Part shown: positions 1 to 51,854 of the stretch, piece after piece
Layout of the letters: every line of letters begins with the position of its first letter
Numbering within the stretch: position 1 is the stretch's first letter
IMG/VR virus record: IMGVR_UViG_3300020463_000030
Span: 1-51,854 of that record
Length of the DNA stretch: 51,854 bases
Reading direction: 5' to 3' (one strand)
Source of the DNA: a virus
Notes under the pieces: generated by a model
The model's input: only the letters and a program-made list of their open reading frames with translations
The model's database searches: none
What the model was told of the DNA's origin: nothing
Made by a program: the position numbers and the translations under genes

Positions 1-204
1 TGCACCACAACCGTATGCAAATGTGCTTTTGAGTCTGCCCCAAGGCTCACGCAGGATACAAAATCTAAAAGGCTCTTGTATAAATGCATCCTTAGTTGCC
101 ATCTGTGCGGCCCATGCACGTACTGTTTGACTAGCACATTTTGGTATGTTTACAAAGTAAAGGTTATCTATAACCGGATCACTTGCATAATATGTGTGGG
201 TCAC
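1..204 (-). CDS. Sulfotransferase-like protein, partial (3' end beyond window)
   Basis: The 68 visible codons run off the left edge without a stop. A GTG at 204 is the only usable start: it overlaps the TGA of the upstream EF-hand gene and an in-frame TAA lies three codons before it. The translation contains FVNIPKCASQT, which resembles the 5'-phosphosulfate-binding loop (IPKTAGT type) of the sulfotransferase family, and later LREPWGRLKSTF, which resembles the 3'-phosphate-binding segment of the same fold. Family knowledge: such enzymes move sulfate from PAPS to sugars or other acceptors, and are common in marine phage genomes. The acceptor cannot be told. The catalytic assignment rests on two motifs only because most of the protein lies outside the window. 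Confidence 0.7.
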   Translation of the reverse strand, partial: MTHTYYASDPVIDNLYFVNIPKCASQTVRAWAAQMATKDAFIQEPFRFCILREPWGRLKSTFAYGCGA

Positions 205-530
205 TTTTTCTTAGTGTTCATTGCTTGTGTGCCAAAAAAGGCAGCCACAATAGCCGCAACTGATACAAAGTATACACTTGCCATATCGCCTAGGATCTTA
301 CTTGCTTGATCTAGTCCTATCAGCACTGCCAATACTACTGCAAATGGATACAGTAACATACCACCAAGTGCAAACCAAGCCATCTTACGTTGTGCATCTC
401 GCATTGCATCTGCATCTTCTAGTTCTTTGCGTTTGAACTCCATATACATTGCCTGTTCTGCTTTGGTTACTTTCCCGTCACCGTTTGTATCTGCGGGATG
501 AAAACCTGCTTCTTTGATTTCTTCTGCCAT
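201..530 (-). CDS. EF-hand protein with two membrane segments
   Basis: A 109-residue protein with a single canonical EF-hand calcium loop at residues 14-25 (DTNGDGKVTKAE; acidic or oxygen ligands at loop positions 1, 3, 5, 9 and 12). A charged helix follows, then two hydrophobic segments at about 51-72 and 84-100 and a lysine-rich C-terminus (NTKKK). The architecture suggests a small inner-membrane protein with a soluble calcium-binding N-terminus; the function is unknown. A TATAAATA late-promoter-like box sits about 25 bases upstream of the ATG. The stop codon overlaps the GTG start of the sulfotransferase-like gene, so the two are probably translationally coupled. A structural rather than regulatory role for calcium is equally possible. 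Confidence 0.75.
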   Translation of the reverse strand: MAEEIKEAGFHPADTNGDGKVTKAEQAMYMEFKRKELEDADAMRDAQRKMAWFALGGMLLYPFAVVLAVLIGLDQASKILGDMASVYFVSVAAIVAAFFGTQAMNTKKK

Positions 531-545
531 TCTAGCTCTCCATGG

Positions 546-1154
546 TTACATGATATTTATAATTTTATCATTGTCTTTCTTAGTCTGTTCACATTGGTGT
601 TTACGCCAGTGAAAGTATAGTTCTGCTGGACTGTCCCAGTCTGCAAATGCCTCACGATAGAAATCTATCGTTCTACTTTCTGAATCAGCATTTATAACTT
701 TTTTTGGTTTTTGTTTTATATTTGGATCATATTCACCAATGAGCACAAACTTCTTTGCAGTGTGTTCAAATAGTTCTTTAAGCCAAGGTATGTCTTTGTT
801 GGGTATGTGTCTAATAACTTGTAAACAGATAATGGCATCAAATTTTCTGTTACTGCGTGGCGGTACATTGTAGTAACTCACACATGGATCATATAGGTAA
901 TAACTTTTAAATCCACAACGTTGGTCAAACGGCGGACTTTTTTGTGTGTATTGATGTCCTTTGCCACAACCATAATCTAACAGTGTTTTTGCCTTGTGAT
1001 GCTTTCGCAGGCACTTGATTTCTTCAATGTAGTTCTTACTATCCATGCCAGCCCAAGCACTTTCTTTTTCTTGAAACTGTGTGCCTTTTGTAACTGCATC
1101 TAAATATTCTTGTGAAGGTTCCATCAGACTATTTAGCTGAGCATTTCTCCACAT
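546..1154 (-). CDS. Class I SAM-dependent methyltransferase-like protein
   Basis: Motif I of Rossmann-fold methyltransferases is visible as LLDYGCGKG (about residues 58-66 from this start), followed by a YDP segment and a motif-IV-like FDAIICLQVIRHIP stretch, as in small class I enzymes. The substrate is unknown; in marine T4-like phages such genes may modify small molecules, glycans or nucleic acids. The open frame extends back to a TTG at 1217, but ATG codons at 1154 (taken here) and 1124 are better candidates; neither has a clear Shine-Dalgarno. The region before 1124 overlaps a small coiled-coil reading frame, so the 1124 start (192 aa) remains possible. Confidence 0.7.
   Translation of the reverse strand: MWRNAQLNSLMEPSQEYLDAVTKGTQFQEKESAWAGMDSKNYIEEIKCLRKHHKAKTLLDYGCGKGHQYTQKSPPFDQRCGFKSYYLYDPCVSYYNVPPRSNRKFDAIICLQVIRHIPNKDIPWLKELFEHTAKKFVLIGEYDPNIKQKPKKVINADSESRTIDFYREAFADWDSPAELYFHWRKHQCEQTKKDNDKIINIM
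554..561 (-). promoter_or_regulatory. T4-type late promoter box (TATAAATA)
   Basis: The minus strand reads an exact TATAAATA, the T4 late promoter -10 element, with transcription expected to start near 547-549, just ahead of the EF-hand gene ATG at 530. Placement in the only gap before that gene supports it; AT-rich sequence makes chance matches possible. Confidence 0.5.
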
Positions 1155-1239
1155 GTTGAGCCAATGTTTTTTGTAACTGTAATAGCAAACGTTCGATTTG
1201 CTCGATACGTAGTGCAAGTTCTTGGATCTTCTTTTCCAT
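1129..1239 (-). CDS. Possible 36-aa coiled-coil peptide
   Basis: An ATG at 1237-1239 opens a 36-codon frame (begins MEKKIQELALRIEQIERLL) ending TAG at 1129, five bases before an ATG of the methyltransferase. Nearly all of it is one amphipathic helix with I/L at heptad spacing, the pattern of a short parallel coiled coil. No strong Shine-Dalgarno precedes it and it overlaps the alternative N-terminus of the methyltransferase in another frame, so one of the two readings must be wrong unless the methyltransferase starts at 1124. Unrecognised family. Confidence 0.35.
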   Translation of the reverse strand: MEKKIQELALRIEQIERLLLQLQKTLAQHVEKCSAK

Positions 1240-1345
1240 AACGATACTTATAAATGCAAATCCTGCACTTACGGTATCTTAACACATGGATATTTGTTCC
1301 AAATAATTGTCAAAATTCAAACACCGTCAAAATTTTGTACCTAAT

Positions 1346-1570
1346 TTAGTTGTATATCTTAGTTCTTTTAGCATTGACAAGTTTTGGTTCGCAAACTGCA
1401 ATATATTTACGTGACTGTGGTAGTCCTTCGCCTGCAGTACGATTTGGTACAGCTGGTTGATTGTTGAAACGTGCGGCAAAGTATTTGCAACTATCTATGT
1501 TATTAAAATGCATATCTTGACTGATTATTTTCTGACCCAAATAAACAATTAATAAGAATGCATGAGTCAT
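1346..1570 (-). CDS. Small unknown protein (74 aa)
   Basis: Not recognised. The ATG at 1570 overlaps the stop of the upstream gene (TAATG), indicating translational coupling. The N-terminus (MTHAFLLIVYLGQ) is hydrophobic and could be a weak signal or membrane segment; the remainder is polar with a basic end and two cysteines. The operon position and tight overlap are the main evidence that it is real. Confidence 0.45.
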   Translation of the reverse strand: MTHAFLLIVYLGQKIISQDMHFNNIDSCKYFAARFNNQPAVPNRTAGEGLPQSRKYIAVCEPKLVNAKRTKIYN

Positions 1571-2040
1571 TATGAATAGTAAACTGCGCCGCCAATTGCG
1601 GCTGCACCGGCTAATACTGCTCCTACAATGATAAGAACTGTTTTAATGTCAGCCCACAGTTCGGCACTTTCTTTACGGGCTTGTATTTTTGCTAATCTGG
1701 CTGCTTCTTTAGCTTCAGCAATACGTCTGGCACGTTCTTCAAGAATTTCTCTCCAAGTGTTTGGTCCAAACCGCAGATTAACCAAGGTAGCAACTTCTTG
1801 TAGTTTCTCAGCGGCTAATTTTGCGTCAATGGTTTCTCTGGCGACATGAGCAGTATCGAACTGCTCTCTAACACCTGGGCTTTTGCCTTGTTGTTTGTTA
1901 ACTTCATCTTTACCTCGTAACAATCCATCGATTGCACTTCCAAGTTCACCTATATCTTTACAGGTGTCTATGTTTGATTTAATGAAGTCCACACTTGATT
2001 TCACAAGGGCAATCCCTGCGAGTATTTCTGCTACTGGCAT
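1570..2040 (-). CDS. Helical protein with C-terminal membrane anchor
   Basis: 156 residues. The N-terminus is a moderately hydrophobic helix (residues 1-20), the middle (about 85-130) is a strongly charged alanine/arginine/glutamate helix typical of a coiled coil, and residues about 132-154 form a clear transmembrane segment rich in V, A, I and G. This makes it a tail-anchored protein in the host inner membrane or a virion protein passing into the membrane. No enzymatic motif is visible. The stop overlaps the start of the 74-aa gene. The sequence GGAGGAACAGAAAGA just upstream gives a good ribosome binding site. Confidence 0.6.
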   Translation of the reverse strand: MPVAEILAGIALVKSSVDFIKSNIDTCKDIGELGSAIDGLLRGKDEVNKQQGKSPGVREQFDTAHVARETIDAKLAAEKLQEVATLVNLRFGPNTWREILEERARRIAEAKEAARLAKIQARKESAELWADIKTVLIIVGAVLAGAAAIGGAVYYS

Positions 2041-2138
2041 ATCATTCTTTCTGTTCCTCCAGGTGGAACATATCTAGCTCCTGGACAGTAGTATTTATTA
2101 AATCAATGATGTATTATGTGTGTAGATTATAACGTAAA

Positions 2139-2432
2139 TTACCACTTAGTGGTGCCGTTATCCTCGAGATGTTTAAGGCGAGTCTCGATATCGTCTATCT
2201 TTTTGGTAATACGTGGATAACGTTTACGCCATAGGTCCTCAGGCTCTTGTAACCATTTCCATCCATAACGTTGTGCAAGACTCTGCATAAAGTTATCAAA
2301 TTTGCTAACTGCCCAATAAGCCATAAGAGTATCTTTAAACCAAAACAGAAAGGCAGCACCAAATAAACTTCCTGCTATACCAGTGTAGATCCAAAGCCTA
2401 TCGCTGGCCATACGTTCAATCATTTCCCACAT
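2139..2432 (-). CDS. Single-pass membrane protein (97 aa)
   Basis: The start is set at the ATG at 2432 because the Shine-Dalgarno AGGAG, next to the preceding stop, is six bases from it; a GTG at 2435 is too close. A hydrophobic segment (WIYTGIAGSLFGAAFLFWF, about residues 13-32) is followed by a basic, tryptophan-rich and then acidic cytoplasmic or lumenal tail (TKKIDDIETRLKHLEDN) with coiled-coil character. Small anchored coiled-coil proteins of this type are sometimes spanin or holin partners, but nothing here proves a lysis role. Its stop lies 98 bases before the next gene. Confidence 0.55.
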   Translation of the reverse strand: MWEMIERMASDRLWIYTGIAGSLFGAAFLFWFKDTLMAYWAVSKFDNFMQSLAQRYGWKWLQEPEDLWRKRYPRITKKIDDIETRLKHLEDNGTTKW

Positions 2433-2441
2433 CACATGCTC

Positions 2442-2792
2442 CTATTTGTAAAGTATTGGATCAAAAACTTCTGCGTCTTTGTATTTACTAATTCTGTCTT
2501 CCATTACTGCATAGTAACTGTCAATTTCTCCGCCCCATTTGCCTTTGAGATGCTCTAGTGCTTGTATACAAAAGTTAAAGTCACCTTTTTGATAATTTTC
2601 ATAAAACTTTGTGTGCAGGTCTTTAAGTTCGTCGACTTTGTTCATTTCTGTAATTGGAATGTTTTCTATTAAGCAATATGCAGTTGTGGCTGGAAGATCT
2701 GGATTAGATTTCCACTTCATAGTTTCTAAAGGTAGTACCGTGTACTTGTCTCTCATCTTTTCAGCGTCTTCTTTGCCAATAATTATGTTCAT
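2442..2792 (-). CDS. Conserved-looking unknown protein (116 aa)
   Basis: A soluble protein with no motif I can name. It has a mixed alpha/beta character (an N-terminal NIIIGKEDAEK segment, a central helix with FCIQALEHLKGKWGG, and a conserved-looking C-terminus). The start has a good Shine-Dalgarno (AGGAG, six to seven bases upstream). It is transcribed away from the metallophosphoesterase gene, whose ATG is 30 bases away on the opposite strand, so this short gap must hold both initiation regions. Confidence 0.55.
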   Translation of the reverse strand: MNIIIGKEDAEKMRDKYTVLPLETMKWKSNPDLPATTAYCLIENIPITEMNKVDELKDLHTKFYENYQKGDFNFCIQALEHLKGKWGGEIDSYYAVMEDRISKYKDAEVFDPILYK

Positions 2793-2821
2793 GGTAGTCT
2801 CCTGAGTTAAGTATAGTTATA

Positions 2822-3622
2822 ATGAAAATACACTTCGATTTAATTTCTGATCTACATGTTGATACTTGGGACGAAGAGTTTTCCTGGGAAGGAAAGGCTA
2901 CAAGTCCATATGCAGTTATTATAGGTGACGTAAGCCGTGAACGTGCTGATGTAAGGCCTGTTTTACAAGAGATTAGCAAACATTATCAAATGACTATGTT
3001 TGTTGATGGTAATGACGAGCACCGTTGGGGCCTCGATGATTTACGTACCAGCTACGAAACTCTAGTCGAAGATATTGGTAAAATCAAAGACTTTATATTT
3101 TTACAAGATGATTGTCTTGTGATTGACAATGTTGCTTTTGTTGGCACTAACGGCTGGTGTAGTTATGATTTTGGTTTAGGAGATTCAAGTCAAGCATACA
3201 TGGACTGCAAACAGTGGGTACAATCTACATATAAAATATCAATGTGGGCAACCCAACAAGTAGAAGCAATGGCACAAAGTGATGCAGGTTTTTTATGTAG
3301 AACAGTAAAAAAATTACAAACACATCCGGACATTACAAAAATTGTTATGTTGAGCCATTTTGTTCCAGATGCACGACTGCTTAAACACGATGTCCATTTA
3401 GATAATAGCCATAGACTCGGCACTACAGGTAATAGTTGGCTTAGACACTGTTTAGAAGAAGATCATGAAAAGAAGATAGACACATGGTGTTTTGGACACT
3501 ATCATAGCGATATCGAACAGCAACTAGATGGTATACGGTATCTAAATAATTGTAGAGGACGTGGCAGCACAGAATGGTGTAAGCCAGTGTACTATCCTAA
3601 ACGTATTGAAATTGAATTTTAA
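2822..3622 (+). CDS. Metallophosphoesterase (calcineurin-like)
   Basis: 266 residues carrying the metallophosphoesterase signature in order: DLISDLHVD (D10 and H12), GD at 35-36, GNDEH at 63-67 (the family has GNH[ED]), LSHF with a metal-ligand histidine, and FGHYHSD (GHxH) near the C-terminus. Known family role: hydrolysis of phosphomono- or diesters using two metal ions; specific phage substrates may be nucleotides, RNA ends or phosphoproteins. It is one of only four genes on the plus strand, convergent with the radical SAM gene (4-base overlap of the ends) and divergent from the 116-aa gene. No Shine-Dalgarno is evident ahead of the ATG. The N-D-E-H in place of the usual N-H-E/D at block III is unusual and may alter metal binding. 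Confidence 0.85.
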   Translation: MKIHFDLISDLHVDTWDEEFSWEGKATSPYAVIIGDVSRERADVRPVLQEISKHYQMTMFVDGNDEHRWGLDDLRTSYETLVEDIGKIKDFIFLQDDCLVIDNVAFVGTNGWCSYDFGLGDSSQAYMDCKQWVQSTYKISMWATQQVEAMAQSDAGFLCRTVKKLQTHPDITKIVMLSHFVPDARLLKHDVHLDNSHRLGTTGNSWLRHCLEEDHEKKIDTWCFGHYHSDIEQQLDGIRYLNNCRGRGSTEWCKPVYYPKRIEIEF

Positions 3623-5106
3623 TTTAAATTTGTTATTGGTATAATTCTTGTTTTATTAAACTTGTAGGCTTCTATATGCCCTTTAATTGCTTGTAATCTT
3701 TGTACCCCTCGGTGTATAGGCCACTTGTACTTCATTGCAATAACATGGACTTCTAACCTTCTTCTTATACGTTCTTCAAATGTTAAATCAGGATTAGACT
3801 TACTAGTCCATATGGTACGATTAGGTTTTAGACTGCCATCAGGTTCAAGTTGCATTGTAGGAAACACAATACCGTGGCTATCTATCATACGTTCAAGTGG
3901 TGTGTCAGGCAGAAACATAAGTGTTGTACTCAGGTCGATTCCCGATATTGTTCCTGTTGCGACATATTTTTGCCAGCGATAATACATTGCTAAATTGTCA
4001 TAGTGATCTTGTAACGTTTCTGTATGATATCCGATTATCATTAAGAAAAAAGTTCGTAAACCAACACGTCGAAACTGTTCTAAATGATAGTCAATATCTT
4101 CGTTAGTAAACTTCTTGTCCATCTCCCAACGTATTTTATCACTTCCTGTTTCTACTCCTACATAGAACTGATCGCCACCGGCTTGTGCAATCATATCAAA
4201 GTAATCATCAGTTACTGTTTTCTTTTGTTTAAAAATAAACTGTCCGCCCCAACTAAACCCTGCTTTGTGTATTTGATTATAGTTGGCTAATTTATCGCAC
4301 ATATCTCTAAATGCTTTTAAACTGCCGTTAATAAGACTGTCAGTAAAATAGAACTGGCTTACGCCATGTTTTTCATAATAGTTAATCATTTCATCTGCAA
4401 TGTTTTGTCCACTACGATATCTAAACTTTGGCCAGTATGCTGCCACATTGCAATATGTACATTTTCTAACACATCCTCTACTACCTACAATGTTTACCTC
4501 TCGTCTATTGGTGTATAGATATTCGTATTTGTCAAAGTTTACATCGGTATAATCTGGAAAACTTTCAGTGTTTAGATCATTCACCTGCACCTGTGTTTGT
4601 TCGTTATCTATTCCTGGATAATCAGTATTGCCTTCTAGCAAGTTTAAAAGTGCCTGTTCTCCTTCACCGTAGATAACATGATTGCATAGTTTTTCTTCAA
4701 GCATGTATGGTCCAAATCCTTGAGTACAGCCAGTACCACCGAGTATTATTTCACAATGTGGATAATCTGCTTGAATAAGTTGGCATGCTAATTTTGTAAA
4801 TATTTGACTGTTAACAGTAAACACACTTATCAAAACTCTTGTATTGTTATCACAGTGTGGAATAAGTTTTGTAAGTATGAATTGTTTTATGTTGGAGATT
4901 TCGTCACTGGTAGGCTCACGTGTTTTTTCCCATACGTCAACATATGAATAGTATTCTCTTTCTCCCCAGTCGTGATACATCTGAATATTTAAATCTAAAC
5001 AACTAACTTCATAACCTGCACCATGCATAATTCCTGCTAATAAAGCAGTAGACACCGGAGGGCGATGAATCTCTAGTTGGGGAACTGCTACCAATAAGTT
5101 TTTCAT
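3619..5106 (-). CDS. B12-binding-domain radical SAM protein
   Basis: 495 residues. The N-terminal ~180 residues look like the Rossmann-type cobalamin-binding domain (VAVPQLEIHRPP start, LGGTGCTQG loop at 122-130, YGEGE at 146-150). The radical SAM core follows with the cluster motif CVRKCTYC (C212, C216, C219). Known for the family: 5'-deoxyadenosyl radical chemistry, often methylation of unactivated carbons, methylthiolation or ring rearrangement, in cofactor, antibiotic or lipid pathways. The substrate is not predictable. The start ATG overlaps the stop of the upstream 177-aa gene by 4 bases (ATGA), and that gene overlaps clpS, so the three form one coupled unit downstream of hsp20. Confidence 0.88.
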   Translation of the reverse strand: MKNLLVAVPQLEIHRPPVSTALLAGIMHGAGYEVSCLDLNIQMYHDWGEREYYSYVDVWEKTREPTSDEISNIKQFILTKLIPHCDNNTRVLISVFTVNSQIFTKLACQLIQADYPHCEIILGGTGCTQGFGPYMLEEKLCNHVIYGEGEQALLNLLEGNTDYPGIDNEQTQVQVNDLNTESFPDYTDVNFDKYEYLYTNRREVNIVGSRGCVRKCTYCNVAAYWPKFRYRSGQNIADEMINYYEKHGVSQFYFTDSLINGSLKAFRDMCDKLANYNQIHKAGFSWGGQFIFKQKKTVTDDYFDMIAQAGGDQFYVGVETGSDKIRWEMDKKFTNEDIDYHLEQFRRVGLRTFFLMIIGYHTETLQDHYDNLAMYYRWQKYVATGTISGIDLSTTLMFLPDTPLERMIDSHGIVFPTMQLEPDGSLKPNRTIWTSKSNPDLTFEERIRRRLEVHVIAMKYKWPIHRGVQRLQAIKGHIEAYKFNKTRIIPITNLN

Positions 5107-5636
5107 GAAATTATTTTTCTAATTTCATCAATGAGTTGATAATGATCGTCGTAATTACCATGACTTTGATAATCACTGAAATAACTCACTTTTCGAGTCT
5201 CATCGTCGACCTTTTTATTATTAAGATCAATAATCCAACTATATGGGTTATCTTCTGCGTCAATTTTCCAGTAACCGTTGAATCTAATTGATTGGTCGCG
5301 ACTATATGTTTCTCCATGTTCTATACTTTGGTATGGTAATTTATATAAATTGTGTTCAAAGTTAACATCATCTAAAGATATACTTTTAATTACAAGGTAC
5401 TTATCAGCAGTAATGTTTCCGTCACTGTCAATAGTGGTATCCCAAACATCATTTCCCCCAAAAGATTTGTTTTCCATACCAATGGTGAACGGCTTGTTTT
5501 TAATTTGCATAACTACTTTCTGCGAATTGATTATAAACTCATCGTAGTATGCTTTATTATTTTGTTTTATTGTTAGTTTTGGCCATGAGTTGCAATAGAA
5601 ACCTTCAATTTCCATTTCAAGGTGCATATCATACAT
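5103..5636 (-). CDS. Unknown protein between clpS and the radical SAM gene
   Basis: The frame can be extended to a TTG at 5735, but that lies inside clpS; the ATG at 5636, overlapping the clpS stop, is the likely start (177 aa), with further ATGs at 5627 and 5615. The protein is rich in aromatic and polar residues with alternating hydrophobics (beta-strand-like: KLTIKQNNKAYYDEF, VVMQIKNKPFTIGM) and no membrane segment or catalytic motif I recognise. Its tight coupling to both clpS and the radical SAM enzyme suggests a joint role, possibly as a partner or substrate of the latter, but this is inference only. Confidence 0.6.
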   Translation of the reverse strand: MYDMHLEMEIEGFYCNSWPKLTIKQNNKAYYDEFIINSQKVVMQIKNKPFTIGMENKSFGGNDVWDTTIDSDGNITADKYLVIKSISLDDVNFEHNLYKLPYQSIEHGETYSRDQSIRFNGYWKIDAEDNPYSWIIDLNNKKVDDETRKVSYFSDYQSHGNYDDHYQLIDEIRKIIS

Positions 5637-5940
5637 CCGGCTCAAGTTTAACTTGCAGTGGAAAACCTGCGCCACGTGCCATAACTGTAACTTCAACACC
5701 TTTTTGTTCAGCCATTTCGTAAGGTAGAACTGCAACTACTGCACTGCCTTTTTCATGTATATCTACAGTGAGGCTTTCTGCAGTTTCTGCTTTGTAATGA
5801 AATATTTCCATCAGTGTCTTAATTACAAACTCCATTGCAGTTTCGTTATCGTTTACATATATTAGTTTAAACAAACTTGGTTCTTTCAATTTGCTATCTA
5901 CTACTACTTTAACACGTGTATTTGGATCTGCGTTGGTCAT
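5629..5940 (-). CDS. clpS: ClpS-like N-degron adaptor
   Basis: 103 residues matching the ClpS fold: a disordered 20-residue N-terminal extension, then KLIYVNDNETAMEFV (residues 26-39), the signature of bacterial ClpS (VNDDYTPMEFV), and H62 in DIHEKG corresponding to the pocket histidine. In bacteria, ClpS binds proteins with N-terminal Leu, Phe, Tyr or Trp and delivers them to ClpAP. The pocket residues N30, D31, M36 and H62 are present, so N-degron recognition is plausible. Length is normal for ClpS. The gene lies downstream of hsp20 with a hairpin between them. A phage copy could either divert the host Clp machinery to phage ends or compete with host ClpS. Confidence 0.9.
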   Translation of the reverse strand: MTNADPNTRVKVVVDSKLKEPSLFKLIYVNDNETAMEFVIKTLMEIFHYKAETAESLTVDIHEKGSAVVAVLPYEMAEQKGVEVTVMARGAGFPLQVKLEPDV

Positions 5941-5958
5941 TTACTCTCTCTATTATTG

Positions 5959-5987
5959 ATTAGTGGAGAGTTTTGCCCTCCACTAAT
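5959..5987 (-). other. RNA hairpin between hsp20 and clpS
   Basis: A perfect 10-bp inverted repeat (ATTAGTGGAG / CTCCACTAAT, 9-base loop) fills the hsp20-clpS gap. No T-run follows on the minus strand, so it is not a standard intrinsic terminator; it could be an mRNA processing or stability element, or a weak attenuator in front of clpS. Confidence 0.55.
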
Positions 5988-5999
5988 ACTTATCGATGG

Positions 6000-6443
6000 T
6001 TATTTGATTTCAATAGTTTTTGGCTTCAATGCTTCTGGAACTACTTTTTCTAAGTTAATTCTTAGTACTCCGTCTGTCATTTTTGCACCTGTAACTTTTA
6101 CATGTTCTGCTAGGTTAAAGGTTCTTGTGAAGTTACGTTGTGAAATACCTTTGTGCAAGTATTCAATGCCGTTGGCTTCATCTTCGCCGTCAACTTTCTT
6201 TGGCTGATTGCCAGTTATAGTCAAAGTACCATTTTCCATTTCAACACTAACATCTGCTTTTACAAAACCAGCTGCCGCTATTTCTATAGTGTACAACTCA
6301 TCGCCTGTACGTATAATATTGTACGGCGGATAGTTCTGTTGAGATGCCGTATCAATATTGCTTGTAATCCTATCAAACAGTTGATTGAATCCAATTGAGT
6401 TACGGTAAAATGGGTTTAGGTCTAGTGAGGTTATTCTTGTCAT
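6000..6443 (-). CDS. hsp20: Hsp20 / alpha-crystallin small heat shock protein
   Basis: 147 residues with the IbpA-like layout: N-terminal arm with FNQLFDRI, alpha-crystallin domain at about 35-135 (YPPYNIIRTGDELYTIEIAAAGF is the characteristic domain entry; GTLTITG and RNFTRTFNLAEHV strands; GVLRINL), and a C-terminal tail with PKTIEI carrying the I-x-I anchor. Function known for the family: ATP-independent holding of unfolding proteins in large oligomers. Hsp20 genes are a recurrent feature of marine T4-like myoviruses, perhaps protecting capsid assembly. A TATAAATA box lies 61 bases upstream of the ATG and a terminator for the preceding gene lies beyond that. Confidence 0.93.
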   Translation of the reverse strand: MTRITSLDLNPFYRNSIGFNQLFDRITSNIDTASQQNYPPYNIIRTGDELYTIEIAAAGFVKADVSVEMENGTLTITGNQPKKVDGEDEANGIEYLHKGISQRNFTRTFNLAEHVKVTGAKMTDGVLRINLEKVVPEALKPKTIEIK

Positions 6444-6503
6444 TTTTTTCTCCTTTATAAAAGCAAGATTAAAATGTAAGTCCTATTAAGCAACTTACAA
6501 TAT

Positions 6504-6511
6504 TATTTATA
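6504..6511 (-). promoter_or_regulatory. T4-type late promoter box for hsp20
   Basis: Exact TATAAATA on the minus strand, 61 bases upstream of the hsp20 start and just after the terminator of the preceding gene, which is where a new transcription start is needed. A purine-rich AAAGGAGAAAAAA Shine-Dalgarno follows close to the ATG. Confidence 0.55.
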
Positions 6512-6544
6512 CACGGAAACAGGTACATTGTAAAGAGTTTTGGT

Positions 6545-6580
6545 AAAAAAAAGTTGCTAGATAATTAAACCTAGCAACTT
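6545..6580 (-). terminator. Rho-independent terminator after the lipoprotein gene
   Basis: On the minus strand a 10-bp stem (AAGTTGCTAG / CTAGCAACTT) with a 10-base loop is followed directly by seven or eight T residues. It lies about 40 bases past the stop of the FG-GAP lipoprotein gene and before the hsp20 promoter, so it cleanly separates the two transcription units. Confidence 0.85.
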
Positions 6581-6620
6581 TATTGTTAGAAGGGATAGGA
6601 GTCCCTTGTCAAATTTTTGA

Positions 6621-8948
6621 TTAAAATGACCAAGTGTATTTTACACTAGCATTCTTATCACCGCTTTGACTTACGGCACTACTAACTTTAATTTTAGTAT
6701 TAGTATCTAAAACAAAGTTGTAATTTGCTTTTAAGTAACCATTTACGTGTGTTGGCAACTTGAATTTATGTTCTGTGTATTGTAGGTTACCTCTCATGTC
6801 AATACTAGTAGGAACAGTTGCTTTAACATTACCTTTAAGCATAACAGGATGCACTCCAGCACCAAGTTCTAAGCCACCTGTTTTGTAACCTAGCTCGGTC
6901 CATGCACCAACTTGGTCACTTACATCAGTTATTAAACCTTTAGTAAAGTTTGTTTTAACATGCATTAGACTCGCTTTAGCAGTAAACCCACCTTGCTTGT
7001 AACTTACAACGGTGTCAATTATGTTTGTGTGCTGAACTTCTCCCCATACACCGGAGAAGCCCATCCAAGGATTACTATTTAACTTTGACATATGCAAACT
7101 GTATGTTGTACCATAACCAGTTTGTTCGTCTGCATTAGACCACATGTTGTAGCCCATTGTAAACTGTTGCGACTCGTTGTCAACACCTGCAGTAACACCG
7201 TCAACAGTTCTAGTGTTAAAACTAGCAATACTGTTAAACATTGTTGCACCGTCTGTGTCAAAGTTAGTCGGCGCAAGATTCACTGCATAGTTTCTGCCAA
7301 TATCATCCATTGCTTGACCAGTTATATCACCAACGTTAAAACCATATATACTACCGTTTAAAGCTAAGCCGCCCATTTGCAATGTACCAATTGGTTGGAA
7401 TGCTTTGTTGATATCAATAATAGTACCACCCATGAAAGACTGTCCAGTATCACTAAGTGCTTGTGTAGCCTGTGCATCACTCAAGTAACTCCATGCATTT
7501 TGTATCATATTAATTGCAGTGCCTGCGGCAATAGTTGTGCCATCTAATCTACTCATGAATACCTTAAGTTTAGTATCAGTCCCGCCAACACCAGCACTTG
7601 CCCACGTAACCAAATACTTGTTGCCATCATCGCCTGTAAAAATATTAACAGTTGAACCAAGTGTAGTGTCGCCACTTATACTTGTAACATCATCCATAAA
7701 ATCTGTTAGTACATTCTGATATGCTGCCACATACTTGTTATCTGTTGTTTTAAGCAAAAACTGGTGACTATCGTTTGTTCCATGTGTTCCGCCACTTACT
7801 AGTATATCCGTTTTACCATCACCATTGATATCAAAGAATCTTGGTTTGTATGTACTTGATGTATCACTTTGGTAACCAATCAATGTTGCACTTGATGTGT
7901 CAGTAAATGTACCGGTACCATCGTTTTGTAAAAACTGTATTTCACTTTGTTTTGTACCGCCATCGGAATCCAAACTAAACACAATTACATCAGCATTACC
8001 ATCTTCGTTATAGTCATGATTGACAACTCTCACATGGTGTTCTGTAACTGCATTACTCGCTGGTAAGTCTTTTATCCAAGTATAATTTGCACCACCACCT
8101 GTAAAATCTACACTGTAAAGTTTAGTTTTCTTTGTGTTATCGCAACTTGCACCATTTCCGTTTGAAGGACATTGTGCATCTGTAAGAATAATCTCATTGT
8201 TACCACCGTTGTTCATAAAGTTACCAATTGCGGCACCTGAACCACCTAGTCTCATGTCACCAAATTGACCTCTGCTATCTACTTTAGCATCAAAGCCATT
8301 TACTTGATTGTTTACAAGAACGGTACTGTTATATCCATAGTCAGTTAAGAATATATCTTTGTAACCATCATTGTTAAGGTCGCCAACATCACTACCATGT
8401 GACCATATGTTTGCAGTTGGAATATCAACCCTTGTGAAGTTACTGCCATTGTTCTTAAAGAATGTAGCAGGACCATATGATGCCATATCTTGCGAATGGG
8501 CAACAATCATGTCTTGTTTACCTGTGTTAAAAAAGTCTGCAAACTTAACATCAGGCTCTGTACCTAGTATTTCATTATCTGTGCCTGAAAACCACTGTGC
8601 GGTTTTGTCTACTAACTGTCCGTTTGCAAAACTGTGTACACTTAGTTTGTTTTTATTAACAGTACCATCAAATGGCATAGTTTCTCTACCAGCAATAACC
8701 ATGTCATCATTGGCACCGTCACCATCTAAGTCTGTTATAAACGTATCACCTACGAAATTTTTGTTTGAATTAGCACCTGCCATTGGATCAACAGTTGCTT
8801 GTTGAACTGGTCTTTGATATACTAAACTTGGACTTGGATTATTTGGTGTGTAGCCTCCGCCACCTCCACCACCGCCCCCACCGCCACAAGCGGAAAGGGC
8901 TGTTGCACCTAGTAGTGCAATCACTATTTTACTGTTTTGTTTATTCAT
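6621..8948 (-). CDS. FG-GAP/VCBS-repeat lipoprotein with C-terminal beta-barrel
   Basis: 775 residues. A signal peptide ends in the lipobox LSAC (C21), followed by a run of glycines and a PNNPSPS linker, typical of surface-exposed lipoproteins. About residues 55-470 hold Asp/Gly calcium-binding repeats of FG-GAP/VCBS type (DLDGDGANDD, DLNNDGYKD, DYNEDGNAD, DINGDGKTD). The last ~220 residues alternate polar and aromatic residues and end in YTWSF, the C-terminal aromatic signature of outer membrane beta-barrels, so the whole resembles an autotransporter or porin-like surface protein. This is bacterial rather than virion architecture. A strong sigma70-type promoter and AGGAGA Shine-Dalgarno precede it, suggesting early expression from host RNA polymerase. 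Candidate roles are superinfection exclusion, surface remodelling or adhesion; none is proven. Confidence 0.85.
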   Translation of the reverse strand: MNKQNSKIVIALLGATALSACGGGGGGGGGGGYTPNNPSPSLVYQRPVQQATVDPMAGANSNKNFVGDTFITDLDGDGANDDMVIAGRETMPFDGTVNKNKLSVHSFANGQLVDKTAQWFSGTDNEILGTEPDVKFADFFNTGKQDMIVAHSQDMASYGPATFFKNNGSNFTRVDIPTANIWSHGSDVGDLNNDGYKDIFLTDYGYNSTVLVNNQVNGFDAKVDSRGQFGDMRLGGSGAAIGNFMNNGGNNEIILTDAQCPSNGNGASCDNTKKTKLYSVDFTGGGANYTWIKDLPASNAVTEHHVRVVNHDYNEDGNADVIVFSLDSDGGTKQSEIQFLQNDGTGTFTDTSSATLIGYQSDTSSTYKPRFFDINGDGKTDILVSGGTHGTNDSHQFLLKTTDNKYVAAYQNVLTDFMDDVTSISGDTTLGSTVNIFTGDDGNKYLVTWASAGVGGTDTKLKVFMSRLDGTTIAAGTAINMIQNAWSYLSDAQATQALSDTGQSFMGGTIIDINKAFQPIGTLQMGGLALNGSIYGFNVGDITGQAMDDIGRNYAVNLAPTNFDTDGATMFNSIASFNTRTVDGVTAGVDNESQQFTMGYNMWSNADEQTGYGTTYSLHMSKLNSNPWMGFSGVWGEVQHTNIIDTVVSYKQGGFTAKASLMHVKTNFTKGLITDVSDQVGAWTELGYKTGGLELGAGVHPVMLKGNVKATVPTSIDMRGNLQYTEHKFKLPTHVNGYLKANYNFVLDTNTKIKVSSAVSQSGDKNASVKYTWSF

Positions 8949-8980
8949 TGTAAAGTCTCCTATTCTCTAACAATATAATC

Positions 8981-9008
8981 AGTATAGCATAGTATTAGAC
9001 ATTGTCAA
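8981..9008 (-). promoter_or_regulatory. Sigma70-type promoter for the FG-GAP lipoprotein gene
   Basis: Minus strand: TTGACA at 9003-9008, a 16-base spacer, and TATACT at 8981-8986. The -35 is a perfect consensus and lies inside the end of the neighbouring gene. Transcription would start near 8974, giving a leader of roughly 26 bases with AGGAGA ahead of the ATG. Confidence 0.75.
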
Positions 9009-9294
9009 CCTTTATCTTCATATCGGCATATTCACGTCTGTAACTGTGTATTAATTCTTCTGTTTCTTTATTTGCAAAGATACCAATGTCATTGATAGGA
9101 TCGTACTCTATGTAACTACGTCTGTCATGCACAGGATGTATGAAGTCAGGTTGACCCCAAACTCTTACTGCACTTACGTACTCATAGCCTCTGAAACCAA
9201 AAAAATGAACTTGTTTACCTCTATACATACACATAGTATAACCGGAATATGCAAAAAGAGCAACCTTTTTTTTTGCAATTTGCATGGCAGTCAT
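8995..9294 (-). CDS. Unknown small protein (99 aa)
   Basis: The frame stays open to a GTG at 9354, but that would run through the riboswitch on the other strand; the ATG at 9294 (or 9285, TAMQIAKKK) is taken as the start. The protein is aromatic-rich (YRGKQVHFFGFRGYEYVSAVRVWG) and ends in a charged helix. It reads like a small conserved phage protein of beta-strand content, but I cannot name it. No clear Shine-Dalgarno precedes either ATG. Its 3' end carries the -35 element of the lipoprotein gene. Confidence 0.5.
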   Translation of the reverse strand: MTAMQIAKKKVALFAYSGYTMCMYRGKQVHFFGFRGYEYVSAVRVWGQPDFIHPVHDRRSYIEYDPINDIGIFANKETEELIHSYRREYADMKIKVDNV

Positions 9295-9302
9295 GCTAAA
9301 TA
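9273..9302 (+). promoter_or_regulatory. Possible promoter for the glutamine riboswitch transcript
   Basis: Plus strand TTGCAA at 9273-9278, an 18-base spacer and TAAATA at 9297-9302. The predicted start, about 9308, falls exactly at the first paired base of the riboswitch, which supports it, although each hexamer matches the consensus imperfectly and the sequence is AT-rich. Confidence 0.4.
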
Positions 9303-9308
9303 TATGTA

Positions 9309-9357
9309 CGTTCACCCGAGAGGGCGGAAGTAGGCAGTCGCTGAAGGAACGCACCTA
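9309..9357 (+). ncRNA. Glutamine-II riboswitch (glnA / Downstream-peptide type)
   Basis: The sequence matches the conserved core of the glutamine riboswitch family: closing helix P1 CGTTC (9309-9313) with GAACG (9347-9351), hairpin CCC-GAGA-GGG (9315-9324) capped by a GNRA-type loop, then the invariant CGGAAGTAGGC strand (9325-9335) and GAAGGAACGC (9343-9352). TAGG (9331-9334) can pair with CCTA (9354-9357) as the pseudoknot. These motifs are known from cyanobacteria, cyanophages and marine metagenomes and bind L-glutamine. CACC at 9352-9355 could alternatively pair with GGTG at 9375-9378 and mask the Shine-Dalgarno, giving a translational switch; that mechanism is inferred. It is followed by a short peptide gene, as in the Downstream-peptide motif. 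Confidence 0.9.
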
Positions 9358-9383
9358 ACCAACTAACTAGGGAGGGTGGCAAA

Positions 9384-9497
9384 ATGACTTACAGACCATA
9401 TCAATGGAAGAAGTTTGTGCAGGCACGAAATGTCGCTAGAGTTCATAGAATACTGAACTTTCGCAAACAGTCTTGCATATGCAAAAAAGCCAGTTAG
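9384..9497 (+). CDS. Riboswitch-controlled 37-aa basic peptide
   Basis: The ATG follows a strong Shine-Dalgarno (GGAGGG, 9371-9376) directly downstream of the glutamine riboswitch. The 37-residue product begins MTYRPYQWKKFVQARN, is strongly basic and largely one amphipathic helix (residues about 8-26), and ends with CICKKAS. Known context: in the Downstream-peptide riboswitch class a short conserved ORF follows the aptamer, and related peptides in cyanobacteria act as glutamine synthetase inactivating factors, basic helical peptides that bind the enzyme. That this peptide does the same to the host enzyme is inference. Its stop overlaps the clpX stop on the other strand by a few bases. It is too short for ordinary ORF calling. 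Confidence 0.75.
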   Translation: MTYRPYQWKKFVQARNVARVHRILNFRKQSCICKKAS

Positions 9498-10702
9498 GCA
9501 GCTAATTTTATTGGTTTCTTAACTAGACCTGGAGTTATTACTACTTCGGTAATATCCTGTTTAGCATATTCTTTTAGGCTAAACATATGCGGCATCAATA
9601 TACGTTCAAGCTCGGCTTGCAAACTTCTTGCTCCAGTTTTACGTGTTGCCGCATTTTTTGCGATTTCAAGAAGTGCTTCGTCGCTAAACTTTAGTTTGAC
9701 TCCGTCTGTTTCGAACAAATAGGTATATTGTGCTATTAAACTATTCTTTATTTCAGTAAGAACAAACTTTAATTGTTCCTCTGTCAGTTCAGTAAGTCCG
9801 ACCCAGGTTGGAAAACGTCCTACAAATTCAGGTATCATGCCAAACTTTACTAGATCATCTGGCTCTAAATCTTCTAATTTACCGTTGTGATTTGTTTTAA
9901 CCTCAACGCCAAAGCCTATACCTGAACCTTCAGCTCTGCGTTTTATCACATCTTCCATCCCAACAAACGCACCTCCTGCTATAAACAAGATGTTTGATGT
10001 ATCTACTTCTACCATTTCTGCTTGTGGATTTTTCCTATTAGCACCTGGAAGTGGCACTCTGCATATTGTACCTTCAACTACCTTTAGCAATGCTTGTTGT
10101 ACACCTTCACCGCTCACATCACGTGTGATACTTGTGTTTTCGCTTTTACGTGATATCTTATCTACTTCATCTAAAAATATAATACCTTTTTGACATTTTT
10201 CAACATTTCCACCTGCGTTACTTAACAGTTTCCCAATAAGTGTTTCAACGTCATCGCCAACATACCCAGCTTCTGTGATGCTTGTTGCATCTGTTACTGC
10301 AAAAGGAACATCTAAATACCTAGCGACTGATTTTGCCAGCAATGTTTTACCACAACCTGTTGGTCCTAATAGTAATACATTTGCCTTGTCTAGTTCTAAA
10401 TCTTTTGATGTATTGTTAATTCTTTTGTAATGGTTAGCAACTGCAACACTTAAAACAATTTTTGCTTCTTCTTGACCAATTACATACTTGTCGAGAAAGT
10501 CTTTTAATTCTTTTGGATTTATTTCTTTAAAATCTAATGCTTTTATAGTATTCCGTGCTAGTTCGGTTAATAGGTCTCCGCATAAGTTTACACACTCGTT
10601 ACAAATAGCAACTTTATCGCCAACAATTAGCTTTTCAACGTCGTTCTTGGCTTTATTACAAAAATTACATTTTTCGTACTGATCTTTATCAACTGTAGCC
10701 AT
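9494..10702 (-). CDS. clpX: ClpX, ATP-dependent unfoldase
   Basis: 402 residues, near the normal bacterial length. N-terminal zinc-binding domain with C12, C15, C34 and C37; Walker A GPTGCGKT (113-120); pore loop GYVG (146-149); Walker B IIFLDEVD (174-181); IGF loop at 262-264, which in bacteria docks into ClpP; sensor-2 TGAR (356-359). All parts for an active AAA+ unfoldase able to dock on ClpP are present, and no clpP is in the window, so the partner is probably the host ClpP. One change: the pore-entrance RKH loop reads RKN (223-225), which could alter substrate choice, including ssrA-tagged proteins. The ATG overlaps the stop of the upstream giant membrane protein gene (TAATG). Confidence 0.96.
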   Translation of the reverse strand: MATVDKDQYEKCNFCNKAKNDVEKLIVGDKVAICNECVNLCGDLLTELARNTIKALDFKEINPKELKDFLDKYVIGQEEAKIVLSVAVANHYKRINNTSKDLELDKANVLLLGPTGCGKTLLAKSVARYLDVPFAVTDATSITEAGYVGDDVETLIGKLLSNAGGNVEKCQKGIIFLDEVDKISRKSENTSITRDVSGEGVQQALLKVVEGTICRVPLPGANRKNPQAEMVEVDTSNILFIAGGAFVGMEDVIKRRAEGSGIGFGVEVKTNHNGKLEDLEPDDLVKFGMIPEFVGRFPTWVGLTELTEEQLKFVLTEIKNSLIAQYTYLFETDGVKLKFSDEALLEIAKNAATRKTGARSLQAELERILMPHMFSLKEYAKQDITEVVITPGLVKKPIKLAA

Positions 10703-12900
10703 TATAAATCACCCTTTTTAAGTTGCTCTTCTATTGCAGTACGTTCTGCATCGTTAAGTAACTCAGGATCGTATTCTCCTGAACCTAGTTTTTCTATTAG
10801 ATGTTGTATATACATATCGTTATATACATAAGACCCAGAAGTTTCTTTGTCTACTTTTATCCATGCTTCGCCGTTAAACTTATGGAGTGTGCTTGGAAAC
10901 ACATCTGTCTTTACATAAGTATCGCCTTTAATTGGATGTGTTGGAAATGCATGACCAAACGTGCTTGTAGCAAATTGTTGTAATTTTTCGTCAGGTTGAT
11001 CAATGTATTGCTCCCAGGGTAAAACATTTGTTTCACCACGTGCTAACATCTGTTCTTGATTCTTCATTGTGTCATCTGGGTTAAGGCGTTTCCATATACG
11101 TTTAGCACGTTTATTAGGATCATCCTCGTCTTCTTCTTTCCATTCAAAGATGTCTTCTTCTACTGCTTGAACTTCTTCTTCTGTCGGGTCTTCATTAAAG
11201 ATTGATTCATCTTGCCGGCCGTCGTTCTCTATAAGTTCTTCTATTTTGCCTTCTTGCTCTATGAACTCTTCTACTGGTTCATCAGCAATATGTTCTACTA
11301 TTTCTTCTTCGACTTCTGGATTAGGCACATATTCGTGTTCATAATTTATAGCAGGCGGAATATTTGTTTCAATTTTATCTTCTGGTTCTGGTAAAACAAT
11401 ATGTTCAACATGCAGTGTACGTTCTAAGGGCCGAGGATCTTGGACAGGTTTTTCAGTATCGATGTCAGTTTTTCCTCCATCAGACTTATCCTCGCTTCTA
11501 GTCTCAGCAGGCTCTTCATCTGCTGGTCCATCCTTATCTGGTTCGACCTGCTCTGGTTCCTCTGGAGCTTCTTGCTCTGGTTCTTGCGAATCCTCTTTAA
11601 CCGGCACAGGGCTCGGCATCGTCGTAACAGTTTCAACTGCTGTCTCCTTATCTTGCCTACGCCAGGCAAATGTTTCAGTCGCGGCTAGTAACATCATAAT
11701 TGCTAGGGGATCAAACACTGCTACTATCAATATGATAACCCATCTCACTGCGGCTTCTAACAAATTCTGATCAGGGTTATCACCATAGATCAATTGGGCA
11801 ATGTATTTAACCGGACCAACCTCTGCCTCAAATTGCCTGTACTGCTTCTCAAAAACGAACTTTTCTTCACGTAAACCGTCGATTTGAGGTTGAATATTTT
11901 CTATGTTAAGTTCAAGTTCTTTTATTCTTTGGTCAACATTTTTGTTACTGCTTCCTGCTTCAAGTGTGTACTTGGCAATATTTGCATTGGCACTGTCTAT
12001 TGTTTTTATAATACTTGCACGTATTTTTTCAACATTTTTTTCAACACCTTTTATTTGTTCAGCAAGACGTTTGTTTATATTTGTTATCTCACGTTGTACT
12101 CGACTGGCTACACCAATTTCAGTTTGTTTTGCTTTTTTAATTGCTTTTTCAAGTGCATCACGTTCAGGCTTTTGTTGTGCCCTAAGTTGATTACCTTTTT
12201 TCACATTGTCTACGTCGGCAGTAAATACTCCACCTTTGGTGGTTCCTTGTGATGTATAAGCGGCAACATCTTTGTCCAATTGTGCAAGCCGTTTTTCCGC
12301 TATTGTTATATCAGCACTTGTACGTTTTTGTGCGTCACCAAGGCGTTTGTTCTGTTGCTCCACTTCTACTGCGGCTTGTGCTCTAAAGCCTTTAATTTTT
12401 GCATTTTCTGCATCTATCTGTGGTTGTATACGTTTGTTTGCCTTATCAATACGTGCTTGTTCACGTAGTATTAGACCATCTATACGTCCTGACGTTTCGC
12501 CTCTGTTTAGCCTTCCAATCTCTGTATTCCAACGTTCTACTTTTGCTTGTGCTCTAAGCAGTTTGTCTTCAATTACTTTAACTTGTTCTATTTGCTCTGT
12601 GCCCATGGCACTTTGTTCAATATGGCTCTTACTTAAAAAGCCAAATATACCCATTGATGTTATAAACATCAGCACTGCTACTGCTGGCACCAAATACAGT
12701 TTCATTACAAATCTAGCACGTTGCCAGTTTTGATGTAGCCAAACAGTACAGGCTAGTTTTGCAACTTCAAGTACACCACCCATAACAATAATAGGTATGA
12801 CAGCCGCCGCAAATATTGCAGTCAGACCGATGATACTGTAGTAAGCGGCAATTCCGCTTAAGGCTAGTGCAACAAATAATATTAGTAAACCTAAGAGCAT
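10702..12900 (-). CDS. Large coiled-coil membrane protein
   Basis: 732 residues. Three hydrophobic segments lie in the first ~95 residues (MLLGLLILFVALALSGIAAY; IFAAAVIPIIVMGGVL; LYLVPAVAVLMFITSMGIFGF), then a coiled coil of about 270 residues rich in K, E, Q and R, a further membrane segment near 385-405 (VIILIVAVFDPLAIMMLL), and a very acidic Glu/Pro/Asp-rich region. The C-terminus returns to a folded domain containing GDTYVKTD and FNGEAWIKVD, reminiscent of tail-fibre-associated modules. Comparable long coiled-coil membrane proteins occur in marine T4-like phages, usually labelled structural or unknown. It could be a membrane-spanning component acting at injection or assembly. Coupled to clpX downstream. 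Confidence 0.7.
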   Translation of the reverse strand: MLLGLLILFVALALSGIAAYYSIIGLTAIFAAAVIPIIVMGGVLEVAKLACTVWLHQNWQRARFVMKLYLVPAVAVLMFITSMGIFGFLSKSHIEQSAMGTEQIEQVKVIEDKLLRAQAKVERWNTEIGRLNRGETSGRIDGLILREQARIDKANKRIQPQIDAENAKIKGFRAQAAVEVEQQNKRLGDAQKRTSADITIAEKRLAQLDKDVAAYTSQGTTKGGVFTADVDNVKKGNQLRAQQKPERDALEKAIKKAKQTEIGVASRVQREITNINKRLAEQIKGVEKNVEKIRASIIKTIDSANANIAKYTLEAGSSNKNVDQRIKELELNIENIQPQIDGLREEKFVFEKQYRQFEAEVGPVKYIAQLIYGDNPDQNLLEAAVRWVIILIVAVFDPLAIMMLLAATETFAWRRQDKETAVETVTTMPSPVPVKEDSQEPEQEAPEEPEQVEPDKDGPADEEPAETRSEDKSDGGKTDIDTEKPVQDPRPLERTLHVEHIVLPEPEDKIETNIPPAINYEHEYVPNPEVEEEIVEHIADEPVEEFIEQEGKIEELIENDGRQDESIFNEDPTEEEVQAVEEDIFEWKEEDEDDPNKRAKRIWKRLNPDDTMKNQEQMLARGETNVLPWEQYIDQPDEKLQQFATSTFGHAFPTHPIKGDTYVKTDVFPSTLHKFNGEAWIKVDKETSGSYVYNDMYIQHLIEKLGSGEYDPELLNDAERTAIEEQLKKGDL

Positions 12901-12907
12901 GTTGTAC

Positions 12908-13135
12908 TTATCTAAAATTGGGCTTGTTTGACAATTTTAACTCCATATACGTTTTAAATGCAAGGTCGGGAATTACGAACCAAATAGTATGAGCATCCAT
13001 ACTCCACGAGGTTTTTTGGAACTTTTTTCGTACTCCACGTTGTCCTTTCCATTCATTACCAAACCATTGTTTCAGCTCTCTAATAATTTCATACCATTGG
13101 TCAATGTAACGTATCTCAAAATAAACCTTGTGCAT
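12908..13135 (-). CDS. Unknown small protein (75 aa)
   Basis: A tryptophan- and lysine-rich soluble protein (WYEIIRELKQWFGNEWKGQRG) with no recognised family. The ATG at 13135 immediately follows the DNA ligase stop, and the gene ends just before the giant coiled-coil gene, so it belongs to the ligase transcription unit. Aromatic and basic content would fit nucleic-acid binding, but this is a guess. Confidence 0.5.
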   Translation of the reverse strand: MHKVYFEIRYIDQWYEIIRELKQWFGNEWKGQRGVRKKFQKTSWSMDAHTIWFVIPDLAFKTYMELKLSNKPNFR

Positions 13136-14520
13136 TAGATTTTCTCGCCTGCTTCAAAACCTCTAAATCTTTCAAAACGAGGAAAACGTAAACTGTATGT
13201 TCCGTCTTGATTCTGTGTTACTGCATCTGCTTTAACTTCAACAATGTAACCAACTAGAGAATCTTTTCTAGTCCAAAAGTCATCCCTATCACTATCAGAC
13301 AGGCCGCTTCCAACGTTAACACGTATGGTACGATTGTCGTCGACACCTTCGCATACAAGAGCTCCCAAACGTCCTTCATTTCTTCCTGTTCCTTCTTCAA
13401 TGTCAATGACCTCCAAGTCTACTGTTATTACAGGCTTCCACTTCATCCAAAATGTACTACGTCTACATTCATATGGAGCATGTTGTTGTTTAATCATAAT
13501 GCCTTCATAGCCTTCTGCAACACAATTGTTTGCATACTGTTCCATAAACTTATGATCTTCTTCGTTATCTAAGTTAAGTTGCTTGCCTTTTACCATAACA
13601 ACATGGTCCATGTTTACTCTATTTACTAAACTTTCTAATGCAAGTAACCGATCAATTTGTTTTGTGTTGCAAAATCCACGTTTGAAATCATCTAGTATCA
13701 TAAAGTCAAATACATTAAACACACTGTCAGTAGCAGTGTGATCCTTTTTAGTAGCACCTCTCATAAGTTCCTGAAAGCTCTTACCAGTAATCTCACCGTC
13801 TATGACCAATGCGTCTGTATCATGCGATCTAAATGTACTTGCAATTTTAGCAAGATCCTCTGCTATGTGAGGAAAGTTTGCAAATTCTTTACCGTTCCTA
13901 CTGTATAACATTACAGTGCCATTTGCATAGATAATTGCAATAGTTCTCACACCATCTAACTTAGGCTCAATCATTACTTCGCCTTTAAGTTTCTTTGGAT
14001 GTCCTTTTGAATCTGTTGCAAGTTGTACTTCAAACACAGGAATCTTCCATTCTGTTTTGCCAACTATCTTGTTAATTGTTTTACTTGTAATGCCGCAACG
14101 TAGGTCTTTTATTAGCACACGTCTAGCAAGTAGATTCCATTGCTCACTGTCAAACTTTTCGCTCATAAGTTCTACTGCTTCTCTAGCCGCATTGCCTGTA
14201 ATAGTTCTTGTACGTAAACTCTCGCATAATCCCCAAAAAGCAACCCAAGGATTTTCTCTGTGTTCATTGCCCTGTGTTTCGGCAACTTGTTTAATGTTGT
14301 ACATAAAATATGGATTGTATGCTAGATAGCAATTGTATAAAAAGCATTCTGCACTGTGACTACCTAGTCTAGCCGCTATTAATGCTTTCTCAATGACACC
14401 TTCTTTGTGTATGCGACTATTACTCTCCTCAAGATCTTGTATCCAATCGCAAGCCACTTGTAATCCATTATAATTTTCTGAAGTATATTTTATTTTGTTT
14501 AGCACGAGTGATGTCTCCAT
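13135..14520 (-). CDS. 30: ATP-dependent DNA ligase (T4 gp30-like)
   Basis: 461 residues, close to T4 ligase (487). Nucleotidyltransferase motif I is EPKLDGVR with adenylated lysine K187; motif III VIDGEITG; motif IV EGIMIKQQ; motif V FWMKWKPV. The N-terminal ~170 residues form the alpha-helical DNA-binding domain typical of T4-type ligases and the C-terminal part is the OB fold (VGYIVEVKADAV). The enzyme seals nicks in replication and recombination. A near-perfect sigma70-type promoter lies immediately upstream, so it is probably expressed early. Confidence 0.95.
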   Translation of the reverse strand: METSLVLNKIKYTSENYNGLQVACDWIQDLEESNSRIHKEGVIEKALIAARLGSHSAECFLYNCYLAYNPYFMYNIKQVAETQGNEHRENPWVAFWGLCESLRTRTITGNAAREAVELMSEKFDSEQWNLLARRVLIKDLRCGITSKTINKIVGKTEWKIPVFEVQLATDSKGHPKKLKGEVMIEPKLDGVRTIAIIYANGTVMLYSRNGKEFANFPHIAEDLAKIASTFRSHDTDALVIDGEITGKSFQELMRGATKKDHTATDSVFNVFDFMILDDFKRGFCNTKQIDRLLALESLVNRVNMDHVVMVKGKQLNLDNEEDHKFMEQYANNCVAEGYEGIMIKQQHAPYECRRSTFWMKWKPVITVDLEVIDIEEGTGRNEGRLGALVCEGVDDNRTIRVNVGSGLSDSDRDDFWTRKDSLVGYIVEVKADAVTQNQDGTYSLRFPRFERFRGFEAGEKI

Positions 14521-14542
14521 TCCTGTTACATATCATACTATT

Positions 14543-14571
14543 AGTATACGACGGTTTTGCTAGATTGTCAA
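14543..14571 (-). promoter_or_regulatory. Sigma70-type promoter for DNA ligase
   Basis: Minus strand: TTGACA at 14566-14571, a 17-base spacer, and TATACT at 14543-14548. The -35 is perfect and the -10 matches five of six. It overlaps the 3' end of the upstream 2OG oxygenase gene. Predicted start about 14536, leaving a leader of roughly 16 bases before the ligase ATG. Confidence 0.8.
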
Positions 14572-15312
14572 CCTATTTTCTGGTCTTGGACCGTCTTTTT
14601 CTTTTGCATAAAACCATCCACTTAAACTATATCTTGGATGATCTGCTCCTATACTTACAGGGCTTACAAAATGTGAATTTATATCTACTTTGCTAACATC
14701 CATTAGTACTAGCCTATTTCCAAATGGAATAATACTTTCTTTAATATTCTCTCCAGTCTCATCCATGATGCACAATTGCCCACCCCAGTCTGGTTCCCAA
14801 GTTTTGTTGAAGTAAAATATATATGCACACCACCTGCGTACATCATTGTGCATTCTAAGCCAACTTTGATAATCATAGTATCCGTAGTTTCCGTTTTTGG
14901 CTACCATGTTTGGAAAATTGGTAATTGCACTTGCAAGATCATGAAATGTATAAGCCGGCTTTCCTTGACTGTAATCTTCTTGTACAATATGATTAAATTC
15001 TGTTACAAATGGGTTAGCATGTACTTTTTTTGATCGAGCCGCTACAAACACATGATGAAAATAACTAAAGTTGCCTCGTGCGGCTTCAATATAGTCTTGC
15101 AATGTACTTTGATACTCATCACTTTGCTTGTAATCAACAGGATATGTTCTAACTTCTCTACCAGTAGCCCTCGCACGAAGCTGATATGGCATTTTAGGAG
15201 CCTCTTCGTATAGTGCATTTATATACTTCTCTTCAAGTATATTATCGATAACACAATATCTTTTTACTGCAAAGTCTGCTTTTGCTTGTGTGATTTTTTC
15301 TGTATTAAACAT
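14560..15312 (-). CDS. 2OG-Fe(II) oxygenase, copy A
   Basis: 250 residues. The iron ligands of the prolyl-4-hydroxylase-like fold are visible: H155-N-D157, H214 (NSHFVSPV) and the 2-oxoglutarate arginine R227 (HPRYSLSGWFY), with the conserved DWGGQLCIMD segment between. Such enzymes hydroxylate proteins, sugars or nucleobases using oxygen and 2-oxoglutarate; the substrate here is unknown. It is the downstream member of a tandem pair with copy B, sharing the first 14 residues exactly and most of the core. Its start overlaps copy B's stop by 8 bases. The ligase promoter lies in its last codons. Confidence 0.88.
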   Translation of the reverse strand: MFNTEKITQAKADFAVKRYCVIDNILEEKYINALYEEAPKMPYQLRARATGREVRTYPVDYKQSDEYQSTLQDYIEAARGNFSYFHHVFVAARSKKVHANPFVTEFNHIVQEDYSQGKPAYTFHDLASAITNFPNMVAKNGNYGYYDYQSWLRMHNDVRRWCAYIFYFNKTWEPDWGGQLCIMDETGENIKESIIPFGNRLVLMDVSKVDINSHFVSPVSIGADHPRYSLSGWFYAKEKDGPRPENRLTI

Positions 15313-15314
15313 TA
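15271..15314 (-). repeat. 44-bp direct repeat, copy 1 (5' end of oxygenase A)
   Basis: These 44 bases are identical to 16013-16056. They cover the first 14 codons of oxygenase A and two bases upstream. The surrounding coding sequence of the two genes is clearly diverged, so the perfect identity is exceptional. Confidence 0.9.
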
Positions 15315-16054
15315 GTTCGCCTTTCAGGTCCAGGGCCTTCTTTGTCTTTTTTGTAGAACCATCCTGATAGACTGTACCTTGGTTGCATTGCAGTTCTACT
15401 TACTGGACTAACAAAATGAGAATTCACATCAACTTTATGTGTATCCATTATCACTAGACGATTTCCGTAAGGCACAATACTATCTTTTATAGACCTATTA
15501 TCATCGTCCATTATACATAGTTGGCCTCCCCAGTCAGCCCGCCATGTTTTGTTAAAATAAAATATAAAAGCACACCATCTTCTAATATCAAAGTGTTGAC
15601 TTAACCAACTTTCATCATCATAGTAACCATACGATGGATTTACAACCACGCTGTTAGGAAATCCAGTGATTTCGCTGACAAAGTCGTGGAAAGTAGGTGT
15701 TGGTTTTACTATACTATAATCCTCAGTCACAACATGATTGAATTCAGTAACAAGATAATTTGCATTGTGCAGGTTGCCTTTTGAATTAACAAAGACATGG
15801 TGGAAATAACTAAACCTTCCTTGTACATAATCAGTGTATTCTTTTAATGTAGTACAATAATTTTCAGTGTCTTTATACCCAACTGCAAATTCAGCCTGCT
15901 TATCACCAGCTAATGCTCTGAGAGTATAAGGAAGTTGAGGCACAGCATTATATACTGCTTCGTAGTAGTGTTGTTCAAGTATGTTGTCAATCACACAATA
16001 TCTTTTGGCATGAAAGTCTGCTTTTGCTTGTGTGATTTTTTCTGTATTAAACAT
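15305..16054 (-). CDS. 2OG-Fe(II) oxygenase, copy B
   Basis: 249 residues with the same fold and ligands as copy A: H154-F-D156, H213 and R226. The two copies are near-colinear, with the core (YIFYFNKTW/FIFYFNKTW, DWGGQLCIMD, NSHFVSPVS, PRYSLSGWFY) strongly conserved and other parts diverged, as expected for an old tandem duplication. The exception is the start: 44 bases covering it are identical between copies, suggesting recent gene conversion or constraint. The gene directly precedes copy A and follows the 708-aa virion-type gene (ATG overlaps its stop). Diverged copies imply two related substrates or a heteromer. Confidence 0.88.
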   Translation of the reverse strand: MFNTEKITQAKADFHAKRYCVIDNILEQHYYEAVYNAVPQLPYTLRALAGDKQAEFAVGYKDTENYCTTLKEYTDYVQGRFSYFHHVFVNSKGNLHNANYLVTEFNHVVTEDYSIVKPTPTFHDFVSEITGFPNSVVVNPSYGYYDDESWLSQHFDIRRWCAFIFYFNKTWRADWGGQLCIMDDDNRSIKDSIVPYGNRLVIMDTHKVDVNSHFVSPVSRTAMQPRYSLSGWFYKKDKEGPGPERRTNV

Positions 16055-16056
16055 TA
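16013..16056 (-). repeat. 44-bp direct repeat, copy 2 (5' end of oxygenase B)
   Basis: Identical to 15271-15314, covering the start of oxygenase B. The spacing (742 bases) equals one gene length, so recombination between the repeats would delete or add one oxygenase gene exactly and in frame. Confidence 0.9.
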
Positions 16057-18180
16057 CGAACGCACAATAATTGCATCTGCTTGTGCCACGGTGTAGGTAC
16101 TACTAGTAATTTGTCCAGGATTGGCAGGTAAAGTTTGTGGTATTGGAGCATCTGTTTGTACATTAGCAGTTACAAGTTTGTCTACATTTCTTGCTTCTCG
16201 CATTGCACCTACTGCGGCCTGTCCACCAGTACTGCTGAAGTTCATAACACGTTCTAACAACTCGCTTGCTCCGCCAGCAGTAGTATCTAATGCAAAAGCA
16301 GGCAAGTTTGATGCCAGTTGAATAGCAGTATTGTCCTGAGATTGCACAACACTTAGGTCTAAATCCATTTTTGTACGTATTAGTTTTTCTCTTGCTTGTT
16401 GTTCCTGCATACGTTTAAAATTACGTTGAATAATTTGTGCTCCAGGATTGGCACTAAAGAAGTTTGTTATTAATGTTTTTGCGGCAGCTATAATTGCTTC
16501 AAAGGCCGCAGTTTGTGTTGCATAACTTCCTGCACCGTATACGCCTGCTGGTATAACATAAGGCGACACTGCTGGCGGTGTTGGATCATATGCACCATCA
16601 CAGAAGAAGTCTATTACTTTATAGATTCCTGTGTTTGCACTTGCTGATCCGTCATCGCGTGTAAAAACGTCCATAGCACCTGATGCTATTAGTTTTTCCA
16701 TTTCTATCTTGTTTTGTTGTAAAGGTGCGGCACTGTTATATCCAGCCGCATAGCCAATTACATCGCTAATAGTGTATGTTCCGTTTGGTCCAGTTGCAAG
16801 AGTAATACCACTTTGGGTTTTGTACTGTGTTGTCCAAAAGTTTTTTACATCATCTGTCACATATTGTGTCTGATCTTTTATTAGATCTAAGTCTTTAAAT
16901 GTTTCAGTAGTAGTGGCCGCAGTTGATAATAAATTTGCAGTACTACCGTCGATACCTTTTACTTGTCCAAGGCTTCTTGACAACGCACCGTTAGCAACTG
17001 CTAAATCAACAGGAAGTGCACCAGCAAGACTTGTGCCTAAATCATTGAATTCAGCATTAACTGCGCCGTCGGCAGTGTATATTGCCCGGTCACCCACACT
17101 GGCGGTTCTAAGTGGTGCAGTAAGTGATGAAAAACTTGTAGGAAATAGTTTTTGCGGATTCATAAGATCTCCGCCTTTTGCTATTGCTGACTGTGTGTTT
17201 CCTAATATACCTTTGACATCTCCTAATTCTGCAGTTGATAAACCATCAAATGCATCAAAAACTTGACTCTGTATGTTGTTTGGCAATGCGGGACCAATTT
17301 CTGCTACTTTGTTTAAATCTACCCCTAGACTACCAAGTGTAAGTCCACTTGTGCCAGAATTAACCGCATTGGTTATAGTGCTAAGATCACCACCTAAACT
17401 ACTTGCAATACGAGGATCAACAGATATATCAGCAATCTTATCATACATAGGACCAAGATTACCTGCAAGGTCCATGTTCTTAAGTAATTGCCCAGGAGAT
17501 CCAAGATCACCAATGCTTTCAAAGTTAATTGTTTGTCCAAGGCTGCCTAAGTCAGCTCCAAAATCTGGTAATGCGTTTGTAATGCCAGTAAGGTTACCGC
17601 TCATTATGCCATCCATACCTGGAAATGTACCACCTGCAAATGAACTTGCACTATTGGTTGCGGCAGCGATCATTGAATTAGCACTACCTACAAATCCGTC
17701 TGCACTGCTAAACACACTGCCAAATTTACTTGCACTTCCTAATATATCTCCACCGCTTAAACTTCCGCCCATCACATTGGCCGCTTCTGTGAGTCCTGCT
17801 GGAAGGACACTTCCTATGCCTGTTGCTGGACCTAACACTGAAAGTGCATCGCCTGAAAACACATCAAAGCCTGCACTGAACACATTGTCGCCTAAACCGC
17901 TTGCCATGTTGCTGAATGTTTGTGGCATGGTACCGCCTAAGGCTGCTACTTTACCAATTGTGCCGGTTAATGCAGTGCTTGAACTAAGTCCTTGAAAGGC
18001 AGATTGTGCGCCAGTAAAACTGGCCATACTTACACTGCCTGTTAATCCAGTTACACTGTCTGTAATACTATTTGGAATTCCAAGTCCGCCTACTGAAGAC
18101 AGTGGGTTTCCTCCAATGCCTCCGACCATACCTGCACCAGCAGTAAGTACGGTTGCAGTAATTGCACCACCACAAGCCAT
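16054..18180 (-). CDS. Probable virion protein, Gly/Ser/Ala-rich (708 aa)
   Basis: A low-complexity glycine-, serine- and alanine-rich protein for the first ~480 residues with repeating hydrophobic-glycine patterns (GLSSSTALTG, GSLGQTINFESIGDLGS), then a more ordinary helical C-terminus (FKRMQEQQAREKLIRTKMDL). No enzymatic motif is seen. It sits directly upstream of oxygenase B and downstream of the PAAR gene, in the position where T4-like marine phages carry spike- or baseplate-associated proteins, so a tail component that works with the PAAR tip is the best guess. The ATG directly follows the PAAR gene stop. Confidence 0.6.
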   Translation of the reverse strand: MACGGAITATVLTAGAGMVGGIGGNPLSSVGGLGIPNSITDSVTGLTGSVSMASFTGAQSAFQGLSSSTALTGTIGKVAALGGTMPQTFSNMASGLGDNVFSAGFDVFSGDALSVLGPATGIGSVLPAGLTEAANVMGGSLSGGDILGSASKFGSVFSSADGFVGSANSMIAAATNSASSFAGGTFPGMDGIMSGNLTGITNALPDFGADLGSLGQTINFESIGDLGSPGQLLKNMDLAGNLGPMYDKIADISVDPRIASSLGGDLSTITNAVNSGTSGLTLGSLGVDLNKVAEIGPALPNNIQSQVFDAFDGLSTAELGDVKGILGNTQSAIAKGGDLMNPQKLFPTSFSSLTAPLRTASVGDRAIYTADGAVNAEFNDLGTSLAGALPVDLAVANGALSRSLGQVKGIDGSTANLLSTAATTTETFKDLDLIKDQTQYVTDDVKNFWTTQYKTQSGITLATGPNGTYTISDVIGYAAGYNSAAPLQQNKIEMEKLIASGAMDVFTRDDGSASANTGIYKVIDFFCDGAYDPTPPAVSPYVIPAGVYGAGSYATQTAAFEAIIAAAKTLITNFFSANPGAQIIQRNFKRMQEQQAREKLIRTKMDLDLSVVQSQDNTAIQLASNLPAFALDTTAGGASELLERVMNFSSTGGQAAVGAMREARNVDKLVTANVQTDAPIPQTLPANPGQITSSTYTVAQADAIIVRS

Positions 18181-18181
18181 C

Positions 18182-18475
18182 TTAACCTGCCGGAATAATT
18201 ACGTCAGTACTACCATTTGCTCGTGAGTGTCCACAAGTGTCTGGTGATCCGACATAGTTAATTGGTTTGCCTGTTGCTATTACACTTAATGAACCAAGTG
18301 TTGTTTTTGCCGCACAATGAATTCCGCAACCTGGAGCTCCGCAACATGGATGAGGGGTTACAGATGTTCCTATCAAACAAGCAGGTCTGCCGTTTATTAT
18401 TACACTGGTTGCACCTGCACCTATTGCGGCTCCACCTGCTGAGTTTACGTCACCTATTCTAACTGCTCCTGGCAT
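18182..18475 (-). CDS. 5.4: PAAR-repeat spike-tip protein (T4 gp5.4-like)
   Basis: 97 residues with the PAAR pattern: PGAVRIGDVNSAGGAAIGAG at the start, repeated short beta-turns, SVIINGRPACLIGTSVTPHPCC, and later GSTDVIIPAG. Histidines and cysteines (H42, C44, C45, H52, C53, H79-type positions) fit the metal-binding tip. In T4 and type VI systems this small cone caps the central spike and pierces the outer membrane. Context fits: the 708-aa virion-type protein follows and a 98-aa small protein precedes it. Confidence 0.88.
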   Translation of the reverse strand: MPGAVRIGDVNSAGGAAIGAGATSVIINGRPACLIGTSVTPHPCCGAPGCGIHCAAKTTLGSLSVIATGKPINYVGSPDTCGHSRANGSTDVIIPAG

Positions 18476-18477
18476 TT

Positions 18478-18774
18478 TTATCCTGTCAATATAGTTTTCT
18501 TTGGTGTAACAATACCTGTTACTGCTTGAATATATGTAGCATGTACATCCATACTAGTTTCACAAGTAAGTGTTATATTGTTTGTATTTATGGTTACATT
18601 TTTAGCAAAATCAGCACTCATCATAGCAGGTAAAAGTTGTACACCATTTTGTGTAGGTAATAAACTGAATGGGTTTGATATTACAGTTTTATTATCATCA
18701 CTGCTTACAATTTTACAGATTATTTCGCTACTATCACTTAATCGCAGTGAGTAAATTTTGTCTTTTTCAAACAT
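18478..18774 (-). CDS. Small beta-rich protein (98 aa), probably virion or assembly
   Basis: The start MFEKDKIYSLRLSDSSEIICKIVSS reads like a small Sm-like or OB-type barrel, with alternating strands (NKTVISNPFSLLP; VTINTNNITLTC). It lies directly upstream of PAAR with only two bases between stop and the next ATG, a pairing that would fit a small baseplate or spike-associated protein. No family can be named with confidence. Confidence 0.6.
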   Translation of the reverse strand: MFEKDKIYSLRLSDSSEIICKIVSSDDNKTVISNPFSLLPTQNGVQLLPAMMSADFAKNVTINTNNITLTCETSMDVHATYIQAVTGIVTPKKTILTG

Positions 18775-19986
18775 TTAATCAAATCCTTTATCAATAATTG
18801 CAGTTTCCCTTGCTGGAAAATAGTCATGTTGTGTGCCCTCACGTTTGAGATCAAGGGTTAGACAATGTAATCCTCCATCCCAAAAATACCTATGCCGCCA
18901 AGGCACGTACACAGGTTCCATTTTGTGTTTCTTTAAGAATGCATTTACAATTTCATTATCTGGTTGACTTATACAAACATGATGTTCATCAAGAACCAGT
19001 ACATTTACATCAAATACTGTTTCTTCAACATAGCCTACCCAATCTTGTAGCCATGTTTCTACAAAGTTTGTGAATTCATCATTTTCTTCTTCGCCTGGCA
19101 CCCACCATTTGCCGGCATTTTTCTTTTTCATTTTTAGGAATGGCAGAACTTTCTCCCAACTTTGATCAGGCAAATAGCAAACGTCCCAGTCTGGAAAGGT
19201 ATCCTCGTAAGTTTGTATCTGGTTTAAACTTACTATTGCACCAGGTTTGATCGTATGAAAACAAGCATCGTTATGTCCGCCAATGTTTAGTACATTGATT
19301 CTAAAATTTGAAAACATGTTTTTAAACTGTTCAATATAATACTTAACTAAAAGCTGATTCATTTTACCTTTGTCATCAATGTATATATCTCGTCCAATCA
19401 CAGTCACCGACGGAGCAGACATAGCAAAGCTAATGGGTGCTTCTTGTTTACATATTCCTAAAATTTCATTGTGTATAAAAGGAAGATTACTAAATGGTTG
19501 ATCATTGTAAAATCTTTCTATATAATCAGTATATGATGGCCAATCTGGAGCACCATCGCCTTTGTGATTAGCAAAAGATGTTTCGCTTAGTGGCGAATTT
19601 ATGTATTTAAAATCCTTATCATATCTATCAAGTGATTGTTTTATTCCAGGATGATCTTCACCAGTATAAAACAAAGTGTCACCAATTACCAACTGACCAT
19701 CTCTTGGTTGTAACGGACTACGTGGTATTAGTGACAATGTTCCATCGTGATCGGTATAATTAATGATAGAATCATTTTTATCAATCACTGGTCGAATAAC
19801 TGTACAACCAAAGTCCTTCAACACCCTGTGAAAACCTTCGAGATCCTCTTGTGTTTCGTGAGCAATGCGTTGTAGTGCAGATCGTACTTTGATGTTTTTA
19901 ATATCACGGAAAAACTCAGGTGAGTAGCATTCTCCAAGCATTACTGTTTGGAGTTTATCCCACTTGTTCCAGACATTGTAATTCAT
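18775..19986 (-). CDS. Amidinotransferase-like pentein enzyme
   Basis: 403 residues of the pentein (arginine deiminase / glycine amidinotransferase) fold. Visible signatures: an N-terminal VMLGECYSPEFF segment (family VxVGx), the His-x-Asp element GGHNDACFH (H238, D240), and the nucleophile in GGLHCLTLDL (C375). Family members transfer an amidino group from arginine to glycine or related amines or hydrolyse guanidino groups. Amidinotransferase-like genes are known in marine cyanophages, but the substrate is not established. It is the most downstream gene of the nrd group, 8 bases after glutaredoxin; arginine use could tie it to the host's nitrogen economy, which the riboswitch also senses. 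Confidence 0.85.
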   Translation of the reverse strand: MNYNVWNKWDKLQTVMLGECYSPEFFRDIKNIKVRSALQRIAHETQEDLEGFHRVLKDFGCTVIRPVIDKNDSIINYTDHDGTLSLIPRSPLQPRDGQLVIGDTLFYTGEDHPGIKQSLDRYDKDFKYINSPLSETSFANHKGDGAPDWPSYTDYIERFYNDQPFSNLPFIHNEILGICKQEAPISFAMSAPSVTVIGRDIYIDDKGKMNQLLVKYYIEQFKNMFSNFRINVLNIGGHNDACFHTIKPGAIVSLNQIQTYEDTFPDWDVCYLPDQSWEKVLPFLKMKKKNAGKWWVPGEEENDEFTNFVETWLQDWVGYVEETVFDVNVLVLDEHHVCISQPDNEIVNAFLKKHKMEPVYVPWRHRYFWDGGLHCLTLDLKREGTQHDYFPARETAIIDKGFD

Positions 19987-19994
19987 GCAACTAC

Positions 19995-20243
19995 TTAGTA
20001 GCCGGTACCATTGAACCCTGTATTTTCTATGTAGTCACACAGATCTTCGTAACCACCAACCAAGTGTCCATGTATTACAATTTGTGGAGCAGTTTTTGCA
20101 TTAGGTGCAATCTCTAGTAGTTGCTCTCGTGTAACGTCTGTGCCTATCTTGTATTGCTTATACTTTACACCCATGTGATCAAATAAGTCTTTGGCTGCAT
20201 CGCAATAACCACACAAGTCTTTTGTATAAATTTCAATACTCAT
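19995..20243 (-). CDS. Glutaredoxin
   Basis: 82 residues with redox motif CGYC (C11-C14), the cis-proline TAP (51-53), and the glutathione-binding GGYEDL (63-68): the complete glutaredoxin-3-type fold. It likely re-reduces the phage ribonucleotide reductase, whose genes lie immediately upstream in the same operon (its ATG overlaps the nrdB stop by 4 bases). Glutathione reductase would be supplied by the host. Confidence 0.95.
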   Translation of the reverse strand: MSIEIYTKDLCGYCDAAKDLFDHMGVKYKQYKIGTDVTREQLLEIAPNAKTAPQIVIHGHLVGGYEDLCDYIENTGFNGTGY

Positions 20244-21364
20244 AAACTAAATCCTGCAAAGCTATTTTTATCTACGTCTTGTTTTGTTCCGCCGTTAACA
20301 TAACTAGTTATCTCCGTTTCCTGTGGAGCAACCTGTACATCACCACCTGCAATCCACTTTTGTGTCCAAGGTAATGGATTACTTGCACCTTTGTAGCTAC
20401 TTGGTACACCAACTGCGATCATACGTTTGTTTGCAATCCACTGTACATATTCTTTCAGTAACTGTGCATTCAGTCCAATCATCGATCCATCTTTGAATAA
20501 ATAGTCCGCCCACGCACATTCTTGTTCTACTGCGTCCTCAAACATTTTTATTACTAGTGGTTCACACTCTTCTTTGATTTTAACAAAGTCTGGATCATCT
20601 TGTGGTAGTATTTTCATCAGTTGTTGAGTACTTGCTAGGTGGACATTTTCATCTCTTGCAATAAACTTAATAATTTTAGCATTACCTTCCATTTTCTTGA
20701 GTTCAGCAAATGCCCAACTACAAGCAAAGGATACATAAAAACGTACACCTTCAAGGATGTTTACACTTGCTAAACAGGTCCATAGTTTTTTCTTCAGTTC
20801 ATACATATCAATTACAATTTTTTTGCCGTTGACAGTATGTGTTCCTTCACCTAACAGATTATAGTAACTGCATGTTTTTATTAGATCATCATAGTAGGAA
20901 GTAATATCATCACCACATTCAATAATCTCTTGTATATCCATCATCTCATCAAATACCTTGCTTGGGTTCGAATATACATTACGGATAATATGCGTGTAAC
21001 TTTTTGAATGTATTGTTTCACTAAACGTCCAGGTAATGATCCAGTTCTCTAACTCAGGTAAACTCACAATAGGAGAAAATGCTTCATTGGGGGCTCTACC
21101 TTGCACACTGTCTAACAGTATCTGTCTTTTAAGATTGCTAGTAAAAATATGCTTTTCATTAGCAGTAAGTTCTTTAAAATCCTTGGCATCGCGTAGTACA
21201 TCTACTTCTTCAGGACGCCAAAAGAATCCTAACTGCTTGTCAGTTAGTTTATCAAACTGTCTGTACTTTAATGTATCATATCTTTGTATTCCGACTCCGC
21301 CTGCTGGATCTAAAAATGCTAAACTTGTCGTATGGTCTCTATTTGCGGTATTTAATACACTCAT
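20240..21364 (-). CDS. nrdB: Ribonucleotide reductase class Ia, beta subunit
   Basis: 374 residues, near the E. coli length, with all di-iron ligands and radical site aligned: D85 (LLDS), E116 and H119 (ETIH), radical tyrosine Y123 (HSKSYTH), and the second ligand set in LEGVRFYVSF and ARDENVHL. The C-terminal tail (KNSFAGFSL) is the peptide that docks on NrdA. It generates the tyrosyl radical needed for reduction of ribonucleotides to deoxyribonucleotides for phage DNA synthesis. Follows nrdA by 9 bases and overlaps glutaredoxin. Confidence 0.97.
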   Translation of the reverse strand: MSVLNTANRDHTTSLAFLDPAGGVGIQRYDTLKYRQFDKLTDKQLGFFWRPEEVDVLRDAKDFKELTANEKHIFTSNLKRQILLDSVQGRAPNEAFSPIVSLPELENWIITWTFSETIHSKSYTHIIRNVYSNPSKVFDEMMDIQEIIECGDDITSYYDDLIKTCSYYNLLGEGTHTVNGKKIVIDMYELKKKLWTCLASVNILEGVRFYVSFACSWAFAELKKMEGNAKIIKFIARDENVHLASTQQLMKILPQDDPDFVKIKEECEPLVIKMFEDAVEQECAWADYLFKDGSMIGLNAQLLKEYVQWIANKRMIAVGVPSSYKGASNPLPWTQKWIAGGDVQVAPQETEITSYVNGGTKQDVDKNSFAGFSL

Positions 21365-21373
21365 TATTTCTTC

Positions 21374-23677
21374 CTATATTGTGCAACTTTCACATTCTTC
21401 TTCAAATGTGTCTTCAATTACTATTTGTTGTGTTTGTGTTTCGTTCATTTTATCAATATCAATTTCTCCAGCACCGTCAAAAGTGTTGAAGTAATACAAC
21501 TGCTTGTGGCCATATTTATAGCAAAGCAATAGATGTTGTAGCATAACGCTCATTGGTATCTTTTCATCATCGAAGTGTACGGGGTTGTAAGATGTGTTTA
21601 CACTTATGCCCTGGTCAATATATTTTTGCATAACTGCCATAATTTTTAAGTAACCTTCTGGAGACTTTTGATCCCATAACAGCTCATACTTGTTTTTGTA
21701 ACGTGCATATCCTGGAACTACTTGTTTAAGTACGCCATCTTTGCTTTGCTTAATACTTACAAATGCTCTTGGAGGTTCAATACCATTTGTACTGTTGCTT
21801 ATTTGTGCTGATGTTTCAGCAGGCATAAGTGCCATTAGTGTTGAATTACGTATGCCAGTTTTTCTCAGTTGTGTTCGTAGTCCTGTCCAATCTACTGCAT
21901 CAACATGTACTACAAGTTCGTCAACATCTTTCTTATATGTGTCAACGGGTAGCACACCATCTGAATATTTTGTTTCATCATTCATCGGACATGCACCAAA
22001 CTCTTCTGCAAGATCTGCACTTGCTTTTATTAAGTAATAACTCCAGTGTTGAGCCCATGTATCTACTAGTTTAAGTGCATCTGGATCACTGTAACTGGTA
22101 TCATTTCTGGCAAGAAAGTATGCAAGATTTATTATACCAACACCTAAAGGACGTCTACCTTCCGTTGCCATTTGTGCGGCAATGATTGGATAGTTTTGAT
22201 AACTTAATAGTGCATCAAGTCCACGTACTGCCAGTGTACATGCCTTTTCCATGTCCTCTGGATTTGTAAAACTGCCCCAATTAATTGCACTTAATGTACA
22301 CAATGCAATTTCACCTGTAACATCATTTATATCGTTTAGAGGCTTGGTTGGCAAGTCTATTTCACAACACAAGTTGCTTTGCTTTATCGGTGCAACATCT
22401 GTTTTAAAACTACTGTGTTCATTTGCATGATCAACATTTTGCAAGTATATTCTTCCTGTGTCTTTTCTTTCTTGCATAAAAGCAGAAAAAAGTTCTGTGG
22501 CACTTATTTTCTTTTTACGTACACTTGTTTTGCGTTCGGCCGCTTCGTATAGTTCTCTAAACTTGTCTTGATCTTGAAAGAAGGCATCATATAGTCCAGG
22601 AACATCATTGGGAGAGAATAGTGTAATATCACCGCCACTCATTAAACGTTCGTACATAAGTTTGTTAAACTGTACACCGTAGTCCATATGCCTGACACGA
22701 TTATCTTCTGTGCCTTTATTATTTTTAAGCACAAGCAAATCTTCTACTTCTAAATGCCATAGTGGATAGTAAAGTGTCGCCGCTCCGTTACGTACACCCC
22801 CTTGTGAACAACTGCGTGTGGCCGCTTGAAACATTTTGTAAAATGGAACAACACCTGTGTGATATGCATCGCCATTTCGTATTGGCGAACCTAATGCTCT
22901 AATACGTCCGCCATTGATACCAATGCCTGCTTTCTGTGAAACATATTTTACAATAGAACTTGATGTTGCATTAATACTGTCTAAACTATCATCTGCCTCG
23001 ATTAGCACACAACTTGAAAACTGTCGTTGTGGTGTACGTACACCGGCCATAACTGGTGTTGGCAAACTTATCTGGTGTGTGCTGATAGCATCGTAGTAAT
23101 CTTTCACCCAACGTAGTCTTATCTTCTTATCATAATCTTGAAACAGTGTACACGCAATTAACATATAACACATCTGTGGAGTTTCATACAAAGTTTTTGT
23201 TACTCTGTTTTGCACAAGATACTTGCCACGAAACTGCTCCATAGCGGCATATGTAAGTTGCTCATCACGTTCATGCTTTATCCAGCCATTGATAGTATTC
23301 CATTCTTCTTCGGTGTATTCACTTAACAGTTCTGCATCGTAGAAACCTTTTTCTACATTGTGCTTGACAAGTTTATAAACATGCCAATGATCAAAACCAC
23401 CATACACCATTTTGTTTATATGATAACTTATTAATCTACCAGCGACAGTTTGATAGTTTGGTGTTTCTTCTGATATTAAATCAGCGGCACTTTTTATCAG
23501 TGTTTCTTGAATATCTGTAGTTGAGATACCCTCATAAAATTGTACATTGCTACTAATTTCAACTTGACTAGCACTTACTCCAGCTATGTTTTCTGTTGCC
23601 CAGTAAACTACCTTGTGTAGTTTTTCTATATCCAATGGTTCTCTTTTGCCGTCACGTTTAGTAACTTGTATTGTCAT
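21374..23677 (-). CDS. nrdA: Ribonucleotide reductase class Ia, alpha subunit
   Basis: 767 residues. N-terminal ATP-cone (VTKRDGKREPLD onwards), catalytic domain with the redox cysteine in FSSCVLIE, the active-site SNLCCEIDLP region and MPAETSAQISNSTNGIEPP, and a C-terminal thiol pair CESC (762-765) for reduction by glutaredoxin. The ATP-cone is kept, so dATP feedback inhibition may be retained, which is notable for a phage enzyme. A sigma70-type promoter and a 12-bp palindrome lie in the 236-base gap upstream; the Shine-Dalgarno AAAGG precedes the ATG. Confidence 0.97.
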   Translation of the reverse strand: MTIQVTKRDGKREPLDIEKLHKVVYWATENIAGVSASQVEISSNVQFYEGISTTDIQETLIKSAADLISEETPNYQTVAGRLISYHINKMVYGGFDHWHVYKLVKHNVEKGFYDAELLSEYTEEEWNTINGWIKHERDEQLTYAAMEQFRGKYLVQNRVTKTLYETPQMCYMLIACTLFQDYDKKIRLRWVKDYYDAISTHQISLPTPVMAGVRTPQRQFSSCVLIEADDSLDSINATSSSIVKYVSQKAGIGINGGRIRALGSPIRNGDAYHTGVVPFYKMFQAATRSCSQGGVRNGAATLYYPLWHLEVEDLLVLKNNKGTEDNRVRHMDYGVQFNKLMYERLMSGGDITLFSPNDVPGLYDAFFQDQDKFRELYEAAERKTSVRKKKISATELFSAFMQERKDTGRIYLQNVDHANEHSSFKTDVAPIKQSNLCCEIDLPTKPLNDINDVTGEIALCTLSAINWGSFTNPEDMEKACTLAVRGLDALLSYQNYPIIAAQMATEGRRPLGVGIINLAYFLARNDTSYSDPDALKLVDTWAQHWSYYLIKASADLAEEFGACPMNDETKYSDGVLPVDTYKKDVDELVVHVDAVDWTGLRTQLRKTGIRNSTLMALMPAETSAQISNSTNGIEPPRAFVSIKQSKDGVLKQVVPGYARYKNKYELLWDQKSPEGYLKIMAVMQKYIDQGISVNTSYNPVHFDDEKIPMSVMLQHLLLCYKYGHKQLYYFNTFDGAGEIDIDKMNETQTQQIVIEDTFEEECESCTI

Positions 23678-23818
23678 TTTGAGGGGGCCTTTCTATCGAA
23701 TCTTGTGTACAAACATAGCAGAGTCTATGCTTCTTGTTATTTTTGGATTATCTAATGTTTTCATATTTACTAATTTATCTACATTCCAATACAGTGTGTA
23801 TAATATAGTGCTCACCTG

Positions 23819-23830
23819 GACTATATAGTC
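23819..23830. promoter_or_regulatory. 12-bp perfect palindrome in the nrdA leader
   Basis: GACTATATAGTC is a perfect dyad about 145 bases upstream of the nrdA ATG and 20-30 bases downstream of the promoter -10, a position suited to an operator over the transcript start region. A second, imperfect AT-rich dyad lies at about 23793-23812. NrdR boxes have similar AT-rich palindromes but spacing and sequence do not match well. The rest of the 23678-23913 gap holds no supported gene. Confidence 0.4.
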
Positions 23831-23849
23831 GCTTTTTAATTATGTTTAA

Positions 23850-23878
23850 AGTATAACACATGTCAGAAGACAATGCAA
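23850..23878 (-). promoter_or_regulatory. Sigma70-type promoter for nrdA operon
   Basis: Minus strand: TTGCAT at 23873-23878, a 17-base spacer and TATACT at 23850-23855. Same -10 hexamer as the lipoprotein and ligase promoters. The leader of about 165 bases before nrdA is long for this genome and contains the palindrome. Confidence 0.65.
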
Positions 23879-23913
23879 GATTATATACCAAAAGGTTAAC
23901 CTAATTACATGTT

Positions 23914-25509
23914 TTATACACTAAGATGTTCTATTGAATATTTAAAGTTTGCCGCAATGGTACTTGTATATTGGATACTTATTGTTGAGCCACTTTGCAC
24001 TGCACTTAGCACAAAGGAATTTGGATTGTCTTCGCTGAAGTCATCTACATATGCTAGTGTACCAGCACTATCATCTGTGTCCTGTCCCACAACTCTTAAC
24101 TCGCCGAAACGTATGACGTTTGTTGTTGGTTCTTTATATTGATATATTACATTAAAAGCAGTTGCATTTAGTGTGTTCACTGTAAAAATTGTTGTTGCTG
24201 ATCCTTGCACACTTAGTGAAGCAACCGCGCCGGCTAATCTATGATATGTTCCAATTTCAATTTCGCTACCATTGGTTAAGGCATAACATGCTTTGTCGTT
24301 ATTTTTTACACGAGGCTGTGATCGGTCATCAGCATCTGAACGTTCAAACATATCGCCGACTGATACATTATTGTTACCATTGAATTCAATTACTGCGGCT
24401 GCTTGATTGCCTGCTCCTAAGTAATCGTTTGCAACGTCTAAGAAAATATTATATGCACTGATATTATACGCAACTGCACCAATGCTTATGCCTTGTTTGC
24501 CAATTTTATCAAATAAGTTTTGTATAATTCTTACACCTTCAGGTCCGCCATTGTCTGGTGTGCCTGTGCCTAGCATTACGCCTTGATAAATGTTTGTAAA
24601 TTGTGAATTTTGTACAGTAACGCCTTGTATGTTTTCGTCAGTGTTAAGTCCATAAGTTAAAAAACTAAACTTACAGTTATTAAATTCTATTTGTTTACAA
24701 GTATTTGATGCAGTACTATCAAAACGCACTCCAGCAATATCTGCACTTGCATTAGCTGGATTAGTTGTCAGACTTCCTTTAAAATTACAGTTACTTACAC
24801 TTACACCATCTGCTCTGTCAATAAGCATCATGTCTACGCCTGCTTCTAAACTAGTAAATGTCATGCCACTAATGACTATATCTCTCGGAGCAGTTGCACT
24901 GTTGTTGCCAATGTTCACACCTGTTTGTTGTAAACTGTCTGCAGTTTGAATTACATATGCACCAAAGGCACTGTCTGATCCTACGTCCATTTCCAGTATA
25001 GCACTGTCTGGTCCGTCGCCAAATAGTTTAGCATATGGTGGTACAAGTATTGGCTGTGTTATTCGGTAGGTTCCACCTGGAAAAAATAAACTACGTCTAA
25101 TAGTTGTGTTTGTCTGTCTACAGAACAGTTGAAATAATGCTCTGTTTATTGCATCTGTGTCGTCTGTTACGCCATCTCCAGTTGCACCAAAGTCTAGTAC
25201 ACTTGCAAAATTATCTAGTTTTGCTTGTAGTGTTTGTGCAACAGGATCACTGGATGTTGGTCCTGTTTGCACTGTATAACCTGCATGTTCTCCTTTGTAG
25301 GTATATGAACTTGATATTGCAAGTATATCACTGTATTGCGTTAAGATCTCAGTGTTACCAATAGCCGGAGCACCTTCTGATATGGTTCCGTTACCTATGT
25401 ATAATTTACGTTGATCAATCACCCAACCAAATTCTGCACCTGCCAGTTGTGGTAGATTTTCACTTAAACCTTTACGGTTTGTAATCCGCGATACTTGTAC
25501 TATTGCCAT
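23914..25509 (-). CDS. Tailspike or tail fibre with pectate-lyase-like beta-helix
   Basis: 531 residues. The N-terminal ~60 residues (VSRITNRKGLSENLPQLAGAEFGW, KLYIGNGT) are the phage fibre attachment module that joins fibres to the tail. After a linker, residues about 105-400 begin with the pectate-lyase-3 signature (ASVLDFGATGDGVTDDTDAINRAL; FFPGGTYRITQPI) and continue as a right-handed beta-helix with N-rich rungs (VSNCNFKG, IEFNNCKFS). The remainder is a receptor-binding or end-cap domain. Function: binding and possibly cleaving host surface polysaccharide. An SGNH hydrolase gene follows upstream in transcription, fitting deacetylation of the same glycan. Confidence 0.85.
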   Translation of the reverse strand: MAIVQVSRITNRKGLSENLPQLAGAEFGWVIDQRKLYIGNGTISEGAPAIGNTEILTQYSDILAISSSYTYKGEHAGYTVQTGPTSSDPVAQTLQAKLDNFASVLDFGATGDGVTDDTDAINRALFQLFCRQTNTTIRRSLFFPGGTYRITQPILVPPYAKLFGDGPDSAILEMDVGSDSAFGAYVIQTADSLQQTGVNIGNNSATAPRDIVISGMTFTSLEAGVDMMLIDRADGVSVSNCNFKGSLTTNPANASADIAGVRFDSTASNTCKQIEFNNCKFSFLTYGLNTDENIQGVTVQNSQFTNIYQGVMLGTGTPDNGGPEGVRIIQNLFDKIGKQGISIGAVAYNISAYNIFLDVANDYLGAGNQAAAVIEFNGNNNVSVGDMFERSDADDRSQPRVKNNDKACYALTNGSEIEIGTYHRLAGAVASLSVQGSATTIFTVNTLNATAFNVIYQYKEPTTNVIRFGELRVVGQDTDDSAGTLAYVDDFSEDNPNSFVLSAVQSGSTISIQYTSTIAANFKYSIEHLSV

Positions 25510-25541
25510 CTATTGAAACTCCGTAATCTAGCTGTATTTAG

Positions 25542-26261
25542 CTATTGGTTAAAGTTATGTTTAACAAAGTCATACAGTATTTTATGTCCTTTTCTGTTAG
25601 GATGGTGACCGTCGGGGTAAAACCAATCACGATTGTTTTTCCATAAATCATATCGATCCTTACCTCTATCAACCGCATCTAATACACTAACAAACTCTTC
25701 GGTTGACGCTTCTTTTTTAATTAGTGCAATATCTGTTTCGTGTCTTGCTCCATAAATTGAATACACAGGAGAGTCTGTTCTATGATTATTGTGCATAATA
25801 AGGTTTGTAAAACTTTGACAAAGAATTGAAACACCTGGATATTCTACATTGAATTTTTCAAGCCAGATTGTGTCTGACGCACCACCAATTACATATACTG
25901 GAATGTTGTAGTCTTGGCTGATTGCTGAAAGCCCATAATAATATCTACTCATAACTTTCTCTTGTGCGGCAATAAATCTGTTTGGTGTACCTGAAGAATT
26001 AATATCTAATTCTATACTGCCGTCTCTGGTCCATTCAGTTTGAAAAATAATAATAGCTACTGATTTTTGATGCATATTTGCGTTTAAAAAATTTTTAAGA
26101 TGCTCGGCAACTATTGTATTACTGGCGCCGCCTTGTGATAGGTTAATTACATCTACTCCGTCTTCCACAAAATACTGGGCAATTCCGTTATGTAAAATTT
26201 CTCCAGTAACGTGCCATTCGCCAACTCCCCAGCTGTCTCCGGTGATAATAATTTGTTTCAT
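25542..26261 (-). CDS. SGNH/GDSL-type hydrolase, copy 1
   Basis: 239 residues. Block I GDSWG with S10, a glycine/asparagine block (QGGASNTI), and the C-terminal catalytic pair D217-x-x-H220 (YPDGHHPNRKGH). These are the complete SGNH catalytic signatures. Members remove acetyl or other ester groups from glycans and lipids. The gene lies next to the tailspike, so a virion-borne or surface-modifying esterase is plausible. Its start overlaps the stop of the PD-(D/E)XK gene by 4 bases. Confidence 0.85.
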   Translation of the reverse strand: MKQIIITGDSWGVGEWHVTGEILHNGIAQYFVEDGVDVINLSQGGASNTIVAEHLKNFLNANMHQKSVAIIIFQTEWTRDGSIELDINSSGTPNRFIAAQEKVMSRYYYGLSAISQDYNIPVYVIGGASDTIWLEKFNVEYPGVSILCQSFTNLIMHNNHRTDSPVYSIYGARHETDIALIKKEASTEEFVSVLDAVDRGKDRYDLWKNNRDWFYPDGHHPNRKGHKILYDFVKHNFNQ

Positions 26262-26968
26262 AATGTATAATATGCCTCAACTCTTTTCCACCACTGTTGG
26301 CGCCAGTGTTCAAAATCGTCGCCTTCGACTATAAACTCTTGGTAAAGAGGATCTTCTTTTACATGACCCATTTCATCTACTGCTGGCTTCACTGCCATTA
26401 GTACTACGCCTTTGCGTATTTTTGTTCCATAGACTTCGTTGTGAGCTTCTGCATATGCACACAGTTGTAGTTTATAATCTTCAATCCACTCAACTTTTTT
26501 TGGCTTGTTTGACTGTTTAAAATCCATAATTGCATCATCGCCACTGTGTACTCCAACACAATCTGTTGTACCTGCATATATCCCAGGAAAGTACATAGGT
26601 ACTTCAACACCCCATACTTCGTTGACATTGCACATGCCTTGTTTGATTACTGCTTGTGCCATTGCATGTGATTGCCAACTGAATGGATTATTGCCACGCT
26701 CTTTGATGGTGCCATCAATACAGTAGTTTTCCAAATAGGTATGCATACGTGTGCCTCTGTTGGCAGCTTCAGTAACTATCTTTTGTGCTTGATCAGTGCC
26801 TACACGTTTACGCCATCTTGCTAATCCTTCTTGCTTTTCTTTTGATTGTGTAGCACCAAGTATAGTAGTAACACTAGGCACAGCATTGCCATCAGGAGTG
26901 GAATATAGTCGCTTGCCGTCGACCTGTTTTCGTGAGAGATTTTTGTATTTAAATTTTTCTATAAGCAT
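26258..26968 (-). CDS. PD-(D/E)XK nuclease (RecB-like exonuclease)
   Basis: 236 residues with RecB-type motifs in order: VPSVTTILG start, RGTRMHTYLE, GTTDCVGVHSGDDAIMDFKQSNKPKK (the D...D-x-K core, DAIMDFKQ, with QSNK), and LQLCAYAEAHNE (motif QxxxY). Similar single-domain exonucleases are a standard gene of marine T4-like phages and probably act in recombination or host DNA degradation. A possible promoter (TTGCAG, 17 bases, TATAAT) ends so close to the ATG that its transcript would be leaderless. Confidence 0.85.
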   Translation of the reverse strand: MLIEKFKYKNLSRKQVDGKRLYSTPDGNAVPSVTTILGATQSKEKQEGLARWRKRVGTDQAQKIVTEAANRGTRMHTYLENYCIDGTIKERGNNPFSWQSHAMAQAVIKQGMCNVNEVWGVEVPMYFPGIYAGTTDCVGVHSGDDAIMDFKQSNKPKKVEWIEDYKLQLCAYAEAHNEVYGTKIRKGVVLMAVKPAVDEMGHVKEDPLYQEFIVEGDDFEHWRQQWWKRVEAYYTL

Positions 26969-26974
26969 CTTTTT

Positions 26975-27003
26975 ATTATACTATAGTTTTAGCCATTCTG
27001 CAA
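26975..27003 (-). promoter_or_regulatory. Possible promoter ahead of the PD-(D/E)XK gene
   Basis: Minus strand: TTGCAG at 26998-27003, a 17-base spacer and a perfect TATAAT at 26975-26980. The predicted start coincides with the ATG, so it would yield a leaderless message; a chance match in the AT-rich end of the upstream gene is also possible. Confidence 0.3.
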
Positions 27004-27643
27004 GTTTTTTTGCCATTAGAGCATGTCCATTATGATTAGGATGAGCAAAGTTTGGACTTATATATTGATTATCTTGCACACCAAGTAAATGTTCTCCATT
27101 GTGATCAGTTGCTCCAAGCCAATCAGCCGCAGTTTCATTTCCACCTTTGTATATTTTATCGGTGTCTACACCAGGTAGCCAATCTGTTTGTCTAATCCAT
27201 CCTGCAAAATAATAGTCGTCGATGTTAAGTTTTTTACACATTTGTTGCAGTGTGATCACACTCATGTTTGTTCGAATAGTATCTCGGTTGTTATCATGAA
27301 AGTGTAATTTCAGTGTTTTAACAAAATCTTTTGCATCTGAACACCAATGCCTTCTTTCGTTGCTATTATGGTTCCAATTTATACCCAATGGCCAATACAT
27401 ACTTCTTGCTGGATTTGTTAAAAAGAAAATTGCAGTTGCATTTTCTAACTTTGATTCAATAAGTTGCAATACCATATCTTCGTTACTAGCACCAGGTGAT
27501 CCAAAGTTAAAAAACTTATATCCATACTGCTCTGCTAGTTGATAGCCATACGGATATTGTCTGAGATCTTCTTGTAGTTCACCACCCTGTGGCCAACTAT
27601 CGCCAAAGGTGACTAGTGTTTTATGTAAGTGGGTTTGCGGCAT
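26981..27643 (-). CDS. SGNH/GDSL-type hydrolase, copy 2
   Basis: The open frame begins at a TTG (27658), but the ATG at 27643 (MPQTHLHKTLVTFGDSW) is the better start, giving 220 residues. Block I is FGDSW (S16), block II contains FGSPGASNED, and the C-terminal block is PNFAHPNHNGHA with H201. The residue three before that histidine is Asn (N198) where the catalytic Asp normally sits. It may work as a Ser-His dyad or be weakly active. It overlaps the 116-aa gene at its start. Confidence 0.8.
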   Translation of the reverse strand: MPQTHLHKTLVTFGDSWPQGGELQEDLRQYPYGYQLAEQYGYKFFNFGSPGASNEDMVLQLIESKLENATAIFFLTNPARSMYWPLGINWNHNSNERRHWCSDAKDFVKTLKLHFHDNNRDTIRTNMSVITLQQMCKKLNIDDYYFAGWIRQTDWLPGVDTDKIYKGGNETAADWLGATDHNGEHLLGVQDNQYISPNFAHPNHNGHALMAKKLAEWLKL

Positions 27644-27971
27644 CTGCCATGCCAGCAACTGTGTCTTGTGCTTGGTCTGGAGTCATTGTATCTGCACCTT
27701 CTTCACCGGTGATACCAGCTCCAACTAGTACAATGTTGTCTGCATCTACATTTTGTATTATATTTTTAAGAGGATCTTGTGTTGCAAGAGTACGAAGTTG
27801 TTGATCTGTGATGTTCACACCCATGTTGTGTGCCATGCTTAGGAAAACATCTATTGGAACAGTGTGTTCAGTAGCTTCGTCATCGGCTCTGCCAAGTAGA
27901 TATTCTGCTAGTGCAGTTAGTTGTTGTGCAGATGGCTTATCTGATCTACTTGTAAACTCAAGTATACGCAT
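27621..27971 (-). CDS. Unknown acidic protein (116 aa)
   Basis: A soluble, acidic helical protein (SAQQLTALAEYLLGRADDEAT, SMAHNMGVNITDQQLRTLA) ending in a low-complexity tail. The ATG directly follows the stop of the 409-aa gene (TAA then ATG). The helical repeats and company of virion-type genes suggest a small structural or scaffolding partner of that gene, but no family is recognised. Confidence 0.5.
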   Translation of the reverse strand: MRILEFTSRSDKPSAQQLTALAEYLLGRADDEATEHTVPIDVFLSMAHNMGVNITDQQLRTLATQDPLKNIIQNVDADNIVLVGAGITGEEGADTMTPDQAQDTVAGMADAANPLT

Positions 27972-29201
27972 TTATCTTCTTGCTCTACCAAGAGCTCCAT
28001 CTTCAACATCTACGTTTACATCAACTGCTTCACCGCCTGCTTCTGCATCTACATTGACATCAGCAGTTGCATCAATCGGATCAGGTGCTAGAGGATCTGC
28101 CATTGGCTCAGCCACTGCTGGAGTGCCTGCAACTTCTTCTTGTCCTGGTACCACTGGTTCTACACCTGTCATGGTTCCTTGTGCGGCTTCCATTTCAACT
28201 TTTGAAGCCTGTATAGCATCAACTAGTACTGCTAGACTTTGTCCAGCGGCATTGTTAAATGCCTGTGCTTCAGCAGTTCCAATAGTTGTTTGTATGCTAC
28301 CACTAAGTGCTGGCAAATCCTTAAACTGCATTGCTGTAATTTCTTCCAACATCTTCTGCATTCTGTCTACCATGTCTTGTGCGGCTAATACTACTTGTGC
28401 TTGAGCTACTTCGTTTTCTGTTAGATAACGACCTGACTTTGTTCTTAGTGTGTAACCTTCACGCATTTTTGCAAGTATAGCACCGGCTACTTTGTCACCA
28501 GCTTCTTTGCTTCCATATCGCTTGGCTGCATCTTTACTAATTTTTGAAAAGTTTTTTCCTTTCTTGCCAATGTCTTTGCCGGCACGTGCTTTCTTTGCAC
28601 TGTAGTCTGCTTCAGTAACACTTTCACCCATTACAAGTTGGTCAAAACTTATTTTCGCCTTGCCCTTTTTAGATTGTACAATATATTCTGCAGGCTCCAT
28701 CATCATATCTCGGTCAGTAATTTTTAAAACTTTGACCATTCCAAGTCTGTCATGCATTACCGTATCGCCTACGTCAGGTGCACTTTCATCATCATCTGAT
28801 TTAGGCCATGTTGCTTTGACTTCGCCAAGTTTGATTTTGCCATCTTCGACGTCTTTCTTAAACTGCATAGCAGTTGCTTGGTCATCTGTTGATCCAATGA
28901 CATCACCATCGTTTTTAATTTGTGTGGCACCAGTTTGTGGTTCAAGTGTAATACTAGCTTCACGTAATCTAGCATTCAAACCTCTTTCCATTACAATTAA
29001 CTTCATGTAACTGGTATCGTTTTCACTTTGCACTACTGGTTTGGTTGTACGGTGTTCATATATCAACCCACGAACTTTTGTAAGCATATCACTAGCGGCC
29101 TTAGGCTTAAGTGCCGCAAAGTCAATGCTATTTCCAAAATAGTCTTCAAGAACCTTTTTGGACTGCTTAGTTTGTGGTGAATCTAAGTCAAATAATTTCA
29201 T
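27972..29201 (-). CDS. Virion-associated unknown protein (409 aa)
   Basis: Start set at the ATG at 29201, which has AAAAGGAT seven bases upstream; the longer frame to 29237 does not. The N-terminal half has strand-helix alternation with DSPQTKQSKKVLEDYFGNS, the middle carries a lysine-rich segment (KKARAGKDIGKKGKNFSKISK) seen in various marine myovirus virion proteins, and the C-terminus is acidic and Val/Asp-rich (VDVNVDVEDG). No enzymatic motif. Charge segregation (basic middle, acidic tail) fits a DNA- or scaffold-contacting virion protein. Confidence 0.5.
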   Translation of the reverse strand: MKLFDLDSPQTKQSKKVLEDYFGNSIDFAALKPKAASDMLTKVRGLIYEHRTTKPVVQSENDTSYMKLIVMERGLNARLREASITLEPQTGATQIKNDGDVIGSTDDQATAMQFKKDVEDGKIKLGEVKATWPKSDDDESAPDVGDTVMHDRLGMVKVLKITDRDMMMEPAEYIVQSKKGKAKISFDQLVMGESVTEADYSAKKARAGKDIGKKGKNFSKISKDAAKRYGSKEAGDKVAGAILAKMREGYTLRTKSGRYLTENEVAQAQVVLAAQDMVDRMQKMLEEITAMQFKDLPALSGSIQTTIGTAEAQAFNNAAGQSLAVLVDAIQASKVEMEAAQGTMTGVEPVVPGQEEVAGTPAVAEPMADPLAPDPIDATADVNVDAEAGGEAVDVNVDVEDGALGRARR

Positions 29202-29682
29202 TGTCAAATCCTTTTTGTTGACAGTATTTAGCAACATTTATACTTTTAGTCAATTGTTTTTGCAACATTTGATATTCAGCTTTTGCACTTGTAAGTCTAT
29301 GTAGAACTACTTCCCGTCTGAATTCATCTACTTTTGAACTAGAAGCAACATGTCTATAGTGCATCATTTCATTTTGTCTACCTAATATTTTATCTTCAAG
29401 TACAACCAAATTTTTTGCATCAGTCAACATTTTATTTTTGTCAAGTATACAATAACTAAGTGCAATTCTACATGTAGCACATGAGGTCATTAACATATCG
29501 TCTTTGTAAACAGAATATTCATCTTGCGATTCTTTCACTATTTCATAATCAGCAAACGCCATTATGCTATCACCATTTCTAAATATAGCATTGGGGTTTG
29601 AGTTCAGAAGTTCATCTGCAATTTTATTTAATAATCGGGAGGCTTTTTCTGTTACCCGACTACGTAAGTTATCACTAGCCAT
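29188..29682 (-). CDS. Unknown helical protein (164 aa)
   Basis: Not recognised. Helical, charged N-terminus (SRVTEKASRLLNKIADELLN), a central strand region with cysteines (CATCRIALSYC) that could bind a metal, and a C-terminal helix with HRLTSAKAEYQMLQKQL. Its end overlaps the 409-aa gene start by 14 bases, and its start overlaps the holin-like gene. The C-x2-C and further cysteine might form a small zinc site, but spacing is not a known finger. Confidence 0.45.
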   Translation of the reverse strand: MASDNLRSRVTEKASRLLNKIADELLNSNPNAIFRNGDSIMAFADYEIVKESQDEYSVYKDDMLMTSCATCRIALSYCILDKNKMLTDAKNLVVLEDKILGRQNEMMHYRHVASSSKVDEFRREVVLHRLTSAKAEYQMLQKQLTKSINVAKYCQQKGFDNEII

Positions 29683-29915
29683 CCAACCGTTCCTACAAGA
29701 GCTGCAATTATACCTGTTCCCCAGCCAAGTAGCTGGTCGGTTCTTCTTTGGGCCATTTTCTGGACCATACCATGAACTTCATTAATCATCATTTCTAAGC
29801 GATCAACTTTTTTATCTAAGCCTTCAATATTATTGGCCATAGATTTATATCGCTCTGCACATAAGTCAACATGTGCTTCTAAACTCTTTTTTTCGATTGG
29901 TGCTGTGTCTACCAT
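29652..29915 (-). CDS. Small membrane protein with coiled coil, holin-like
   Basis: 87 residues: a charged N-terminal coiled coil (NNIEGLDKKVDRLEMMINEVHGMVQ) followed by one clear transmembrane segment at about 65-86 (WGTGIIAALVGTVGWLVITYVV). This is the layout of XhlA-like or similar class III holin proteins. No endolysin is next to it, so the lysis role is inferred only from architecture. A weak late-type box (AATAAATA at 29945-29952) lies upstream. Confidence 0.6.
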   Translation of the reverse strand: MVDTAPIEKKSLEAHVDLCAERYKSMANNIEGLDKKVDRLEMMINEVHGMVQKMAQRRTDQLLGWGTGIIAALVGTVGWLVITYVVG

Positions 29916-29956
29916 CGTAGTCTTTCTAATTCCTTTATTGAAAGTATTTATTTGAA

Positions 29957-30415
29957 TTATAAGATATCAGTAGGTTGTATTTCTTCTAATAGTGTAAACA
30001 TAATGTTTTGATTATCGCCTGTAGCGAGTAGATAAGGCATGAGAAATCCTTCTTTGTAGGTTTCATTTAGACCAACAATCATCGGAACTCCTTGCACTTC
30101 CTGTTTTAGCAAGCCTAGTTTATCATTACCATCATTGTAGATATCTTCATGCTCTATTCCAAAACTAAACTGCCATATTTTTTTATCTTCACGTGTCATA
30201 CAAACTGGATTTGTTATATCCAATGCTTGCGTTTTCAAACCAACAACCTGTAATATGGTTTCCCAATTGCGTTGCTGGTTGCGGCTGTAATTCCAATCGT
30301 CAATAGTTTTAATTTTATGTCCTACTGCGTTAGTAGTATCTGGTTGCAATTTTCTGTAACTTTTAGTAGCAGTTGGTGTACAATCAAAATATGTGACTAC
30401 ATCAATTGTTTGCAT
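29957..30415 (-). CDS. Unknown protein (152 aa)
   Basis: A soluble protein starting MQTIDVVTYFDCTPTATKSYR, with beta-strand patterns (KIWQFSFGIEHEDIYN, VQGVPMIVGLNE) and no recognised motif. It overlaps the 74-aa gene start by 14 bases. The conserved-looking N-terminus and operon context support it as real; possibly a neck- or tail-completion protein, but nothing proves this. Confidence 0.5.
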   Translation of the reverse strand: MQTIDVVTYFDCTPTATKSYRKLQPDTTNAVGHKIKTIDDWNYSRNQQRNWETILQVVGLKTQALDITNPVCMTREDKKIWQFSFGIEHEDIYNDGNDKLGLLKQEVQGVPMIVGLNETYKEGFLMPYLLATGDNQNIMFTLLEEIQPTDIL

Positions 30416-30626
30416 TTCTTAAACTCCAGTATACCACTAGTTTATCTAACATGTCTCTTAAGGCTTTATCACTGTTACTTGCAATTTCGATATCATCTAT
30501 TAGAGAAATAATTTTGTGTTTGTCGGGTTGTTTTTTTATTAATTCGCGTTCTGCACTTCCAGGTTTTCGTCGATAAATTGTATTGCCTTTATCAGGACTT
30601 TCGTAAATCATGAATTCTTTTTCCAT
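30402..30626 (-). CDS. Unknown small protein (74 aa)
   Basis: A charged 74-residue protein (start MEKEFMIYESPDKGN; also an in-frame ATG five codons in, with GGAAAAAG before it). The second half is a helix (DDIEIASNSDKALRDMLDKLVVYWSLR). No family recognised. It follows the terminator of the abundant 140-aa protein gene, so it needs its own promoter or read-through. Confidence 0.45.
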   Translation of the reverse strand: MEKEFMIYESPDKGNTIYRRKPGSAERELIKKQPDKHKIISLIDDIEIASNSDKALRDMLDKLVVYWSLRNANN

Positions 30627-30642
30627 ACAGATACTTAGTCGT

Positions 30643-30675
30643 AAAAAAACCCTAGTTAATAAAAACTAGGGTTTT
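30643..30675 (-). terminator. Strong rho-independent terminator after the 140-aa gene
   Basis: A 12-bp stem (AAAACCCTAGTT / AACTAGGGTTTT) with a 6-base loop, flanked by a run of T residues on the minus strand and also T-rich on the plus side. It sits about 25 bases past the 140-aa gene stop. The perfect long stem suggests a highly transcribed unit. Confidence 0.88.
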
Positions 30676-30699
30676 GTATTTTTTAATAGTTAACTAAAA

Positions 30700-31122
30700 T
30701 TATGCTAACTTGAAGTTACCTGAAGTAACGTCTGTACCTCTACAGTCAATGTCGTTTGAACCTGCGGCTGTTAGTGTTCTAATAGCTGCCTGCAATGTTG
30801 ATGTTGTGTATGCAGCTGTTGGATAAATTCCTAGTGAAATTTGTCCAGTTGAGTCATCTTCAACTTGGTAGATGTAAACACCTGCACCGCCGTTGTTGAT
30901 CTTTTGTAGAATTGCTTCTACTGCACCGTTTACACCAACTTCAGCTTGTAAGTCTTGAGCAGCGTTTGAGTTGTTTTCAATGATTGCTTTAAAAAAGTCT
31001 AATTTTGGACCAGTAAAGTTAACTGGTGATGATGATGCTAATGCACCAGATAAAGATCCGTTTTCGGTATCAATATGGAATACTTCTTGAGCATTACCGT
31101 GGGTTCTTGTGAATGTTGCCAT
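30700..31122 (-). CDS. Probable abundant virion protein (140 aa)
   Basis: A 140-residue protein starting MATFTRTHGNAQEVFHIDTENG, beta-rich with many small residues, and no catalytic motif. It stands alone as one transcription unit: strong Shine-Dalgarno (AGGAGA), a structured 5' leader with a hairpin, and a very strong terminator. That design usually marks a highly expressed structural gene such as a head or tail decoration protein. Homologous-looking small proteins are common in marine T4-like phages, but I cannot assign the exact virion role. Confidence 0.6.
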   Translation of the reverse strand: MATFTRTHGNAQEVFHIDTENGSLSGALASSSPVNFTGPKLDFFKAIIENNSNAAQDLQAEVGVNGAVEAILQKINNGGAGVYIYQVEDDSTGQISLGIYPTAAYTTSTLQAAIRTLTAAGSNDIDCRGTDVTSGNFKLA

Positions 31123-31145
31123 TTTAATCTCCTATATCTAATGGT

Positions 31146-31166
31146 GGAATCCGATTGTTCGGTTCC
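31146..31166 (-). promoter_or_regulatory. 5' leader hairpin of the 140-aa gene
   Basis: On the minus strand GGAACCGA-ACAA-TCGGATTCC forms a nearly perfect stem-loop 24 bases before the ATG, with the Shine-Dalgarno AGGAGA lying in the open stretch after it. A late-promoter-like CTAAATAA lies about 15 bases upstream of the hairpin. It may stabilise the message. Confidence 0.5.
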
Positions 31167-31205
31167 TACTTTTATTTAGCAGAGATTAAGGATTTTTTCC
31201 GCTTG

Positions 31206-32450
31206 TTAGCGTCTTTTGACAGTTTTTGTTCGGCGTAAAAACTCGTAAAATTCATTTTGTAGGCCTGATTTACGCATCTGTAACATTAATCTATCACGTA
31301 TTACATTTTTATCTCTTGGTACAACACGTTCCCAATTTGCAATTTGTCTACGCATCTGTATTAATGGTGCTGGTAAAAAGTCTACCATGTTCCGTTGTAG
31401 CATAAGCATCATGTAACTGTAATCACTGTTTTGAAATTCGCGTTTTGCAATCGCTCTAAGGTTTCTTTTTAATCGCAATTCAGGAATAGTAATTACTTTG
31501 TCTTGTGCAATTCTATCTTTGAATTTATTTGGTTTCATTATAATTGCTATAATATTATATAAATCTGGTTGGCTTGTTCTAAAGCCAGGCCAGTTTTGCA
31601 ACTTCATGATATTTTCGCTTACTCTGGCTGCATATGCTGGATCACTGTTTGCAAGTATCTGCAATGCTAATAGTTGCTCGAATAACTGCTCACCTAGCTG
31701 ACTTTGTTTAAGTCCGTTAAGTTGTCTTGGTGTTCTATATGCACGACTTTCGCTTAACCAATTAAAAGCAATTTTATCTTTCTCAGTGTTTTCACTTAGA
31801 CCCTTGACACGTGCAATAGCATTCCACCTTGCAGTTACCGTATCTACCCATTCCCAACTATCACCAGAGAATGCACTTACGCCTTTAGAATATATATCCC
31901 ATTCCCCTCTGTGTATTTCATCATCATCTAAATGTCTTGCTATCTTATATTCAATGCCATTGTGTGTCATCAAGTATGCACCAGGCTCTTTAGGATGCTT
32001 TTTAGTAGCACCTTCTTTTATCACTGGCACAGGGCGTACACTTTTGCGAGGCATTTCATAACGTGTGCCAATTCTAAACGGCGAGTCTTCAACTGCAAAT
32101 ACTCGATTTGGCGTATCAAAGTCCTTTTTACGCATTACTGTTTTAGCAATTAGGTCAAGCTCATCGTTGTCTTTGTCTAATACCAATGCAAAAGGCACAT
32201 TGATATCTGTTTGTAAGTCACGCATCACTGCTTCACTGTCTGGTCCCATCTGTGCAATAGGTTTTCCATAACGTTTGCGTTCTTGCTTGAACAATCTTGT
32301 GAGTTCTGCAGGGACTATTGGTTTTGCATTACGTTCACTGTTTACTCTGTCTTTGAAATGTTTTGTAAACTCCACATCGATACCAACGTTTGCAAATATT
32401 CTATCTGCAAATGCTTCTAATTGTTGTATATCTACTGCGGTTACACTCAT
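31206..32450 (-). CDS. Virion-associated unknown protein (414 aa)
   Basis: Start taken at the ATG at 32450 because the TAA of the 45-aa membrane gene overlaps it (TAATG); an upstream ATG at 32474 lies inside that gene. The N-terminal ~110 residues (FTKHFKDRVNSERNAKPI, LTRLFKQERKRYGK, VPFALVLDKDNDELDLIAKTVMRKKDF) look like a small RelE/BrnT-like alpha-beta domain often met in marine myoviruses, and the rest is helical and basic, ending in KTVKRR. No proven activity. Its position among virion-type genes suggests a packaged or assembly protein. Confidence 0.5.
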   Translation of the reverse strand: MSVTAVDIQQLEAFADRIFANVGIDVEFTKHFKDRVNSERNAKPIVPAELTRLFKQERKRYGKPIAQMGPDSEAVMRDLQTDINVPFALVLDKDNDELDLIAKTVMRKKDFDTPNRVFAVEDSPFRIGTRYEMPRKSVRPVPVIKEGATKKHPKEPGAYLMTHNGIEYKIARHLDDDEIHRGEWDIYSKGVSAFSGDSWEWVDTVTARWNAIARVKGLSENTEKDKIAFNWLSESRAYRTPRQLNGLKQSQLGEQLFEQLLALQILANSDPAYAARVSENIMKLQNWPGFRTSQPDLYNIIAIIMKPNKFKDRIAQDKVITIPELRLKRNLRAIAKREFQNSDYSYMMLMLQRNMVDFLPAPLIQMRRQIANWERVVPRDKNVIRDRLMLQMRKSGLQNEFYEFLRRTKTVKRR

Positions 32451-32587
32451 TATCCTAACTTCTTTTTTATCCATAAAACTAATGCAAATACCACCAGTCC
32501 ATAAACTGTTGCAATACCTACATCAACTAAGTGTTCTCGCATGTGGTATATAAATTCTATACCTGCTTGTACGTCACCTTCGCCCAT
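32450..32587 (-). CDS. Small single-pass membrane protein (45 aa)
   Basis: Too short for routine calling but well supported: its ATG overlaps the stop of the 626-aa gene (TAATG) and its own stop overlaps the ATG of the 414-aa gene (TAATG), so it is a coupled middle cistron. The protein has a short polar N-terminus (MGEGDVQAGIEFIYHMREH), one transmembrane stretch (VGIATVYGLVVFALVLW) and a KKK tail, giving an N-out orientation by the positive-inside rule. A small phage membrane factor, perhaps for holin-like or head-membrane function, unknown. Confidence 0.65.
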   Translation of the reverse strand: MGEGDVQAGIEFIYHMREHLVDVGIATVYGLVVFALVLWIKKKLG

Positions 32588-34467
32588 TATTGTACTCCTG
32601 GATTATTGGCAGCAAAATTTACTCTGCTAAATTTATCTCTATCGACTAACTTGATCCCATCACCAACATAGCCTTCGTGTCCTGGCACACCTTGTATGTT
32701 TGCTTGTACATCTTGCTCTTGGTTGTCCAATGATTTAATAAGTTGATCTTTTAACAATGCAATGTTTACAAAACTACTAAACATGGCACTGATTGCACCT
32801 TTGTTTTCATTCATCCATTCAATTATTCTTGGTCCTTTTTTTGGTTCTTTATTGAGGATCCAAGGTCCAAAATCTTTTATCATATTAGTAAATCCACCTT
32901 GCCGCACTTTAAAGTTAATGTACTGTTTCATAAGTGCTGGTGTATTTGTTATCTTACGAGAACGTAACTGTTGAGGATCCAAGAAAGCATCTATTGCCGG
33001 AGCATATTCATTAAAAGCATCTTGTATTTTAATTACAAGTCCTTTGTCTAGCTCAATAGCACTTCCTGTATCTTTCATTGTGCTATCTAATGCCAGTACA
33101 CCAGGTGCTTTATCAAGCACACGTGTGGTTACTGGACGCACAGTGCCTCCTGGCTTGTCTATCTCTGTGTGTACTGCAATACCAACATCACTGTTTCCTA
33201 TTGCTTTTCCAAGTGGTGTATTATCACTTACTCTGTAGGTTACTTGGTTTGGTGTAAACACATACGCACCATTTTCAACTGGCGGAGTTGCACTGTAAAG
33301 TAAATCTGCTTGTATAAATCCTTTGAAATGTTGCGGAACAACTCGGCGTAGTAGCGGAAAAAGTTTTTCATACACCCCAATTAGATCAGTGTAGTCGCCT
33401 TTTCTATTGCTGAATACTCTTGCCATGTCTTTTGGTGAAGTGGCTAACCCGTTATAGCCTGTTGCGACAAACCCGCCTTTGTCTGTAAGTATAAACTGTC
33501 CATTGTTATCTCTGCCAAATACTATAGCAGGTTTACCATCCCACTTGATAGTGTTTACTTTTGCTGGTTCTTCTGCACTGCGTTTTATTCCATCCAGTGC
33601 TTGTTTAATACCTTTAGAACCATAGTCAAAAACCAAATCTTCTGGGTGTTCAATTCGTGCACCTTCTGCCAAATACGGCTTGTATGGATTGCGTTTGTCT
33701 GTAACAACTTGCATGCCTTTGTTAACAATTCTATCACGTAGTCTCGCAAGCCAATCACTTCCGCCCTCTACCACTGATTCAAATGTGAAGCCCTCACGTT
33801 CAGCATATCCACGAAAGTCCTCTAATTTTTGATCTCGTTGTGGATCGTTCTGCAAAGCACCTAGGATTGCTTCAACACTGAATAGGTCTGCTTCTGTTGC
33901 ACCTTTATTTAGAATGTATTTTGCAATTCGTTCAGGCTGATCAGTAATAAAACTGTTATCTGCCCTGCTTAACAAACCTGAATTTGGTGATAATTTGTAA
34001 CCAGCCGCTTTTGCAATTGAATTCATTAACACGTTACGTGTTACACCCTTATATTCACTTTGAGGATCTGCTCTCATTAGAAACTTTGAAAAGTCTGGCT
34101 TTTGAACAAACATAAAATCTGTTTGTATATAGCCTTTATCTTCTCTACCAGTAATAGGTGCTTTGAAATGCACACTTATACCTGATTTACGAATCCATTC
34201 GTTTGGAACAAAGCCATTGGATTCGGCCCACTTTGTAAGTTTGTCTACTAGTGCATCTTTGCTCATTGTTTGTGGATCAATTGCTAAATCTAAGTCACCG
34301 GATGTTGGCTTTTGTCCAGTACTGCCAAGCATGTTATCCATTAGTGGCAACCCAGTGAGTTGCTCTAACCACTGGACCGTTGGCTTTACGTCTGTTTGAT
34401 TAATGCGAGTTGTTGCTATGGCACCGTCAGCATCCTTGAAGACGTTTCCACCTTCTTTGATATACAT
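32587..34467 (-). CDS. Nucleotidyltransferase / ligase-like two-domain protein (626 aa)
   Basis: N-terminal ~220 residues contain LGSTG (48-52) and GDLDLAID (57-64), matching the GS...DxD core of the pol-beta-type nucleotidyltransferases, with a further D117 in QTDFMF. A second domain from ~300 carries IKWDGKPAIVFG (K308, D310, G311), matching motif I (KxDG) of nucleotidyl-transferring ligases, followed by FIQADLLYS and LDKGLVIKIQD, which could be motifs IIIa and V. The C-terminus is unassigned. Marine T4-like phages carry such proteins as unknowns in the virion block. If active, it would be a nucleotide-transfer enzyme that also forms a covalent adenylate. Both active sites look intact by inspection, but no structure was checked. 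Confidence 0.55.
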   Translation of the reverse strand: MYIKEGGNVFKDADGAIATTRINQTDVKPTVQWLEQLTGLPLMDNMLGSTGQKPTSGDLDLAIDPQTMSKDALVDKLTKWAESNGFVPNEWIRKSGISVHFKAPITGREDKGYIQTDFMFVQKPDFSKFLMRADPQSEYKGVTRNVLMNSIAKAAGYKLSPNSGLLSRADNSFITDQPERIAKYILNKGATEADLFSVEAILGALQNDPQRDQKLEDFRGYAEREGFTFESVVEGGSDWLARLRDRIVNKGMQVVTDKRNPYKPYLAEGARIEHPEDLVFDYGSKGIKQALDGIKRSAEEPAKVNTIKWDGKPAIVFGRDNNGQFILTDKGGFVATGYNGLATSPKDMARVFSNRKGDYTDLIGVYEKLFPLLRRVVPQHFKGFIQADLLYSATPPVENGAYVFTPNQVTYRVSDNTPLGKAIGNSDVGIAVHTEIDKPGGTVRPVTTRVLDKAPGVLALDSTMKDTGSAIELDKGLVIKIQDAFNEYAPAIDAFLDPQQLRSRKITNTPALMKQYINFKVRQGGFTNMIKDFGPWILNKEPKKGPRIIEWMNENKGAISAMFSSFVNIALLKDQLIKSLDNQEQDVQANIQGVPGHEGYVGDGIKLVDRDKFSRVNFAANNPGVQ

Positions 34468-36383
34468 TAGGTCACCGCGTTCAAGTATTGCAGCACTTGT
34501 TTTTTAATTGCTGGATTTGCATTAATTGTTTTTGCTAGTGCCATAACTGGATCATTACTGGCTATCTTTTTTAGATCAGGCACTTTAATTCCAGCAGTTT
34601 GAAATGCTTGTTGCATTACTGCGGGATTCACACCTTGTGTACCTGTGAGCCATGTTGCAATTTGTACACTGTCAGTTGGTTTGCCTGCTTTGTTCCATGC
34701 TTTCATAAGTTTGTCTGCAGTAACTTTGGTTGTAATATTTGTACCAACTTGACGTGCTTTTTGTCCTAACTTAGTTACACCTTTGCCAATTTGCGTTTTT
34801 AAGTTTGAAAGCATACCACCAGGTGCTTCCATAAGGTTTTGTCTGTATGCACATGCAATAAAAAGTTTTGCTATTTGATCTTCTGACAACACGTTTAACT
34901 TAGTACTATGGCCACTTTGTAATAACTGATTACGTCGTGCTAACTGTGCTGGTGTTAAGTTCTTTAGTCGGTCTGCACTTGCGGCTGCTTTTGCATCTAA
35001 ATTTTCTGCGGCTCCATCTACGTTTGCTCTAAGCCACTCAGTTGCTTCGGGAGACATTGCTTCTGTGCCTGGAAACTGTTGGTTAAATTGTGCAATTTGA
35101 TCTGGATCTGTAATTGGAATATCGCCTCTTACAACAATTCCTTCACCTGTACCACCTGGTGCAACTAGGTCAGCTTTTGCTCTCATATCTGCAACACTCT
35201 TATCTACGTTGCTTTGTACATTGCCTGCTTGTGCAGTTGCACTTCTATCTGCACCCGAACCGCCACTAATTTCATCTGGATCAATGTCAACGTTTACATC
35301 AGTACCGCCACCATCAAGATGTGATTGTAGTTGTGCATTAAATTGGTCGTTTACATCATCTGGAATTGCATCAGCATTATCCATGTCGATAATAGCATTC
35401 ATCTGCTCTTTGGATAATGGTTGACCTGGCTTGTAATCTGCTAGATTCAAATCACCATACATGCTATCTAATTGCACATTGTATTGATCTAATACATTTT
35501 GTGGAATGCCATCTTGGTTTGGTAAATCAGTAATCATATTCATTTCAGCAGTCGATAGCTTACCATCAAAATCAGCAACAATATCATCAATGCTTGTTGC
35601 ACCTGCAATATCTTGTATACCAGCGGCTCGCATGTCAGCACCTGTTTGTGCATCTACATTTATGTCTGGTCTACCATCTATGCTATTTCCGCCACCAGCA
35701 AATCCACCTTGTTGCGATCCACCGGCATCTACTGCGGCATCTGCTCCGGCTACGTCTGCGGCAGCTTCGCCACCACGTACAAGGTCACCAAGTGTACTTG
35801 CACCTGCGGCCAATGCACCAGTTTTACCAGCACTGTATAATGCACTTCTAATATCTTTACCTTGTAATAATTGATCAGTAAGTTTAAATAAACCTAGTGC
35901 GGCTGCACCACCTAAACCTGCTCCGCTTACACCAGCGGCCGCTATAAGTGCCGCATATAGAAATCCTTGCATAATAGGATGTTTTTCAGCAAACTGTCTA
36001 TACTTTTTGACTGCTTGCATAACACGACCTTCGTCACCACCTGCACTTTGTTTAAGTTTGTCAGCGGCAGCGTCATACTTTTGTGCAAAGCCTTGCATTG
36101 GTCCTGAATTGTAAATTTTTGCCTTAAGATCATTATAAGGCTTCATTATTACTTGATCAACTTTGTCCTTGGCTTGTCCAATTCCTGTTCTGTTTGAACC
36201 AGCGGCAGTGGCAGTTTTTTCTATCTCTGCAAACAACCCTTGTATCTGTTGTGGTGAAAGTGCGGCTTCTTTAAGTTGGTATCCTACATTTTCCCAAACA
36301 AGATATGTGTTCTTGCTTTCTCTATCAAGGCTTTCTAATAGCACATGACGTGCTTCATACTGTTTAAATTCTGTTATCTTCAT
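34467..36383 (-). CDS. Large virion/internal protein with membrane segment (638 aa)
   Basis: Residues about 139-166 form a clear hydrophobic, glycine/alanine-rich helix (FLYAALIAAAGVSGAGLGG), flanked by charged helical regions. The remainder is low-complexity with D/G/A-rich linkers containing repeats such as GRPDINVDAQTGAD and a lysine-rich C-terminal section (KLGQKARQVGTNITTKVTADKLMKAW). No catalytic motif. Its stop overlaps the next gene start. The architecture fits an internal head or ejection protein that crosses the host membrane during DNA entry, but that is inference. Confidence 0.5.
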   Translation of the reverse strand: MKITEFKQYEARHVLLESLDRESKNTYLVWENVGYQLKEAALSPQQIQGLFAEIEKTATAAGSNRTGIGQAKDKVDQVIMKPYNDLKAKIYNSGPMQGFAQKYDAAADKLKQSAGGDEGRVMQAVKKYRQFAEKHPIMQGFLYAALIAAAGVSGAGLGGAAALGLFKLTDQLLQGKDIRSALYSAGKTGALAAGASTLGDLVRGGEAAADVAGADAAVDAGGSQQGGFAGGGNSIDGRPDINVDAQTGADMRAAGIQDIAGATSIDDIVADFDGKLSTAEMNMITDLPNQDGIPQNVLDQYNVQLDSMYGDLNLADYKPGQPLSKEQMNAIIDMDNADAIPDDVNDQFNAQLQSHLDGGGTDVNVDIDPDEISGGSGADRSATAQAGNVQSNVDKSVADMRAKADLVAPGGTGEGIVVRGDIPITDPDQIAQFNQQFPGTEAMSPEATEWLRANVDGAAENLDAKAAASADRLKNLTPAQLARRNQLLQSGHSTKLNVLSEDQIAKLFIACAYRQNLMEAPGGMLSNLKTQIGKGVTKLGQKARQVGTNITTKVTADKLMKAWNKAGKPTDSVQIATWLTGTQGVNPAVMQQAFQTAGIKVPDLKKIASNDPVMALAKTINANPAIKKQVLQYLNAVT

Positions 36384-37246
36384 GCTATTGCCTTTTTCAA
36401 CTTTGCCTTATCAGCTGGTTGCATTGCATTTATGCCTTTTAATATGCTTGGATCAGCTTTATTGATAGCCGCAATTAATGCTTTCTGTTGTGGATTATTA
36501 GGATCGATATTTACGCCACCTGCTTTAACATTTTTAGTGTTTACACCCGTTTTCTTGCCAACATTTTGTGCAGTTTTTGTTGGTTGCTTTTGTCCTGCTT
36601 TTTTTGTTGTAGCCTGGTTCATGCCTTGTTTTACTGCACTAGTTTTTTTATTTTGTCCTGGGACTTGCGTTGCAGTTTGACCTGGTGTTTGTTTTTTGGC
36701 TGCACGTCTATCTCTTTGATATTGGGCACTTGTGGTTTGACTCTGTTGTCCTGCTACCTTACCACCTGTCTTTGTACGTTTTTGTGCTTGTGTACCACCA
36801 GCGGCTGGTGTTGTAGCAGTAGTGGCTTGTGTACCTTGTTTTGTAGGAGTTTGTTTCTTAGCATTTGCCTGAGCATCTTGTTGTGCTTGTGTACCTAGTC
36901 TATAATTGTACTTGTCTGCATCAGCAACACCTTTGCCAAACTTTTTTAAGGCAGTGCTTATTCCGCCTGGCTGTTTTGTTTGTTGTGCTTGAGGTTGTGC
37001 TTTTGCTTTTGGTTGAGGTGCTTTGTAATCTTGTCCTGCAACTGTTTTTTGTGCAGAATCTCTACCTTGTGTGTATGCTTGTTTTATATCTTGTCCAGCA
37101 CGTGTAAACGCACCTTTTACCTTTTGTCCTGCACCTTTGATACCACCAACGCCTTGGCCAATCTTTCTTGTGATTGCTTTTGTAAAATCACCAATTTCAT
37201 CTAGCAGTTCTTCTTGTAACTGTTGTTCTGTTAATTTATTTGTCAT
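36380..37246 (-). CDS. Q/K/T/A-rich low-complexity protein (288 aa)
   Basis: Most of the protein is low-complexity sequence, rich in Gln, Lys, Thr, Ala and Gly (segments such as QPKAKAQPQAQQTKQ and TQATTATTPAAGGTQ), with a short conventional helix at the start (EQQLQEELLDEIGDFTKAITRKIG) and a folded-looking end (NPQQKALIAAINKADPSILKGI). Extreme positive charge suggests binding to DNA or to acidic scaffolds, for instance packaged with the genome like T4 internal proteins. Overlaps the 638-aa gene and the 86-aa gene. Confidence 0.5.
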   Translation of the reverse strand: MTNKLTEQQLQEELLDEIGDFTKAITRKIGQGVGGIKGAGQKVKGAFTRAGQDIKQAYTQGRDSAQKTVAGQDYKAPQPKAKAQPQAQQTKQPGGISTALKKFGKGVADADKYNYRLGTQAQQDAQANAKKQTPTKQGTQATTATTPAAGGTQAQKRTKTGGKVAGQQSQTTSAQYQRDRRAAKKQTPGQTATQVPGQNKKTSAVKQGMNQATTKKAGQKQPTKTAQNVGKKTGVNTKNVKAGGVNIDPNNPQQKALIAAINKADPSILKGINAMQPADKAKLKKAIA

Positions 37247-37496
37247 TAGCCCGCTTTACTGATCTAGAAAACTTATTTGGATCACGCAACCGAATTGCGT
37301 TTAGCAATTTGCGTTGTAAATCTTCACTTTGTTCTTTGTCATACATAGTATCAATTTGCTCCATTAGACGTATAGCACTTGCAATTACATTGCTTGCACG
37401 ACTTTCTACTATGTATCCACGCTCTTGTTTCTTTGCATAGCGATCTGTGTAGATGCCGTCTAATTCTTCAAAGATGCTTCTTGTCTTTTTTTGCAT
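37236..37496 (-). CDS. Unknown charged protein (86 aa)
   Basis: A basic, helical 86-residue protein (MQKKTRSIFEELDGIYTDRYAKKQERG...; ...RKLLNAIRLRDPNKFSRSVKR). Shine-Dalgarno AAAGGAAC precedes the ATG well. A late-promoter-like CATAAATA box lies just upstream at 37515-37522. No family assigned; its start follows the radical SAM cassette and its stop overlaps the 288-aa gene. Confidence 0.5.
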   Translation of the reverse strand: MQKKTRSIFEELDGIYTDRYAKKQERGYIVESRASNVIASAIRLMEQIDTMYDKEQSEDLQRKLLNAIRLRDPNKFSRSVKRANDK

Positions 37497-37517
37497 GACT
37501 TTGTTCCTTTGTAGTAT

Positions 37518-38534
37518 TTATGTTTTTATACACGATCCGCAATTATCATCACAGATCATTAAACGTCCTTTTTCATAGGTTTTTTCTTTCCAACGTTTTT
37601 CAACATTAGCAAACCATTGTATACAATGTTTTATGCTATGTTTAAGAGCATTATTTTCAAATATCAAAGGTATCAGTTGATTATTGGCTGCTTGATGATA
37701 TTGTCCTTTACCGTAGGTTTCTGGATAGAACCCCATATAACAACATGGACTAACATCACCATTGGCAGCAATATAGATGCTTTTATTAATGATTGTTTCG
37801 CATGTTACACTTTTACTAGGAATTTTGCCTGGAATTACATCTTCTAGTAATACGTCATCTTGTGTCTTGCTTTCAAACAGGATGTTAAAATCAGTTTCAC
37901 CTGTGTAGTTGCCTAGTACATGTTTGAGTTTTTTATCTTTACCAAACACAGGAGCAGTATCTCTGCCTGCATCAATTAAGTCAAATGCTTTAAATCCCAT
38001 TTGTTTGCTTAATTCTTGGCATTCTTCAATTTGATGCTCATTGTGTTTAAATTTAATCATTTGCCAAACTGCTCGACCACCATTGTCAATGAATGCTTTT
38101 GCATTTTTAATCACAGTTGCCCATACAGTATTCTGTCTATATAAACTATGAGTATCTTCTAATCCGTCTAATGCAAAATGAATGCGACAGTCAAATTTTG
38201 CAAACTGTTTCCAAAAGTTTGCTTTCCTAGCACCACCATTGGTGCTAATTCTTATGTCCAGGTCTTTATTATATTCTCTTAAATATTCTACAATATATTC
38301 AGCATGAGGATTCATTACTATGTCTCCATAGTTGCCATTGATGCGTAAGATGTCTAACTGTTTTACAAAATAAGGATGAAATATTTTTTTAGCATTGTCA
38401 AGTGTGAGATAAAGTTCTGGATACCCGCCATTGAATTCATAACCCCAAAAATTCCTCGGACACCACGGACAACTTGCATTGCATAAAGTAGCTATCTCTA
38501 AATGTACCTCTCTTACGTCTTTGTATGCAATCAT
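37518..38534 (-). CDS. Radical SAM/SPASM-type enzyme
   Basis: 338 residues. The cluster motif is CNASCPWC (C18, C22, C25) at the N-terminus; NGDVSPCCYMGFYPE near the middle-late region and CDDNCGSC at the end provide additional cysteines that resemble a SPASM auxiliary cluster domain. SPASM enzymes modify ribosomally made peptides or perform related radical chemistry. The first gene of the unit in transcription order is the 2OG oxygenase; this one is the last, with 4-base ATGA overlaps to the SDR-like gene, so all three act in one coupled cassette. Confidence 0.88.
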   Translation of the reverse strand: MIAYKDVREVHLEIATLCNASCPWCPRNFWGYEFNGGYPELYLTLDNAKKIFHPYFVKQLDILRINGNYGDIVMNPHAEYIVEYLREYNKDLDIRISTNGGARKANFWKQFAKFDCRIHFALDGLEDTHSLYRQNTVWATVIKNAKAFIDNGGRAVWQMIKFKHNEHQIEECQELSKQMGFKAFDLIDAGRDTAPVFGKDKKLKHVLGNYTGETDFNILFESKTQDDVLLEDVIPGKIPSKSVTCETIINKSIYIAANGDVSPCCYMGFYPETYGKGQYHQAANNQLIPLIFENNALKHSIKHCIQWFANVEKRWKEKTYEKGRLMICDDNCGSCIKT

Positions 38535-39022
38535 TTTACTGACTCAATCTGTATCATAGGAATACGAAACGGTTGTTCAATGATCCATCTAATCGTAGAG
38601 CCAATGTGTTCTATATCGCACATATCGTCACCTATGCCGCCGAGCACCACGTATGTAGTTTTAACACCTGATATTCCTGTGTTATTGCTCAATTGTAAAC
38701 TTTGTTTTCTAAGTTTTTGTTTGCTTTGATTGTAATCGCTGGTATCATCAGTATTTTCAAGTGTAGTGCCTATATTAATAATGTGTCCTTTGGTATCTTT
38801 TTGCATCCATTGACTATAGCATGTGTGCATTAAACGTTGTTGTACACCTGGAGCAACAAATGCACTGTTTACAAATACGGTATAGTCTTCAATTTCATTG
38901 GCAAATTGTGCTATTGACTTGTCCGTTTTAAAATCGTAACCTGTGCTTAAACTAGCATGCCTGTTAGGGTTTATAGCATACGCAATAGTTTTGCGAGCTG
39001 GGTTACCAGTACAAAAGATCAT
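38531..39022 (-). CDS. SDR-like oxidoreductase, shortened
   Basis: 163 residues with the catalytic Y-x3-K of short-chain dehydrogenases in DYNQSKQKLR, preceded by a strand ending in NIGTTLEN as in the family's S-containing strand. The usual N-terminal TGxxxGxG nucleotide-binding motif is not visible (start MIFCTGNPARKT has only TGNPAR), so NAD(P)H binding is uncertain and the protein is shorter than the ~250-residue family norm. It may be a reduced or substrate-binding homologue, or part of a fused complex with its neighbours. Both ends overlap neighbours by 4 bases. Confidence 0.65.
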   Translation of the reverse strand: MIFCTGNPARKTIAYAINPNRHASLSTGYDFKTDKSIAQFANEIEDYTVFVNSAFVAPGVQQRLMHTCYSQWMQKDTKGHIINIGTTLENTDDTSDYNQSKQKLRKQSLQLSNNTGISGVKTTYVVLGGIGDDMCDIEHIGSTIRWIIEQPFRIPMIQIESVK

Positions 39023-39471
39023 TGGTATAATGCATAGATACTTAATCTACCTTCATGTGGTGTTTGATCAGGAACACCGTGTATCATCGTAGAATTATTA
39101 TACATAATGTAGCCTCGATTGCGTCCATATTCTATTGTGCGATCACCAAATTGTGTTCCCGGCGATTTTCTATTGTCCAAGTATACTTGTACTGCTACAC
39201 GTACTCTGTCATTATCAAGATGTTGACTCATTTTAAAGTCAACATCATCTTTCCACAACGTAACACCCATAAAATCTAAATGTTCAAACAATGGAAGATT
39301 GTCAAACCAGTTGTGTATAGTTTCAATTGGACTGTCAAGCAACCAACTAATTTTTTTTCTTGGCAAATGTTCCTGCATTTCTTGTAGTTGCCAATCTTGA
39401 TTTGTTTCCGCAAAAGTTACTAACTGATCAACTAAAACGTTTGGCAAAAAATTTTCAATTTCTATTATCAT
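39019..39471 (-). CDS. 2OG-Fe(II) oxygenase, third copy
   Basis: 150 residues, prolyl-hydroxylase-like. The iron triad is H84-L-D86 (SQHLDND) and H131 (MIHGV), and R142 (EGRLSIYA) fits the 2-oxoglutarate ligand. It lacks the long insertions of the 14560-16054 pair and is not a close relative. The ATG lies only about nine bases from a TATAAATA box, so its message may be almost leaderless. It starts the oxygenase-SDR-radical SAM cassette. Confidence 0.85.
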   Translation of the reverse strand: MIIEIENFLPNVLVDQLVTFAETNQDWQLQEMQEHLPRKKISWLLDSPIETIHNWFDNLPLFEHLDFMGVTLWKDDVDFKMSQHLDNDRVRVAVQVYLDNRKSPGTQFGDRTIEYGRNRGYIMYNNSTMIHGVPDQTPHEGRLSIYALYQ

Positions 39472-39479
39472 GGTGCAAA

Positions 39480-39487
39480 TATTTATA
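39480..39487 (-). promoter_or_regulatory. TATAAATA box before the oxygenase cassette
   Basis: Exact TATAAATA on the minus strand in the 77-base divergent gap between the oxygenase and the DnaE-like gene. It is so close to the ATG that a canonical start site would leave only a few leader bases and no Shine-Dalgarno, so either translation is nearly leaderless or the match is coincidental. Confidence 0.4.
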
Positions 39488-39548
39488 GTAGCATATTTTC
39501 TGGTGTAAATATACCTATTAAGGCATCTTTAGGCAAACATAGGCAAAC

Positions 39549-41243
39549 ATGAAAACAGAAATACAACAGATACAATCATTATTAGAACAATTTAGAAGAC
39601 CAACTCCAAAAAGCGAAGAATATCAAAACAGACTAGCAGAAGAATTTGAAATTATACTTCAGCAACGTTTTACAGATTACTTTCTCAAAATAAGACTTAT
39701 ACTCGATCTCAATAAAGATATACCACACATGACCAGAGGTAGTGCTGGTAGTAGTTTGGTTTGCTATCTCATGGGTATAACAGACGTTGATCCAATTGAA
39801 TGGAACATACCATTAGCAAGATTCTTAAATCCGCACAGAGATGACTTGCCAGATGTAGATATTGATATACCTCACCACAAACAAGAACTTGCTATGCAAC
39901 GTGTGTTTGATAGATGGCCAACACAGAGTGCTAGAATATCAAACTATGTGCTTTATAGAGAAAAGTCAGCACGTCGCGAAGCCGCCAAACGTCTTGGAGC
40001 AAAGGGCAGGCTACCAAAAGATATTGACTACGCAAAACTAGGCGTTGATGAACAAGAAGCAAGACGTATTGAACGCAAACTAATGGGTAAGAAGCGTTGT
40101 ATAAGCAAACACTGTGGCGGCGTGTTAGTATTTGATAGAGCATTACCTAAAAGTTTGTTCCGTGATGACAATCTTATACTACTTGACAAGAACGAAGTAG
40201 AGGATTTGGAACATTTGAAAGTAGATATACTTGCAAACAGAGGATTATCACAGTTACTAGAAATAGATCCTCACACAAGACTAGATGCTTATCCAAAACA
40301 AGATGAACGTGTTGCTGATTTATTGTGTAGAGGTGATGTACTTGGCGTAACACAAGGCGAGTCGCCCACAATGAAAAGACTGTTCCGTGCATTGCAACCA
40401 ACAGGAGTTGAGGACTGTGTGTTTGCAAGTGCGTTAGTACGTCCTGTTGCAATGGAGGGCAGACGTAAAGCCAGTTGGTTCAGAGACTGGAGTGAAAAAG
40501 GCATACAAAAGAATGCAATAGTGTATGAAGATGATGCTATACATAAAATAATGAAGTTGATTGGTATATCACCATATGAAGCAGACATGTACAGACGTGC
40601 TTTTGCAAAAAAGAACGAAGAGAAGATGATGCAGTTTATGGCACGCTTAGGTGATCATCCAGACAAGCATGACATCTATGAACAAATGCAAAGCCTAAGT
40701 GGATTTGGTTTGTGCAGGGCACACGCAGTAAACTTGGGTAGACTTATATGGGCATTGGCATATCACAAAGTTTACAATCCAAAACAATTTTGGGCGGCTT
40801 GTTTGAAACACTGTCAAGGATCATATGCACGTTGGGTATATCGCAACGAAGCAAAACGTGCCGGTTGGGATCTACGTGACTTAGGCTTTGACAATTGGAT
40901 TACAGAGGATCCAATTGAAAGTTTTAAACAATATGGTGCTTGGAATAGTCCAGGATTTTTACCAAACATGGGATTGCAAAATTTATTCTTAGACAAGTTT
41001 CAGTTTGCAGGTATAATTGCCGCCAGTAGAGTGTTTAAAAGCGATCCAAAAAATTACATACACTTTATAACACTAGGAGTAGGTGAAGGTCGCTATGTTG
41101 ATCTAGTTGTAGACAAGCCTGTAAAATATGCACGTGATAGTGTGGTAGTGGGTGAAGGACAAATGTGGACCAAAGACAACAGTAACTATCTAAAAGTAAA
41201 AAGAAAGAACGTAAAAGCAATGCCTATTGATCAGTATGCTTAA
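39549..41243 (+). CDS. PHP-less DnaE-like (DNA polymerase III alpha family) protein
   Basis: 564 residues colinear with the DnaE polymerase core: RGSAGSSLVCYLMGITDVDP (palm/fingers entry), PDVDID with D104 and D106 (the DnaE catalytic DxD), ISKHCGGVLV (DnaE GKHAGGVVI), LKVDILANRG with D226 (third catalytic Asp), LGVTQGESPTMKRLFRALQP (DnaE VFQLES...), ALVRP, ADMYRRAFAKKNEEKM and LSGFGLCRAHAVNLGRLIW. A C-terminal region resembles the OB-fold. The ~280-residue N-terminal PHP domain is entirely absent, and the protein is about half the usual length. Catalytic residues are intact, so activity is possible, though T4-like phages replicate with B-family gp43. On the plus strand, convergent with gp41 (stops overlap). 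Confidence 0.8.
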   Translation: MKTEIQQIQSLLEQFRRPTPKSEEYQNRLAEEFEIILQQRFTDYFLKIRLILDLNKDIPHMTRGSAGSSLVCYLMGITDVDPIEWNIPLARFLNPHRDDLPDVDIDIPHHKQELAMQRVFDRWPTQSARISNYVLYREKSARREAAKRLGAKGRLPKDIDYAKLGVDEQEARRIERKLMGKKRCISKHCGGVLVFDRALPKSLFRDDNLILLDKNEVEDLEHLKVDILANRGLSQLLEIDPHTRLDAYPKQDERVADLLCRGDVLGVTQGESPTMKRLFRALQPTGVEDCVFASALVRPVAMEGRRKASWFRDWSEKGIQKNAIVYEDDAIHKIMKLIGISPYEADMYRRAFAKKNEEKMMQFMARLGDHPDKHDIYEQMQSLSGFGLCRAHAVNLGRLIWALAYHKVYNPKQFWAACLKHCQGSYARWVYRNEAKRAGWDLRDLGFDNWITEDPIESFKQYGAWNSPGFLPNMGLQNLFLDKFQFAGIIAASRVFKSDPKNYIHFITLGVGEGRYVDLVVDKPVKYARDSVVVGEGQMWTKDNSNYLKVKRKNVKAMPIDQYA

Positions 41244-42646
41244 CCTTTTTGCTTGATACCTGCCAACATCTGTTTTAGTTTTGTACTTTGTACATCAGCA
41301 ACAATCTTACCTGGCTCATCTTCTACAGTAGCATCATTTTGAGGATCTGATTGTATTGACTTTGCTTTTATTTGATCATAGATACTTGAACTCTGTTTCT
41401 TAAACTGTTGATACTCTTCATCGTCACCTAAGTCACGTATACGTAAACTTTCTATGTCAAACTCCAAGTCCACTTTCATACCAACGCCTGAACTGCTTCT
41501 AGTCTTCATAGCCTGTATTTGATATCTACCACGTTCACGCATAGCTCTACTTGTAAATATGCCAAACACATTGTCAGCAGTATTGATCTTACTAATACCA
41601 CCACTTATGTGCGAATGATCAAACTCTACTTCTTCAACTGCACTTCTATTCAACTGTGAAGCAGTTACAAACAGTATGTTAAGTTCTCTTGCCAAATTAC
41701 GCAGTTCTTCTGAAACATACTTGTCCTTTACAAACAAATCATTTGGCGATACTTTAGCACTAACTGGCATAAGCAAATCCAGATAGTCAATGCACATAAA
41801 ATCTATTGCTTTTCCTTGCTTAATGCTTAGTTCTTTTACAAATGCTCTAATATCATTTACGTTGCTTTGTGCAGGCATGTACTTTATTTGCAAGCCACCT
41901 GCTTTCTTGCCCATCATCTTCACTTTCATTTCAACAGTTTCAATGTCTTTGAACAACTGTTTGCTAGGAGTATTTGTTAACATACTATCAACACGCATAG
42001 CAGTCAATCCTTCACTTAATTCAAGTGTAACATACACTCCACTTAGTCCTGCTTCCATCCAGTTTACTGCTAAGTTTTGCATGAACAAACTTTTACCTGA
42101 TCCTGACCCACCTGCAAATATCTGTAGCTCTCCTCTGTTGAAACCACCATATAACAGTTTGTCTAACTTTGGCCAACCAGTTGAATTCTGTCCATTGTTG
42201 TCTTTCAGTGCCGCAAGCCTTGCCCTTGGATCCTCAAAATAATCTGTGCCCAAGTCCTTTGTCAAACTTATTTGCACTGCATCCTTTATAAGTTTCTCAA
42301 CTGGTGAATACTCACCTTTCTCTAGCAAGTCTGCACTTTTTAATATTGCACGTTCTAGTTCAGTACGTCTTGTAAATGCCTCAAACGTTTCTAAAAACCA
42401 ATCAGTATGTCCACTGTTTAAGTCTGGAATTGGCAACAGTTCAATATTTGTAACTGCTTTGATCTGTGCTCTGTCAGGAAGTGTCTTGTGTTCATTGGCA
42501 TGATCATAGATAAACTTTGCAGTTTCTCGCAAGTCTCTGTCAAAGTTTTCTTCATTAAAAATATTTTGCACTCTTAAGAAACTTTGTGCATCATGCATCA
42601 TCATTTCTAAGAATAATTTCTGTACGTCATATGTATATTCTATCAT
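41240..42646 (-). CDS. 41: Replicative DNA helicase (T4 gp41, DnaB-like)
   Basis: 468 residues. N-terminal helical domain for hexamer/primase contacts, then the RecA-like core with Walker A GGSGSGKS (179-186), VYVTLELSEG, Walker B CIDYLDLL, and FVTASQLNRSAV (motif H3/DnaB-type glutamine). It unwinds DNA ahead of the fork with primase gp61, encoded just upstream (ATGA overlap). Its 3' end overlaps that of the DnaE-like gene by four bases on opposite strands. Confidence 0.96.
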   Translation of the reverse strand: MIEYTYDVQKLFLEMMMHDAQSFLRVQNIFNEENFDRDLRETAKFIYDHANEHKTLPDRAQIKAVTNIELLPIPDLNSGHTDWFLETFEAFTRRTELERAILKSADLLEKGEYSPVEKLIKDAVQISLTKDLGTDYFEDPRARLAALKDNNGQNSTGWPKLDKLLYGGFNRGELQIFAGGSGSGKSLFMQNLAVNWMEAGLSGVYVTLELSEGLTAMRVDSMLTNTPSKQLFKDIETVEMKVKMMGKKAGGLQIKYMPAQSNVNDIRAFVKELSIKQGKAIDFMCIDYLDLLMPVSAKVSPNDLFVKDKYVSEELRNLARELNILFVTASQLNRSAVEEVEFDHSHISGGISKINTADNVFGIFTSRAMRERGRYQIQAMKTRSSSGVGMKVDLEFDIESLRIRDLGDDEEYQQFKKQSSSIYDQIKAKSIQSDPQNDATVEDEPGKIVADVQSTKLKQMLAGIKQKG

Positions 42647-43614
42647 ACTATCCTCACTAGGCGTTTACGTGCCATTTCAATTTTTATCTTACTACGTTCT
42701 GCACACTGATGTATCTGTCGTAGTGTTTCTGCTACACCAAATCGCACCACTGCATCATTCACATCTTTAACATCTTCAGGCCACTCTGGTATACTAACTT
42801 CAAACTTGTGTTCTACTGCGGCATCAATTATACTTAATCCTGCCCGATCCTGATCAGGAACTACTATAATTCTACGTTGCAACTGCTTTAACAACTGTGC
42901 TTGATCTTTGCTTATTGTTTCGTGCATACATGCTAGTCCGGATATACTTAGTGCATCAAATATACCTTCAACAACTATAGCACTGGTCCAGTCTGACTTT
43001 TGTAAATCATATCCAAACACATATCCTGGTTGCTGACTGTTAATAAACTTTGGCGTACGATTATCCAAGTAACGACTTGTATGTCCTACTATCCTATTCT
43101 TGTACGTGTATGGTATAACGATCCTATCTCTTGGGCCCCGTTTTTTATCTACTAGAAACGGATAGCCAAATACCATGCCACGTTTTTTTAAGTATTCAAC
43201 ATAGTGAAAATGCTCTCGATTGTTTTCATCTATGCGTTCAACACCTTGTGGTATTTCTTGTTCTTCAAAGTCAATCTGCTTTTGTTTGATTGTATTACGT
43301 TCAGCAGTTAAGTCTAACAAACTTTTACGTTTTAAACTTTCTAAGTTCAGTCTTTCAATGTCAGTTGGATCAACACCTAGCCATTCAAGTAACTTACGTG
43401 CTTTGTAACCAACACTACGCCCTGCAGTAAAACTTGCAGTGAAGCCACAATTGAAACAGTGATAACTCCAGTCATCTTCTGTTTGTTTAATACCACCACG
43501 CAGACGTTTGTCCTGTGACTCGCCTTTGTGTACACAACAGGGTGCATTAAAACTTACCCAACCAGAACTTGTTTGTTTTCGCTTCTGCGGAATGTAACTC
43601 AATAGATCGATCAT
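42643..43614 (-). CDS. 61: DNA primase (T4 gp61-like)
   Basis: 323 residues. N-terminal zinc-binding module with APCCVHK (C26, H29 ligands) and CFNCGF (C53, C56), followed by a helical linker and a TOPRIM-like core: VVEGIFDALSISG (acidic E) and VVPDQDRAGLS (DxD). It makes RNA primers at the fork and pairs with gp41, whose gene overlaps by four bases. Length close to T4 gp61 (342). Confidence 0.94.
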   Translation of the reverse strand: MIDLLSYIPQKRKQTSSGWVSFNAPCCVHKGESQDKRLRGGIKQTEDDWSYHCFNCGFTASFTAGRSVGYKARKLLEWLGVDPTDIERLNLESLKRKSLLDLTAERNTIKQKQIDFEEQEIPQGVERIDENNREHFHYVEYLKKRGMVFGYPFLVDKKRGPRDRIVIPYTYKNRIVGHTSRYLDNRTPKFINSQQPGYVFGYDLQKSDWTSAIVVEGIFDALSISGLACMHETISKDQAQLLKQLQRRIIVVPDQDRAGLSIIDAAVEHKFEVSIPEWPEDVKDVNDAVVRFGVAETLRQIHQCAERSKIKIEMARKRLVRIV

Positions 43615-44276
43615 TATGCTAGTATATTAGCACAATCTATGTGATTTATCAAGTGTTTAGATATAATTTCATGTCCGGTTTCATTCGGATGTCTACCTGG
43701 ATAAAGATGTTGTGATTTTAGCATTTGTCTAAAACTACTATCATTGGTTATGACATTAGGATTCTTGTAAGGATTTATTAGACAATTAAACTGTACTACA
43801 TTTTGTAGACTGGCAAATGCCGCAACTGTCTCCCAATGATTTTGTTCAGCCCATTTTGCATCATAGCAATTTGCTATCCATAACCGATTAAGTTCATACC
43901 AACTTGGATTTATACTAGGGTCGTTATCTTTAAGCCACACATTATGCACATGATTGTTCCAGGGTCGATCAGGCTGATTAAAATTAAAGTTATATTCTTT
44001 ATCATTGCCTAATGCGTTGTACCAACTACTGCGTGTGCTCTCAGTAAGTCCTATCAACCATAATACGTCGTCTAAATTTGTATTATTTTGTACATGCCAT
44101 CTTAGTACCCAACGCATACTTTCAAGACTTGCTCCTGGATACCCACAATTGTCTAAGTGCAATCCATAGTGTGTTGCAACTAGCCCAGGAAAACTTTTTT
44201 CTAATCTTATAGACTCTGATAGTTCAGCACCATAGGTCCAACTACAACCAATGGCGATTAAACGTTTTATAGGCAA
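43614..44276 (-). CDS. SGNH-like hydrolase, copy 3 (TTG start)
   Basis: 220 residues with GCSWTYG (S12), GYPGASLES and RHPNETGHEI (H196). No ATG lies near the N-terminus; the TTG at 44276 is fixed by an ideal AGGAG six bases upstream, overlapping the preceding stop. The position three before H196 is Pro (YPGRH) where Asp is usual, so the acid of the triad is missing. It may be an impaired hydrolase or a binding protein. It lies between the BppU-like protein and primase genes. Confidence 0.75.
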   Translation of the reverse strand: MPIKRLIAIGCSWTYGAELSESIRLEKSFPGLVATHYGLHLDNCGYPGASLESMRWVLRWHVQNNTNLDDVLWLIGLTESTRSSWYNALGNDKEYNFNFNQPDRPWNNHVHNVWLKDNDPSINPSWYELNRLWIANCYDAKWAEQNHWETVAAFASLQNVVQFNCLINPYKNPNVITNDSSFRQMLKSQHLYPGRHPNETGHEIISKHLINHIDCANILA

Positions 44277-44284
44277 GTATGCTC

Positions 44285-45277
44285 CTAGCGATAGGTTATT
44301 TGTGTAATTTCGCCATTGTCAATAATAACAGTGGGTGCTGTTATATATCCTTGTCCACCATTGGTCAGTGTAATAGTGCCTAGTTTTCCACCGTCTACCG
44401 TGGTAGTGGCAGTCGCACCTGCGCCTAATCCATCTAATCGCACACGTGGATTGCCAGGGCCATACCATTCACTGCCTGACCCGTTACTTGATATTGTAGT
44501 TACTGCTCCATTTTGTACTTGTGCAGTTGCGTTGCCGCTGATGCCATATTGATTCATTTCCAAACGTAGCCAATTATGTCTACCATCAACATTTATATAA
44601 GTTCTTGTTTTTTGATTTACATATTCAACTTGGCTACCTACATCATACCAATCAGGTCCAATTTGGTTTTCACTTGCTTGTACTTTAACATTTCCAGAAA
44701 AATTATCAAAGTCGAGTTGTAAAGTTGTTAGTGTGTTTTCCGCAGTGTAAATTGCACTGGTGTGATTTCTGTTTCCGTTTGACTGTGCAGGTTGATCAAG
44801 TGGCTGTGGTAGCAACATGATTTTACTTTCTACAAAATCAGGATACACACTGTCAACTATTTCAACTTGACCTCTCCCACCGCTGTAGTCATCTGTGTAC
44901 ACTGCTTCATATAAGTTACCACTGGCACGTTCTAAACTGTATGTGGCAGTTTGTTCTTCTATTAGATCAAGTTTCTCACTTGATAGTGTTACTTTTGCTC
45001 TTCCAAATGCACTGCTTAAATGCACAAGATCTTCTGCTATTAATAGTTCATCGCCATCTGTACTCATCATTCTAAATGTTATTGTACTACCTGAGATGTT
45101 TACAGGTTTTTGGTCTTGGTTGATAAATTCAAACAATATGACGTTGTCAACTCCTCTGTTGACCTTTAATTTTTTTGCATACACTGGTTGCCATCTCCTT
45201 TGAAAGTACGCACCGCTGGTGTCAGGTAATAGTACCTGTTGCTTTTGCTGATATAAATATACGGTGGTAGAATACAT
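44285..45277 (-). CDS. BppU-like baseplate/fibre protein (330 aa)
   Basis: Start chosen at the ATG at 45277 (MYSTTVYLYQQ); the longer frame begins at a TTG. Residues about 35-150 (NVILFEFINQDQKPVNISGSTITFRM) match the BppU N-terminal baseplate-upper domain pattern. The middle has fibre-like strands (WLRLEMNQYGISGNATAQV), and the C-terminus is glycine-rich (LGAGATATTTVDGGKLGTITLTNGGQGYI). A structural protein of the tail adhesion device is the likely role. Confidence 0.65.
   Translation of the reverse strand: MYSTTVYLYQQKQQVLLPDTSGAYFQRRWQPVYAKKLKVNRGVDNVILFEFINQDQKPVNISGSTITFRMMSTDGDELLIAEDLVHLSSAFGRAKVTLSSEKLDLIEEQTATYSLERASGNLYEAVYTDDYSGGRGQVEIVDSVYPDFVESKIMLLPQPLDQPAQSNGNRNHTSAIYTAENTLTTLQLDFDNFSGNVKVQASENQIGPDWYDVGSQVEYVNQKTRTYINVDGRHNWLRLEMNQYGISGNATAQVQNGAVTTISSNGSGSEWYGPGNPRVRLDGLGAGATATTTVDGGKLGTITLTNGGQGYITAPTVIIDNGEITQITYR
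45252..45259 (+). promoter_or_regulatory. TATAAATA late-type box for the 125-aa gene
   Basis: Exact TATAAATA on the plus strand, 47 bases before the ATG at 45306, the right spacing for a T4 late promoter with a ~40-base leader. It lies just outside the divergent BppU-like gene start. Confidence 0.55.
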
Positions 45278-45305
45278 TAATTTTAACTCCAATTACAAGG
45301 TATTT

Positions 45306-45683
45306 ATGGGCGTAGAGCTATTCGAAAAGATCGCAGAGCGTTATCCATTCATTACATTTTGCACATATGCAAGTAATGAGTACGTTGGCGTAATACAAAA
45401 TAGAGATGACCAAATAACAACAATCTACGACTTTGGCGGTATAGTCGAAGATCATCTCAAACGTGATTTTTTAGAACTTGCAAATCAATGGTGGTGGGAA
45501 TCGAACCGCAGTATACCAATAAACATATTCTTAAAACAGGATTGGGAAAAGTTTAAGCCTTATCTTAAAACTTTTATTAACAAAGATTTAGATATAATAC
45601 TTGGCCCTAGCACAAGCCTTCAAGAACTTTCTCGCAAAAAGGTAAAACGTAGAAGTATTACACTTGTTCGCAAAGTAGATTAA
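45306..45683 (+). CDS. Conserved unknown protein (125 aa), plus strand
   Basis: Start taken at the ATG at 45306 because of AAGG nine bases upstream and to avoid overlap with the divergent gene; the frame is open to 45264. The protein (MGVELFEKIAERYPFITFCTYASNEYVGVIQN) has strands then a WWWES segment and a basic end (SRKKVKRRSITLVRKVD). I recognise it only as a typical marine T4-like phage unknown. Its last 26 bases overlap the mini-DnaE gene on the other strand, and it is flanked by replication genes, which may reflect a replication or transcription role. Confidence 0.55.
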   Translation: MGVELFEKIAERYPFITFCTYASNEYVGVIQNRDDQITTIYDFGGIVEDHLKRDFLELANQWWWESNRSIPINIFLKQDWEKFKPYLKTFINKDLDIILGPSTSLQELSRKKVKRRSITLVRKVD

Positions 45684-46218
45684 TATGTAATGCAACAAGA
45701 CGTGCATAACTTATTGCATGTGACTTTTTAAACACAAATCCACTTGTGTCATCACCATCCCACACAGTTTCAAATACTTCTTTCCAAGGTTTACGTTGTA
45801 GATGTGCTTTTCCTGGACGTATAATGCTTATAAAGGCTGCCATACGAGTTATTGAGTTAGGCTCCATTGCTACTTGCAAATCATGGTAGTTTCCTATATG
45901 CACTATACGTTCACAGAAACTTTTATCTTGTAATCTATGCCATTCTGGTTCTTTGGCCAACATAGCATCATAGTGTATTTGATCTCGTATCAGTGTGTAT
46001 ACACTTTGGTTAAGTAAATCTAGTTTAAAATAACCGCGTTGTTCTGCATATTCATAGTCAATACTTGCACAACCATTGGGTGCATCAACAGGTATTGGCG
46101 TAACATAAACACCACTGTTGTGTTTACGTCCTTCTGCATTTTGTCTAGCAGGAGTACACTGGATTAGATCCATTATGTGTTGCCTGTCAGCAAAATCTAT
46201 ATCTACATCAGCACTCAT
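45658..46218 (-). CDS. Miniature DnaE-like protein (186 aa)
   Basis: Only 186 residues, yet it carries the DnaE-type palm signatures in order: SADVDIDFADR (D6, D8 as the catalytic DxD), RKHNSGVYVTPIP (DnaE KHAGGVVI), YFKLDLLN with D67 (third Asp), SITRMAAFISIIRPG (DnaE ALVALFRPG), and FVFKKSHAISYARLVALHINLL (DnaE FNKSHSAAYALVSYQTLWL). The fingers, thumb and PHP are missing. It retains the three aspartates, but whether so small a core can bind DNA alone is doubtful; it may be a regulator, primer-handling factor or relic. Its start overlaps the stop of the 325-aa gene. Confidence 0.7.
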   Translation of the reverse strand: MSADVDIDFADRQHIMDLIQCTPARQNAEGRKHNSGVYVTPIPVDAPNGCASIDYEYAEQRGYFKLDLLNQSVYTLIRDQIHYDAMLAKEPEWHRLQDKSFCERIVHIGNYHDLQVAMEPNSITRMAAFISIIRPGKAHLQRKPWKEVFETVWDGDDTSGFVFKKSHAISYARLVALHINLLCEQV

Positions 46219-47185
46219 CTAATATTTCTTTACTGTTTTGAAACCATTGTAGGTTGTTTAATAATTCTATATTATAGCATAATTCTATATGAGCTGTCAA
46301 GTAACTTTCTTCTAACAAGTTAAGTTTAGGCAATTCAAATTCTTCTTTATTTTTAATACGTTCAAGAATAGTATCACAATGTACCTTAGTATCCTTATAA
46401 GGTTGTTTAGACAAAAATCCTTTGTGTAAATCAATAAACTCTTTCGTTGGTTCAAAATTAAATCCTAACCAACCGGCGAGCTTTTCAGTTTCTGTGATAA
46501 ACTGATCAGTATGATAAAAACAACTGTAAGGGAAAATGCGAACATCATTGCTAGAATCATATGTCATTTTCTTTTGTTCCGTAATAAATCCTGCTTGTTC
46601 TGGATTCTTAAACCCAAGTTTAAAAAATTCTCTGAGTACGTGTCTTGGGCAGTCTGGACTTGCACTATCTAGTTCATACAAAGTTAAATTATGGATGGCA
46701 ACGCATTCTTCTTGTATCCAGTCTGGTAAGGTCTTAAATTCTTCAATTGTTGATACATCAGGCCACGATTGATCTTTTACTGCATTATAACTACTTGTCA
46801 ACTGATCCTTAAAAAAGCCATTGATAAGATTGTCTAGTACCCATTGGTAGTTGCTATTAGTCCATTTGTTATAAGTGTTTATTTCAAGTTGATCTGGATC
46901 AATGTTCCTATCACCAGCACGTAATAAACTAATTGACTGTAGTGGTAATAGATCATCATTACTAATAGTAATGGCAATTACTTTACTATTATTAGGAATA
47001 GGAGTGGACTGAAAACTGTAGTGTCCACTCTGAAAAACTTGTGGTTCCAAATATTTCTTTGAATGTGATGAACCTAATGTGTTAAATGGTGTTGGTCCAT
47101 TGGTTTTTATTTTAGCAAGAATCTTATTGCATACAAACTCAAGATAATTACCGTGAGCACCACCTTGAAAATCTATGTAGATCAT
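46208..47185 (-). CDS. P-loop sulfotransferase-like protein (325 aa)
   Basis: Begins MIYIDFQGGAHGNYLEFVCNK: GGAHGN is a phosphate-loop-like element of sulfotransferase-type or related small P-loop proteins, with helices typical of that fold later (WLGFNFEPTKEFIDLHKGF). No acceptor can be told. The partial gene at 1-204 is the second member of this theme. Start overlaps the upstream 64-aa gene stop; its end overlaps the mini-DnaE gene. Confidence 0.5.
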   Translation of the reverse strand: MIYIDFQGGAHGNYLEFVCNKILAKIKTNGPTPFNTLGSSHSKKYLEPQVFQSGHYSFQSTPIPNNSKVIAITISNDDLLPLQSISLLRAGDRNIDPDQLEINTYNKWTNSNYQWVLDNLINGFFKDQLTSSYNAVKDQSWPDVSTIEEFKTLPDWIQEECVAIHNLTLYELDSASPDCPRHVLREFFKLGFKNPEQAGFITEQKKMTYDSSNDVRIFPYSCFYHTDQFITETEKLAGWLGFNFEPTKEFIDLHKGFLSKQPYKDTKVHCDTILERIKNKEEFELPKLNLLEESYLTAHIELCYNIELLNNLQWFQNSKEILDEC

Positions 47186-47379
47186 TAAATTAATCTATTT
47201 CCTATACCAGCAAATTCTGCAATAGCAAAAGTCACTGCGGCCATTTCTATGTGGCCTGTGAACAACATGTAACATGCACCTAAACGTATGGCACTTTTTA
47301 TCATGCCAATGATAAAGTCATTGTCGTGTAGTTTAGGCTTCTTTTCCATTTGTTCAATCTTAGGTCTTGTCAGTCCCAT
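47185..47379 (-). CDS. Small membrane-like protein (64 aa)
   Basis: Start chosen at the ATG at 47379 because of the GGAGGAGAATAAA Shine-Dalgarno directly before it; an ATG at 47394 has none. The N-terminal third is charged (PKIEQMEKKPKLHD) and the rest hydrophobic (FIIGMIKSAIRLGACYMLFTGHIEMAAVTFAIAEF) with one or two short membrane segments. No family. Confidence 0.5.
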   Translation of the reverse strand: MGLTRPKIEQMEKKPKLHDNDFIIGMIKSAIRLGACYMLFTGHIEMAAVTFAIAEFAGIGNRLI

Positions 47380-47380
47380 T

Positions 47381-48838
47381 TTATTCTCCTCCATGTGTAC
47401 GTAATTTGTCTAAAGCAGGTATATAGTCAATTAATCTACTGTTTCTTGCTTGGTCAAGTTCATCATTGTATACAAAAAATTTAGTAATAGCAGTTTTATT
47501 TACGAAACTTTGTTTAGCACTGTTAATTGTTCCGTCGATAAAACTTTGAAACATTGCATTATTATGGTAAATTTTGGTTGTACGAATCGATTCCAGATTG
47601 CGTATTTGATCTTGAGAATACTGAAAAACAAATGGCGAATGTTGATTGGCATATTGTCCGTGTATCCAACAATCTGGAAATTCACTATCAAGAAAGTGTA
47701 TTAATTTGTGATAATCAAATACTGTCCACAAGCTCAGCACAGTATTAAAATGTATTTTGTGTCCATTGTCTTGTAACTTGTGTGCATTTTTAATTATTGT
47801 TTCCCATTTACTACGCCATCGAGAGTAGTCATTGTGTTTTTTATAACCGTCAATGCTAATTATGTACTGCAAATTTTTAAAATGCGAACCGATTTCAAGC
47901 AGTACTGTTGATACCTTCATTGCATTGGTATTAACAATAAATTCAAAGTCCGTATATTTTCTTTTGACACATTTTCTTACAAAGTCATAAAATTCTGGCA
48001 TCGCAGTTGGCTCTCCGCCTGCAACGTATAACTTTACAATATGTTCTATTTTTACGATGTCAAAATTACTGTATTGTTCGGTATATTCTTGTGGTATTTT
48101 TCCTAATTGTTTTTGTTCTTTTTCAATTAGACTACTAAAAATAGGTGCACACATTCTACACATTAAATTACAAGTATTGCTTGGACGTACTTCATAGTAT
48201 ACTGGGTCCGTTACACTGCCCAGATCATCAACTGTTTTTAAATTAAGACGCATTGCCCATTCTACTGTTTCTTCTTGACGTGCAGAAATTATACTTTTAT
48301 CTTCTAATTTATAACATACTTTGCAATGCTCTGGTAAACTTTTTCCTGTCAGCATTGCGTTACGTATTTTTGCATATTCTCTATCTGTTGCAAAATTTTC
48401 TAATTTATCTATACTTTGTACGGGGGTATCACTTCGACAACATACTGTTGTATGTCCATTTTGTGTTAACAGTTCAATGAAAGGAAATATGCAAAAACTT
48501 TTGTTATTACTAACCAAATCTTGCCAATATACTAACTGTGTTTTTGCATCTGCGTTTTGCCAACTTACTTTATTGCCAATTCTTATGGCTATATCTTGTG
48601 TAGCATGAAATTCAGTAGGATGATTCCATTGGTCGACGGGTTGATCCAACACAATTACACGATCAAACTGTTTGGAGAGTTTAAGGATTTCACTGTTTGT
48701 TAAATCTAGCACACTGGTATGATAAAAGCCGTCTTTGACTTCAATATCTACGTTGCTAATTAATCCGTGATTATTGCCAAGAGTGCTTGTTAATTCATCA
48801 GTGTGTTTGTGATTATTACCGAGACAAAGAACTTTCAT
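47381..48838 (-). CDS. Radical SAM enzyme with N-terminal twitch-like cysteine domain
   Basis: The start is the ATG at 48838, whose TAATG overlaps the zinc-finger gene stop (485 aa); the longer open frame starts at a TTG. The radical SAM motif CNLMCRMC (C223, C227, C230) lies in the middle, while cysteines of a SPASM/twitch type (C116, C133, C134, C172, C175) lie N-terminal to it, unlike the usual C-terminal position. After the motif come VAGGEPTAMP and the usual barrel. The arrangement resembles the twitch-first phage enzymes in marine data. The first ~100 residues are an additional unknown domain (start MKVLCLGNNHKH). Substrate unknown. Confidence 0.85.
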   Translation of the reverse strand: MKVLCLGNNHKHTDELTSTLGNNHGLISNVDIEVKDGFYHTSVLDLTNSEILKLSKQFDRVIVLDQPVDQWNHPTEFHATQDIAIRIGNKVSWQNADAKTQLVYWQDLVSNNKSFCIFPFIELLTQNGHTTVCCRSDTPVQSIDKLENFATDREYAKIRNAMLTGKSLPEHCKVCYKLEDKSIISARQEETVEWAMRLNLKTVDDLGSVTDPVYYEVRPSNTCNLMCRMCAPIFSSLIEKEQKQLGKIPQEYTEQYSNFDIVKIEHIVKLYVAGGEPTAMPEFYDFVRKCVKRKYTDFEFIVNTNAMKVSTVLLEIGSHFKNLQYIISIDGYKKHNDYSRWRSKWETIIKNAHKLQDNGHKIHFNTVLSLWTVFDYHKLIHFLDSEFPDCWIHGQYANQHSPFVFQYSQDQIRNLESIRTTKIYHNNAMFQSFIDGTINSAKQSFVNKTAITKFFVYNDELDQARNSRLIDYIPALDKLRTHGGE

Positions 48839-49521
48839 TACCATCCTGCTTGTTTTAATATCTCTTCGCAGTATACTTGGTCTGCTGGATAATCTCGAAA
48901 CTTCTTTGTCCAAAAGTCTGGATCAATCCAAGGCCATACTATTTTTGTTTGATCAGGATTCATGTCTGCTAGATATGCTTGTCCTGATTCGCAGTTGAAC
49001 ACCAACCAAGGTGATATGCGTCCAGTACTTATTGCAAATGCTACACTGTTGTCATTTCCGTAACGCAAAAAGTCTTGTGCTGGATGTCCAGTTTTTTCAC
49101 TCCACTTTATAGAGTATTCTATGCCACGTTCTAGTGCATCAGTAAGTGCTTCTCTTCTAATATACTGTTGCAAGTATTCATCATATACTGCTTCTTTGCA
49201 CCAGTGGTCAAGTTTTTTGTTTTCTTTAATTACCCACTCAACAAATTTGGGTACGTTTATTGCATTGATAGCAACACAATGTCTACCAAATTTTACAAAT
49301 GCTTTATAGTAAGGTGACGTAGCAAAATCAGCATATGTTTTCAGTTTTGCACTGCCCTGTGTCATAGTATAAAACTTCAAATAACTTTGTAAACCAATCT
49401 GTACACCTACTTCTTTTTCTTCTTGGTATCTGCGTTTTTGCTCACAAAGATGTACTGCTAGTGTGCTTTCTTTTCTAAACTCACGTTCACAGTATTTGCA
49501 CTTATACCTTTCCGCTATCAC
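48838..49521 (-). CDS. C2H2-like zinc-finger protein (227 aa)
   Basis: Starts with GTG at 49521. The N-terminal finger is CKYC...H-x-C (C8, C11, H24, C26) with finger-like phenylalanine and leucine between. The rest is helical with hydrophobic patches (VKFGRHCVAINAINVPKFVEW, WPWIDPDFWTKKF) and no nuclease motif I recognise. In T4-like marine phages such proteins sit near replication genes; a DNA-binding or helicase-loading role is speculation. It overlaps both neighbours. Confidence 0.6.
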   Translation of the reverse strand: MIAERYKCKYCEREFRKESTLAVHLCEQKRRYQEEKEVGVQIGLQSYLKFYTMTQGSAKLKTYADFATSPYYKAFVKFGRHCVAINAINVPKFVEWVIKENKKLDHWCKEAVYDEYLQQYIRREALTDALERGIEYSIKWSEKTGHPAQDFLRYGNDNSVAFAISTGRISPWLVFNCESGQAYLADMNPDQTKIVWPWIDPDFWTKKFRDYPADQVYCEEILKQAGW

Positions 49522-49942
49522 GCATGTGTTCCTTTAGTTCTTTTGCAGTCATAAGTTTACTCAGTAGTTCTATCTCATCTGTCTTCATTGCAGGAAACAG
49601 TTCCATCAGTATTTTCTTGCCTTCGTTATTGCCTTTATCTTTCTTCTTAGGAGCAATCCATTGATGTCTGTGTGAGCCCATTCCTGGGCTAATACTTGTA
49701 GCACACAGCCATTGTAGTTTTTGATGCTTGTTTATGTCAAAGAAATGCTTGTTAAGTCTTTCATTACACGCAACCAAATAGTATTCTTGTAGTTCTGTTG
49801 GTCCTTGTACTGCACTGCTCCAACGTATCATAAGAAAGTTTGAATACTTCTTACGTTCTTCATCTGTCAAACTATCATAGAAGTTGCGATCCTTGAGATC
49901 CAAGCACCGCATTTCATTTGCTATACTAAGTTTTTGATTCAC
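49502..49942 (-). CDS. Unknown protein (146 aa)
   Basis: Start chosen at the GTG at 49942 (VNQKLSIANEMRC), preceded by GGAAGAG and overlapping the DUF2061-like gene stop by a few bases; the frame is open to another GTG at 49984. The protein has CLDLKDRNFYDSLTDEERKKYSNFLMIRWSS and a lysine/asparagine-rich section before a final helix (ELLSKLMTAKELKEHMRDSGK). Not recognised. Sits between membrane and zinc-finger genes near UvsW; a replication accessory is possible. Confidence 0.55.
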   Translation of the reverse strand: MNQKLSIANEMRCLDLKDRNFYDSLTDEERKKYSNFLMIRWSSAVQGPTELQEYYLVACNERLNKHFFDINKHQKLQWLCATSISPGMGSHRHQWIAPKKKDKGNNEGKKILMELFPAMKTDEIELLSKLMTAKELKEHMRDSGKV

Positions 49943-50162
49943 CAATTCTCTTCCATAATTTATGTAGTAGATAAAACCATACACTGTTTATTGCTGGTTC
50001 TACAAGTGCCACTGCTCCGGCTTCCCAGATACTTGCACCGGTTATAACACTAACAACTGTCATTGCTATTATCACATGACCGATAAAAAATATTACTGCT
50101 AACAGTATACTATCTTCTATCTTGTTTGTCAATACATTCCATATGCCTTTTGTAAATTCCAT
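49926..50162 (-). CDS. DUF2061-like membrane protein (78 aa)
   Basis: The ATG at 50162 overlaps the stop of the 166-aa gene (TAATG); the longer frame has no good start. Two hydrophobic segments (17-40 and 46-66) with a conserved-looking LVEPAINSVWFYLLHKLW ending match the DUF2061 type of small two-pass membrane proteins, whose function is not known. It is likely in the inner membrane. Confidence 0.65.
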   Translation of the reverse strand: MEFTKGIWNVLTNKIEDSILLAVIFFIGHVIIAMTVVSVITGASIWEAGAVALVEPAINSVWFYLLHKLWKRIGESKT

Positions 50163-50163
50163 A

Positions 50164-50664
50164 TTACCAAGCCTTATTATAATCCACGATCTCACAGTTA
50201 CGACTGATGTCCTTGACAAAGTACGCACACCGTGGATCGTCTTTGTTCTCGACCGGAACGGCCAACATCTGTCCATTTTTCAATTTAGGCACATACCAAG
50301 TTACATCCTGGTACACATCAATTATTTCTATATCCATATATGACGGCCTAAAACTTGTCAGTGGATTAAATTGAAATACTTTAAATCCTCTATCGTTAAT
50401 ACTAGTTAGTTGTAGCATTTCTAAGTCACCGACTTCTGGCTCTCCAATTAGTACCTGCCAGTCAATTGGCATTTTCATGGTTTGTTCACCAATCTTTAAT
50501 ACCAAGGCAGGAGAATTAAATGTTTCTAAAAATATCAGTGGAATGTACAAATGATCTGGATTTTGTGGGTCACTGTTGTCAAAGATTGAAAAACGCAAGT
50601 CATCTATCTCTTCAGGCAATGTATCTAAATCAAACACAGTATTGTCTAGTGTTAGTATTCTCAT
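50164..50664 (-). CDS. Unknown beta-rich protein (166 aa)
   Basis: Begins MRILTLDNTVFDLDTLPEEIDD and is rich in acidic and hydrophobic strands (LVLKIGEQTMKMPIDWQVL, VTWYVPKLKNGQMLAVP). No motif I can name. It follows uvsW in transcription (uvsW stop at 50680) and is coupled to the DUF2061-like gene. Possibly a recombination accessory, but this is based only on position. Confidence 0.5.
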   Translation of the reverse strand: MRILTLDNTVFDLDTLPEEIDDLRFSIFDNSDPQNPDHLYIPLIFLETFNSPALVLKIGEQTMKMPIDWQVLIGEPEVGDLEMLQLTSINDRGFKVFQFNPLTSFRPSYMDIEIIDVYQDVTWYVPKLKNGQMLAVPVENKDDPRCAYFVKDISRNCEIVDYNKAW

Positions 50665-50679
50665 AATTTCTCCGCTTTG

Positions 50680-51854
50680 TTACGCATTCCAATCCAGTTT
50701 TTCTACACTAAAAGGATAGTTTGCTTCTCTATAAAATGCTTTACGTTTGGTTAAATGTCTTTTTGCGAATCTGCAAGTACTTGTTATGTCCCAGATTTGG
50801 ACGTGGTCTTTGTCTTCCGCTTTACGAATACCCCTACCAATGCTTTGTATAACCCGTACAAAACTTTTGCCAGGCTCCAGAAGGACAAGATTGAAAATAC
50901 GTGGGAGATTAATACCAACGGCCGCGACACCATATGTAGCAATAATAATTTTACCTGTCGCAGTAGCCACTTCATCATACTCATCCTGTCTTGCTTTTGC
51001 TTTGGTTGCACCACTTACAAAAACTGCGTCATCGCCCATTCTGTTAAGTAGTTCTGTACCAGCACTAATTCTATCAACCAACACCAATGTGTTACCCGTT
51101 TTATTTACTTCAATAACCAAGCCTGCAATGGTATCAAGTCTACCTTTTTCCTCAAATAGGTACTTTAATTCGCTCTGATAGTTTGTAAATTCTGCATGGT
51201 CAATCAACTGTACAACATTTACATGGCAATTTGCGAGTACGCCTTTTTCTTGTAGTTCACTTGCGGCTAGTTGATTTATAACAGGTCCTAAACTACAGTG
51301 TAGTGCTTGAAACTCATATGGTTCTTTTGGCACTGTACCAGTAAGTCCCCAACGCAATGGCACACGACTCATTACACCAGTTAACAATGTTTTAAGTGCA
51401 TCTGCTTTGGCCATGTGTACTTCATCAACTATTACTGCAACTACATCTTCTAAGAATTCATGTATAGTAATATCTGCACGTTGATTCTTTGTGTTTTTAA
51501 GCAACACATTCAGACTCTGCCATGTGCATATTGTGTGTTTATGCCCAAATTCTTTTCTATCACCATAGAACACACCAACATCAAGTTGCATGTTTACATA
51601 ATCTTTTTCAGTCTGTGTAACTAAACTTTTGTTTGGAACAATAACAATTGAACGTCCATAGTTTTCTACACGTTCACTTAGACTTGCAGTCATTATTGTT
51701 TTTCCAGCACCAGTTGCTACTTCTTGTATGCACTGTGGATTTTTTAAGAAACTGTTTATAATCTCTACTTGATAGTCTCTTAGTACAATAGGAGTGCCAG
51801 ATGCAGGATGATTCTTCGGCCACATAATGTCACTGTAAGTATCTTCTGCAACTG
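50680..51854 (-). CDS. uvsW: UvsW-like DNA/RNA helicase, 5' partial
   Basis: The visible 391 codons extend to the right edge with no stop or obvious start; the ATG at 51825 is preceded by nine more open codons, so the N-terminal domain lies outside the window (T4 UvsW is about 500 aa). Motifs present: Walker A VATGAGKTIM, DEVH box (VDEVHMAK), motif III GLTGT, and motif VI QSIGRGIRK, as in UvsW. It branch-migrates recombination forks and unwinds RNA-DNA hybrids, helping the switch from origin-dependent to recombination-dependent replication. Replication context (gp41, gp61, ligase) agrees. Confidence 0.92.
   Translation of the reverse strand, partial: VAEDTYSDIMWPKNHPASGTPIVLRDYQVEIINSFLKNPQCIQEVATGAGKTIMTASLSERVENYGRSIVIVPNKSLVTQTEKDYVNMQLDVGVFYGDRKEFGHKHTICTWQSLNVLLKNTKNQRADITIHEFLEDVVAVIVDEVHMAKADALKTLLTGVMSRVPLRWGLTGTVPKEPYEFQALHCSLGPVINQLAASELQEKGVLANCHVNVVQLIDHAEFTNYQSELKYLFEEKGRLDTIAGLVIEVNKTGNTLVLVDRISAGTELLNRMGDDAVFVSGATKAKARQDEYDEVATATGKIIIATYGVAAVGINLPRIFNLVLLEPGKSFVRVIQSIGRGIRKAEDKDHVQIWDITSTCRFAKRHLTKRKAFYREANYPFSVEKLDWNA

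Follow-up and report, generated by a model that had tools for sequence, protein, structure and literature searches.

A PHP-less, single-chain DnaE-type DNA polymerase encoded beside helicase and primase genes in a genome fragment from a marine jumbo phage

DNA polymerases of the C family are usually large, multi-domain enzymes that operate together with a clamp and a proofreader, and in bacteria the PHP domain serves as the docking site for the proofreader, epsilon. A half-length, PHP-less homologue of such an enzyme in a phage raises the question of whether it is a working polymerase and, if so, which task it could perform in phages whose main polymerase belongs to the B family. The window considered here is the whole 51,854-nt stretch of IMG/VR record IMGVR_UViG_3300020463_000030. 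The open reading frame in question was found exactly where the preliminary description had placed it, and its main features are as follows.

39549..41243, plus strand: PHP-less single-chain DnaE-type (C-family) DNA polymerase, 564 aa (Pfam PF07733/PF17657, PDB sequence matches, AlphaFold2 and Foldseek, invariant catalytic residues, low dN/dS)
39852..39860, plus strand: codons of the putative catalytic residues D102 and D104 in the PDVDID motif (E. coli D401 and D403; alignment to E. coli DnaE)
40224..40226, plus strand: codon of the putative catalytic residue D226 in the KVDIL motif (E. coli D555; alignment to E. coli DnaE)
40998..41228, plus strand: C-terminal OB-fold domain, residues ~484-560 (AlphaFold2 strands at 484-559, Foldseek OB-fold matches and DnaE coverage, weak E. 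coli alignment)

The proposed C-family core was borne out by Pfam matches to the Pol III alpha palm (PF07733, residues 18-229, E=7e-42) and fingers (PF17657, residues 243-366, E=9e-17), as well as by a sequence search against PDB DnaE chains (E=5e-28). The protein has both characteristic parts of the family, namely a Pol-beta-like palm with three catalytic aspartates in PDxDxDF and KxDxL motifs, and fingers with an RR pair and a KSHA-like helix (PF17657; R349/R350 and H392). Alignment to E. coli DnaE equates R63 with R362, S65 with S364, D102 with D401, D104 with D403, D106 with D405, H188 with H511, K224 with K553, D226 with D555, and R349/R350 with R709/R710. Since D102 and D104 correspond to D401 and D403, and D226 to D555, this alignment identifies D102, D104, and D226 as the catalytic triad, and D106 as the third aspartate of the motif, conserved but non-catalytic. 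Thus, the three catalytic aspartates expected from the preliminary description are present, but its numbering (D104, D106, and D226) has to be changed.

The reported absence of a PHP domain agrees with the lack of a PF02811 match in the protein, whose palm homology begins at residue ~18. Pfam likewise gives no match to PF14579 (HHH_6) or PF20914, representing the HhH clamp-binding region and the C-terminal domain, although both are recovered from E. coli DnaE. The retained parts are reduced as well: the D405-H511 stretch on the thumb side comprises 82 residues vs. 106 in E. coli, the D555-H760 stretch of the fingers 166 vs. 205, and 172 residues vs. 400 remain after the KSHA-equivalent histidine. 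A structure was predicted with AlphaFold2 (pLDDT 78, pTM 0.66) from 34 sequences, made up of the window protein itself, 28 relatives from phages, and 5 DnaE core segments of greater divergence; the predicted fold depends in part on homology, because DnaE cores were included in the alignment. Comparison with known DnaE and PolC structures, which had been suggested as a check, returned both, with the DnaE proteins of M. tuberculosis, T. aquaticus, and E. coli (best E=4e-22) followed by PolC in the Foldseek search against the PDB, whereas the C-terminal segment then matches unrelated OB folds. The OB-like end noted previously is therefore present in the model; its signal is weak by sequence (alignment to E. 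coli OB 997-1075, E=0.02), and its position C-terminal to the fingers in the AlphaFold2 and Foldseek results corresponds to the DnaE arrangement, in contrast to the N-terminal OB fold of PolC. The single-chain polymerase thus consists of a palm, a thumb and fingers of reduced length, and an OB fold at the C-terminus: it shares the palm-thumb-fingers order, the catalytic motifs, and the OB fold with bacterial DnaE (E. coli, T. aquaticus, M. tuberculosis), but is half as long and lacks the PHP domain, the HhH clamp-binding region, and the C-terminal domain.

The half length could point to decay of a full-length DnaE or to faulty assembly. Relatives of the polymerase are, however, encoded in at least 270 IMG/VR stretches, and nearly all of those examined are 561-564 aa long and occupy a fixed neighbourhood in many independent contigs. 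No internal stops occur among 110 loci (near-full-length metagenomic copies, some of them on one contig), and for pairs of the window gene and a relative with unsaturated dS, dN/dS is about 0.03-0.07 (dS 0.57-0.88, dN 0.019-0.041). The same length and neighbourhood in many contigs, the low dN/dS, and the absence of stops rule out degradation or misassembly, the probability of which is negligible. In bacterial and archaeal genomes, the only matches are ordinary DnaE proteins of PHP-bearing length.

The same loci bear on the proposal that the protein is a non-catalytic or regulatory fork factor, i.e., a DnaE-like scaffold binding DNA, the primase, or host Pol III partners. The loss of the PHP, HhH, and C-terminal domains and the adjoining helicase and primase genes are compatible with such a role. 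Nevertheless, the equivalents of E. coli R362, S364, D401, D403, H511, K553, D555, R709, and R710 are identical in 110/110 loci, and R349/R350 together with H392 are invariant in all of them. These metal- and nucleotide-binding residues are under strong purifying selection, and a scaffold would have no need of them; the invariant active site and the low dN/dS therefore make both a dead scaffold and a dying gene unlikely, and this option of the preliminary description can be considered very improbable.

Two replication genes follow the polymerase gene, and the remaining neighbours used for comparison are listed with them.

41240..42646, minus strand: gp41-like DnaB-family replicative helicase, convergent with the polymerase gene, ends overlapping by 4 nt (PF03796, phrog_19)
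42643..43614, minus strand: gp61-like primase (Toprim_2, phrog_47)
45658..46218, minus strand: C-terminal half of a split minimal Pol III alpha, 186 aa, with DVDIDF and FKLDLL Asp motifs and a KKSHA motif (phrog_11778, 1.5e-52)
50680..51825, minus strand: gene matching phrog_16 (8e-71)

The gp41 gene is adjacent or one gene away in almost all single-chain polymerase loci with flanking sequence. The gp41 and gp61 genes support the T4-like replication block described previously, but not its attribution to a classical T4-like phage, as helicase and split-polymerase comparisons group the window with the PA5oct, Atu_ph07, and RaK2 jumbo phages, and 40.8 kb of it align to a 328-kb relative (G001). 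The window is accordingly a fragment of a marine PA5oct/RaK2-like jumbo phage with T4-like replication genes.

A PolB gene was not seen in the 52-kb window fragment, and is present in G001 and in a second relative of 316 kb (G002). In G001 it is intact, with an exonuclease domain and the FDIE, NSLYG, YGDTDS, and KKRY motifs, and ends in TLFEFE. Both relatives combine PolB with the split Pol III pair and the single-chain polymerase. The N-protein of the split pair in these genomes ends just past GRGSSVASY...EFLR and the C-protein starts at (A)DVDIDF; the N-half lies near 142 kb in G001, and none was seen in the window. The product of 45658-46218 is 44% identical to a PA5oct protein, and its gene is located 4.4 kb from the single-chain polymerase gene in a neighbourhood (UvsW, C-half, small opposite gene, structural gene, gp61, gp41) that matches PA5oct and RaK2. 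The small opposite-strand gene between the C-half and the structural gene (45264-45683, plus strand) has a counterpart, likewise on the opposite strand, at the corresponding position in PA5oct, Phosso, Atu_ph07, and RaK2. An AlphaFold2 model of the C-half matches Pol III weakly (best E=0.007), in line with its being half a palm. Neither a separate PHP domain gene in G001, G002, PA5oct, and LR756508 nor a DnaQ exonuclease in G001 and G002 was detected with Pfam, and no PF02916 match above the cut-off, indicative of a T4-type clamp gp45, was obtained in any of four genomes.

A second, C-family polymerase beside a B-family one had been regarded as unexpected. The main polymerase of the relatives is indeed of the B family, but the combination has a precedent: group 2.2 jumbo phages encode a split minimal Pol III beside PolB, and the two were proposed to cooperate in one-strand synthesis or repair (Iyer et al., 2021, PMC7824862); a PHP-less DnaE is also known from Mycobacterium phage Zenon. 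A 2022 study (PMC9123017) reported that PF07733 occurs in 51.9% of one marine jumbo-phage cluster. Split Pol III plus PolB is thus already known, whereas the single-chain enzyme is a separate and apparently undescribed variant; the literature searched, the coverage of which was incomplete, yielded no account of a third polymerase in the form of a PHP-less DnaE in one chain.

The split Pol III of group 2.2 (phrog_11127 and phrog_11778) resembles the window enzyme in being a PHP-less C-family core with PolB as the main polymerase, and it belongs to the same phage group and replication block (UvsW, C-half, gp61, gp41), its C-half being present in the window. In contrast, it is formed by two proteins from distant loci, not by one 564-aa chain; it lacks both the RR-pair fingers and the OB fold, and it keeps the DnaE-like KKSHA, whereas the single chain reads CRAHA at this position. 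The single-chain polymerase, absent from PA5oct and Phosso, has its own cassette and promoter and forms a separate, long-stemmed clade with the LR756508 protein (100/100), the split pairs constituting another (100/100), likewise on a long stem. A common clade of the two is neither rejected nor shown (AU p=0.31). With such long stems, the tree gives no preference to the single chain as parent of the split pair or to the reverse.

The most serious rival explanation is that the single chain is a functional equivalent of the split Pol III, replacing it in some lineages and duplicating it here. The distribution of the genes in some genomes favours this view, since PolB is accompanied by the single chain in LR756508 (484 kb), where split halves were not detected, and by the split pair in PA5oct and Phosso, which lack the single chain, and the tree, as stated, does not reject a common clade. 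Nonetheless, both enzymes coexist in G001, in G002, and in every polymerase-bearing contig reaching the position of the C-half, which makes full redundancy unlikely, and the differences in the fingers, OB fold, and KKSHA/CRAHA motif also argue against it. On balance, we consider equivalence unlikely, though less so than the other alternatives.

A distant homologue, and one of the nearest known counterparts, is a 574-aa protein of LR756508.1, an uncultured 484-kb phage; this protein is 38% identical to the window polymerase over 97% of its length, has the same architecture and all three aspartates, and occurs in a genome that also encodes PolB. Unlike the window polymerase, it has lost the R710 equivalent; its locus, unlike that of the window, has no gp41 or gp61 match within the 12-kb flanks and no TAAATA in the 130 nt upstream. 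No near relatives of LR756508 were found in IMG/VR. The PolB matches in this phage (L195, L200; 260.6-266.9 kb) are two separate open frames ~4-6 kb apart, so that its B-family polymerase may be split or interrupted; those of PA5oct are similarly spread (217.6-221.4 kb). The Zenon DnaE (770 aa) is another PHP-less enzyme, with a C-family core from near residue 24, but it differs from the window polymerase in keeping HHH_6 and in lying near a Pol III sliding clamp gene, and is not close to it in the tree.

Taken as a whole, these data are best explained by an active, accessory, stand-alone C-family polymerase of low processivity that fills gaps or extends primers, a reading from sequence and predicted structure that we regard as probable. 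All active-site residues tested and the OB fold are kept, and in the relatives the enzyme coexists with an intact proofreading PolB. Having lost the PHP, HhH, and C-terminal domains, it would not dock on the host Pol III holoenzyme; the OB fold would direct it to single-stranded template, and there it would extend gp61/gp41 primers or fill short gaps in replication, recombination, or repair, while PolB would carry out bulk synthesis and supply proofreading. The shortened fingers, the reduced thumb, and the loss of R710 in LR756508 speak against this reading, and activity could be weak in the LR756508 branch. A role at the fork is suggested mainly by the gene neighbourhood, which the flanks of the LR756508 locus do not reproduce.

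An error-prone or lesion-bypass polymerase, similar to bacterial DnaE2 or B. subtilis DnaE, would be an alternative to a general gap filler. The enzyme has no proofreading domain, and G001 and G002 yielded no separate gene for one; it is encoded by an accessory cassette that is gained and lost; and bacterial C-family polymerases with an inactive PHP domain (DnaE2 and many DnaE3) are specialized (PMC12926913). The sequence, however, holds nothing that distinguishes bypass from gap filling, and we consider this specialization distinctly improbable relative to an accessory gap-filling or primer-extending polymerase.

Promoter-like elements lie on both strands upstream of the polymerase gene.

39506..39511, plus strand: TAAATA box (T4-late-promoter-like) upstream of the polymerase gene, found in 67/67 distinct upstream regions
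39480..39486, minus strand: divergent ATAAATA box (TATAAATA including the preceding base) for the minus-strand gene 39019-39471 (identified by sequence)

TAAATA occurs 30-73 nt before the polymerase start in all 67 distinct upstream regions, compared with 7.6 expected after shuffling, and the polymerase is probably transcribed from this T4-late-type box of its own. The box also precedes many other window genes, including the non-structural gene for the RNR large subunit, and for this reason the inferred "late" class is unproven; TAAATA may be the main promoter element of the phage. The promoter type suggests expression alongside structural genes, a pattern more in keeping with repair or late replication than with the initial extension of primers. 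The two back-to-back divergent boxes share a 77-nt intergenic region before the polymerase gene.

Mobility of the locus is apparent from two comparisons. In two close relatives, L123 and L129, whose gp41 is 86% identical, the site is empty: the homologue of 39019-39471 comes ~10 nt after the gp41 stop, and no polymerase gene intervenes. In G001, a block equivalent to 39476-41238 (upstream region and gene) has 89% identity and is found at the opposite flank of the radical-SAM gene (37518-38534), which has thus swapped places with the cassette and is itself 69% identical. The position of the block and the contrast in identity indicate that the polymerase gene and its promoter move or are exchanged as a unit. 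Gain, loss, and movement as a cassette in turn imply a function that is likely beneficial but not essential.

We tentatively extend the preferred reading to a three-polymerase phage, in which PolB, the split minimal Pol III, and the single-chain PHP-less Pol III might perform separate tasks, the last being self-contained, needing neither a proofreader nor the clamp or holoenzyme of the host, and carried between jumbo phages on a promoter-bearing cassette. A conserved 564-aa enzyme that has dropped the clamp- and proofreader-related parts and kept the full active site would amount to a minimal Pol III alpha made by nature, with which the requirements of the C-family fold for catalysis could be explored. 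As it occurs together with PolB and the split Pol III already published, the way in which phage polymerases divide their labour becomes open to experiment, and close relatives that either carry or lack the gene at this site provide a natural comparison.

Several other window genes deserve mention. Models of anti-phage defence gave no match. A 402-aa AAA+ protein (9494-10702, minus strand) has its best match in phrog_4339, a family without assigned function, and resembles ATP-dependent protease and clamp-loader families less strongly. An ATP-dependent DNA ligase and both subunits of class I ribonucleotide reductase are encoded on the minus strand (13135-14520, 20240-21364, and 21374-23677), and two different radical SAM proteins (37518-38534 and 47381-48913, minus strand) are located inside or beside the replication block.
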